A stretch of 35,883 nucleotides of DNA from positions 1 through 35,883 of the IMG/VR virus record IMGVR_UViG_3300036900_000253; one strand, 5' to 3'. Numbering within the stretch: position 1 is the stretch's first letter; every line of letters starts with the position of its first letter. This document shows positions 1 through 35,883 of the stretch, in pieces. The translations under genes were made by a program, and so were the position numbers. The stretch comes from a virus. The notes under the pieces are model-generated. The model saw only the letters and a list, made by a program, of their open reading frames with translations. It searched no databases and was not told the origin of the DNA.

Positions 1-120
1 CGGCGGCACGAACCAGCGTTCGGCCGGCGGCACGAACCAGCGTTCGGCCGGCGGCACGAACCAGCGTTCGGCCGGCGGCACGAACCAGCGTTCGGCCGGC
101 GGCACGAACCAGCGTTCGGC
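1..120. repeat. Five tandem copies of a 24-bp hairpin unit
   Basis: Five identical 24-bp units run head to tail from the first base of the window. Each contains CGAAC-CAGC-GTTCG, a 5-bp stem with a 4-nt loop. Read in the frame of the downstream helicase, each unit encodes the octapeptide GGTNQRSA, so the array is an in-frame peptide repeat and not an untranslated array. A sixth exact copy lies at 14953-14976 in an unrelated gene. The window edge falls inside the array, so the true copy number is unknown. Confidence 0.95.
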
Positions 121-1738
121 CGGCGGCGGCGGGGGCCAGCCGCCGCGCCGGCCGAGCCTGCCGCGCATCACGGCGCTGATGCTGGCGCTGGAGCGCGTGG
201 GCTGCCGCCTCTCGCGCGACCGCTTCGGCATCGGCTACGTCGCCGCGCCCGGCTTCGCGACCCGATACCACCGCGTGCGGCTCGACGGGCAGGACGCGCC
301 GAGCCTGGTCCGGCGGATTTGGGACGAGGCGCACCGCACCGCGGAGGGCTACGTGCCGGCGGCGCCGATGAGCAAGGCGCTCACCTACGAGATCATGGCC
401 GCGCTGCGCGCCCGAAGCGGCGAGCTGGCGCCCGCGCCGCACAATCGCCGGGTCGCCCGGCTCGCCGCGGACCGCGCCGTGCTCGACCCCGGCTGGAACG
501 ATTGGCGCTGCATCGAAATCAGGCGCGACGGCTGGCGCATCCTGCGGCACGAGCCGGAAGGGGCGCTGTTCCTGCGCTCCAGCACGCTCGCGCCGCTGCC
601 GGAGCCGGTGCGCCATCGCCCCGGCGCGCAGGTGGCCGGGGCGGCGCTGCAAGCGCTGTTCCCGACCGTGCGCAGCGATCGTTTGGCCGTGATGCTCGCG
701 GGCATGGCGTGGTCGCTGGTGTCCGGCTGCGATCACGTGGCATTCGTGCTGCACGGCGCCAGCGACGCCGGCAAGTCGACCCTGGCGCGGGCGATCCGCG
801 CCGTGCTCGACCCCAACTCCCAGCCCTATGACGGCGTGCCGGCGCACGACACGGTGCGGACCCTGATCGCGTCCGGCGCGCACGACCGGGTGCTCGGGCT
901 GGACAACGTCAGCACGATCACGCGTGAAGTCGCCGACATGCTCTGCCAGCGGCTCGACGGCTACGGCGGCGGCCGCTCGCGCGTGCTGCACACCAACGCC
1001 GACCTCGCGATCATCCATAGCTCCGGGCCGCTGGTGATTACCGGCATCGCCCCGCTGCTCGGGCACGCGGACCTCGCCGACCGCGCGCTGGTCATCGACG
1101 TGGCCGAGCTGGCCGGCGAGACGGCGCGGACCAAATTGGAGTCGGGCGCGGTGCAGCGCCAGGTCGACGCGCTGCTGCCGGAGCTGTTGGGCCGGCTGCT
1201 CGACGCGGCCGTGCTCGGCCTGGCCGGCGGCGGTCAGTTCGGCGCGGTGCCGGGCTTCCGCAACGGGGCGATGGCGGCCTTCGCGCAGGCGGCGGCGCCC
1301 GCGCTCGGCGAAACCGCGGCCGGCATGGCGGCGATGCTGGCCGAGGCCGGGCGCTACCAGCGCGTGCTCGCGGCCGACGCCGCGCCGGTCGCCTCCGGGA
1401 TCCTCGATATGGTCGCCAGCGGGCCGCAAGAGGGCCTGCCGCTCGGCCTGCTCTGGCGCGGCACGGCAATCGCGCTGCTGGCCGAGCTTGCCAAGGTCCC
1501 GTCCGTGCGGATGGACGGCGATTTCCCGCGCAACGGCTCGGCCTTGCAGAACGAGTTGATCCGGCTGCGCGCGGTGCTGGAGACGGCCGGCATCCGGCTC
1601 GTGCTGCACCGCGCCGCGCGCGCGAGCGGGCCGGGCGGCGCGTCGCGTTGGCTGGAGCTGTGGCAGGCGGACCCGGTCGCGGCGGCCGCGGCCGAGCTGG
1701 AACCGGACGGCGGGCGCGACGCGCCGGCCCGGCATTAG
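2..1738 (+). CDS. Primase-helicase C-terminal part, SF3/D5-like ATPase (5' end outside window)
   Basis: The frame is open from the left edge through the GGTNQRSA repeats, so the gene starts upstream of the window; 578 residues are visible. The Walker A motif GASDAGKST lies at 755-781. It is followed by a Walker B-like GLDNVS segment and by a stretch ending PLLGHADLADRALVIDV. That order matches the C-terminal ATPase of phage and plasmid primase-helicases (D5/SF3-like), which unwind DNA at the replication fork. The visible N-terminal part is a low-complexity linker, so a primase domain may lie outside the window. A short stretch of the motif C/arginine-finger region is echoed in a small gene at 14574-14756. 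The helicase family call is firm; the exact subfamily is not. Confidence 0.85.
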   Translation, partial: GGTNQRSAGGTNQRSAGGTNQRSAGGTNQRSAGGTNQRSAGGGGGQPPRRPSLPRITALMLALERVGCRLSRDRFGIGYVAAPGFATRYHRVRLDGQDAPSLVRRIWDEAHRTAEGYVPAAPMSKALTYEIMAALRARSGELAPAPHNRRVARLAADRAVLDPGWNDWRCIEIRRDGWRILRHEPEGALFLRSSTLAPLPEPVRHRPGAQVAGAALQALFPTVRSDRLAVMLAGMAWSLVSGCDHVAFVLHGASDAGKSTLARAIRAVLDPNSQPYDGVPAHDTVRTLIASGAHDRVLGLDNVSTITREVADMLCQRLDGYGGGRSRVLHTNADLAIIHSSGPLVITGIAPLLGHADLADRALVIDVAELAGETARTKLESGAVQRQVDALLPELLGRLLDAAVLGLAGGGQFGAVPGFRNGAMAAFAQAAAPALGETAAGMAAMLAEAGRYQRVLAADAAPVASGILDMVASGPQEGLPLGLLWRGTAIALLAELAKVPSVRMDGDFPRNGSALQNELIRLRAVLETAGIRLVLHRAARASGPGGASRWLELWQADPVAAAAAELEPDGGRDAPARH

Positions 1739-1757
1739 GGAAGGGGGGCGGGTTGGG

Positions 1758-2060
1758 ATGGCTGAGGTGCTGAGGGGCTATCACGGGCGCTACGCGGCCG
1801 GCACGGCGCCGGGGCCGGGCCGGCCCAGGGGGGCGCTGCGGCGCATCCCGCGCGGGCTGCCGGGCAGCCTGGCAAGCCGGCGCTGGCGGGCGCTGCGGGC
1901 CGCGCAGCGCGCCATGCGGGCCGAGGACGCGCTGCTGCGCGGCGCGGGCGCGATTGCCATGCTGCAAGCGGCGCTGCGGGCGGCCCGGACCAGGTCGGGG
2001 CGGCGGCGCGGGCGCGTGGGCGCCGCGGCCGATCCGGCGCAACCGGAGCTGCCGCTATGA
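1758..2060 (+). CDS. Small basic protein of unknown function
   Basis: 100 residues, Arg- and Ala-rich and strongly basic, with a possible helix in the middle (residues 40-75). The start follows a G-rich Shine-Dalgarno-like stretch (aaggggggcggg). The stop overlaps the next start as ATGA, which supports translation and coupling to the DUF5681-type gene. No family is recognised. A nucleic-acid-binding role is possible from the charge alone, but this is a guess. Confidence 0.6.
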   Translation: MAEVLRGYHGRYAAGTAPGPGRPRGALRRIPRGLPGSLASRRWRALRAAQRAMRAEDALLRGAGAIAMLQAALRAARTRSGRRRGRVGAAADPAQPELPL

Positions 2061-2446
2061 GCGGCGGGCAATGGCGGCAGGGGCAGTCCGGCAACCCGGC
2101 CGGGCGCCGGTCCGGCCGCGACAAATACCTCGATTGGTTCGACGAGGAGGCGGAGTTCGCCAAGCTGGCGCTGCACGAGAACATCGTGCAGCGCGGCAAC
2201 CTGCCGGCGCGGAACACGGCCGCGATCTACGTGCTGGACCAGGCCGCGGGCCGGCCCACGCAAGCCGTGGAAGTGACGGGGGGCGGGTTGGGGCTGGAGC
2301 ACTTCCTGGCCGTGGCGGCGCTCAACGGCGCGGCCGTGGCGGGCGTGCAGCTCGAGTTGGAGGGGATCGCGGAGCCGGCGCCCCGCGCCGATGACCCATC
2401 GGCGCAGGCGGCGCCGGCTCCGCTGCCGGAGCGCGGAGAGGGCTAG
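2057..2446 (+). CDS. DUF5681-type protein, possible small-terminase-like factor
   Basis: 129 residues. The N-terminus GQWRQGQSGNPAGRRSG is the hallmark of DUF5681, and the later DQAAGRPTQAVEV segment is also typical. DUF5681 proteins often sit near phage packaging genes, which suggests a small-terminase-like or packaging-linked role, but here TerL is about 6 kb away. The C-terminal 23 residues after GIAEP look like a later addition: the preceding 37 bp are repeated 420 bp downstream, where the same frame closes at once with a stop (GIAER*). The added tail contains a 9-bp-stem hairpin. The stop shares the CTAG palindrome with the convergent gene. Confidence 0.75.
   Translation: MSGGQWRQGQSGNPAGRRSGRDKYLDWFDEEAEFAKLALHENIVQRGNLPARNTAAIYVLDQAAGRPTQAVEVTGGGLGLEHFLAVAALNGAAVAGVQLELEGIAEPAPRADDPSAQAAPAPLPERGEG
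2339..2375. repeat. Direct repeat, copy 1 (offset 420 bp)
   Basis: 37 bp inside the DUF5681-type gene that recur at 2759-2795 with one mismatch (G2356 against A2776). It encodes AGVQLELEGIAE. Together the copies flank a 420-bp block holding the leftward gene 2443-2721. Confidence 0.95.
2385..2405. repeat. Hairpin repeat, CCGATG-ACC-CATCGG family
   Basis: A perfect 9-bp stem, GCGCCGATG / CATCGGCGC, with loop ACC. It lies in coding sequence just after the 37-bp duplication junction. The core recurs at 32263-32277. Confidence 0.85.
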
Positions 2447-2721
2447 GCTCGCGCCAGCACGGGCGCCCTCCGATCCGTCGTCCGCAACTGCGGCCGCCCA
2501 CTCGAATGCAGCTCGATCTCGCAATGGGCGCCGGCCGGGTCATAGATTGCCAGCTCGCCCCAGGCATTGCGCGCCACGTCGTAGCCGTCCGGGAGCTGGT
2601 AAAGTGTGCCGTCGTCCCAATCTTCGCGTGTCTCGTCATAACTGCGCGGCCGTTCGAGCGCGACCATGTCAAGCAAGGTCACATCCTTGGCGATACGGCG
2701 GTAAATCCTGACGGTTTGCAT
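2443..2721 (-). CDS. Unknown 92-residue protein, last gene of the leftward block
   Basis: 92 residues starting MQTVRIYRR, moderately acidic in the middle (YDETREDWDDGT) with a basic C-terminus. An AAGGAA Shine-Dalgarno lies upstream of the ATG. The region just upstream (2731-2757) resembles the tail of the HTH gene further upstream: both contain aaacccgtctga followed by aaggaac. This suggests the gene arrived with a fragment of a similar neighbour. It sits inside the 420-bp block bounded by direct repeats, so it is probably a recently gained cassette. Function is unknown; the context is the ArdC-containing block. Confidence 0.7.
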   Translation of the reverse strand: MQTVRIYRRIAKDVTLLDMVALERPRSYDETREDWDDGTLYQLPDGYDVARNAWGELAIYDPAGAHCEIELHSSGRPQLRTTDRRAPVLARA

Positions 2722-2758
2722 GATGTCGGTTCCTTGGTGTCAGACGGGTTTGACGGGG

Positions 2759-2795
2759 GCGGGCGTGCAGCTCGAATTGGAGGGGATCGCGGAGC
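2759..2795. repeat. Direct repeat, copy 2
   Basis: Second copy of the 37-bp sequence. Read rightward it encodes AGVQLELEGIAE and then R and a stop at the CTAG shared with the end of the leftward gene 2797-3135. It looks like the original 3' end of the DUF5681-type gene. Confidence 0.95.
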
Positions 2796-2796
2796 G

Positions 2797-3135
2797 CTAG
2801 TCGTCAGTCGGCGAGTGACAGCGGACGAACCCCTCATAGCGGCAGGATCGCTCGACGGCCGCGATCGTCTCGCGGTCCTGCCCGTTATGCACCACGGGAA
2901 CCGCCTCGCTGCCGTCGATGTCGGCGCGGTACACGTGGTATCCCGTGCTGGTGTCGTTTGGGTTGCGGCCGATCAGCTCGTATTCGCGGCCGAATTGCCC
3001 AACCAGGTTCTCGTCAAGCCAGCGTGCGGCGAGGGTCGGCGATACGTCAGAGCTGCCAATGACGCCGGGCGCCATGTCGGCCGTGTCGCCGAAGATAAAG
3101 CCGGAATGATTATCAATCAGGATGTAACGAGGCAT
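2797..3135 (-). CDS. Unknown 112-residue protein
   Basis: 112 residues starting MPRYILIDNHSGFIFGD. The ATG at 3135 is preceded on the minus strand by AAAGGAAC at a workable distance, which rules against the longer upstream frame. The protein is acidic and likely globular (ARWLDENLVGQFGREYELI, TGYHVYRADIDG). This style is common among small soluble proteins encoded beside ArdC on alphaproteobacterial plasmids. No function is recognised. It lies 17 bp after the HTH gene in the same direction. Confidence 0.75.
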   Translation of the reverse strand: MPRYILIDNHSGFIFGDTADMAPGVIGSSDVSPTLAARWLDENLVGQFGREYELIGRNPNDTSTGYHVYRADIDGSEAVPVVHNGQDRETIAAVERSCRYEGFVRCHSPTDD

Positions 3136-3152
3136 TGTTGTTCGTTCCTTTG

Positions 3153-3542
3153 TCAGACGGGTTTGGACGGTTCGGCAGAGGCGAGCGCGGCCGCGGCCGC
3201 CCACGCTTCGCTTCGGGTCCTGTAGTCGGGTCCGGCCGGGTCCGCGACGCCGGCCAGCGCGGCGACGCGGTAGCCGTGCTCCCGGCTGCCGGTCACGTAG
3301 TAGCCGGCCCGGCGCGCGCGTTGCTTGACGGTTTCTGGGTGCGGCGGCGGCGGCTCCGGCGGCGGGTGCGCCGCCACGTAGCGCGCCAGGTCGGTCAGCC
3401 AGCCGGCGATCCGCTCCGGGACGGCGATCTCGCCACGCGCCCAGCGGTGCGCCGTCGAGCGCGCCACGCAGGCCGCGGCGCCGAGCTGGGCCGGAGTCCA
3501 ATGCAGGATGTCCAGCGCCGCGCGCAGCTCGTCCGCCGTCAT
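3153..3542 (-). CDS. HTH protein (Cro/CI-like), candidate repressor of the leftward block
   Basis: 129 residues. Residues 1-53 form a Cro/CI-type helix-turn-helix: a helix around ELRAALDILHW, then TPAQLGAAACVARSTAHRWARG as helices 2-3, followed by a supporting helix (IAGWLTDLARYV). A Pro-rich linker (about 60-70) leads to an unrecognised C-terminal part with YYVTGSREHGYRV. It overlaps the upstream membrane-protein gene as ATGA. A small HTH regulator inside an accessory operon recalls the Aca regulators of anti-CRISPR operons, which bind promoter palindromes; the palindromes at 6346 and 7150 are candidate targets. The HTH is seen; the Aca-like role is inference. Confidence 0.75.
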   Translation of the reverse strand: MTADELRAALDILHWTPAQLGAAACVARSTAHRWARGEIAVPERIAGWLTDLARYVAAHPPPEPPPPHPETVKQRARRAGYYVTGSREHGYRVAALAGVADPAGPDYRTRSEAWAAAAALASAEPSKPV

Positions 3543-3826
3543 GGATGCACCGCATGGATCAACGCGGCGAGCGCCCACAGGCCAGCGCCGCCGATGATGC
3601 AGGCCAGGATGACCATGCCGGCCGCAGCGCCGCCCATCGCGCCGGCCGAAGCCGCCGCCGGCACGGCCCAAATCGCCAGCAGCCAACCCAGCGGACCCAA
3701 CGCGATGCAAGCGCCGAGCACGGCGCCGCCGAACGCGACGGCGCCGACAGCGCCGCCGATCGCCGCGGCGATGCCGGCCGATCCGGCGACGGCGCTCTCC
3801 CATGCGGGCCGCGGTGCGGGCGTCAT
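3539..3826 (-). CDS. Small glycine-rich membrane protein
   Basis: 95 residues starting MTPAPRPAWESAV. Two to three hydrophobic Gly/Ala-rich segments (about 12-40, 41-62 and 67-92) carry GxxxG-like spacing, so it is most likely an inner-membrane protein. The start at 3826 is chosen because it overlaps the upstream stop as ATGA; the stop overlaps the HTH start in the same way. Possible roles include superinfection exclusion, a holin-like pore or an anti-defence membrane factor; the sequence does not decide among them. Confidence 0.7.
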   Translation of the reverse strand: MTPAPRPAWESAVAGSAGIAAAIGGAVGAVAFGGAVLGACIALGPLGWLLAIWAVPAAASAGAMGGAAAGMVILACIIGGAGLWALAALIHAVHP

Positions 3827-4302
3827 GTGCTGCGGCCCGTGGCATAGATGCGCTGGCCGGCGTGCCACAACTCGGCGCTGCAAAAGTCCGGCTTGTCATC
3901 CCAGCAGGCAATCGCCCGGCGCGCCCGCTCCAATGTCGCGTAGGGCTCAACCCAGCTTCGCCATGCGGCGGAACCGTCGAGCAGGAAGCGGACCGTGTAG
4001 GGCATGGCGTCGGGCGCGCCGTTCCGCCATGCGTCCGGGTGCGCCGGGCGCTTGTCCCAACCGAACATCGAGCCGAAGATCATGGCCTCGCGAACCGGCC
4101 CATCCGGGACCGGCACAATGCCCTCGTTCAACAGCGCGACATACTCGGCGGCCCGCTCGGCGGTTTCGCACGTGAGCGTGTCGAGATAGCCCGGCTCGCC
4201 GCGGAACAGCTCGATCACGTTGCACGGATCGAGCGGATGCGCCGCGAAGGCACGGGCCGGCAAGGCGGCGAGATTTGCGGCGAGCTGCGCGGCCGGGCTC
4301 AC
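3823..4302 (-). CDS. Unknown 159-residue protein
   Basis: 159 residues from a GTG start (VSPAAQLAANLAAL) that overlaps the upstream stop as GTGA. The sequence is well-formed and Trp-rich (FGWDKRPAHPDAW, AAWRSWVEPY, ACWDDKPDF), typical of a folded soluble protein. It contains three Cys but no clear metal motif. The longer upstream frame is rejected because it would overlap the neighbour completely. Function unknown; co-transcribed with the ArdC-side genes. Confidence 0.7.
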   Translation of the reverse strand: MSPAAQLAANLAALPARAFAAHPLDPCNVIELFRGEPGYLDTLTCETAERAAEYVALLNEGIVPVPDGPVREAMIFGSMFGWDKRPAHPDAWRNGAPDAMPYTVRFLLDGSAAWRSWVEPYATLERARRAIACWDDKPDFCSAELWHAGQRIYATGRST

Positions 4303-4577
4303 TTGCCAGCTCCATCGGCCGGATCGGCGAACGTGGCCGGGATGGGCAGCGCGTCCGCGTCGACATAGGCTCGATCGCCGCGCCATAACCCGGTCACGTG
4401 AATCGGGCCGGAGCCGTCATAGGAGTTCTCGGCGTGCTCCCAATCGTCATCGGCAACGGCCAGCTCGCAGGCCGCGGCGAGCGACGGCGCCAGATAGGTT
4501 TGCTGCCGATAGACGGGCAGCATGTAGGTCGTTTCTACCGTGTAGTAGCTCAGGCGCTTGGCGAGCTGCGTCGTCAT
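4299..4577 (-). CDS. Unknown 92-residue acidic protein
   Basis: 92 residues starting MTTQLAKRLSYYTVETTYM. An AGGACGG Shine-Dalgarno precedes the ATG. The C-terminal half is acidic (AVADDDWEHAENSYDGSG). It is the first gene of the five-gene coupled set running leftward to 2797 and lies 126 bp downstream of ArdC, with a hairpin in the gap. No family recognised. Confidence 0.7.
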   Translation of the reverse strand: MTTQLAKRLSYYTVETTYMLPVYRQQTYLAPSLAAACELAVADDDWEHAENSYDGSGPIHVTGLWRGDRAYVDADALPIPATFADPADGAGK

Positions 4578-4651
4578 TGTTCCGTCCTGTCATGGTTCGG
4601 CCGGGTCAGTCCGGCCGCCCTCGCGCGCGGCAAAGGCACCATGCGGGCCGG

Positions 4652-4676
4652 CCATGCCCAACGTGACGTTGGGCGG
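4652..4676. repeat. Intergenic hairpin, CCCAACG family
   Basis: 8-bp stem GCCCAACG (4656-4663), loop TGA, then CGTTGGGC (4667-4674). The left flank CCATGCCCAACG is identical to that of the 29-bp repeats at 27411-27580. It lies between ArdC and the next leftward gene and could act as a transcription attenuator, but has no T tract on either strand. Confidence 0.8.
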
Positions 4677-4703
4677 CGCCCGCATAGCGTCTTTGCCGCG
4701 GCG

Positions 4704-6326
4704 CTAGGCCGCGATCGGCAAGGCCGGCTGCGCGGGCAGGCTCGGCGCGGCCGGCGCATCAAGCCAGCTCGCGTCGAAGCCGTGGCGCACATAGAACGCC
4801 ACGCCGGCCGGATCGGGGCGGGCCGCGTCGAAGCCGGGCGTGGAACGGTAGGCGTCGCTCGCGCGCCACGTGGCGCAGAATGCCGGGATGTTGGGCGCCG
4901 TTATCCGGCCAAGCGCCGCGGCCGCGGCGGCCCGCTCGCCTTCCGTGGCGCCGCGGCCCGCGAGGGCCTGGACTTTGGCGGCCCGTCCATCATGGGCCGC
5001 CAGCACGGCGCCTGCCGCGTTGAAGGCGGCCGCACATGCCCGCGCCCGCGCATCGCGCAAGCTGTCGGCCGGGCTATGCCGGCGCGCCGGCCGCGGGGCG
5101 AGCTGCAAGTGCGCCGGGAACGTTCCGGCCGGCCAATATTGCGGCGCCGGCAGGCATTGGCTGCGGCTCCAGCGAACGCGGACTTTGTCGGGCGAAAGCC
5201 AGCTTCGGGCGGCCGGCGCAAGATCAAGCCAGACGACGCCCGGCCCGGCCCATGCGTCCGGCCCGTGCTCCGCCTTGCAGGCGGCCCATGCGGCGCCGCT
5301 ATGATCGGTCCAATGCGGCCGGACGTTGGCGCGCGGCTGCGGCCGGGCCGGCGGCGCCACGGGCGCGGGCGCCGGCTGGCGCGGCCGGCGCGGCTTCGGC
5401 GGCTGCGGCGCAGGGTCGGGCTGCGGCGCGGGCGCGTCGGCCCGGTCCGCCAATTCGTGCAGATAAGTGGCGGCCCGTTCGGCGAGTGCGGCCGCGCGGA
5501 ACACGGCGCGATTGTCGCTTTTGAGCACCTTGATCCAGCTCGCCACGTAGCTGGCATGGTCCGCGCGCGGCTCGCCCACGGTCACGCCAAGATCCGCGCA
5601 GAGGAACGCCGCGCCCAGCTCGGCGACCAGCTCCTCGGCCGCATAAGCATGATCGCCGAAGCGCCGGCCTAGCACGCGGTCACAACGGGCCGGCGCCGAT
5701 GTCCAATGCGTCAGCTCGTGCAGCAGCACGGAATAATAGGCTTCCGGCGCCGCGAACGCGCCCGGCGCCGGCATCTGGAGATAGTCGAGCGACGGCGAGT
5801 AAAACGCCTTGTCGCCACCATGCCGGACCGTGGCGCCGGATGCGGCAACGAACGCATCGGCGACGGGATGCCGGCCGGCCAGCAACGGCGCGGGCGCCAG
5901 CGTTGGCACATAGTATTGATCGGGCAAGTCCTCGATTTGTTCCGCGTTGAACACGGCATACGATTTCAGGAACGAGAAACTATCTTCGCTTTCCTCGCCT
6001 GTATTTTCGTCGACATTGGTTCGCGTGGCTTGTCCCACGAAAAAGGCGCACTCGGCGCGTTCGCCTTTGCGCACGTGCGCGCCGAATGCCTGCGCGGCTT
6101 TGAGGGTCAGCCAATAAGGCGAGCGGTAGCCGCGAGCCTGCGCGGCGCACCACAAGTTGACGGTATTGACGCCACGGTAGGGCTGCCCGCCCACGCGGAG
6201 CGGCCGGCCGGACGCGATTGCCGGGCCGGAGCTGGCATCCCAAGGCTGGCGCCAGGGCGCCGTGCCTTGCTCCAGCAGCGCCACGATACGGTCAGTCACA
6301 AGCTGGTAATTGGAGTTGATCGGCAT
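4704..6326 (-). CDS. ardC: ArdC-family antirestriction protein with long C-terminal extension
   Basis: 540 residues. Residues 1-130 match the ArdC N-terminal domain (YQLVTDRIVALLEQGTAPW; PYRGVNTVNLW), which binds single-stranded DNA. The zincin-like metallopeptidase domain follows, with HELTH at 203-207 and a conserved downstream EELVAELGAAFL. Known ArdC proteins protect incoming plasmid or phage DNA from restriction. They are usually about 300 residues; here a Pro-rich linker (about 298-345) leads to some 195 extra residues of unknown fold (WTDHSGAAWAACKAEHG, CATWRASDAYRSTPGFD). The ATG at 6326 is chosen for its AAAGGAAAT Shine-Dalgarno; the open frame further upstream runs through a 53-bp palindrome that probably holds the promoter. 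Confidence 0.93.
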   Translation of the reverse strand: MPINSNYQLVTDRIVALLEQGTAPWRQPWDASSGPAIASGRPLRVGGQPYRGVNTVNLWCAAQARGYRSPYWLTLKAAQAFGAHVRKGERAECAFFVGQATRTNVDENTGEESEDSFSFLKSYAVFNAEQIEDLPDQYYVPTLAPAPLLAGRHPVADAFVAASGATVRHGGDKAFYSPSLDYLQMPAPGAFAAPEAYYSVLLHELTHWTSAPARCDRVLGRRFGDHAYAAEELVAELGAAFLCADLGVTVGEPRADHASYVASWIKVLKSDNRAVFRAAALAERAATYLHELADRADAPAPQPDPAPQPPKPRRPRQPAPAPVAPPARPQPRANVRPHWTDHSGAAWAACKAEHGPDAWAGPGVVWLDLAPAARSWLSPDKVRVRWSRSQCLPAPQYWPAGTFPAHLQLAPRPARRHSPADSLRDARARACAAAFNAAGAVLAAHDGRAAKVQALAGRGATEGERAAAAAALGRITAPNIPAFCATWRASDAYRSTPGFDAARPDPAGVAFYVRHGFDASWLDAPAAPSLPAQPALPIAA

Positions 6327-6345
6327 GGGCCGGATTTCCTTTATG

Positions 6346-6398
6346 TGCAACGCCACGTCCCATATATAGGGCTCCTGTATATGGGACGCAATGTTGCA
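6346..6398 (-). promoter_or_regulatory. 53-bp palindrome: promoter/operator of ardC
   Basis: Outer arms TGCAAC (6346-6351) and GTTGCA (6393-6398) share one centre (6372) with perfect inner arms GTCCCATATA (6357-6366) and TATATGGGAC (6378-6387). On the minus strand a TATATA -10-like box lies 17 bp from TTGCGT, a plausible -35. A homologous 53-bp palindrome lies at 7150-7202. The two share about 90 bp of alignable sequence, including a GTACATGGC flank. Confidence 0.8.
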
Positions 6399-6483
6399 AT
6401 CGTTGGGCTGCATTGCGCGCGGTACATGGCCGGGCGCGGCGGATCGGGCGCCTAGCGGCGATGCCAGCGAATGTCGCGGCCCG

Positions 6484-6690
6484 TCACTTGCCCGTTGTGT
6501 GCGTACTGGCGCGGGCCGCGCGCCATGCCTTGTAGAGATCAATTTTCGTGGCGGCACGTGGAAGCTTAATGCCGAACTCGGCCGCCAACTTCTTGCGCCA
6601 GTCCTCAGCGCGGAAGTCGTTTAGGAGCGGCAAGCGGGATGCCGCTTGCCGCTCCGCGCGGATCCGTCCGCTCCCTGAGGCTACCGACAT
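6484..6690 (-). CDS. Small basic protein, unknown
   Basis: 68 residues starting MSVASGSGRIRAERQ. The C-terminal half (EDWRKKLAAEFGIKLPRAA, TKIDLYKAWRAARA) looks like a small helical, basic DNA- or protein-binding module. The start lies 3 nt after the stop of the upstream gene, so it is probably translated by reinitiation; no strong Shine-Dalgarno is seen. Third gene of the 7115-6484 unit. Function unknown. Confidence 0.55.
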   Translation of the reverse strand: MSVASGSGRIRAERQAASRLPLLNDFRAEDWRKKLAAEFGIKLPRAATKIDLYKAWRAARASTHTTGK

Positions 6691-6693
6691 CGC

Positions 6694-6870
6694 CTAATAC
6701 CCAAGCCAGTCGCGGATTGCGCCGAGTGTCATGGGCACGGTTTCCCACACAAAGAACCCCGTCCCGTCGCAGCCGTATCCGGCAAGCGCCTCTATGTGAC
6801 CCGGCTGGGCCGATGGACGCGCCGGGATGTGGTGGCGCGCCAGGAATTGAGCGGCGGTTTCGTAGGTCAT
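6694..6870 (-). CDS. 58-residue unknown protein
   Basis: 58 residues starting MTYETAAQFLARHHIPARP and ending IRDWLGY. It starts 5 nt after the upstream stop and ends 3 nt before the next start, so it fits a compact three-gene unit. Balanced composition (GYGCDGTGFFVWETVPM) suggests a real folded microprotein. No family recognised. Confidence 0.6.
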   Translation of the reverse strand: MTYETAAQFLARHHIPARPSAQPGHIEALAGYGCDGTGFFVWETVPMTLGAIRDWLGY

Positions 6871-6875
6871 GGTCC

Positions 6876-7115
6876 CTAGCTCCGGGCCGCAATCATACGA
6901 TCTACGTGCGATTGAAACGCCGCAATGGCCTGCGGCCGCAGCTCGCGGAAGTGGCCGCGGTAGAAAAAGGCGCGGCCGTAATAATCGAAATGGACGGCGC
7001 CGCCACGGGTCAGGATTTCCGTGCCATCGCGCCGGAACGCGTCAAGTGCATACGCGTCGTAAGTGTCGAGCAAGTCGCCGAATAGATCGAAGAACTTGAT
7101 TTGCGAGATATACAT
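6876..7115 (-). CDS. 79-residue unknown protein, first gene of leftward unit
   Basis: 79 residues starting MYISQIKFFDLFGDLL. The ATG at 7115 is preferred because the upstream extension would run through the 53-bp palindrome at 7150-7202, which looks like the promoter/operator. Aromatic-rich centre (HFDYYGRAFFYRGHF) and helical ends. It is the first gene after the control region on the leftward side and so probably an early-expressed gene. Function unknown. Confidence 0.65.
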   Translation of the reverse strand: MYISQIKFFDLFGDLLDTYDAYALDAFRRDGTEILTRGGAVHFDYYGRAFFYRGHFRELRPQAIAAFQSHVDRMIAARS

Positions 7116-7149
7116 TGGGCCGGTCCGCTTCACTCGGGCGCCACATGAT

Positions 7150-7202
7150 TGCAACGCCACGTCCCGTATATAAGGTATCGGCATACGGAACGCCACGTTG
7201 CA
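7150..7202 (-). promoter_or_regulatory. 53-bp palindrome: promoter/operator of leftward unit
   Basis: Outer arms TGCAACG (7150-7156) and CGTTGCA (7196-7202) share centre 7176 with inner arms CCGTAT (7164-7169) and ATACGG (7183-7188). It is the same size and layout as 6346-6398, with inner-arm changes on both sides that keep the pairing. A TTATATA -10-like element lies on the minus strand. It is placed 35 bp before the first leftward gene. Confidence 0.8.
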
Positions 7203-7899
7203 TTCGCAGGGTTGCCACGCGTCCTGTACATGGCTAAGCCGGCCGCTTTGGTCACATGCCAACCCATTGATAAGGTTGCGAGTGACATAAGGCGGGGGAA
7301 AATCGTGTCATCGCACATTCGCAAGCAATATCAGCCGGTTGCGCCCGTTGCGCGCCGAGCCGTTGCGATCTGTTACGCGCGCGCGGGCGTGTGTGTTCTC
7401 CCTATCTTTTCTTTAGCGGCTCGGCGGCCGTGCCGTTCGGCGCTGGCAGCTCGCATCGGACCGGCCGGTGTCGCGTTCGATGCAGCCTGCTAATAAACCG
7501 TCGCTCTAGTTGGACGGGTATTGCCGCGGCGGATTTGCAACCTGGCCGTGCGGTCTGGCTTGGAGCTGCTGCGGCCGATCCGGGCGCGCCGGGCGAAGCC
7601 AGGGGAGGCGCGCCCGTGCCAATGGAGCCTGCCCGTATGGGACGTGGCCGGCATCGGTCCGATCCGTCCCACACAAGCCGTATCTGAGCATTGGGACGGG
7701 CGTTCCGGCCAGGTCTAAGACGTTGTGGGACGGATGGCGGCGGCGGCCGGCGCTCGCCCCCCCCGGCCGGCCGCCCACCCCCCGGCTGTGGCCGCGGCCA
7801 CCCCCCTACAGCTCGGCCCGAGAAAATTGACGAACCCGACCAAAAAATTGCGAACAAAGCGGGAAGGTGGCTAGGCTGCCCGTGGCACCGAGGTAGGAC
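7203..7899. other. Divergent control region without a recognisable gene
   Basis: About 700 bp between the leftward block and the rightward late operon. Visible structure: a perfect 12-bp inverted repeat ATCCGTCCCACA (7662-7673) / TGTGGGACGGAT (7724-7735); the motif TATGGGACGTGGC near 7636, also present (minus strand) in the left arm of the palindrome at 6346; C-rich runs around 7757-7806; and an AT-rich patch at 7820-7860 before the first late gene. No frame here has convincing protein composition. A promoter, operator or origin role is likely, but none is proven. Confidence 0.6.
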
Positions 7900-8043
7900 A
7901 TGAGCGAGCACACCGAGCAGATGCCGCCCAAGTGGCCGCCGCCGCGGCGGGTGCCGCGGGAGGATCCCGGACTGCCCGGCGATGACGGGCTGCCAGAGGA
8001 CCCGGAGGAGTGGCCGGAGCGCGAGGAAGGGCCGCTCCAGTGA
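7900..8043 (+). CDS. 47-residue acidic/Pro-rich protein, first gene of late operon
   Basis: Starts MSEHTEQMPPKWPPPRR after a good GAGGTAGGAC Shine-Dalgarno and ends PEEWPEREEGPLQ. The stop overlaps the next start as GTGA. Pro- and Glu-rich and likely disordered. Position directly ahead of the terminase genes suggests a packaging accessory protein; no family recognised. Confidence 0.6.
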   Translation: MSEHTEQMPPKWPPPRRVPREDPGLPGDDGLPEDPEEWPEREEGPLQ

Positions 8044-8261
8044 GCGAGGCAGCGCCGCCGCCGCACGTGGGGGTCAAGGTGCTCATCGGCACGTTGAAGA
8101 TGCTCGCGCCGCAGCTCGGCCAGCTTCCGCCGGAGGTTCGCGCGCAGCTCAAGCTCGAGCGGCTGGAAGCAGCCGCGAAGGCGGCGCTGGCGCGGGCCGC
8201 GAAGCTCGAGGCGGCGATGCCGGCGGCACCCATCGCCGAGCGCCGGAGCGAGACCGGATGA
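8040..8261 (+). CDS. 73-residue helical protein, terminase-proximal
   Basis: GTG start coupled to the upstream stop; the stop overlaps the TerL start as ATGA. Residues 10-65 are Ala/Glu/Lys/Arg-rich and predicted helical (LPPEVRAQLKLERLEAAAKA). A short helical protein directly before TerL is the usual place for a small terminase or packaging factor, but no HTH is visible, so the role is inference. Confidence 0.6.
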   Translation: MSEAAPPPHVGVKVLIGTLKMLAPQLGQLPPEVRAQLKLERLEAAAKAALARAAKLEAAMPAAPIAERRSETG

Positions 8262-9664
8262 GTGCCACCACGGAGAAGCGGGCGCCGTCCTTCGCGCTGC
8301 TGCTGGCGCGCTACGGGCGCAACTCGGTGGCGTTCGTGCGCGAAGTGCTCGGGACCGATCCCGACCCGTGGCAGCTCGAGATGCTGCAAGCGCTGGACCG
8401 GGGCGAGACGCGGATTTCGATACGGTCGGGGCACGGTGTCGGCAAGTCGACGATCATCGGCTGCGTGATGGTCTGGTTCCTGCTGACCCGTTACCCGGTC
8501 AAGGTGGTGGTGACGGCGCCGACCGCGAGCCAGCTCTATGACGCGCTCTGGAGCGAGGTCCGCGCGATCGTCAAGCGGCTGCCGGCGGCGTGGCAAGCGT
8601 TGCTCGACGTGCAGGCCGATCACATCACGCTCCGCGCCCGCCCCGAGGAAGCGTTCATCAGCGCGCGAACCTCGCGGGCCGAAAATCCCGACTCGCTGCA
8701 AGGCGTGCATTCCAAGAACGTCATGCTGGTGTGCGACGAGGCCGCGGGGATCCCGGAACAGGTTTTCGAGGCGGCCGGCGGCTCCATGTCGACGCCGGGC
8801 GCCATTACCATCCTGGCCGGCAATCCGACCCGCACGACCGGCTTCTTCTGGCGCACCCACGTGCTCGAATCGCACCGCTGGTTCTGCAAGCGCGTCTCCT
8901 GCCTCGATAGCCCGCGGGTCGATCCGGCCTATGCGGTCGAGGTCGCCGAGCGGTACGGGATCGACAGCAACCGCTACCGGGTGCGCGTGCTCGGCGAGTT
9001 CCCGCTGGCCGAAGGCGACACGATGATACCGGCCGCGCTGGTCGACGACGCCATGCGCCGGCCGGCCGAGATCGACGACGCCAGCCCCGAGATATGGGGG
9101 GTCGACTGTGCCCGGTTTGGCGAGGACGCGAGCGTGCTGATAAAGCGCAAGGGCTTCGCGGTACTCGAGCCGCCGCGACGGTGGCAGGGGTTGGATACGA
9201 TGGCGCTCACCGGGGCGATCGTCGCTGAGATACGGCACCGAGCGCCGGACGCGGTCGTGGTCGACAGCATCGGCATCGGGGCCGGCGTCGCCGACCGGCT
9301 GCGTGAGCTGAAATATGCCGTGGTCGACGTGAACGTGGCCGAGAGCAGCAGCAGCGGCGAGAAGTTCGTCCGGCTGCGCGACGAATTGTGGCAGGCGGCG
9401 CGGGACTGGCTCGCGAGCCGCACCGCCTCGCTGCCCTATGACGAGACGCTGCGCGCCGATCTGTGCGGGCCGCGCTATGCGTTCAGTTCGGACGGAAAAC
9501 TAAAAGTGGAATCTAAGGATAGCCTGCGCAGTCGCGGCGTGCCCAGCCCGGACAGCGCCGACGCGCTCTGCCTGACGCTGGCGCCGGGCGCCTTCCTGGC
9601 GGCCGCCTACGCGACGGGGCGGCGGGCGAAGCCGATCAAGCGGAATCTCAGGGGGGTTGTGTGA
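8258..9664 (+). CDS. terL: Terminase large subunit (ATPase-nuclease)
   Basis: 468 residues. Walker A SGHGVGKST lies at 57-65, Walker B VMLVCDEA at 155-162 and a coupling motif-like ILAGNPTRT at about 185-193. The C-terminal RNase H-like nuclease carries acidic residues in GVDCARFGED (about D283), VVVDSIGIG (D336) and SPDSADAL (D432/D435). These are the expected elements of the headful or cos packaging motor that cuts DNA and pumps it into the prohead. The start at 8258 overlaps the previous gene as ATGA, which rejects the longer upstream frame. Full family length; no sign of damage. Confidence 0.96.
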   Translation: MSATTEKRAPSFALLLARYGRNSVAFVREVLGTDPDPWQLEMLQALDRGETRISIRSGHGVGKSTIIGCVMVWFLLTRYPVKVVVTAPTASQLYDALWSEVRAIVKRLPAAWQALLDVQADHITLRARPEEAFISARTSRAENPDSLQGVHSKNVMLVCDEAAGIPEQVFEAAGGSMSTPGAITILAGNPTRTTGFFWRTHVLESHRWFCKRVSCLDSPRVDPAYAVEVAERYGIDSNRYRVRVLGEFPLAEGDTMIPAALVDDAMRRPAEIDDASPEIWGVDCARFGEDASVLIKRKGFAVLEPPRRWQGLDTMALTGAIVAEIRHRAPDAVVVDSIGIGAGVADRLRELKYAVVDVNVAESSSSGEKFVRLRDELWQAARDWLASRTASLPYDETLRADLCGPRYAFSSDGKLKVESKDSLRSRGVPSPDSADALCLTLAPGAFLAAAYATGRRAKPIKRNLRGVV

Positions 9665-9981
9665 AGGAACGAAAGCCGCTCGGGGATCACCGGATGCCGC
9701 CGAGCATGTGCCCGCGCTGCGGCCGCCTGGCGGATGGGGCGATGGAGATGGGCGGCGACCGGCCGCCGCAGCCGGGCGATCTGACGGTGTGCATCAACTG
9801 CGTCGGGGTCAGCAGCTACGACGCCCGCTTGCAGCTCGTGCGGGTCGACGCGCCGGAGTTGGCGGCGATGGAGCGCGAACAGCCGGGCCTCGCGCAGCGA
9901 ATCCGCAAGGCGCAGCGGGAGATCGCGCTGGCGCACCTCGTGCTCGGGCCGCCGCGGGAGTTGCCGGCGGGGCGGGTATGA
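9661..9981 (+). CDS. 106-residue zinc-ribbon-like protein
   Basis: GTG start overlapping the TerL stop. Residues 17-48 hold CPRCGR and CINCVG, two CxxC pairs typical of a zinc ribbon. A charged helix follows (QRIRKAQREIALAHLVL). First of several Cys-pair microproteins between TerL and portal. A DNA- or protein-binding role is likely from the zinc ribbon, but the target is unknown. Confidence 0.75.
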   Translation: MKERKPLGDHRMPPSMCPRCGRLADGAMEMGGDRPPQPGDLTVCINCVGVSSYDARLQLVRVDAPELAAMEREQPGLAQRIRKAQREIALAHLVLGPPRELPAGRV

Positions 9982-10190
9982 CCGAGGACGAGCGCGCCCT
10001 GTTGCGGGCCTGTGCAGAGGTGTGCGCGGTGCTCGCGCAAGAGGCTCTGGAGCGCATCGCCTGGAACACGGCGGACGATCCGGCGGACGCCGCGGCGCGG
10101 AATCTCGCGGCGTCGCGGACCGCGCTGGAAGGTCCGATCCGCACCATCGCCGAATTGCTGGGGCGCGATGCCGCCCGTGCTGACGTTTGA
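9978..10190 (+). CDS. 70-residue helical protein, unknown
   Basis: ATGA overlap with the upstream gene. Mostly helical and acidic (MTEDERALLRACAEVCAVLA; ASRTALEGPIRTIAELLG). Overlaps the next gene by 23 bp. No family recognised. Confidence 0.65.
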   Translation: MTEDERALLRACAEVCAVLAQEALERIAWNTADDPADAAARNLAASRTALEGPIRTIAELLGRDAARADV

Positions 10191-10485
10191 GGCGGTCGGG
10201 CCGTCGCCGGATCGCCCGGCCCGCGCCGCGCGCCCGGCCCGCAGCGCGACGCTGGACCTGGCCGGCGAGCGGCGGCCGCGCTGCATGGTGGCGATCCCGG
10301 CCGCGCCGGGGCCGGGCCTGTATCACGGGGCCTGCGGCTGCGGCGCCATGTTCGTCTCGGTCGTGCTGGGCAGCGGCGACCCGGAGGTGGCGTATGTGGC
10401 GTGCTGGGAGCGCGAGCAGGCGCGCCCGGCCGGCCCGGCGCCGGGCGCTACGCTGTTCAGTCCGCGGCGACAAGGGGGCGGGTGA
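10168..10485 (+). CDS. 105-residue unknown protein with Cys cluster
   Basis: Starts MPPVLTFEAVGPSPDRP within the end of the upstream gene and stops directly before the next ATG. It contains YHGACGCGAMFVSVVLG, with a CxC pair, and a single later Cys in AYVACWE, so metal binding is possible but unproven. The 3' end holds a 24-bp sequence repeated at 10802-10825. Unknown function. Confidence 0.6.
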   Translation: MPPVLTFEAVGPSPDRPARAARPARSATLDLAGERRPRCMVAIPAAPGPGLYHGACGCGAMFVSVVLGSGDPEVAYVACWEREQARPAGPAPGATLFSPRRQGGG

Positions 10486-10797
10486 ATGGGTGAACGCAAG
10501 CGCCGGGCGCAATTCGAGGCGCTGACGCCGGAGCAGCGGCTTGGGGACGCGCCGATCGAGGCGGAGTATCACGAGGTGATGACCGCCCTGGCGCGGACCA
10601 TCAACGAAGGCTTCAACGGCGACGCCCCGCCGGGCAAGCGCAAGGTCGGGTTCGTGCTGATGGTGTTCCCGTTCGAGGGCTTCGACGGACGGTGCAACTA
10701 CGTCAGCAACGGCGCCGATCGGCGCGATGTCGTAACGCTGATGAAGGAAATGATCGCCAGATTCGAGGGGCAGCCGGAAACGTCCGGGCGGGCATGA
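10486..10797 (+). CDS. 103-residue conserved phage protein, unknown function
   Basis: Starts MGERKRRAQFEALTPEQRLG and contains GFVLMVFPFEGFDGRCNYVS followed by NGADRRDVVTLMKEMIARFE. This composition is typical of a small phage protein found near packaging genes in diverse phages, but I know no function for it. The start abuts the upstream TGA and the stop overlaps the next gene as ATGA. Confidence 0.75.
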   Translation: MGERKRRAQFEALTPEQRLGDAPIEAEYHEVMTALARTINEGFNGDAPPGKRKVGFVLMVFPFEGFDGRCNYVSNGADRRDVVTLMKEMIARFEGQPETSGRA

Positions 10798-11090
10798 TCG
10801 ACCGCGGCGACAAGGGAGCGGGTGATGAGTGGGCGGGCATGAGCGGCACCGCGACAATCCGAATGCGGAGGTGCCCGGACCGGACGCTGTGCGGCTACGT
10901 CTTCGCGGACGAAGACCATGCGCGGCAATGGCTGATCCAGTATGAGGCGCAAGCGGATCAATTCCGGCTCGAGCGAGTGATCGCCGAGAAGCCGCATACC
11001 TGCCCGCGTTGCCGCGGAACTGGCTCGATCCGGCGGGTCAAGAAGGTTTCGGAGGTCACGCTTGGCGAGCTGTTGTCGGGGCGGGCATGA
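10794..11090 (+). CDS. 98-residue protein with CxxCxGxG motif (start uncertain)
   Basis: A start at 10794 gives an ATGA overlap; an alternative ATG at 10839 has a better G-rich leader and skips a stretch that repeats sequence from 10462-10485. The core (CGYVFADEDHARQWLIQYEA) is followed by CPRCRGTGS, a single DnaJ-zinc-finger-like half motif. Two such halves would be needed for a full site, so dimerisation or pairing with another protein is possible. Function unknown. Confidence 0.65.
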   Translation: MIDRGDKGAGDEWAGMSGTATIRMRRCPDRTLCGYVFADEDHARQWLIQYEAQADQFRLERVIAEKPHTCPRCRGTGSIRRVKKVSEVTLGELLSGRA

Positions 11091-11167
11091 TCGACCGCGC
11101 CGGCTACCGCAACACGTGGAAGGTCTGCCCGAGCTGCGGCGGCGGCTGGCTGTGGCGGGCTGACTAG
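11087..11167 (+). CDS. 26-residue microprotein with CPSCGGG
   Basis: ATGA overlap with the upstream gene, then VCPSCGGGWLWRAD and stop. Its first 21 bp of context are identical to the start region of the previous gene (10786-10806 against 11079-11099), so it may be a decayed duplicate of a zinc-knuckle gene. Expression is supported only by coupling. Confidence 0.4.
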   Translation: MIDRAGYRNTWKVCPSCGGGWLWRAD

Positions 11168-11257
11168 CGAGAAACCCCGTTCCCGATAGCCAGCGCGGCC
11201 CGGTAGGACCGGAGTAGGACTTTTGTAACGAAGATTTACTACGCAATTTCCTGGACG

Positions 11258-11282
11258 CGCGACCGATCCGAGTCGCGGTTTT
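11258..11282 (+). promoter_or_regulatory. Terminator-like stem-loop directly before the portal gene
   Basis: Stem CGCGAC (11258-11263) / GTCGCG (11272-11277), 8-nt loop, followed by GTTTTATAAC. It ends about 8 nt before the portal ATG and leaves no clear Shine-Dalgarno. It could be an attenuator, a processing site, or part of a promoter whose -10 is TTATAA; the upstream 11200-11250 is unusually AT-rich for this DNA. Confidence 0.5.
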
Positions 11283-11289
11283 ATAACCT

Positions 11290-13794
11290 ATGGCAAAATC
11301 CCGCCGTCACGCCGCCCCCTCCGTGCTCGGCGACGAGCCCACCCCGCAGGCGGCCGGGCCGGGCGAGGCCGTCGAGCACGTGCTGATCGCCGAGGCCCCG
11401 GCAATGAGCGAGGAGGACCTGACCGCCGCCTTCCGGGCGCGGCGCGAGGCCGCCCGCTCCTACAACGACCGCCTCGCCAACGAGCGCGCGCACGGGCTGC
11501 GGCTCTACAACGGCGAGAAGTTCGGCGACGAGGACCCCGGCCGCTCGCAGATCGTGCTCACCGAAGTGCAGGACACGATCGCGGCCGTGATGCCGACGAT
11601 CGTCCGGGTGTTCGCGGGCGCGGAACATCCGGTCGAGTTCACCCCGACCAAGGAAGGCGACGACGAAGCCGCGCGGCAGGCGACCGACTACGTGCAGCAC
11701 GTCGTCTTCCGCGAGTGCAACGGCTTCCGCGCCATCCACGACGCCGCACTCGACGCCTGCCAGCTCAAGGCCGGCTGGATACGCTGGTGGTGGGACGACA
11801 GCATCAAGCCGGTGGCCGAGCACTATTCCGGCCTGCTCGAGCCGCAATGCGCGGCGCTCATCAACGAGGACGGGGTCAAGGCGCTGCGGGTGACGCGCCG
11901 GCCGGCGACCGAGGACGAACGGCTCGGGATCACGCAATCGCCGGAAGGGGCGCTGGTCCAGCCGATGCCGGGCGTGCCGCTGCTGCTCTACGACGTGCAG
12001 CTCGTGCGCAAGATGCAGCAGAACCGGCCGCGGGTCGAAGCGGTGCCGGCCGAAAGCGTCTGGATCGACGCCGACGCCAGCGGCACGGGCGAGGACGAGG
12101 GCGCGCGCGGCGTGTTCATCGTGACGGAATCGACGGTCGGCGACCTGGTCGCGCTCGGCTTCCCGCTCGATCAGGTCCGCGAGTGGGCCGAGAACGACTA
12201 CATGGCCCGCACCGACAAGGTGACGCGCAGGCGCGACCGGCTGGCGGCCAACGCCACGCGCGACAACGAAACCAAGCGCGACGACGCCATGCGCCGGCTC
12301 ACCTACACCGAGGGCTGGATCAGGGTGGACTATGACGGCGACGGCATCGCCGAGCTACGCCGGGTGCAGGCGGTCGGGCACCGCGGCGAGCAAGTCATCG
12401 CCCACCAGCCGGCCGAAAGGATCCCGCTCGCGCGCATCGTGCCGTTCGCGGTCGCGCACAAGGCGATCGGGCAGAGCTACGCGGACCGGGTCGGCGACCT
12501 GCAAGTGGTCGGCAGCCACGTGATGCGCAACGTGCTCGACAGCATGGTGGAGAGCATCCACCCGCGCACCGTCATCAAGGACGGCGCCGTGCCGATCGAC
12601 GACGTGCTGAACACCGAGATGGGCGCGGTGCTGCGCGAGCGCGAAACCGGCGCGATCCGCGAGCTGACCAAGCCGTTCATCGGGCCGCAGGCGTTGCCGC
12701 TGCTCGACGTGCTGAGCGCCATCAAGGAGAGCCGGACCGGCATCACCCGCGGCAGCCAGGGCTTGACCGCCGAGGCGTTGCAGTCGACGGCGCCGATCGC
12801 CGTCAGCGCGCAGATTTCGGCAGCGCAGGACCGCCTCGAGCTGACCCTGCGCTGGATCGCCGAGGGGCTGCGCGCGGTCTATGCCGGCGTGCTGGCGATG
12901 ATGGCGCAGCATCAGGACCGCACGCGCACGGTGCGGCTGCGCGGCAAGTGGGTCCCGGTCGACCCGCGCGCGTGGGTCAACGCCTTCAACGTCGAAACGA
13001 GCGTCGCGGTCGGGCGCGGCAGCATCGCCGAGCGGATGCAGGTGTTCGCCGCGACCGCGGCCAAGCAGGAGCAAATCCTGAGCACCTACGGGCCGCAGAA
13101 CCCGCTCGTCACGGTCGCCCAGTACCGCGCCACCCTGGCCGACATGCTCAACGTCGCCGGGATCGTGAACCCCGGCAAATACTTCCAGGAAGTGCCGGCC
13201 GACTGGCAGCCGCCGCCGCAGCCGCAGCAGCCGAGCCCGGACGAACTGCTGGCGCAAGTCGAGATGACGAAGGCGCAGGCCACGGCGCAGAAGGACGCGG
13301 TCGAGGCGCGCGACAAGACCCTCGGGGCGCTGATGGAGGACGACCGGCTGCGTGACGAGGCGCGGGTCAAGGCGCTGCTGGCCGCGGCCGAGCTGCAAGG
13401 CAAGTATAATATCTCGGTCGATCTGCGCGTGCTGTCGGACATGATGCAGCGCGACCACGAATTGAGCGTGGCGCTCATTTCGATCGCGAGCGGGGCGGCG
13501 GGGCCGCCGCCGGGCGCCGCCGGACCGCCGGGGATGGTGCCGCCGGGCGGACCGATGCCAGGGGGGCCGCCGCCGGGCATGGCGCCGCCCGGCGGTCCGC
13601 CGATGCCAGGGGGGCCGATCAGCGATCGGCCGGGTCCGCCAGCCGGGCCGATCGGCAACCGGCCGGCGCAGCAGAGTCTCGGCGATGCGCGGGTGTTCCT
13701 GCCGCCGCCGCTGATCCAGGCGCTCGCGGCGATGCGCCGGGCCAACGCGGCCGCGCCGCCCGCGCCGCCCGCGCCGCCGGGAGGCCCGATATGA
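11290..13794 (+). CDS. Portal protein (head-tail connector)
   Basis: 834 residues. The N-terminal part carries a portal signature for short-tailed phages (SQIVLTEVQDTIAAVMPTIV; ATDYVQHVVFRECNGFRAI; KAGWIRWWWDD), followed by a stem/clip and crown-like helical region. Portals form the dodecameric ring through which TerL pumps DNA. The C-terminal roughly 100 residues are Pro/Gly/Met-rich repeats (PMPGGPPPGMAPPG), probably disordered; a GGCCGATC-AGC hairpin lies within this tail. Position directly after the packaging genes fits. The start lacks an obvious Shine-Dalgarno. Confidence 0.9.
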   Translation: MAKSRRHAAPSVLGDEPTPQAAGPGEAVEHVLIAEAPAMSEEDLTAAFRARREAARSYNDRLANERAHGLRLYNGEKFGDEDPGRSQIVLTEVQDTIAAVMPTIVRVFAGAEHPVEFTPTKEGDDEAARQATDYVQHVVFRECNGFRAIHDAALDACQLKAGWIRWWWDDSIKPVAEHYSGLLEPQCAALINEDGVKALRVTRRPATEDERLGITQSPEGALVQPMPGVPLLLYDVQLVRKMQQNRPRVEAVPAESVWIDADASGTGEDEGARGVFIVTESTVGDLVALGFPLDQVREWAENDYMARTDKVTRRRDRLAANATRDNETKRDDAMRRLTYTEGWIRVDYDGDGIAELRRVQAVGHRGEQVIAHQPAERIPLARIVPFAVAHKAIGQSYADRVGDLQVVGSHVMRNVLDSMVESIHPRTVIKDGAVPIDDVLNTEMGAVLRERETGAIRELTKPFIGPQALPLLDVLSAIKESRTGITRGSQGLTAEALQSTAPIAVSAQISAAQDRLELTLRWIAEGLRAVYAGVLAMMAQHQDRTRTVRLRGKWVPVDPRAWVNAFNVETSVAVGRGSIAERMQVFAATAAKQEQILSTYGPQNPLVTVAQYRATLADMLNVAGIVNPGKYFQEVPADWQPPPQPQQPSPDELLAQVEMTKAQATAQKDAVEARDKTLGALMEDDRLRDEARVKALLAAAELQGKYNISVDLRVLSDMMQRDHELSVALISIASGAAGPPPGAAGPPGMVPPGGPMPGGPPPGMAPPGGPPMPGGPISDRPGPPAGPIGNRPAQQSLGDARVFLPPPLIQALAAMRRANAAAPPAPPAPPGGPI
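13613..13631. repeat. Hairpin repeat, GATC-AGC-GATC family, in portal tail
   Basis: Perfect 8-bp stem GGCCGATC / GATCGGCC with loop AGC, in frame as GPISDRPG. The same core occurs at 18395 and 33295, and a variant with loop AGA at 22082. Confidence 0.9.
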
Positions 13795-13868
13795 TCCTGC
13801 ACCGCTTCCGCGTGCGGCGGCGCCGGTTCGGGCTGTGGCGCGCGCTCGTGCTGGCGCTGTCGGGGTAG
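13791..13868 (+). CDS. 25-residue Arg-rich, hydrophobic-tailed peptide
   Basis: ATGA overlap with the portal stop; MILHRFRVRRRRFG then LWRALVLALSG. The basic head and hydrophobic tail could associate with membrane or nucleic acid. It is very short, so it may be only a coupling peptide leading to the next start 2 nt downstream. Confidence 0.35.
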   Translation: MILHRFRVRRRRFGLWRALVLALSG

Positions 13869-13870
13869 GG

Positions 13871-14155
13871 ATGACGCCGACCCCCTCGCGGCACGAACAA
13901 AGTTCGGTCGGAGATCCGCGCGCCGCGCTCGAGCGGGCGACGCAGGCCGAGGCGCTGGCGAACAACCGGCTGCTCGCGGAGCTGCTGGACGGGCTGATCG
14001 CCGAGGGCGTGCGGCAATGGCGGGAAAGCGCCGACCTGTCCGTGCGCGAACAGGCGTGGCTCGACGTGCGCGCGGTCGACCGGCTGCGGCGCGCGATCGC
14101 CAGCACGATCGACCAGGGAACTGTCGCACGGCACCGGAGCGGCGCGGCACGATGA
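13871..14155 (+). CDS. 94-residue helical protein, unknown
   Basis: Starts MTPTPSRHEQSSVGDPRA. The HEQSSV part comes from an inserted hairpin repeat (13891-13911). The rest is helical and charged (LLAELLDGLIAEGVRQWRES). The stop overlaps the next gene as ATGA. Lies between portal and scaffold, where small head-assembly proteins are common. Unknown function. Confidence 0.65.
   Translation: MTPTPSRHEQSSVGDPRAALERATQAEALANNRLLAELLDGLIAEGVRQWRESADLSVREQAWLDVRAVDRLRRAIASTIDQGTVARHRSGAAR
13891..13911. repeat. CACGARC/GYTCGG hairpin repeat
   Basis: CGAAC (13894-13898), loop AAA, GTTCG (13902-13906), followed by the family tail GTCGG. Located a few codons after the start of the 94-residue gene. Confidence 0.85.
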
Positions 14156-14577
14156 CAGCCAAGGCCGACGCTCGGGCCGCGGACACGAGCAAAGCTCGGT
14201 CGGAGGACACGAGCAAAGCTCGGTCGGACATGATGGCGCTGCTCGACGCGATCGGCGCCGACGTGCGCTGCGGCCGGGTCGACGGCGTGCTGACGGTGTG
14301 CGGCGCGCCGCCCACGGGCGCGGTCACGGTCCGCGGCGCCGGCACGCTCGAGCCGATGCAGACGACGATGGCGCTGCTCGCCCGCATCCGCACGCTCGCG
14401 CCCGGCGGCCGCACCGGGGAGATGCTGAGCGCGCTGTGCGAGGCGGCGGCGCAGGCCGTGCTCGGCCAGATCGAGGGCGTGTGCGTGCTGACCGTGACGC
14501 GCCGCGGCTGGAAGATGCAGCAAGCCGGGCAAACGCTGGGGCTGCTGGTCGAAGATTTGGGAGAGAAACAACCGTGA
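14152..14577 (+). CDS. 141-residue unknown protein
   Basis: Starts MTAKADARAADTSKARSE with a coupled ATG; an internal MM at 14230 directly follows two hairpin repeats and could be the ancestral start. The first 26 residues are made largely of the repeat peptide (DTSKARSE twice). The core (GVLTVCGAPPTGAVTVRGAG; MQTTMALLARIRTLAPGG) looks folded. GTGA overlap with the next gene. Function unknown. Confidence 0.65.
   Translation: MTAKADARAADTSKARSEDTSKARSDMMALLDAIGADVRCGRVDGVLTVCGAPPTGAVTVRGAGTLEPMQTTMALLARIRTLAPGGRTGEMLSALCEAAAQAVLGQIEGVCVLTVTRRGWKMQQAGQTLGLLVEDLGEKQP
14181..14228. repeat. Two tandem 24-bp hairpin units, GAGC/GCTC variant
   Basis: Two identical 24-bp units, each with CGAGC-AAA-GCTCG and the GGTCGGA tail. 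Compared with 13891 the stem pair A-T is replaced by G-C on both sides, a compensatory change. Each unit encodes DTSKARSE or DTSKARSD. The second unit ends directly at an ATG (14230). Confidence 0.95.
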
Positions 14578-14756
14578 ACAGCGACCATGAGCCGGCGGGC
14601 AACGTGTTTCCGATCGACGATCAGGGCGACGGGCGCTGGCGGCCGGGATGGGGGGCGCCGCGGCCCGTGCTGATCCGTAGCGTCGCGCCATTGCTCGGAC
14701 ACGCCGACCTCGCCGACCGCGCGTTCGTGGTCGACATCGCACGGCGGCCGCGATGA
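14574..14756 (+). CDS. 60-residue protein echoing the helicase motif region
   Basis: GTG start overlapping the upstream stop (GTGA) and ATGA overlap with the scaffold start. The C-terminal part, VLIRSVAPLLGHADLADRAF then VVDIA, closely matches the helicase stretch encoded at about 1031-1104 (TGIAPLLGHADLADRALV, IDVA). It lacks the Walker A and B motifs, so it cannot be an ATPase. It may be a fragment copied from the helicase or a related gene and now a coupling peptide or a decoy subunit. Confidence 0.55.
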   Translation: MNSDHEPAGNVFPIDDQGDGRWRPGWGAPRPVLIRSVAPLLGHADLADRAFVVDIARRPR

Positions 14757-15793
14757 GCGAGAGCACCGCCGGCCGAGGGGCCGGCAACGGCGCCGCCGGG
14801 CCGCCCAGCTTCCGGCCGGCCGACCCCGCGCCGCGCGAGCCCGGCCTGACGATGGATAGCGGGCTCGACAAGCTCAAGCGCGCCCGCGCGGCGATGGCGG
14901 CCGACCCGAGCGCGCCGGCCGCCGACCCGCCCGAACGCCATCAGGCCGACGACGGCGGCACGAACCAGCGTTCGGCCGGCAGCGGCGACGGGGCCGGGGA
15001 CCATTTCGGCTTCGGCGAAGGCGAGGGCGAGGGCGGCGGGGACGAAACTTTCGAGCTGACCATCGACGGGCGGCCGCAGCGGCTCAGCCGCGCCGAGCTG
15101 ATCCAAGGCTATCTGCGGCAGGACGATTACAGCCGCAAAACGCAGCAGACGGCCGAGCAGCACCGCAAGGCGCAGGAGACTTACCAGCAGTTCGAGGGCG
15201 CCACCCGCGCCTTGCAGGCCAAGCTCGCCCAGTACGTCACCGAGGCCGGGCGCGAGTTCGCCGAGCCGGTCGATTGGGTGGCGCTCGCCAGGCAGGACCC
15301 GCTCGGCTACCAGGAAAAGCGCGCCCGATTCGAGGCGCTGCGCGACGCCGAGGCCGAGCAGGCCCGGCTCGGCCAGCTCCGGCAGGCGCAGGAAGCGCAG
15401 CGCGCCGAGGCGATGTACCGCTCCGGCATGGAAGTGCTCACCCGCGCCGTGCCCGGCTGGCGCGACCCGGCGACGCGGACCAAGCTGCAAGAGGACATCC
15501 GCAGCTACGCCAAACAGGTCGGCTACACGGACGAGGAGCTGGCGGTGCCGGTCCTCGATCCGCGACAACTGATCGTGCTGCACGACGCGATGAACTATCG
15601 CCGGCTGGCCGGGCGCAAGGTGACGCCGAACGCGCCGGACGCGACCCGGCCGGCGCGGGGCGAGACGCCGCGGCCGGCGCCGCCGCAGCGCCAGCAGGAA
15701 GCGCGCCGGGTGTTCGACGAACGCCCGACCATGCGCAACGCGCAACAGCTCGTAAAGACGTTGCGCTCGCAGAAGCCGGCGGGGCGGCGGTGA
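14753..15793 (+). CDS. Capsid scaffolding protein
   Basis: 346 residues, acidic and helical. A disordered N-terminus (1-100) is followed by ETFELTIDGRPQRLSRAEL and IQGYLRQDDYSRKTQQTAE, the typical head of phage scaffolds, then a long coiled coil with YQQFEGATRALQAKL and QARLGQLRQAQEAQRAEAMY, and a C-terminal basic tail. Scaffolds direct capsid assembly and are then lost or cleaved. Position between portal and major capsid protein fits. One exact 24-bp hairpin unit (14953-14976) is inserted in the disordered part as GGTNQRSA. Confidence 0.85.
   Translation: MSESTAGRGAGNGAAGPPSFRPADPAPREPGLTMDSGLDKLKRARAAMAADPSAPAADPPERHQADDGGTNQRSAGSGDGAGDHFGFGEGEGEGGGDETFELTIDGRPQRLSRAELIQGYLRQDDYSRKTQQTAEQHRKAQETYQQFEGATRALQAKLAQYVTEAGREFAEPVDWVALARQDPLGYQEKRARFEALRDAEAEQARLGQLRQAQEAQRAEAMYRSGMEVLTRAVPGWRDPATRTKLQEDIRSYAKQVGYTDEELAVPVLDPRQLIVLHDAMNYRRLAGRKVTPNAPDATRPARGETPRPAPPQRQQEARRVFDERPTMRNAQQLVKTLRSQKPAGRR
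14953..14976. repeat. Exact single copy of the left-edge 24-bp unit
   Basis: All 24 bp match the units at 1-120. It is in frame and encodes GGTNQRSA in the scaffold's disordered N-terminal region, about 15 kb from the tandem array. Confidence 0.97.
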
Positions 15794-16059
15794 TGGTCAA
15801 CGGCCATGCGGCCCAGCACGCCGCGCCCGGCGAGGACCCGGTCGTGCTGCTGCTGCGCAGCGCGTTGGCGCGGGCCGAGCGCGGCGAGCTGGCCGGCGCG
15901 GCCGTTGCCGTCATCAACAGCGCCGATCTTTCGGCCGGCAGCGCGTGGGCGGTCGACGGGATTTCGATGGCCGAGCTGATCGGCGCGGCCGCGGTCCTGA
16001 ACGCGCGCCTGGTCGCGGCGGTGATGGCGGAACCGGCCGCCGTCGCACGTCGGGCTTGA
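15793..16059 (+). CDS. 88-residue Ala-rich helical protein
   Basis: Start overlaps the scaffold stop by one base (TGATG). Hydrophobic helices (VVLLLRSALARAERGELAGA; MAELIGAAAVLNARLVAAVM) separated by INSADLSAGSAWAVDG. The helices are amphipathic more than membrane-like. Between scaffold and capsid genes, so a head-assembly or decoration role is possible; unknown. Confidence 0.6.
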   Translation: MVNGHAAQHAAPGEDPVVLLLRSALARAERGELAGAAVAVINSADLSAGSAWAVDGISMAELIGAAAVLNARLVAAVMAEPAAVARRA

Positions 16060-16323
16060 CTTAGGGACGGCGGCGGCAGTTGGATGCAGCACTTCGGCGA
16101 CGATCGCACGGCACTCCAAGGTCCAAACGAGACGTTTGGACGGGAACAAGCAAACCGATCGCGTCGGCGACCACGGGACCAAGCGCAAACCCGTAGGCCG
16201 GCACTCGCTCCCGCCCGATCGGGACGAACACGCCGGCAAGCCGGGCTTCCTCCGCAGTCCATGTCGGCTCGCACACCCCCCAATCACGCCGCGCGCGATC
16301 GTGCGGCAACGGAGTGTGCCGAC
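16060..16323. other. 264-bp gap before the major capsid gene, with a 9-bp hairpin
   Basis: The only sizeable gap in the structural operon. It contains a perfect stem GTCCAAACG (16121-16129) / CGTTTGGAC (16133-16141) with loop AGA. Frames exist on both strands, but none has a Shine-Dalgarno plus convincing composition. It may hold a promoter or mRNA-processing signal that raises capsid expression. Confidence 0.5.
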
Positions 16324-17307
16324 ATGGCAGTACCAAGCGAAGGCGCCGCAATTGCGGGCACCTATCTGACGACCGGAGGCAACCCAGCCAACAACGTCCG
16401 CCAAGACCTCTCGGACATCATCTGGGAGATCGACCCCGAGGAAACCCCGCTGGTGACGGCGCTCGGCCGCGGCGAGGACGCCGAACAGATCCTCACCGAG
16501 TGGATCGTGCAGAACCTCCAGGCCGCCGACAGCAACGTGCAGCCGGAAGGCTTCCGCTACCTCGCGCAGCCGGCGCTCCGGCCCACCCGGTTGAGCAACT
16601 ATTGCCAGATCATGACCCGGACCATCACCGTGTCGAACACGCTGCGCGCGTCGGACACGGTCGGCGGCGACGAGTTCGACCGGCAAACCTTGCTCAAGGG
16701 CGTCGAGCTGCGGCGCGACCTGGAGTGGTGGATCACCCGCGACAAGGTCAAGTCCGGCGTCGACCCGCGGCAGATGAGCGGGATTCAGTGCTTCATCACG
16801 AACGGCTCGATGGGGGCGGGCACCGGGGCGATGTCGTCGGGCGACGGCGTCACCGCGCCGGTTCACGGCACCGCGCGGGCGCTGACCCTGCCGCTGATCG
16901 CGAGCGCGATGCAGGCCGCCTTCACGGTCGGCGGCCGGCCCAAGCTCGGGCTGATGAGCCCGGCGATCAAGGCCGAGTTCTCGACGCTGGCCGGCAGCGC
17001 CGGCAACATCGCGCAGACCAACATCATGCAGACCACGCCCACGTCGCCGGTCACGATCGTGGGCGCGGTCGACGCCTACCTGACCGATTTCGGCCGGCTC
17101 GAGATGGCGCCCGACATCTTCATGCCCACCGACGTGATGCTGCTGATCGACCCCGAGCACGCCGAGATCGCGCCGCTGCCGGGCCGGGATATGGAGCAGG
17201 TCGAATACGCGAAAACCGGCGACGCGGCCGACGGCGGCGTGGTGTTCGAGGGCACGCTGCGCGTCACCGCGCCCAAGGCGCACGCGATGGTCGGCGACAT
17301 CACCTGA
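16324..17307 (+). CDS. Major capsid protein, SU10/DUF5309 type
   Basis: 327 residues. The N-terminal part NNVRQDLSDIIWEIDPEETP and LVTALGRGEDAEQILTEWIV is the signature of DUF5309 (SU10-like) HK97-fold major capsid proteins. The middle and C-terminus (TLRASDTVGGDEFDRQTLLK; FMPTDVMLLIDPEHAEIAPL; VVFEGTLRVTAPKAHAMVGD) match that family's core. The ATG at 16324 is preferred over the longer open frame because it begins MAVPSEGAAI with a GGAG upstream and gives the normal family length. This is the main shell protein. Confidence 0.92.
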   Translation: MAVPSEGAAIAGTYLTTGGNPANNVRQDLSDIIWEIDPEETPLVTALGRGEDAEQILTEWIVQNLQAADSNVQPEGFRYLAQPALRPTRLSNYCQIMTRTITVSNTLRASDTVGGDEFDRQTLLKGVELRRDLEWWITRDKVKSGVDPRQMSGIQCFITNGSMGAGTGAMSSGDGVTAPVHGTARALTLPLIASAMQAAFTVGGRPKLGLMSPAIKAEFSTLAGSAGNIAQTNIMQTTPTSPVTIVGAVDAYLTDFGRLEMAPDIFMPTDVMLLIDPEHAEIAPLPGRDMEQVEYAKTGDAADGGVVFEGTLRVTAPKAHAMVGDIT

Positions 17308-17645
17308 TGCGGCCCGTCGTCTTCCAGAACCGGGCGGCGCGCACGCGGACCGTCGTCCGGTTGGACCCGCAAACCGGCCTGCCGCTGATCCTGCGCTCGC
17401 AGGACGTGCGGGCGATCCTGGACGCCAACGCCAGGGACGCGAACGCCTACGACCCCGGACGCGCCGCCCGCCTGCCCGGCGGCTGGCGGCACGTCGCGCG
17501 CATCCCGCTCGTGGTGTGGGGGCAGATGCGGGCGCTCGGCATCGTGCAGGGCAACAAGGTGGTGGACGAGGCGCGGTTCCTGCGCTTCCTGTCCGAGCGC
17601 GACGTCCGCCGGCTCCGCACCGACAACGGGCGGCGGCTGGCGTGA
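17307..17645 (+). CDS. 112-residue head-completion candidate
   Basis: TGATG overlap with the capsid stop. Basic, Arg-rich ends flank a folded-looking middle (RLDPQTGLPLILRSQDVRAI; HVARIPLVVWGQMRALGIVQ). Directly after the capsid gene and before the adaptor, so a head-stability or connector role is likely. No family recognised. Confidence 0.65.
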   Translation: MRPVVFQNRAARTRTVVRLDPQTGLPLILRSQDVRAILDANARDANAYDPGRAARLPGGWRHVARIPLVVWGQMRALGIVQGNKVVDEARFLRFLSERDVRRLRTDNGRRLA

Positions 17646-18379
17646 GTATCACGCGCGCGCAGCTCGTCCAGGGCGTCTATGGCTGGCTGCACCGCGCCTC
17701 GTTCCGCTCGCCCGCGCCCGGCGCCGGCTTCGATCCGGTCGGCACGTTCATTGCGGCGGGCGAGGTCGAAATCAACCTCGATCTGCGCGCCCGCTGCATG
17801 GTCCGCCGCGCGGTGCAGACGGTCGACGGGCAATATCTGCCGCTGCCCTGCGACTACCTCGAGGCGATCGACATTCGCCTCGGCGACACGGCGGCGGGCT
17901 TCGGCGGCCGGGAACTGCAGTACCAGCCGCGGCGGGAGATGGGCGACGCGCGCCAGGCCGGCGCGGGCGGAAGCTGGGCCTATGTCGACCCGAACACGCG
18001 CGCCTGCGACACGGCCGGCGGCCCGGCCTATTATTCGATCGTCGGCGACGAGATCGAGGTCTGGCCGGTGGCGCTGCCGCCGAGCCCGGTCCCGGCGAAC
18101 TGGTCGTATTACACCATAGAAATGACTTACTATCAGAAGCAGTCGCTCGGCTTTGCCGACGACGACACGACGGCGGTGCTGAGCACCTATCCCAATATCT
18201 ACACCTATGCCGCGCTGGTGCAGTCGGCGCCGTTCCTGCGCGACGACGCACGGGTGCAGACGTGGTCGGGCTTCTATCAGGCCGAAGTGTTCCGCGCCAA
18301 CGCCGAGCACGAGCGCGCGCGGCATCAGGGCTCGCGGCTGGTGCAGCGCTATCGCGGCCAGCCAAGGTTGCGGGCGTGA
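17642..18379 (+). CDS. Head-tail adaptor-like protein
   Basis: 245 residues from a GTG coupled to the upstream stop. The features YYSIVGDEIEVWPVA, WSYYTIEMTYYQKQSLGF and YPNIYTYAALVQSAPFLRDD match a family of podophage adaptor proteins that bind the portal ring and link it to the tail (function analogous to P22 gp4). Length is normal for that group. Gene order capsid - small protein - adaptor fits. Confidence 0.7.
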   Translation: MSITRAQLVQGVYGWLHRASFRSPAPGAGFDPVGTFIAAGEVEINLDLRARCMVRRAVQTVDGQYLPLPCDYLEAIDIRLGDTAAGFGGRELQYQPRREMGDARQAGAGGSWAYVDPNTRACDTAGGPAYYSIVGDEIEVWPVALPPSPVPANWSYYTIEMTYYQKQSLGFADDDTTAVLSTYPNIYTYAALVQSAPFLRDDARVQTWSGFYQAEVFRANAEHERARHQGSRLVQRYRGQPRLRA

Positions 18380-18936
18380 GCGCGCGCCGGCCCACGATCA
18401 GCGATCGGGGCGGGACCGCCCGCGGCGGCCTAGCGGCGCTCGAGCTGGCGTTCTGCCGCTCCGTGGTCGCGAGCGGCCAGGTCATCCCGCCCGGCGTCGA
18501 AGTGACCGGCGAGGGCTACCAGCGCGCGCCGACCGCGCCGCTGGTGCAGCAGCCCAACCCGGCGCTGTTCCTCAACGGGCTGCCGATCCTGTGGCCGCAG
18601 GCTGGCAACGAGTGGGGGGTGGCGAACACGCTGGCGCTGGTCTGGCAGAGCGACGGCACCGTGGCGGCCAGCTCGCGGCTGCCGCAGGGCTTCCGGGTGC
18701 GCGAGGGCGACCAGCCGCGAATCGCGGCGCAGCGCCTCGCCATCGGCGGCGTCGCGGCCGGCACGCCGCGGCCCTACGGCACCGGGTTCTACAGCCGGTC
18801 GCTGTACAGCGTTTATCCGGGCACGGGCGCGGTGTTCTACATGACCGCCGTGCTCGACTTCGCGTGGGAAGGCCAGGGGCAGAGCTGCGCGGCGTGGCCG
18901 GACGCGCCCGCGATCGCCGCCGGAGGTTGCAGGTAA
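18376..18936 (+). CDS. 186-residue virion-region protein, unknown
   Basis: GTG start overlapping the adaptor stop. Starts VSARRPTISDRGGTARGG, where TISDRG comes from a GATC-AGC-GATC hairpin. The rest is mostly beta-type (FLNGLPILWPQAGNEWGVAN; PYGTGFYSRSLYSVYPGTGA; VFYMTAVLDFAWEGQGQ). Between adaptor and tail fibre; likely a structural protein, no family recognised. Confidence 0.65.
   Translation: MSARRPTISDRGGTARGGLAALELAFCRSVVASGQVIPPGVEVTGEGYQRAPTAPLVQQPNPALFLNGLPILWPQAGNEWGVANTLALVWQSDGTVAASSRLPQGFRVREGDQPRIAAQRLAIGGVAAGTPRPYGTGFYSRSLYSVYPGTGAVFYMTAVLDFAWEGQGQSCAAWPDAPAIAAGGCR
18395..18407. repeat. Hairpin repeat, GATC-AGC-GATC family
   Basis: CGATC-AGC-GATCG, 5-bp stem, encoding ISDR, seven codons into the 186-residue gene. 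Confidence 0.7.
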
Positions 18937-20958
18937 ATGAGCACCCTCACCCCGTTGCTGGACCTCATCAAGCCGGACGTGGCCGGCGACCTCGACGTGT
19001 GGGGCCAGCAGCTCAACCAGACGCTCGACCTGCTCGACCAGATCGTGCTCTCGCGCGACGGCGGCGGGATGCTCGGGATGCTGACGCTGTACGCCGATCC
19101 GACCACGGCGCTGCAAGCGGCGACGAAGCAGTATGTCGACGCGCATGTGGGCGGCGTGGTCGGGGCCTACCTGCCGCTGACCGGCGGCACGCTGACCGGC
19201 CCGCTGACGGTCAACGGCGGCGATCTCAGCGTGGGCAACAACCACGCGATCACCACGGCCGGGATCATGCTCTGCGGCCACCTGGCCTCGGGCCGGGCCG
19301 GCGACGCGCTCGGCGGCGTGGTCGGCTCGTGGAACGTCGTGCGCGGCGGCTATACCGGCTTCTACACCGACGGCAACGGGCTGCTGCACTTCGCCACCGC
19401 GGACGCGGCGGGGGGCACGATCATCGGCGAGCGCGGCACGATCGCCGGGGACGGGACCTTTACCCTGGTCGGTCCGCTGGTGCTGCCGGCCGATCCGGTA
19501 GCGGCGATGCAGGCGGCGACGAAGCAGTATGTCGACGGCAAGGCGGGCGCGTATCTGCCGCTAACCGGCGGCACGCTGACCGGCGGGCTGATCGTCAACG
19601 GCGGCGATCTCAGCGTGGGCAACAACCACGCGATCACGACGGCCGGGATCATGCTCTGCGGCCACCTCGCGGTCGGGCGGGCGGGGGATGCGCTGGGTGG
19701 CGTGGTCGGCAGTTGGAACGTCGCGCGCGGCGGCTACACGGGCTTTTATACCGACGCCGCCGGCACCATGCACTTCGCGACCGCGGACCCCGCCGAAGGC
19801 ACCATCCTCTCCGAGCGCGCCACGCTCGACGGCAACGGCAACCTGATCGCCAACGGCGCCGTGACCGGGACCAACGCCGTTTTCAGCGTCCGAAACACCG
19901 CCAACGGCGGCGGGGTGGGCTCGCAGTCGAGCGGCTGGGCGGCCGGATTCGGCGTCAACGCCACCGGCACGATCCAGTTCGGCAACCTCGACGGCGGCGG
20001 CAACCTCGCGTCGAACCGGCTGACGATCGACAACGCGGGCGGCGTCGTCACGCAGGGGACGAGCCTGCTGCTCGGCGGCGGCGGCTGGGGCTTCACCACC
20101 GCGGGCAACCAGCGGCAAGTCCTGTGGGTGACGGGCTGGGTGGACACGTTCGACCAGAGCAACGGCACCCGCACCTGGAACAGCAGCGGCGCGGTGCTGA
20201 TGACGCTCGCGGGCAGCGGCAGCGGGCTCACCGTCAACGTGGGCGACCTCACCTGCAATGCGGGCAACATCTCGGCGGGCAGCGGCAAGAACGTCACCGC
20301 CGGCAACGCCGTGCTCGGGGATCATATCCTGGCCTTCCGGTCGGGCACGGTCGGCGGCACGACCGGATCGTGGGAAGTCGGCAGCAACAAGGCGTTCGGG
20401 TTCCGCGTGGTCGGAGCGGATGGGTCGGCGCAGTTCGGCCCCACGGATGCAGCAACGGGCACTATGAGCACGGCTGCGTTCTATATGGCGCCAACGGGAA
20501 ACTTCACCGCCACGTTGAAAGGATACCAGCCCGGCGGCGGATCGTGGGGCGATGCCAGCGATGCCCGCACCAAGGACGTGCTCGGGGATTACGAGCACGG
20601 GCTGGCCGAAGTGCTGGCGCTGAAGCCGATCCGTTACAAGTTCCGCGAGGATTTCGGCGGCGTCGGGCCGTTGCAGCCGACGCAGCAGCCGGGCGAAACC
20701 GTGGGCGGCACGCATACCGCCGTGGCCGCGGCGGGCACCGAGTTCGTCGGCCTGATCGCGCAGGACGTGGAGGGTTTCATGCCCGAAATGGTCAGCCAGA
20801 CGGTCGGGGTCGTGCAGGGCGAGCAGGTCGACGATCTGCGGGTGCTCGACATGAGCGCGCTGCCGTTGGCCCTGTGCAACGCGGTCAAGGAGCTGCACGG
20901 GCAAATCGACGCGCTGCACGGGCGCATCAAGGCGCTCGAGGAAGGGACGATCCAGTGA
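18937..20958 (+). CDS. Tail fibre with C-terminal S74 intramolecular chaperone
   Basis: 673 residues. A short N-terminal attachment region with a coiled coil (1-45) is followed by ADPTTALQAATKQYVDAHV, the usual phage-fibre linker, and a repetitive beta-rich shaft. The C-terminal roughly 130 residues are an S74 peptidase/chaperone: WGDASDARTKD places the catalytic Ser at about 541, followed by EVLALKPIRYKFREDFG and EFVGLIAQDVEGFMPEMV. S74 domains trimerise the fibre and then cleave themselves off. A block of about 120 residues (19093-19455 and 19489-19845) is duplicated in tandem. The fibre is likely the receptor-binding protein. Confidence 0.9.
   Translation: MSTLTPLLDLIKPDVAGDLDVWGQQLNQTLDLLDQIVLSRDGGGMLGMLTLYADPTTALQAATKQYVDAHVGGVVGAYLPLTGGTLTGPLTVNGGDLSVGNNHAITTAGIMLCGHLASGRAGDALGGVVGSWNVVRGGYTGFYTDGNGLLHFATADAAGGTIIGERGTIAGDGTFTLVGPLVLPADPVAAMQAATKQYVDGKAGAYLPLTGGTLTGGLIVNGGDLSVGNNHAITTAGIMLCGHLAVGRAGDALGGVVGSWNVARGGYTGFYTDAAGTMHFATADPAEGTILSERATLDGNGNLIANGAVTGTNAVFSVRNTANGGGVGSQSSGWAAGFGVNATGTIQFGNLDGGGNLASNRLTIDNAGGVVTQGTSLLLGGGGWGFTTAGNQRQVLWVTGWVDTFDQSNGTRTWNSSGAVLMTLAGSGSGLTVNVGDLTCNAGNISAGSGKNVTAGNAVLGDHILAFRSGTVGGTTGSWEVGSNKAFGFRVVGADGSAQFGPTDAATGTMSTAAFYMAPTGNFTATLKGYQPGGGSWGDASDARTKDVLGDYEHGLAEVLALKPIRYKFREDFGGVGPLQPTQQPGETVGGTHTAVAAAGTEFVGLIAQDVEGFMPEMVSQTVGVVQGEQVDDLRVLDMSALPLALCNAVKELHGQIDALHGRIKALEEGTIQ
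19093..19455. repeat. Tail-fibre internal repeat, copy 1
   Basis: Begins at ADPTTALQAATKQYVDAHV and runs through YLPLTGGTLTG, DLSVGNNHAITTAGIMLCGH and GGYTGFYTD. Copy 2 is offset by 396 bp and differs by a 4-codon shorter linker and scattered substitutions. Confidence 0.9.
19489..19845. repeat. Tail-fibre internal repeat, copy 2
   Basis: Begins at ADPVAAMQAATKQYVDGK; the stretch DLSVGNNHAITTAGIMLCGH is identical in protein to copy 1. The boundaries are approximate. Confidence 0.9.
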
Positions 20959-21212
20959 CCCCGCTGCACCCTGACAAGGAGCTGGCCGTCATCCTCGCCG
21001 CGCGCGAGTGGCAGGTGGTGCTCGCAGCGCTCGGCGACGCGCCCTATCGGATCGCCTCGCCGATCGTGCAGAAGATCGTCGGCCAGGTGCAGCCGGCGCC
21101 GCCCGCGCCATCCGCGGATCGGGGGAACGGGCGGGACGATGCGGACGTGATCGGCGACACGAACACGTCAGCCCGAACAGACGTTCGGGCAGGTTCGGTC
21201 GGACGTGGCTGA
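20955..21212 (+). CDS. 85-residue protein, unknown, with repeat-derived C-terminus
   Basis: GTG start overlapping the fibre stop. The folded part (LHPDKELAVILAAREWQVVL; IVQKIVGQVQPAPP) is about 55 residues; the last 30 residues, including DTNTSARTDVRAGSVGRG, are encoded by a nested hairpin repeat. It overlaps the next gene by 8 bp. A fibre-assembly role is possible by position; not recognised. Confidence 0.6.
   Translation: MTPLHPDKELAVILAAREWQVVLAALGDAPYRIASPIVQKIVGQVQPAPPAPSADRGNGRDDADVIGDTNTSARTDVRAGSVGRG
21156..21204. repeat. Nested hairpin repeat
   Basis: An outer family unit is split: CACGAAC (21158-21164) and GTTCGGTCGG (21193-21202) are separated by 28 bp. Those 28 bp contain a second hairpin, CCCGAAC (21172-21178), loop AGAC, GTTCGGG (21183-21189). 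The outer tail ends at the GTG start of the collar gene (21205). Confidence 0.85.
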
Positions 21213-21933
21213 CGCTCCCGCCCCGCGCGCGGACCCGGCAACCCCGCTCGGCTTCACCCTGCCCACGGTCGGGCTCGACCGCGACACGTGGGGCGGCATC
21301 CTCAACGGCAACTGGACGCTGGCGGACACGCTGATCGGCCAGGCCAAGAACGGCGCCGCCGCCGCGCAGGCCGACTTGGCGACGCTGCTCAACAACCTGC
21401 GCGCCTACATCGAGCCGGTCGGCACGCTCAAGCTCTGGCCGAGCCTGACGGTCCCCTACGGCTGGATTTCGTGCGACGGCTATGCGCTCTCGCGCGCCGC
21501 CTACCCCGACCTGTTCGCGGTGATCGGCACGGCATGGGGCGCGGGCGACGGCTCGAGCACCTTCAACGTGCCGAACCTGCGCGGGCTGACCCCGGTTCAC
21601 ACCGGCCCCTCCGGCGGCGGCTGGCTCGGCTTCGCGCAGATCGTCGGCGAGGTCACGCACACGCTGACGGCCGCGGAAATGCCCGCGCACAATCACGGCG
21701 GCACGACCGATTCGGCCGGCCAGCATCACCACTCCTATGTCGGCCCGGCGGCATTCAACGTCGCGGGCGGCGCAAGCGCGGTGCCGCTGGCGGCCGGAAC
21801 CGCGATCACCAGCGACGACGGGCAGCACTCGCATCTGATCTACACGCTGAACGCGGGCGGCGACGGGTCGCACAACAACGTCCAGCCGAGCGTCGGGCTC
21901 AACGTCATCATCAAGGCGGCGCAGCAATTCTAG
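21205..21933 (+). CDS. Tail-collar-domain protein
   Basis: 242 residues from GTG. After a linker (LGFTLPTVGLDRDTWGGILN, typical of phage tail proteins) comes a phage Tail_Collar-type domain: GTLKLWPSLTVPYGWISCDG and YALSRAAYPDLFAVIGTAWG, then FNVPNLRGLTP. A His-rich region (PAHNHGGTTDSAGQHHHSY) is also typical and may bind metal at a fibre tip. Likely a short fibre or accessory host-recognition protein. The start is supplied by the end of a hairpin repeat. The gene is followed by a strong taggaggg Shine-Dalgarno for the next gene. Confidence 0.85.
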   Translation: MADAPAPRADPATPLGFTLPTVGLDRDTWGGILNGNWTLADTLIGQAKNGAAAAQADLATLLNNLRAYIEPVGTLKLWPSLTVPYGWISCDGYALSRAAYPDLFAVIGTAWGAGDGSSTFNVPNLRGLTPVHTGPSGGGWLGFAQIVGEVTHTLTAAEMPAHNHGGTTDSAGQHHHSYVGPAAFNVAGGASAVPLAAGTAITSDDGQHSHLIYTLNAGGDGSHNNVQPSVGLNVIIKAAQQF

Positions 21934-21947
21934 GAGGGACCACCATC

Positions 21948-22667
21948 ATGGCCGAGGATAAGAAACAGACGGAGGCGCAGCGCAAGAGCGAGCAGGAGGC
22001 GGCGCACGCGGCCGCGGCGCGGCAAGAGGAGCAGAGCCGCCCCGGCCCCGGCGAACGGCGTTACAGCCCGTCGCCGCAGGACCGATCAGAGATCGGCCGG
22101 GACCCCGGCGCGCGGCCGGGCGTGGTCCCAACCGGCGGCCCGCTCGTGTTCCAGGAAGGCGGCGAGATCGGGCAGAACCCCTACACCGATCCGCCGACGA
22201 TGGCGCACCGCCGCTTCTACGAGGATCCCATGCCGCGCGGCGAGGCGAGCGAGCAGCAGGTGCTCCAGGGCCGCGGCGCGCCCGCGCCCTACCCGACCGA
22301 GGCGCTGGACCGGCCGTGGGCGCCGCGCCGCTTCCCCGACCAGCTCGAGACCATGCGGCCGAACGACACGCCGCAACCGGGCTGGATCGAGGCCAACGGG
22401 GCGCTGACGCTGGCGCAGTTCGCCGCGCTGCCGCGCCAGGAGCAGGACCGCATCCTTGGCGAGATGCGCAACGCCAGCATCGGCCGGCCGCCCGAGTATC
22501 AGCCCACCCGCGTCTCGATCGAGGAAGAGGACCGCCGCACCGCCGAACTCGAGCGCGTGCGGCGCGAGGCGGACCGCGATCGGCGCGAGCGGGAAGGCGA
22601 GCGGCTGTCGATGGCCCCGGCCGCGCCGGGCACCGTCACCGCGGGCGAAGGCCCGGCCGCGGCCTGA
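21948..22667 (+). CDS. 239-residue hydrophilic protein, unknown
   Basis: Starts MAEDKKQTEAQRKSEQEAAH after TAGGAGGG, one of the best Shine-Dalgarno sequences in the window. Highly charged and probably largely disordered, with a helical C-terminal part (EEEDRRTAELERVRREADR). A GATC-type hairpin encodes SEIGRD in the disordered part. Possibly an internal or scaffold-like virion protein; no family recognised. Confidence 0.65.
   Translation: MAEDKKQTEAQRKSEQEAAHAAAARQEEQSRPGPGERRYSPSPQDRSEIGRDPGARPGVVPTGGPLVFQEGGEIGQNPYTDPPTMAHRRFYEDPMPRGEASEQQVLQGRGAPAPYPTEALDRPWAPRRFPDQLETMRPNDTPQPGWIEANGALTLAQFAALPRQEQDRILGEMRNASIGRPPEYQPTRVSIEEEDRRTAELERVRREADRDRREREGERLSMAPAAPGTVTAGEGPAAA
22082..22096. repeat. 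Hairpin repeat, GATC-AGA-GATC variant
   Basis: CCGATC-AGA-GATCGG, 6-bp stem, in frame in the 239-residue hydrophilic protein. Confidence 0.75.
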
Positions 22668-22679
22668 ACGGGCTGCACG

Positions 22680-24185
22680 GTGCCGCAGCTCCTCGCGCTG
22701 CAACTGCCGCCGGGCTCGGGGCGGCGCGCCACGCCGCAGGACACCCGCTCGGCCTGGTGGGACATGAGCCTGGTCCGCTTCGACGCGGGCGAACTCGTGC
22801 CGATCGGCGGCTGGAAGCGGCTGCCGGGCATCCAGCTCGCGGGCGAACCGCGCTCGCTGCTGTCCTGGCGCGACAATGCCGGGCTGCGCTGGGTCGCGGG
22901 CGCCAGCCTCGGGCAAGTCCAGGTGTGGGACGGCAGCGCCGGCACCGTGCTCTCGCCCGCCGACTTCGTGCCCGGCGAGGCGGCCGGGATCGTCGACGGC
23001 TACGGCATCGGCGATTACGGCGCCGAGCCCTACGGCGTGCATCGCAGCCACGAAAGCGAGCAGTACCGCGCCGCCCCCTCCGGCAGCGTCAGCCTGGACA
23101 ATTGGGGCGAGGACCTGGTCGCGATGGGCTCGGCCGATGGGCGGCTGCTGATGTGGACGCCGAGCCTGCCGGTCGCGGGACTGTTGCAGCCGGTCGCGGG
23201 CGCGCCGCCCGGCCGGGCCTGCATCGTCACCGAGGAGCGGCACATCGTCGTGATCGGCGCGGACGGCGACCCCCGGCGCGTCTCCTGGTGCAGCCAGGAA
23301 GTGCCGACCGATTGGGCGCCGAGCGTCACGAACACCGCCGGGTCGCTGCAACTGCGCTCGACCGGGATCGGCCTCGCCGCGCGGCGGGTGTCGCAGGGCA
23401 CGATCATCTTCTGCGACGACGACGTGCATCTGCTCGCCTATGTCGGCACGCCCTACGTTTACGGCTTGCAACGGATCGGCGCCGGCTGCGGCCCGGCCGG
23501 ACCCGAGGCGATGGTGGCGATGTCCGGCCGCGCCGCGTGGTGGGGGCATCATGGCTTCTGGCTCTACGACGGCAGCGTGCGCTCGCTCCCCTGCCCGCTC
23601 ACCGAATACCTCGAAAGCGACATGAACCCGGTGCTGCGCGGGTCGATCTACGGCTTTCACAACGGCATCTTCCCGGAGATCACCTGGGGCTATTGCAGCG
23701 CGGGCGCGGCGACGCCCGACAGTTACGTGACGTGGAACTACGAGACGAATGGGTGGTGGCACGGCCGCCAGCGCCGCAGCATCGGCGTCGAGCCCGGCGC
23801 GTTCGGGCTGCCGCTGCTGGGCGCGCCGGACGGGCTGATCTACCAGCACGAAACCGGCTGGCTCGACGACGGCAACCCGCGCGGCAGCTCGGTCTTTGCC
23901 GAAACCGGGGACATCCAAATCGGCGACGGCGACGGCGGCATTTTCGTCTCCAGCCTGATCCCGGACTTGCAGCATCCCGAGCTGGTGCAATGGCACCTGC
24001 GCGGGAGCTGGGCGCCGGGCGACGTGCTCGAGGAGTACGGGACGTATGTGGCCGAGCGCGCGGACGGGGTGATCGATACGTGTTTCGAGACGCGCGCGCT
24101 GCGACTGCGGCTCGAGGGCCTGCAAGACGGCCCGTGGGCGCTCGGCCGGGTGCGGCTGGCGCTCGATCCGGGGGCGGGGCGGTGA
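22680..24185 (+). CDS. Virion protein, beta-propeller-like (P22 gp10-like candidate)
   Basis: 501 residues from GTG. Repeated WDxS- and GxxxLLMW-like blades (LGQVQVWDGSAGTVL; ADGRLLMWTPSLPVAG; AAWWGHHGFWLYDGSVRSLP; VTWNYETNGWWHGRQRR) suggest a beta-propeller-like fold similar to podophage tail/plug proteins such as P22 gp10, which stabilise packaged DNA below the portal. Gene order (after collar gene, before ejection proteins) agrees. The fold is inferred by eye only. Confidence 0.6.
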   Translation: MPQLLALQLPPGSGRRATPQDTRSAWWDMSLVRFDAGELVPIGGWKRLPGIQLAGEPRSLLSWRDNAGLRWVAGASLGQVQVWDGSAGTVLSPADFVPGEAAGIVDGYGIGDYGAEPYGVHRSHESEQYRAAPSGSVSLDNWGEDLVAMGSADGRLLMWTPSLPVAGLLQPVAGAPPGRACIVTEERHIVVIGADGDPRRVSWCSQEVPTDWAPSVTNTAGSLQLRSTGIGLAARRVSQGTIIFCDDDVHLLAYVGTPYVYGLQRIGAGCGPAGPEAMVAMSGRAAWWGHHGFWLYDGSVRSLPCPLTEYLESDMNPVLRGSIYGFHNGIFPEITWGYCSAGAATPDSYVTWNYETNGWWHGRQRRSIGVEPGAFGLPLLGAPDGLIYQHETGWLDDGNPRGSSVFAETGDIQIGDGDGGIFVSSLIPDLQHPELVQWHLRGSWAPGDVLEEYGTYVAERADGVIDTCFETRALRLRLEGLQDGPWALGRVRLALDPGAGR

Positions 24186-24195
24186 GGATGCGGCG

Positions 24196-24435
24196 ATGAG
24201 CGTCCGCCCGCAGCTCGCGACCTTGCGGCTGCCGCGCGCGACGGGGGCGAACGGCCCGCGCACGGCCGAGTTCAACGCCGCCATGCAGCAGCTCGAGCAG
24301 GGGTTGGCCGGGGTGGCGACGCAGGGCGGGACGCCCGCCTTCCCGGCGGTGATCCTGACCGCTGCGGACGGCTCGAGCTGGCGCGTGCTGGTGCAGCCGG
24401 ACGGCACCCTGACGACTTCGGCGGTGCCACGATGA
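24196..24435 (+). CDS. 79-residue protein, unknown
   Basis: Starts MSVRPQLATLRLPRATGANG; C-terminal beta-type segment (PAVILTAADGSSWRVLVQPD). The stop codon lies within a small hairpin (24430-24442). Unknown; probably a minor virion protein. Confidence 0.6.
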   Translation: MSVRPQLATLRLPRATGANGPRTAEFNAAMQQLEQGLAGVATQGGTPAFPAVILTAADGSSWRVLVQPDGTLTTSAVPR

Positions 24436-24442
24436 GCCATCG
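24430..24442. repeat. Small hairpin over a stop codon
   Basis: CGATG-AGC-CATCG; the TGA of the 79-residue gene is inside the hairpin. Related in form to the CCGATG-ACC-CATCGG family. At 5 bp it could be chance. Confidence 0.4.
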
Positions 24443-24453
24443 GGCGGTTCCGC

Positions 24454-24672
24454 GTGCTTAGGGTCCGCAGCAGCTTCATCGACGGCCGGCCGTTCGTGCT
24501 GGTGGCGCTGTCGCAGGCGGATTTGCGCACGCTGCGCGACGGGGCGCCGCTGCGGGTCGAGAGCGACCAGGTGCAGGGCGCGGACGTGCTGATCGCCGCC
24601 GGCCGCAGCGAGGGCGAAGTCGCCGCCCAGCTCGCGCGCGCCGAGCAAAGCCTGCCGGAGCCGGTCCCGTGA
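24454..24672 (+). CDS. 72-residue protein, unknown
   Basis: GTG start (frame begins LRVRSSFIDGRPFVLVALSQ). Contains LSQADLRTLRDGAPLRVESD and a helical C-terminus. The stop overlaps the next gene as GTGA. No family recognised. Confidence 0.6.
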   Translation: MLRVRSSFIDGRPFVLVALSQADLRTLRDGAPLRVESDQVQGADVLIAAGRSEGEVAAQLARAEQSLPEPVP

Positions 24673-25049
24673 CGGAATCGCAACTCTGGCTGCTGAACCG
24701 GCTGCGCCAGGCCCTCGCCCATGCCGGCGGCACGCACGAGCTGATCGCCGACGTGGTGCCGATGCTCGAGGACGGGCGGGCGCAATGGTGGCAGCGCGGC
24801 CGGGGCGTCGCCATTACCGAAATCCGCGACCATCCGCAGCTCCGCGAGGTCAATGTCTGGTTGACCGCGGGGCATCTGCCGGACTGCCTCGCGCTGCAAC
24901 CCGAGATCGAGGCATGGGCGCGCAAGCACGGGGTCGCTCGCATCGTCGGCACGGGACGCGACGGCTGGGGCCGCGTGTGCGTCAACCGCATGGGGTTCCA
25001 GCGGACCGGCGTTCACGTCGAAAAATGGCTGGGAGGGCCGGCGCAATGA
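24669..25049 (+). CDS. GNAT-like phage protein
   Basis: 126 residues from GTG. The C-terminal part (LREVNVWLTAGHLPDCLALQ; PEIEAWARKHGVARIVGTGR; DGWGRVCVNRMGFQRTGVHV) has the order and spacing of phage proteins related to GNAT acetyltransferases. The classic acetyl-CoA loop (Q/RxxGxG/A) is not clearly present, so it may be structural or inactive. Such proteins often lie beside ejection-protein genes in podophages. Overlaps the next gene as ATGA. Confidence 0.65.
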   Translation: MTESQLWLLNRLRQALAHAGGTHELIADVVPMLEDGRAQWWQRGRGVAITEIRDHPQLREVNVWLTAGHLPDCLALQPEIEAWARKHGVARIVGTGRDGWGRVCVNRMGFQRTGVHVEKWLGGPAQ

Positions 25050-25927
25050 GCGGCAGCAGCGGCAGCCAAAACTCGACGGTCACGAACAAGACCGACGTGC
25101 CGAGCTGGCTGCAAGATGCGGCGATCAGCAACCTCGGCTTCGCGCAGGATGTCGCCGCCAAGCCATACGAGCAATATACCGGCCAACAGGTCGCGAGCAT
25201 CACGCCGGACCAGCAGGCGGCCTATGATTGGGTGCGGAAGAACCTCGGCGCCGGCAGCAACGCGATCGGCCAGGCGGCGCAGCAGATCACCGGCTCTAAC
25301 CTGACCACGACGGCGCAAAGCCTGCTCAACCCGTATCTCGGCGCCGTCGAGGATCCCGCGCTGGCCGCGCTCGCCAAGCAGGGCGCGCGCAGCCAGAACG
25401 ATCTCGCCAGCAAGGCGGCCGGCGCGGGCGCGTTCGGCGGCACGCGGTTCGGGGTGGAGAGCGGCGTGCTCGGCTCCGAGACGGCGGCCAAGGCGGGCGA
25501 GCTGTCGGCCAACATCCGCTCGCAGGGCTGGGACAAGGCGGTGTCGACCGCGCTGACGCAGGCCGGCGAGCAGGCGTCGCTCGCGACGCAGCAGCAGACC
25601 GCCGGGCTCGCGGGCGCCTCGGCGCTGTCGACCGCGGGCTACCAGCAGCAGCAGAACGAGCAGGCGAACCTCTCGGCCGCGCTCGAGGATTGGCAGAACC
25701 AGCAGAATTGGGGCCAGCAGCAGCTCGCCATCCGCGAGGGCGCGGTCACGGCGACGCCCTACGGCGGCACCACCACCAGCTCGCAGCCGATCAACAAGGG
25801 CAACCCGGCGGTGTCGGCGCTCGGCGGCGCGCTCGCGGGGGCCGCGGCCGGGTCGGCGATCCCCGGCTGGGGCACCGCGGCCGGCGCGCTGATCGGCGGC
25901 GTCGGCGGCTATCTCGGGAGCAGGTGA
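25046..25927 (+). CDS. Internal virion / DNA-ejection protein
   Basis: 293 residues. Gln/Ala-rich helical middle (QAAQQITGSNLTTTAQSLLN; GAGAFGGTRFGVESGVLGSE) and a Gly-zipper hydrophobic C-terminus (SALGGALAGAAAGSAIPGWG) suited to membrane insertion. This architecture is common in podophage ejection proteins, which leave the capsid and form a channel in the cell envelope. Directly followed by two larger internal proteins. Confidence 0.75.
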   Translation: MSGSSGSQNSTVTNKTDVPSWLQDAAISNLGFAQDVAAKPYEQYTGQQVASITPDQQAAYDWVRKNLGAGSNAIGQAAQQITGSNLTTTAQSLLNPYLGAVEDPALAALAKQGARSQNDLASKAAGAGAFGGTRFGVESGVLGSETAAKAGELSANIRSQGWDKAVSTALTQAGEQASLATQQQTAGLAGASALSTAGYQQQQNEQANLSAALEDWQNQQNWGQQQLAIREGAVTATPYGGTTTSSQPINKGNPAVSALGGALAGAAAGSAIPGWGTAAGALIGGVGGYLGSR

Positions 25928-25928
25928 C

Positions 25929-26279
25929 ATGAGCGACAGCTTCGCGGGCTTCGGTGGCAGCGGCTGGACGAACGCATGGGGTTCGTCGGGCGGCGCCTAT
26001 GCGCCGTCCGCGACGGCGGGGGCGTCGGACTGGTCGAAAATCCTCAGCGCGATCAGCTCGAAAGAAGGACAGCAGGCGATGGGCGGCATCGGCAAGAGCC
26101 TGATGACCGCGGGCACCGGCAATGACGCCGCCTACCTGCGCACGAACGCGGGTCAGGCGCCGTTCTCGCCCGGCGGGACCAACTCGCTGCTCGGGACCCT
26201 ACTGCAAATGCGCCAGCAGCAGCAGCTCCAGCAGCAATTCCCGCTCGGGCAGAACTTCCGGCCGAGCCTGCTGGGATAG
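25929..26279 (+). CDS. 116-residue Gly/Ser- and Gln-rich protein
   Basis: Starts MSDSFAGFGGSGWTNAWGSS two bases after the upstream stop; ends with QMRQQQQLQQQFPLGQ. Low complexity at both ends suggests a flexible internal virion protein, probably partner of the flanking ejection proteins. Confidence 0.65.
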   Translation: MSDSFAGFGGSGWTNAWGSSGGAYAPSATAGASDWSKILSAISSKEGQQAMGGIGKSLMTAGTGNDAAYLRTNAGQAPFSPGGTNSLLGTLLQMRQQQQLQQQFPLGQNFRPSLLG

Positions 26280-26288
26280 GGGGCGGAC

Positions 26289-29147
26289 ATGGCGGCCTGG
26301 AGCCTGCTCGACAGCAGCGATCCCGTGCTCTCGCTGCTCGGCGGCCTCGCCTCGGGCGGCCGCGTCGGCGACGATGCCGGTCCGCTCACCGAAAGCGGCG
26401 CCAGCGCGCTCGCTCCGCTGCAACGGCGCACCGCGCTGGACTCGCTGATGGCGTCCGGCGCGGCGCTCGCCAATGCCGGCGCGCCGGGCTTCGGGCCGCG
26501 GCCGACGCTGGCGCAGGGGCTCACGCAGGGCTTGCTCGCCGGCTCGATCGCCGGGCAGGCGGCGCAAGAGCACGGGCAGGCAATGGAGCAGTCGGCGCAG
26601 GTGCTCGCGCAGGCCGCGCAGGACGCCAACATTCGCCGCCAGCTCATGATGCAGCAGCTCCGCAATAGCGACCTGGCGCGCAACCTGATCCTCCAGCGGT
26701 TCGGCGGCGTGGCGCCGGCCGATGACGGCACGGGGGGCGGCGCGCCCGCCTTCGCGGGGGACGGGTCCGCGCCGGGGATGGGCGTGCGCGACGCGCTGCG
26801 CGCCCACGAGCAGGGCAAGCTCGGCTATCAGAGCGTCAATGCCGGCGGCTTCTCCGGCGCCTACCAGATGGGCTCGCCGCTGATGCAGGACGCCGGGCTG
26901 TACACGCCAGCGGCGCCCGGCGAGGCGCCGAACACGTGGGCGGGAACGATCAAGGTGCCCGGCTTCGGCGAAATGAAGCGCGACGACTTCCTGAAATCGC
27001 CGGGCGCGCAGGAGCAGGCGTACGGGATCATGATGGGCCACCTGGACAAGCAGCTCGACAGCCAGGGCCTCTACGCGCTGGCGCAGCGCCGCATGGTGGA
27101 CGGCAAGATCAATGGCGTGCCGGTCACGCGCGAGGGGCTGCTGGCCGGCGCCTGGCTCGGCGGCACGGGGGGGCTGCGGAGCTGGCTGACCGGCGGCGGC
27201 GACCCGGCCGACAGCAACCGCACGCGGGTTTCCGACTATGTGCGGCTCGGGTCCCTGCCCAACGCCTCCGTTGGGCATGGGCCGCAGCCCGCGCCAGCGC
27301 CGCCGGCATCCCCGGCTCCGGGGCGGGTGCAGGTCGCGCAGGCCGGCGCCTTGCCGCCGCCCGTCAACGACGCCAGCGCGCCCGCGGCAACGCCCCCGGC
27401 TACAGCGACGCCCATGCCCAACGGAGGCGTTGGGAAGGGTCCGGCGCCCGTGGGCGGCCCGACGCTCGCGCCCGCGCCGCTGCCCATGCCCAACGGAGGC
27501 GTTGGGCAGGGACGGGCGCCGCCGCTGCCTGTCGGCGGGACAACGGCGGCGCCCATGCCCAGCGGAGGCGTTGGGCAGGGTGCGGCGGGCGGGGGCAGCT
27601 TCCTGCGGGGCGCGACGCAAGCGCAACTGGCGGCGGCGCTGCTCTCGAGCGATCCGCTCAAAGCCTTGGCGAGCCTGGCCGGGCAGAAGGTGGAGATCAA
27701 GGAACGGTGGAACCCGCAGACCGGCGCGAAGGACCAGGTCATCGTCAACAACGACGGCGCCGTGATCGGGCAGTTCGCCGCGGGCAAGCCGGAGTTCGCC
27801 GCGCCCGTGACCGAGATCGGCGCGGACAACCAGGCGCACACCGTCTACCGCATCCCCGGCACGAACGTGGTGCAGCAAGGCGGCGTGGTGCCGGGGCACA
27901 CCAGCACCGAAAAGATCTGGAACCCCGCGACCGGCCAACTCGACCTGACGGTGCTCGACGCCAACCGCCAGCCGGTCAAGGTGATCGGCAGCGAAAAGCC
28001 GGCGTTCCACTATCAGACCGAAGTGATGCCGGACGGGCAGACCTATCACACCGAACGGATCGAGGGCGTGCCGGGCTACGTCAAGCAGCTCGGCGTCGCG
28101 CCGCGCGAAATCAAGCAGGTCAAGGAGTTCGACCAGGGCGGCAACCGCACGCTGATCTGGAACCTCGACGCCAGCGGCAACAAGACGGGCACGCCGATCG
28201 TCTCGCCGGAGCTGCCGGGCGAGATCAAGGAAATCCAGGACGAGAACGATCCGACCAAGCGGCATTGGGCCGCGTTCTATCCCGGCCAGACGCAGCCGCA
28301 GATACTCGGCCGCGCGCCGACGCCCCCGGAACTGGCGGCGCGCTCGCCCGAACGCACCGCGCAGAACGCCGCCGAAGCCGCCGCCTCGGCCACCGGCAGC
28401 GAAGCCGGCAAGCTGGCGGCGCAGGACTGGAGCAAGCTCTACGCCAGCCGCAATACCGCGCTGGCGATGAACAACCAGCTCAACATGCTCGAGGCGGTGT
28501 CGCGCAACATCCCGACCGGGCCGGGCATCGAGAGCGGGGTCAAGCTGGGCAAACTCGCCGCACAGCTCGGGCTCGACCTGAAATCGCTCGGGCCGGGCTT
28601 CTCGGTCGACACCGCCGTGAACGCCGACGTTTTCCGCAAGATCGCCAACGGCCTCGTGCTCGGCCAGCTCGGCGGCGAGGGGATGCCGCGCAACAATTTC
28701 AGCGACACCGATTTGCGCTTCCTGACCGAAACGATGCCGAACCTGCAAAACCTGCCGAACGCCAACAAGACCGTGATCGACTACCTGCGCGCCATGCAGC
28801 AGCGCACGATCGAGCACGCGAACGCTTGGGACGCCTACCGGGCCGCGAACGGTCCGGCCGCAGCCAGCGAGGCGGGCTTCCGCCAGTTCGAGAACGAATG
28901 GAGCAAGCGGATCGCGAGCGATCCGATCGTGACCTACGTCACCGACCGCGACCAGATCGCCAAGCTGCCGCCTAACCGCATCTGGTGGACCGATATGGGC
29001 GGCGGCCGCATGGGCTACACCGACCCGCGGCCGCCCCTGCAACGGCCCGGCGGACCGCAGACGCGCCCGCCGCCCGCGCCGCCGCCGCCATTGCCGGCCG
29101 TGCCGCCGCCGCCGCCGCGCGACCGCATCTATCAGCCCACGGACTAA
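26289..29147 (+). CDS. Internal virion protein with lysozyme-like domain
   Basis: 952 residues. After a helical N-terminal region, residues 165-325 show a lysozyme/transglycosylase-like domain: a candidate catalytic Glu (E174) in LRAHEQGKLGY, then GGFSGAYQMGSPLMQDAGLY, LKSPGAQEQAY, GLLAGAWLGGTGGLRSWL and SDYVRLGS. Such virion domains open the peptidoglycan during DNA entry. A Pro-rich linker (about 323-435) carries four copies of a 29-bp hairpin repeat, one inverted. A long C-terminal region follows with repeated beta motifs and helices (NMLEAVSRNIPTGPGIESGV). The Pro-rich tail is PPPAPPPPLP-like. No separate endolysin gene is visible. Confidence 0.8.
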   Translation: MAAWSLLDSSDPVLSLLGGLASGGRVGDDAGPLTESGASALAPLQRRTALDSLMASGAALANAGAPGFGPRPTLAQGLTQGLLAGSIAGQAAQEHGQAMEQSAQVLAQAAQDANIRRQLMMQQLRNSDLARNLILQRFGGVAPADDGTGGGAPAFAGDGSAPGMGVRDALRAHEQGKLGYQSVNAGGFSGAYQMGSPLMQDAGLYTPAAPGEAPNTWAGTIKVPGFGEMKRDDFLKSPGAQEQAYGIMMGHLDKQLDSQGLYALAQRRMVDGKINGVPVTREGLLAGAWLGGTGGLRSWLTGGGDPADSNRTRVSDYVRLGSLPNASVGHGPQPAPAPPASPAPGRVQVAQAGALPPPVNDASAPAATPPATATPMPNGGVGKGPAPVGGPTLAPAPLPMPNGGVGQGRAPPLPVGGTTAAPMPSGGVGQGAAGGGSFLRGATQAQLAAALLSSDPLKALASLAGQKVEIKERWNPQTGAKDQVIVNNDGAVIGQFAAGKPEFAAPVTEIGADNQAHTVYRIPGTNVVQQGGVVPGHTSTEKIWNPATGQLDLTVLDANRQPVKVIGSEKPAFHYQTEVMPDGQTYHTERIEGVPGYVKQLGVAPREIKQVKEFDQGGNRTLIWNLDASGNKTGTPIVSPELPGEIKEIQDENDPTKRHWAAFYPGQTQPQILGRAPTPPELAARSPERTAQNAAEAAASATGSEAGKLAAQDWSKLYASRNTALAMNNQLNMLEAVSRNIPTGPGIESGVKLGKLAAQLGLDLKSLGPGFSVDTAVNADVFRKIANGLVLGQLGGEGMPRNNFSDTDLRFLTETMPNLQNLPNANKTVIDYLRAMQQRTIEHANAWDAYRAANGPAAASEAGFRQFENEWSKRIASDPIVTYVTDRDQIAKLPPNRIWWTDMGGGRMGYTDPRPPLQRPGGPQTRPPPAPPPPLPAVPPPPPRDRIYQPTD
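27253..27281 (-). repeat. 29-bp hairpin repeat, inverted copy
   Basis: Exact reverse complement of the copy at 27483-27511. It is still in frame and encodes LPNASVGHG. Stem GCCCAACG/CGTTGGGC, loop CCTC. Confidence 0.95.
27411..27439 (+). repeat. 29-bp hairpin repeat, direct copy
   Basis: Encodes PMPNGGVGKG. One change (C to A) in the right flank relative to 27483. Confidence 0.95.
27483..27511 (+). repeat. 29-bp hairpin repeat, direct copy
   Basis: Encodes PMPNGGVGQG; reference copy. Stem GCCCAACG/CGTTGGGC, loop GAGG. Confidence 0.95.
27552..27580 (+). repeat. 29-bp hairpin repeat, direct copy
   Basis: Encodes PMPSGGVGQG; A to G in the left arm gives a G-T pair, so the fold is nearly kept. 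Confidence 0.95.
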
Positions 29148-29150
29148 CGG

Positions 29151-29164
29151 AGTGTTCGGTCAGA
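29151..29164. repeat. Half hairpin repeat before a start codon
   Basis: GTTCGGTCAGACATG matches the right half of the CACGARC family (GYTCGGTCGGAC) fused to an ATG, as at 14230 and 21205. No left half is visible. Confidence 0.6.
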
Positions 29165-29165
29165 C

Positions 29166-31919
29166 ATGAGCGACGATCCGAACGACCCGGCCTATTGGGA
29201 TGCCGTCGACGGCGGCATGGGGCGGCCGACCCGCAAGGCGCGGCGCGCCTCGAGGACCGCACCGCCCGCGCCCGCGCCAGCTCCGCCGCCGCTGCCCGAC
29301 GCGCCATCGGGCGGGTCCGTCGATCCGAACGACCCCGGCTATTGGCCGGGCGGCCAGGCCGCGGCCGCGCCGTCGCTGCTGGACACTGTCGGGCACTCCA
29401 TCGCGCAGGGCGGAAGCGCGCTGCTGCACGGGCTCGGCGACGTCTACGACATGGCGGCGATCCCGCAGAACGCGCTCGCAAGCCTGCTCGGCGCGGACTG
29501 GCTGCGCGCCAAGCCGGCGGCCGAGCACATCCGTGCGGCGGGGATCCCTGACCCCGAGCCGAACGCTGCCAACGCCATCATCCAGGGCACGGCGGGGGCG
29601 GTGCCCTACCTCGCGGCGGGCGAGATCGCGGTGCCCGCCCGCGGCGCGACCGCCGCCTGGAACGCCTGGAACGCCACGAAGGCGGCCCGGCCGGCTACGG
29701 CCGTGGTCGCGGAGTCGCTTGCCGCCAAGCCGGCGTCGCAGCTCGCCGCCGGAGCGGGCGCCGGCCTGCTGCACCAGCTCGCCGACGACAACACGGACAA
29801 CCCGGTCGCGCGGGTGGCGGCGCCGATCGTCGGCTCGCTGCTCGGCGGCGGCGTCACGCTCGGCGCCCCGGCGGCCTGGAAATACCTGACCGGGCGGCTC
29901 GGTAACGAGGGCATGGACGCGCTCAACAGCATCGTCCGCACCATCAGCCCGGAGAAGCGCGCGGCGGCGATCGACGAGCTGCGGTTCCGCAGCCCCGAGC
30001 CGGAGAACCAGGCCGCGGCGATCGACAACGAAATGGCGCGGATGCGCAACGCGCGCACCACGGCCGAAGTGCTCGATCCGGTCGTGGGCGAGCAAGGCCC
30101 GTTCGCGCTGCAAAAGGCGATGCAGGCGGGCAAGGTCGACATCGCCCAAGGGTCGCAATTCGCCAACCGCGCCGCCGCGCTGCGCGAGGCGCGCGACAAC
30201 GTGCTCGACGCGATCCCGGCGCCGGTCGCCGATCCCGGCGCGATCCGCCCGGTGATCGAAGCGCAGGCGCAGCAGGCGGGGCAGGACTTGCGGGCGGCGC
30301 TCGGCGGGCTCGGACCGGCGACGCCGCCGCTGCCGGCCGGGCGCGCGATCCAGGGGCAATTCGCGGCCGAGCGCGCAGCCTCGAGCGCTGACGTGGGCGC
30401 GGCGCGCGAGGCGATCGACCCCAACGTGCAAGTGCCGGTGCGCGACATCCGCCGCGACATCGTCGCCGCCGGTCAGCGCGAGTTCATCAGCCAAGACCCG
30501 CAATCGGCAAGATGGGCGCCGCTCAATGAGATCCTCACCACCCTCTCCGGGCAGCGCACGCTCGGCTTTGCCGACTTGCAGAAAATCCGCAGCAACGCGC
30601 TCGACGGCGCGCGGCAGGCGTACAACTCCGGCGACAAGGAACTCGGCCGCGTGTTCGACGCGACCGCCGAGGCGGTGCGGACCGGGCTCGAGGCGGGGCT
30701 GCCGGATGACGCGGCGGCGCAGTTCCGCGCCTTCCAGCAGGCGGCCACCGAGCGCGGGCAGCAGTTCGGCGGCCCGGTCGCGGGCAAGCTCGGCAAACAG
30801 GAGTATGGCCGGCCCGACGTGCAGCCGGAGCAGGCGCCCGGCCTGTTCTTCAAGCCCGGCGCGGAGGGCGGGGCGGGGATGCGCCAATTCGGCGAGCTGT
30901 TCACCCCATCGGGCGGCACGCTCGACCCGGTCGCGGCCAACGCGATGCGCGGCCACGTCGCCGACCACATCGCGCAGAACCTCGTCGACCCGACCACGGG
31001 CCAGGTGGACGCTCGCGGGCTGGCGCAGTTCCGTCAGGACCACCGCGACGCGCTCACGGCGGTGCCGGCGCTCGGGCTCGATCGCGCCGTGGGCAACGTC
31101 GACGCGGCGGCCAGGCTGGCGTCGGAACGCGGCGCGCCCAACGTCACGACGCTGCCGGAGCACCAGCGCAACGTCGCGCAGACGATCTTGGGCACCGAGA
31201 ACATCGGCGATGCGGTCAGCACGATCCTGAACGGCGCCAATCCGGCGCGCGACATCCGCGACCTGATGACCCGCGTGCAGGCCAGCCCGAACGCGCAAGA
31301 GGGCGTGCGGCGGGCGATCCTGGACGATTGGGGCCGGGCGAGCGTCACGAACACGCCGCGGGCCGGCGGGCTGGCATCGGTGCGCCAGAGCGGGGCGACG
31401 AAATGGTGGAACGCCAACCAGGACGCGCTCGCGGCCGCCTTCACGCCGGAGGAACGGGCGCGGCTGTCGGCGGTGCATGATTCGCTCTGGAGCGAGGCGA
31501 AGGTGGCGCAGCGCATGGCGCCGACCGGCTCGGACACAGCGCCGAACCTGTCGGCGGCCGAGGCATTGGCGAGCAACGCGCTGGGCGAAAGCGCGCCCAC
31601 CCGCGGCCGGGCGGTGCTCGAGGAAGCGGTGAAGGCCGAGCCGATCGGCATAGGCCGCTTCGTCCGCGGCTTCGCGCAGAAGCGGGCCGATGCGGTGATG
31701 GGCGACATCTACCACATGATGCTCGACCCGGAAGTGGCGGGCGCGGCCCTGCGCCGGGCGACGCCGCAGCAGATCGCCGAGCTGGCCGGGACGATCGAAC
31801 GCCGGTCCGGCATCCGGCGCGGCCTGCAAGCGACCGGGCGCGGCGCGGCCGAGCTGGCGCGCAAGACGGCGCCCGCGCTCGGCACCACCGCAGATCGCAG
31901 CTATGGGGACGAGCCGTGA
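29166..31919 (+). CDS. Large internal virion / ejection protein
   Basis: 917 residues. The N-terminus carries two DPNDPxYW motifs (about residues 4-11 and 52-60) linked by a Pro-rich stretch. A hydrophobic, Gly/Ala-rich segment (about 130-240: AIIQGTAGAVPYLAAGEIAV, VAAPIVGSLLGGGVTLGAPA) may insert in membrane. The rest is long and helical (AAALREARDNVLDAI; ARLASERGAPNV). This fits the largest podophage ejection protein, placed after the lysozyme-domain protein. The stop overlaps the next gene as GTGA. No enzymatic motif seen. Confidence 0.75.
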   Translation: MSDDPNDPAYWDAVDGGMGRPTRKARRASRTAPPAPAPAPPPLPDAPSGGSVDPNDPGYWPGGQAAAAPSLLDTVGHSIAQGGSALLHGLGDVYDMAAIPQNALASLLGADWLRAKPAAEHIRAAGIPDPEPNAANAIIQGTAGAVPYLAAGEIAVPARGATAAWNAWNATKAARPATAVVAESLAAKPASQLAAGAGAGLLHQLADDNTDNPVARVAAPIVGSLLGGGVTLGAPAAWKYLTGRLGNEGMDALNSIVRTISPEKRAAAIDELRFRSPEPENQAAAIDNEMARMRNARTTAEVLDPVVGEQGPFALQKAMQAGKVDIAQGSQFANRAAALREARDNVLDAIPAPVADPGAIRPVIEAQAQQAGQDLRAALGGLGPATPPLPAGRAIQGQFAAERAASSADVGAAREAIDPNVQVPVRDIRRDIVAAGQREFISQDPQSARWAPLNEILTTLSGQRTLGFADLQKIRSNALDGARQAYNSGDKELGRVFDATAEAVRTGLEAGLPDDAAAQFRAFQQAATERGQQFGGPVAGKLGKQEYGRPDVQPEQAPGLFFKPGAEGGAGMRQFGELFTPSGGTLDPVAANAMRGHVADHIAQNLVDPTTGQVDARGLAQFRQDHRDALTAVPALGLDRAVGNVDAAARLASERGAPNVTTLPEHQRNVAQTILGTENIGDAVSTILNGANPARDIRDLMTRVQASPNAQEGVRRAILDDWGRASVTNTPRAGGLASVRQSGATKWWNANQDALAAAFTPEERARLSAVHDSLWSEAKVAQRMAPTGSDTAPNLSAAEALASNALGESAPTRGRAVLEEAVKAEPIGIGRFVRGFAQKRADAVMGDIYHMMLDPEVAGAALRRATPQQIAELAGTIERRSGIRRGLQATGRGAAELARKTAPALGTTADRSYGDEP

Positions 31920-32224
31920 CTTTGCACCTGACCGGGGTGGCGATGCCGGGGCACAGGCGGCGGGAGCGCTGGCGGCAACTGAGCTTCAACCTCGCGGACG
32001 GGTTCGCCGCGGCCGAGCTGGAGAGCAAGGAAATGGGATCGAAGGGGCCACAGCCGAAGGACACGAACAGGGTTCGGTCCGCAATGCCGGCCACCCGGCG
32101 CAAGCCAACGCCCGGCGGGGATCAAACCGAGCTGAAAGCGAAGGCGGCCAGCGCGTTCGCCAAGCAGGACAACAAGAGCGCCAAGCCGGGCCGATCAGCC
32201 AAGCCGGCCAAACGCGGCAAGTGA
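31916..32224 (+). CDS. 102-residue basic protein (internal start possible)
   Basis: GTG start coupled to the upstream stop; a second candidate ATG at 32033 has GGAGAGCAAGGAA just upstream. The C-terminal half is Lys/Arg-rich (FAKQDNKSAKPGRSAKPAKR), histone-tail-like. A hairpin repeat encodes DTNRVRSA. Possible DNA-binding or packaged protein; unknown. Confidence 0.55.
   Translation: MTLHLTGVAMPGHRRRERWRQLSFNLADGFAAAELESKEMGSKGPQPKDTNRVRSAMPATRRKPTPGGDQTELKAKAASAFAKQDNKSAKPGRSAKPAKRGK
32060..32080. repeat. CACGARC/GYTCGG hairpin repeat
   Basis: CGAAC (32064-32068), loop AGG, GTTCG (32072-32076), followed by GTCCG in place of GTCGG. In frame. Confidence 0.8.
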
Positions 32225-32262
32225 TGCGATCCCGACGCCTTCCCGCCGCCGCCGCCACCGGC

Positions 32263-32277
32263 CCGATGACCCATCGG
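32263..32277. repeat. CCGATG-ACC-CATCGG hairpin
   Basis: 6-bp stem, loop ACC, same core as 2385-2405. It lies in the 148-bp stretch 32225-32372, which has no convincing gene. Confidence 0.75.
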
Positions 32278-32372
32278 ACTGCGGCGGCCAGCAGCGGGTC
32301 GGGGTGGGGCGGCGATGCGAGGTTCGCGGTGTCCCAGCCCGCCCACGTCGCCGCCCCCTCTCCCGGTCGCGC

Positions 32373-32501
32373 ATGGACCCGATCGCGGCCGCGCGCAACA
32401 ACCCGAGATGCGAGTCCGCTTCTCCCGTGATCGTCGTCTGCCCTAGATGCAAACGCCGGATGCTGGCGTGCTTCCTGACCCGTCACACGTGCGCGGCCTG
32501 A
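32373..32501 (+). CDS. 42-residue C2HC zinc-finger-like microprotein
   Basis: Starts MDPIAAARNNPRCESAS and ends with VCPRCKRRMLACFLTRHTC: a CxxC pair then HxC, a plausible zinc site. The next small gene overlaps its 3' end. Small, but the motif and coupling support it. Confidence 0.5.
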   Translation: MDPIAAARNNPRCESASPVIVVCPRCKRRMLACFLTRHTCAA

Positions 32502-32584
32502 CCGCGGACGATCTATGGCTGCTCTGGCCCGCGCTCTGCGCGCTGTCCTGGCTCGTTTGCTGGCTGCTGGAGCGGCGGCGATGA
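32489..32584 (+). CDS. 31-residue single-pass membrane peptide
   Basis: From GTG: VRGLTADDLWLLWPALCAL then SWLVCWLLERRR. One strongly hydrophobic helix with an acidic N-side and Arg-rich end. The stop overlaps the next ATG. Such peptides can be holin-like or lysis-related, or just regulatory; the start codon is uncertain. Confidence 0.5.
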   Translation: MRGLTADDLWLLWPALCALSWLVCWLLERRR

Positions 32585-33213
32585 TGTTCTTTGCCGGGAT
32601 GCACCACCCGCAAGACGCCTGGCGCGTGCCGGCCGCGTTCATCTCGGCGCATGTGCTCGCCGTCCGGCGCTCGGGCTTCCGCGCCCGGCGTTGGGTGCTC
32701 GATAGCGGCGCGTTCCAGACCATCGAGCTGCACGGCGGCTACCCCGAGTCAGCCGAAACCTATGCCGCGCTGATCCGCCGCTACGCCGGCAATGGCCAAT
32801 TGCTCGCGGCGGTCGCGCAAGATTTTATGTGCGAGGGCTTCATGCTGGAACGGACCGGCGGCACCATCGCCGATCACCAGCAATGGACGATCGAGCGATA
32901 CGACGCGCTGCGGTCCTGCGATCTCGCTGGGGTCCGAATCATGCCCGTGCTGCAAGGCTATGCGCCGGCCGACTATGCCGCGCATGTCCGCGCCTACGGC
33001 GCCCGGCTCGAGCCGCGGGCATGGGTCGGGGTGGGGTCCGTGTGCAAGCGGAACGGGCGGCCGGCCGCGATCGAGGCGGTGCTGCTGGCGATCAAACAGG
33101 AACGCCCCGATCTGCGGCTGCACGGGTTCGGGGTGAAGTTGACCGCGCTCGGCTCGCAGCTCGTCCGCACGCTGCTTTTCTCGGCCGACAGCACTGCACC
33201 TGTTGCCCGATGA
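32581..33213 (+). CDS. DpdA/TGT-like deazaguanine DNA- or tRNA-modification protein
   Basis: 210 residues, ATG 32581. WVLDSGAFQTIELHGGYPES, VAQDFMCEGFMLERTG, VRIMPVLQGYAPADYAAHV, WVGVGSVCKRNGRPA and LRLHGFGVKLTALGSQLVRT are the ordered motifs of the DpdA family, relatives of tRNA-guanine transglycosylase that in phages insert 7-deazaguanine derivatives into DNA to evade restriction. The C-terminus stops soon after FSADS, where family members usually continue with an AWS-like segment, so it may be shortened. No queuosine-precursor genes (folE, queC, queD, queE) are in this window. Placed at the end of the late operon. Confidence 0.8.
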   Translation: MMFFAGMHHPQDAWRVPAAFISAHVLAVRRSGFRARRWVLDSGAFQTIELHGGYPESAETYAALIRRYAGNGQLLAAVAQDFMCEGFMLERTGGTIADHQQWTIERYDALRSCDLAGVRIMPVLQGYAPADYAAHVRAYGARLEPRAWVGVGSVCKRNGRPAAIEAVLLAIKQERPDLRLHGFGVKLTALGSQLVRTLLFSADSTAPVAR

Positions 33214-33294
33214 GCTGGCTGCCGGGCTCCCCGCACCCCGGCGCCGGCCCGGAGCCTAGACCGGCCTGTACGCCTTCCTCACGGTCAGGACGGG

Positions 33295-33311
33295 GCCGAT
33301 CAGCGATCGGC
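33295..33311. repeat. GATC-AGC-GATC hairpin over the recombinase stop
   Basis: GCCGATC (33295-33301), loop AGC, GATCGGC (33305-33311). It covers the stop codon of the leftward recombinase. Flanks match 13613-13631. Confidence 0.85.
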
Positions 33312-33881
33312 TGGGGCGGGTTGCTCCAGCGCCCGATAGACCGAGCTGCGGCCGATGCCGAGCCGGCGCGCGATCTCGGCCGGGCCGACGCCTTCGGCGC
33401 GGAGCTGGCGCACCTGGTCGCCCTGCCGCTGCGCGGTCGGGACCCGGCCGCGGTATTTCCCCTCGGCCTGCGCCCGCGCGATCCCCTCGCGCTGCCGCTC
33501 CAGCATGATCTCGCGCTCCCACGTCGCCACCCCGGCCAGGATCGTCAGCATGAGCTTGCTGGTCGGGCTGCGCGTGTCGAGCCGGTCGCCGCCCATGCTG
33601 AGGATCAGCACGCCGACGCCGCGCCCGGTCAGGTCGTCGACGATCTCCAGCAGCTCGCGGGTGGAGCGGGCGAGTCGGTCGGGCTTCGTCACCACCAGCA
33701 CGTCGCCGTCCCGGACATAGTCCAGCGCCGCGGTGAGCTGGGCGCGGCTGGCGACGCTCGACACTTGCTCGGCGAACACGCGGGCGCAGCCGGCCGCCGC
33801 CAGGTCGCGCTTCTGCGCCTCGAGCCCGGCGTGCTGCTCGGCGGTGCTGGTGCGGGCATAGCCCACCATCGCGCCGGTCAC
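33300..33881 (-). CDS. Serine recombinase, resolvase/invertase family
   Basis: 193 residues from a GTG coupled to the upstream stop (GTGA). N-terminal catalytic domain MVGYARTSTAEQ with R10 and S12 as the nucleophile site, and KPDRLARS (65-73) as the arginine-bearing helix; the long E helix (SKLMLTILAGVATWEREIML) leads to a C-terminal HTH (EIARRLGIGRSSVYRAL). Length is normal for a Tn3/Hin-type enzyme, too short for a large phage integrase. Such enzymes resolve plasmid multimers or invert DNA. With the upstream RHH gene it looks like a plasmid maintenance operon. Confidence 0.92.
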   Translation of the reverse strand: MTGAMVGYARTSTAEQHAGLEAQKRDLAAAGCARVFAEQVSSVASRAQLTAALDYVRDGDVLVVTKPDRLARSTRELLEIVDDLTGRGVGVLILSMGGDRLDTRSPTSKLMLTILAGVATWEREIMLERQREGIARAQAEGKYRGRVPTAQRQGDQVRQLRAEGVGPAEIARRLGIGRSSVYRALEQPAPADR

Positions 33882-34378
33882 GCCGCCGCTCCCGACTCGA
33901 CACCCGAGTCGTCCGACTCTGGCGTTCCCGTGACGTTCCCCGGCGGGTCGTCATCATGGTCGATTAGCCCGGATTTACCGTTGTGGGGGGTCCGGTTAGC
34001 GAGAAGATTAGCGGCAGCGATGCCGGCGCGCGGCGGGGGAAGCCGGACTGGCGGCGGCTCCTTGCCCAACGCTTCGCGGGCCATGTCGCCGGCCAGGGTG
34101 CGCAGTTCGACGGCGGCCCTGTTGCGGCTTCCCTGCGTCGCGCCCACGCCTTGCAAAAGAGCCGCCACTTGCTCGGGCGACAGCTCGCGACGGGGAGTCG
34201 CCGGCCCAAACTCGCGCGGGCCGTTTTCCTCCATGTCGGCCAGCAGCTTTACCGCTCGGGTCAGCCACTCGCCGATCAGCTCATCAGAGCGGTTAGCGCA
34301 CCGCTTAGCGCGCTCCCATTCGGCTTCACTGACATTCTTGACGTTTACCGTTGTTAAGCCGTCCCTTGGATTAGCCAT
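33878..34378 (-). CDS. Ribbon-helix-helix-like protein, candidate partition/regulator
   Basis: 166 residues starting MANPRDGLTTVNVKNVSEAE. Residues 9-52 (TVNVKNVSEAEWERAKRCAN; ELIGEWLTRAVKLLADMEE) look like an RHH: one beta strand and two helices. The C-terminus is disordered and acidic. A GAAGGAAAG Shine-Dalgarno is present. The GGATTAGC/GCTAATCC inverted repeat covers the start, which suggests autoregulation. RHH proteins in this position are often ParG/CopG-like plasmid regulators; here no ParA partner is visible. Confidence 0.7.
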   Translation of the reverse strand: MANPRDGLTTVNVKNVSEAEWERAKRCANRSDELIGEWLTRAVKLLADMEENGPREFGPATPRRELSPEQVAALLQGVGATQGSRNRAAVELRTLAGDMAREALGKEPPPVRLPPPRAGIAAANLLANRTPHNGKSGLIDHDDDPPGNVTGTPESDDSGVESGAAA

Positions 34379-34399
34379 GTCGCTTTCCTTCGCTAATCC
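34368..34399 (-). promoter_or_regulatory. Operator over the RHH gene start
   Basis: GGATTAGC (34368-34375) and GCTAATCC (34392-34399) form a perfect 8-bp inverted repeat with 16 bp between. It encloses the start codon and Shine-Dalgarno of the RHH gene. A third GCTAATC lies at 34433-34439. TTAGC motifs are also unusually frequent within the RHH gene itself. Confidence 0.6.
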
Positions 34400-34484
34400 G
34401 CCCGGTATGACGCAACCGCTTCACCCGGTAAAGCTAATCGGGTAAAGCCGCCTCGCCGCAGGGGCGCGGGGTGTGATCGCGATC

Positions 34485-34931
34485 ATGAAGAAGCAGCACG
34501 GCAAGCAACGGCAGATTCGGCGCAAGAAGGTGAAGGAGCCGCGATCCCAGACGCGCGGAAACATTATCGAGACGTGGTCGATCCGCCAGACGGCGGGATC
34601 GGACGACTGGCGCGGGCGCCGTAGCCTGCTCGGTATGCTGGAGAACATCGAGAGCCGGCCGGACCCCTTGCTGAGCGACGACGGCTCCTGGCTCAATGCA
34701 CGGCTGGAGGCCAATCCCGACTATCAGGCGGTGTTCAACGAATTCTGCAACAGCTTCAAACATCCCGACTTCGACCGCTTCGGCGCATGGCTTCGCAGCC
34801 GCCCGGCTGATGCGGCTGCGGCCGCGCTGCTCGCCGAAGCAGCGGCCGAGGCGGAGCGGCGGATAGCCGAGGACGCAGCCGAACTCGCAGCCGAAGAGGC
34901 TGAGAGCGCCGGCCGGGCCGATGCGGGCTAA
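34485..34931 (+). CDS. 148-residue protein with basic head and helical tail, unknown
   Basis: ATG at 34485 (MKKQHGKQRQIRRKKVKEPR) preferred over a GTG at 34473. Very basic first 30 residues, a middle region (DDWRGRRSLLGMLENIESRP; NARLEANPDYQAVFNEFCNS) and an Ala/Glu-rich coiled-coil C-terminus. Divergent from the RHH gene, convergent with the Rep-like gene. May be a plasmid-maintenance or DNA-binding protein; not recognised. Confidence 0.65.
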   Translation: MKKQHGKQRQIRRKKVKEPRSQTRGNIIETWSIRQTAGSDDWRGRRSLLGMLENIESRPDPLLSDDGSWLNARLEANPDYQAVFNEFCNSFKHPDFDRFGAWLRSRPADAAAAALLAEAAAEAERRIAEDAAELAAEEAESAGRADAG

Positions 34932-34941
34932 GCGAGGGCCG

Positions 34942-35514
34942 TTATCTGATCGCCCATCGGCCTGCCAGGCGGTCAGCCGCGGCCTGATCGCCCCATAACC
35001 GCAAGATTGCGACCGCTCCCGCGGCTGCGGCCCGGTCGTCTTGCGGCGTAGCCTCGCCGCCATCGCGCTCCAGAGCCTCTTTTCTGCCTCGCGCCGGGGC
35101 GCCCCTGTCAAATTGAGGTAGAGGAATCAAACCTTTAAGGACTCCTTCCTGGTTTCCGGTTTCGCAACAAAAGAAGTAGGCGTTGGAGGTTTGCTGGACC
35201 AGCTCGCCGACGCGCCGCACCCGCCGGGTCCAGTCGATGAAGCCCAACTGGCACAGACGGTCCAAGCCGCGCTGGATCGTGTCGGCGCAGACGCCGAGCC
35301 GTGCCGCGAGCGTGGCGATGCTCGGGAACAACGCGCCTTTTGGGCTCAGCATATCGAGTAGCAGCGAGCCGAGCCGCACGGCGTTGCCGCTGAGCCGGTT
35401 CGGACCCTGGAACGCCCGCATATTCAACCTGGCCCGGACGACGGCTCGCTGCTCGCGAGTGAGCGGCTTGCGCTTGCCGTCGCCGAACTCCGAATTACGC
35501 CGCCACGCTGGCAT
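34942..35514 (-). CDS. Winged-helix replication-initiator-like protein
   Basis: 190 residues. ATG at 35514 (MPAWRRNSEFGDGKRKPLTR) chosen for GGGAGAG upstream; a longer frame to 35571 lacks this. Residues 40-110 (RLSGNAVRLGSLLLDMLSPK; FPSIATLAARLGVCADTIQR; GLDRLCQLGFIDWTRRVRR) are a clear winged HTH typical of plasmid Rep or phage replication proteins. The C-terminus is less ordered. The hairpin-rich region upstream could be its origin or operator. A transcription regulator is the alternative. Confidence 0.75.
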   Translation of the reverse strand: MPAWRRNSEFGDGKRKPLTREQRAVVRARLNMRAFQGPNRLSGNAVRLGSLLLDMLSPKGALFPSIATLAARLGVCADTIQRGLDRLCQLGFIDWTRRVRRVGELVQQTSNAYFFCCETGNQEGVLKGLIPLPQFDRGAPARGRKEALERDGGEATPQDDRAAAAGAVAILRLWGDQAAADRLAGRWAIR

Positions 35515-35883
35515 CGCTGTGCTCTCCCGGTCTGGCCGGGTCGGGGGAGAGGCTGCCTGCCGGGAAACCAAAGCGCCCCCTCTGCTGCAAAGGCCCTTGC
35601 AGCAGCCAGCCGGTTCGCCTATGACGGGGTTGTCAGTTTTCGCCCGTCATAAACGTTTTCTGTTGGGGGTGTTTGGTTTTGGTTCCCGGTTGAGGCGGTT
35701 GCCTCTACCTCGACATTTCCAGACTCCATAACTTGCGCCGGGTGGAACCTTTCCACTCCGGCGCAACTTCTGTCTAGCGCCTTGTAGATCGACCGTCCGA
35801 GCCGAATGGTCCGGCAGCTTGCGGTCCCACTCCGGTCCCACCGCTCTGGCGGGGGCGGCGCCCACGGGCTAAATCGTTGAATT
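35515..35883. other. Hairpin-rich region upstream of the Rep-like gene (candidate origin/operator)
   Basis: Three strong inverted repeats: CTGCTGCAA/TTGCAGCAG (35582-35590/35597-35605); ATGACGGG/CCCGTCAT (35621-35628/35643-35650); and a 15-bp stem with one bulge, TTGCGCCGGGTGGAA (35733-35747) against TTCCAC-t-CCGGCGCAA (35751-35766). Between the last two lies an AT-richer stretch with four GGTT repeats (about 35660-35705). No convincing gene; a weak minus-strand frame at 35647-35865 crosses the hairpins and is not called. It fits an origin or control region. Confidence 0.55.

Follow-up and report, generated by a model that had tools for sequence, protein, structure and literature searches.

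The 35,883-nt window analysed here, a 35.9-kb IMG/VR phage contig from a soil-type bacterial virus, carries ten leftward genes (2443–7115, minus strand) between the small (TerS) and large (TerL) terminase genes, and all ten are present as first annotated. Read leftward, these are g10, g9, g8, ArdC, g6, g5, a gene for a hydrophobic (TM) protein, a helix-turn-helix (HTH) gene, g2, and g1. Codon scoring in six frames placed the true frame top for every gene of the block except the TM gene (0.26 versus 0.28 antisense).

The block had been described as a single operon with most of its genes tightly coupled. Most of its genes do overlap or nearly adjoin: g6, g5, the TM gene, and the HTH gene follow one another with successive 4-nt overlaps, and g10, g9, and g8 are spaced by 5 and 3 nt. 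ArdC, however, is spaced from its neighbours by 157 nt and 126 nt, and with an upstream element that is repeated, the genes form two leftward units, g10-g9-g8 and ArdC-g6-g5-TM-HTH-g2-g1. Within the second unit, g1 lies behind a 75-nt gap on its g2 side. The block is missing at this place in L012, L014, and L016, the nearest terminase relatives examined, and no terminase relatives were found among the genomes searched. PADLOC and NCBIfam profile searches of the block proteins returned nothing credible. Elsewhere, the phage encodes DpdA (PF23859, 3.7e-32).

ArdC and the upstream dyads

ArdC proteins are known to protect DNA that enters a bacterium against restriction enzymes. The 540-aa product of 4704–6326 (minus strand) combines ArdC-N and zincin domains with a Pro-rich linker and a C-terminal region. 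Its ArdC-N ssDNA-binding domain spans aa 5–126 (PF08401, 3.5e-32) and its zincin MPTase-PolyVal domain aa 156–280 (PF18818, 7.5e-50), both far above cut-off, and the protein also matches the anti-restriction family PHROG 7245 (1.1e-86) and the solved ArdC structures PDB 6i89/6sna (7.6e-70). The zincin motif is intact, with the HExxH sequence HELTHW at aa 203 followed by a helix bearing the downstream glutamate (HELTHW then ...AYAAEELVAELGAAF...). Judged by these matches, assignment to the ArdC antirestriction family is secure. After the linker comes an extension of ~210 aa (about aa 327–540) without a match, for which tblastn found nothing in phages or plasmids. In the ArdC tree, the phage protein is sister to one plasmid ArdC (support 89/92), within a clade (95/89) holding the plasmid ArdCs that are linked to g6. 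The ArdC of plasmid R388 binds ssDNA and overcomes HsdRMS even with its protease site mutated (PMC7213743).

Each unit is preceded by a copy of an 85-nt element on the minus strand: copy A (6346–6430) upstream of ArdC and copy B (7150–7234) upstream of g10, the two being 75% identical. Both contain a 53-nt dyad (6346–6398 and 7150–7202), and the stem of copy B carries compensatory differences. The core pattern of the element occurs exactly twice in the window and not at all in shuffles. A shared leader peptide was rejected on the even spread of A/B differences across codon positions. The element was also rejected as a widespread motif: a search of all viral contigs gave only two matches, each of them within coding sequence, and on a rough estimate this is about as many as expected by chance. 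Promoter-like hexamers lie within the dyads (TTGCGT-N17-TATATA in A, TGGCGT-N17-TATATA in B), and a standard sigma-70 scan of 2000–8300 returned no promoter. The element is probably a shared promoter/operator of both units. The dyads may instead act not as DNA operators but as RNA hairpins in 5′ leaders, serving in attenuation or in protein binding, a tentative alternative that concerns the control step only and does not conflict with the main explanation given below. Consistent with it are the strong RNA folds (z −7.5 for A, −4.9 for B), the G-U pairs, and the compensatory differences, as well as the DNA folds, of which that of copy B (z −3.2) is weaker than that of copy A (z −6.2); however, a transcript starting at hexamers inside the dyad would not include the entire hairpin, and neither element has an Rfam match. 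A separate 75-nt hairpin between ArdC and g6 (4626–4700, minus strand; 23-nt arms, 87% complementary; fold z −6.25 for 4610–4712) is possibly a partial terminator or mRNA stabiliser.

Associations of the small genes

By guilt by association with ArdC, the initial annotation had proposed the seven unrecognised small genes as candidate counter-defence factors, and the outcome differs from gene to gene. The clearest case is g6 (92 aa; 4299–4577, minus strand), for which tblastn found homologues in 139 plasmids, 105 of them typed as conjugative, at 45–52% identity (best E 4e-14). The hosts of these 139 listed plasmids are rhizobia, agrobacteria, Bradyrhizobium, Bosea, and sphingomonads. The family has a conserved core, T-[IV]-E-T-T-Y..VTG.W.G, but belongs to no Pfam family and is unrecognised by any family library used; a single-sequence fold (pLDDT 45) was unusable. 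Around the plasmid copies lies a conserved cluster encoding ParB-like, DUF932, methylase/DEAD 'strawberry notch' helicase, toprim, DUF2493, and ArdC-like zincin proteins, so that replication-type genes (toprim, helicase) are present as well. A whole-record search found ArdC in 6 of 11 g6 plasmids examined, the nearest copy in each being about 2–13 kb from g6; overall, 3012 of 72,556 plasmids (4.2%) have an ArdC match. Of two chromosomal g6 copies, one is likewise preceded by ArdC at a distance of about 2.8 kb, within the same cluster. ArdC and g6 recur together in conjugative-plasmid clusters. The other five plasmids, four from Rhizobiaceae and one from Bradyrhizobium, have no ArdC at all, and the link of g6 is hence with the cluster and not with ArdC as such. 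Among phages, tblastn found g6 only in one unannotated 4.5-kb record, which resembles plasmid DNA, and seven other small genes of the block, the HTH and TM genes included, were not found in plasmids. These associations make g6 a good new counter-defence candidate, real and testable, and the strongest in the block.

A fair candidate is g1 (92 aa; 2443–2721, minus strand). Its relative in Paenibacillus phage SV21 (tblastn E 1e-4; pairwise 41% over 56 aa) lies directly downstream of ArdA (PF07275, 5.6e-29), and a shorter relative occupies the same place in phage API480; the copy inspected in Hayley, of the related Vegasvirus group, however, does not adjoin ArdA, and the proposed association therefore holds in part. 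The gene is bracketed by a 38-nt direct repeat (2338–2375, inside the small-terminase gene, and 2758–2795; 97% identical) that duplicates the end of that gene, and removal of the 420 bp between the copies restores a shorter TerS end. The repeat pair marks g1 as a later insertion.

For g5 (159 aa, GTG start; 3823–4302, minus strand) the association is only suggestive. The protein matches phrog_10280 (4.1e-8 over aa 5–92), a member of which lies about 6 kb from ArdC on the same strand in Caulobacter phage BL57; the link between g5 and ArdC in Caulobacter phages is weak, and so is g5 as a candidate. The family was not found in 289 genomes of the class of the Komagataeibacter genome, a search in which the control was silent too. 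The association fails for g2 (112 aa; 2797–3135, minus strand), whose relatives occur in 10 viral contigs at 40–63% identity, none of which contains PF08401 (ArdC-N); a role as an ArdC partner was rejected accordingly. In unrelated phages that have no ArdC, these relatives adjoin terminase genes or belong to other runs of accessory genes, and by this distribution g2 is classed as a phage accessory family that is not ArdC-linked. An AF2 model of g2 (pLDDT 83) had no fold match.

The HTH protein (129 aa; 3153–3542, minus strand) had been likened to Aca regulators, a likeness that proved to be one of size only: it has a weak generic match to HTH_31 (0.0019, below the Pfam cut-off) and no credible PDB relative at E up to 10 (best 0.43, unrelated), with no relationship to solved Aca proteins, and was rejected as an Aca homologue. 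It is a candidate autoregulator. The neighbouring Gly/Ala-rich TM protein (95 aa; 3539–3826, minus strand) belongs to no family; it has a weak, low-complexity match (37% identity over 63 aa, E 0.002) to an ORF near the integrase of L012, a related contig from a temperate phage.

The g10-g9-g8 unit offers no informative relatives for an association test. Neither g8 (68 aa; 6484–6690, minus strand) nor g10 (79 aa; 6876–7115, minus strand) belongs to a family, tblastn against phages and plasmids found nothing for g8, and g10 has no relative among viral contigs, phages, and plasmids. The weakest codon score in the block (−0.05 bits per codon) is that of g8, and a hairpin with a 14-bp stem (6624–6655; fold z −4.3) lies within its reading frame. 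The remaining orphan, g9 (58 aa; 6694–6870, minus strand), matches phrog_31662 (function unknown; 8.5e-5) and gave no match by tblastn; its family was also not found in 16 virus records, where the control was likewise silent.

Function of the block

The locus is best read, with a probability of roughly 0.6, as a counter-restriction block that a tailed phage expresses early and under negative regulation, with an ArdC at its centre whose close kin are on conjugative plasmids. The gene layout, the family membership of ArdC, the g6–plasmid and g1–ArdA relationships, and the duplicated dyads are observed; early timing, the promoter, the repressor, and all of the following activities are inferred. 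After entry, host RNA polymerase would transcribe leftward from both copies of one promoter. ArdC would bind the incoming DNA and protect it against type I/II restriction enzymes until it has been modified, a step in which DpdA of the phage itself may take part. Expressed from the ArdC transcript, g6 would act on this host defence or on a companion one, and its relatives probably play a like role in plasmids that have just entered a cell. A repressor—the HTH protein of the ArdC unit being the simplest candidate—would then bind the dyads and shut off both units. The later add-on g1 probably has a similar purpose, whereas the remaining genes would be phage accessory genes with putative functions.

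A generic accessory ('moron') block, in which unrelated small genes have gathered between terminase genes, is possible but distinctly less probable. Counter-defence would then be confined to ArdC and perhaps g6, and the HTH protein, membrane protein, and orphans would serve lysogeny, superinfection exclusion, or host takeover. The contexts of the g2 relatives, the separate footprint of the g1 insertion, the position of the membrane protein's only look-alike near the integrase of a temperate relative, and the orphan status of g8, g9, and g10 are all consistent with this; however, dyads upstream of both units imply co-regulation, and g6 and g1 have independent anti-restriction neighbours. Less probable again is that a phage took the block over from conjugative plasmids as a leading-region anti-defence module, with g6 founding a new plasmid/phage counter-defence family and the duplicated hairpins being relics or working promoters that fire on just-entering DNA. 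The block adjoins TerS and TerL on a phage contig rather than an oriT or relaxase on a leading strand, and no relaxase was found among the phage proteins scanned (part of the ORFs). It is unlikely that g6 and ArdC serve DNA establishment or replication (ssDNA handling with toprim/helicase partners) instead of counter-defence: the toprim primase-like, helicase, and ParB-like genes around plasmid g6 and the ssDNA binding of ArdC (PMC7213743) would fit, but R388 ArdC is needed against the recipient's HsdRMS system (PMC7213743), and a response to R-M attack is discussed as the role of mobile-element SWI2/SNF2-methylase proteins (PMC5512222).

The earlier counter-defence interpretation is partly supported, with one good (g6) and one fair (g1) new candidate; support for the remaining unnamed genes is much weaker. 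Bench work is thus merited for g6 and then g1, and not yet for the other members. If g6 is a counter-defence factor, a role would be assigned to a gene carried by 139 listed plasmids, and the phage would be a concrete case of the reuse of plasmid entry-protection genes, described as rare for ArdC-N proteins.

Comparison with known systems

Like acr-aca operons, the block groups a small HTH gene with other small genes in one unit and has a dyad at a putative promoter, but it lacks Acr or Aca homology and its HTH gene is third from the end. Set beside the Frpo/ssi promoter, in which −35/−10 boxes lie in a hairpin duplex on the entering single strand, the dyads fold as DNA and hold promoter-like hexamers, but tailed phages inject dsDNA.

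Plasmid leading regions are anti-defence islands (PMC11541004) and share with the block an ArdC-type gene beside small unknown genes and hairpin-containing upstream elements, the g6 family itself occurring in plasmid clusters of such make-up; the block differs in lying in a tailed phage genome with dsDNA entry and in having no oriT or relaxase beside it. As in polyvalent proteins, an ArdC-N header is fused to an MPTase and a further region. Polyvalent proteins of the phage type, however, rarely carry ArdC-N, a domain typical of conjugative elements (PMC5512222), and the C-terminal region here is without a match.

In Caulobacter phiCbK-like phages, ArdC likewise lies in a run of small leftward genes, with a distant g5 relative about 6 kb away. 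Those are giant phages, however, with no duplicated dyad known, and tblastn found no g6 in phages bar the plasmid-like 4.5-kb record. The ArdC of IncW R388/pSa (PDB 6i89, 6sna) has the same ArdC-N and metalloprotease domains, HExxH motif, and small unknown flanking genes. The phage ArdC differs in its position between terminase genes, its ~210-aa C-terminal extension without relatives, and its other small neighbours. The ArdC region of R388 includes the regulator gene ardK (PMC7213743).

Layout of the block and a gene with relatives on conjugative plasmids

The block of ten leftward genes recognised in the initial annotation is borne out at 2443-7115, with the small terminase gene (2057-2446) on one side and the large terminase gene (8258-9664) on the other, both on the plus strand. 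Codon scores favour the annotated frame throughout except for the gene of the Gly/Ala-rich hydrophobic protein TM (3539-3826), which scores 0.26, below the 0.28 of one antisense frame; g8 (6484-6690) has the weakest score of the block. The genes fall into two sets, g10-g9-g8 and ArdC-g6-g5-TM-HTH-g2-g1, with successive 4-nt overlaps from g6 (4299-4577) through g5 (3823-4302) and TM to HTH (3153-3542).

Proximity to ArdC had made the small genes candidate counter-defence factors, and a joint tblastn search of phages and plasmids covered all nine small proteins. The expectation held best for g6, residues 12-86 of which matched 139 plasmids, mainly from Rhizobium, Agrobacterium, Shinella, and Bradyrhizobium, with 105 typed as conjugative. 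In the annotated plasmid regions opened, the g6 homologue sits in a recurring cluster with a ParB-like protein, DUF932 or DUF1419/DUF3085, a very large methylase/DEAD helicase, a toprim protein, and DUF2493, and several such clusters contain an ArdC-like zincin. Searches of whole records found ArdC-N in 6 of 11 g6 plasmids, the nearest copy lying some 2-13 kb away from g6, and none in the other five (four Rhizobiaceae and one Bradyrhizobium); plasmid-wide, 3012 of 72,556 records (4.2%) match ArdC, a comparison uncontrolled for taxon bias. Of 385 genomes taken from the class to which a Komagataeibacter genome belongs, 2 matched a profile of the family; both matches lie in a cluster of the same kind, and ArdC is about 2.8 kb upstream of one of them. 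We propose that g6 would act alongside ArdC as its companion.

Viral contigs yielded no g6 relative, which makes the window an unusual phage carrier of the gene. The sole 'phage' match, MT839211.1, is an unannotated 4.5-kb (4481 bases) human faecal scaffold labelled 'Bacteriophage sp.' in GenBank; ParB-like genes adjoin its g6 homologue, and it looks like conjugative-plasmid DNA.

The remaining small genes

For g1 (2443-2721), the same reasoning stands in part. Among phages its only significant relative is a gene of Paenibacillus phage SV21 (E 1e-4, 41% over 56 aa) that comes next after ArdA (PF07275, 5.6e-29), and phage API480 has a shortened relative after ArdA, whereas the more distant Vegasvirus-group copy that was inspected (Hayley) has no ArdA beside it. 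Judged from the sequence, g1 is a separate acquisition, because 38 nt of the small-terminase gene end are repeated on its far side at 97% and, with one unit left out, the terminase gene has a shorter end that meets g2 (2797-3135) tail to tail.

g5 matches PHROG 10280 (4.1e-8), a family with a member in Caulobacter phage BL57, where ArdC is encoded about 6 kb away on the same strand; compared directly in a 50-protein set, g5 and this member reach only E 5.7e-4, against 5.2e-3 for a reversed control query. Association with ArdC did not extend to g2: none of the ten viral contigs with its relatives carries ArdC, though many are fragments. One phage contig (L128) holds two g2-family copies (4050-4403 and 10001-10357), the second adjoining terminase genes. 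The predicted g2 structure is confident (pLDDT 83) and matched no known fold. Nothing informative emerged for g8, g9 (6694-6870), or g10 (6876-7115).

Repeated upstream elements and hairpins

An 85-nt element at 6346-6430, upstream of ArdC, recurs at 7150-7234, upstream of g10, with 75% identity; its core pattern is present at exactly two places in the window and was absent from shuffles. Both copies contain a 53-nt dyad, and in our reading the dyad beside ArdC encloses a promoter-like TTGCGT-N17-TATATA and that beside g10 TGGCGT-N17-TATATA; an automatic sigma-70 scan found nothing. The simplest model would have the HTH protein of the ArdC-g6-g5-TM-HTH-g2-g1 unit repress a promoter overlapped by an operator. 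As a rival, the dyads may be leader-RNA hairpins. Both dyads fold well, with z of -7.5 and -4.9 as RNA and -6.2 and -3.2 as DNA, and stem differences between the copies are paired on both arms (CCCATATA with TATATGGG versus CCGTAT with ATACGG). A shared coding leader is ruled out because the 21 differences between the copies are spread 6, 8, and 7 over the three codon positions.

Between ArdC and g6, a 75-nt hairpin (z -6.25) may lower downstream expression. Palindromes of the form GCCCAACG-N3/4-CGTTGGGC occur once between these two genes (4656-4674) and four times in a single tail-region gene (27257-27276, 27416-27435, 27488-27507, and 27557-27576), where their number is far above chance and they encode MPNGGVGQG-like peptides.

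The carrier phage, ArdC, and known systems

The window makes up an entire IMG/VR virus record (35,883 bases, classed as linear) and reads as a tailed phage, with an SU10-type portal (PF23899, 8.5e-164) and a large terminase whose best isolate match is Sinorhizobium phage phiM5 (52%); a scan of 84,980 species genomes turned up, within its sensitivity, no terminase relative. In the related phage contig L016, the large terminase (1093-3453) is a single 786-aa frame whose ATP-binding region is broken by about 305 residues that start with Cys and end HN-S, an interruption that looks like an intein. At the left contig end, a perfect 24-bp tandem repeat (1-127, 5.3 copies) either just precedes a primase/helicase-like gene or lies in its first part; it may reflect the edge of the assembly or be a genuine repeat in coding sequence.

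DpdA (32515-33213, plus strand; PF23859, 3.7e-32; PHROG 1279) has relatives known for 7-deazaguanine modification of DNA and is likely a second anti-restriction function acting by that modification; its presence besides ArdC means that two routes against restriction may exist in one phage. A serine recombinase of the resolvase/invertase kind (33300-33881, minus strand; PF00239, 1.6e-38) follows, in a region with no identified integrase.

The identity of ArdC (4704-6326) is certain by sequence, with ArdC-N (3.5e-32) and zincin-like MPTase (7.5e-50) domains, a match to the solved ArdC at 7.6e-70, and HELTHW kept. After a proline-rich linker, some 210 residues extend past both domains, and searches of 50,697 phage and 72,556 plasmid records gave no match to this extension. 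A tree built from 30 ArdC domains places the protein as sister to an Ancylobacter plasmid ArdC (support 89/92), within a clade (95/89) of Aminobacter, Bradyrhizobium, Bosea, Ancylobacter, and Sphingobium plasmids, a Burkholderiales MAG, and a Caulobacter phage; the program warned of several long branches, so placements are uncertain.

ArdC of R388 binds ssDNA and aids conjugation past the recipient's HsdRMS system, help that mutation of the protease site does not abolish (PMC7213743); being homologous, the window ArdC should protect incoming DNA. ArdC in phages is already known, as are anti-defence islands on plasmids (PMC11541004); g6 is a specific new lead.
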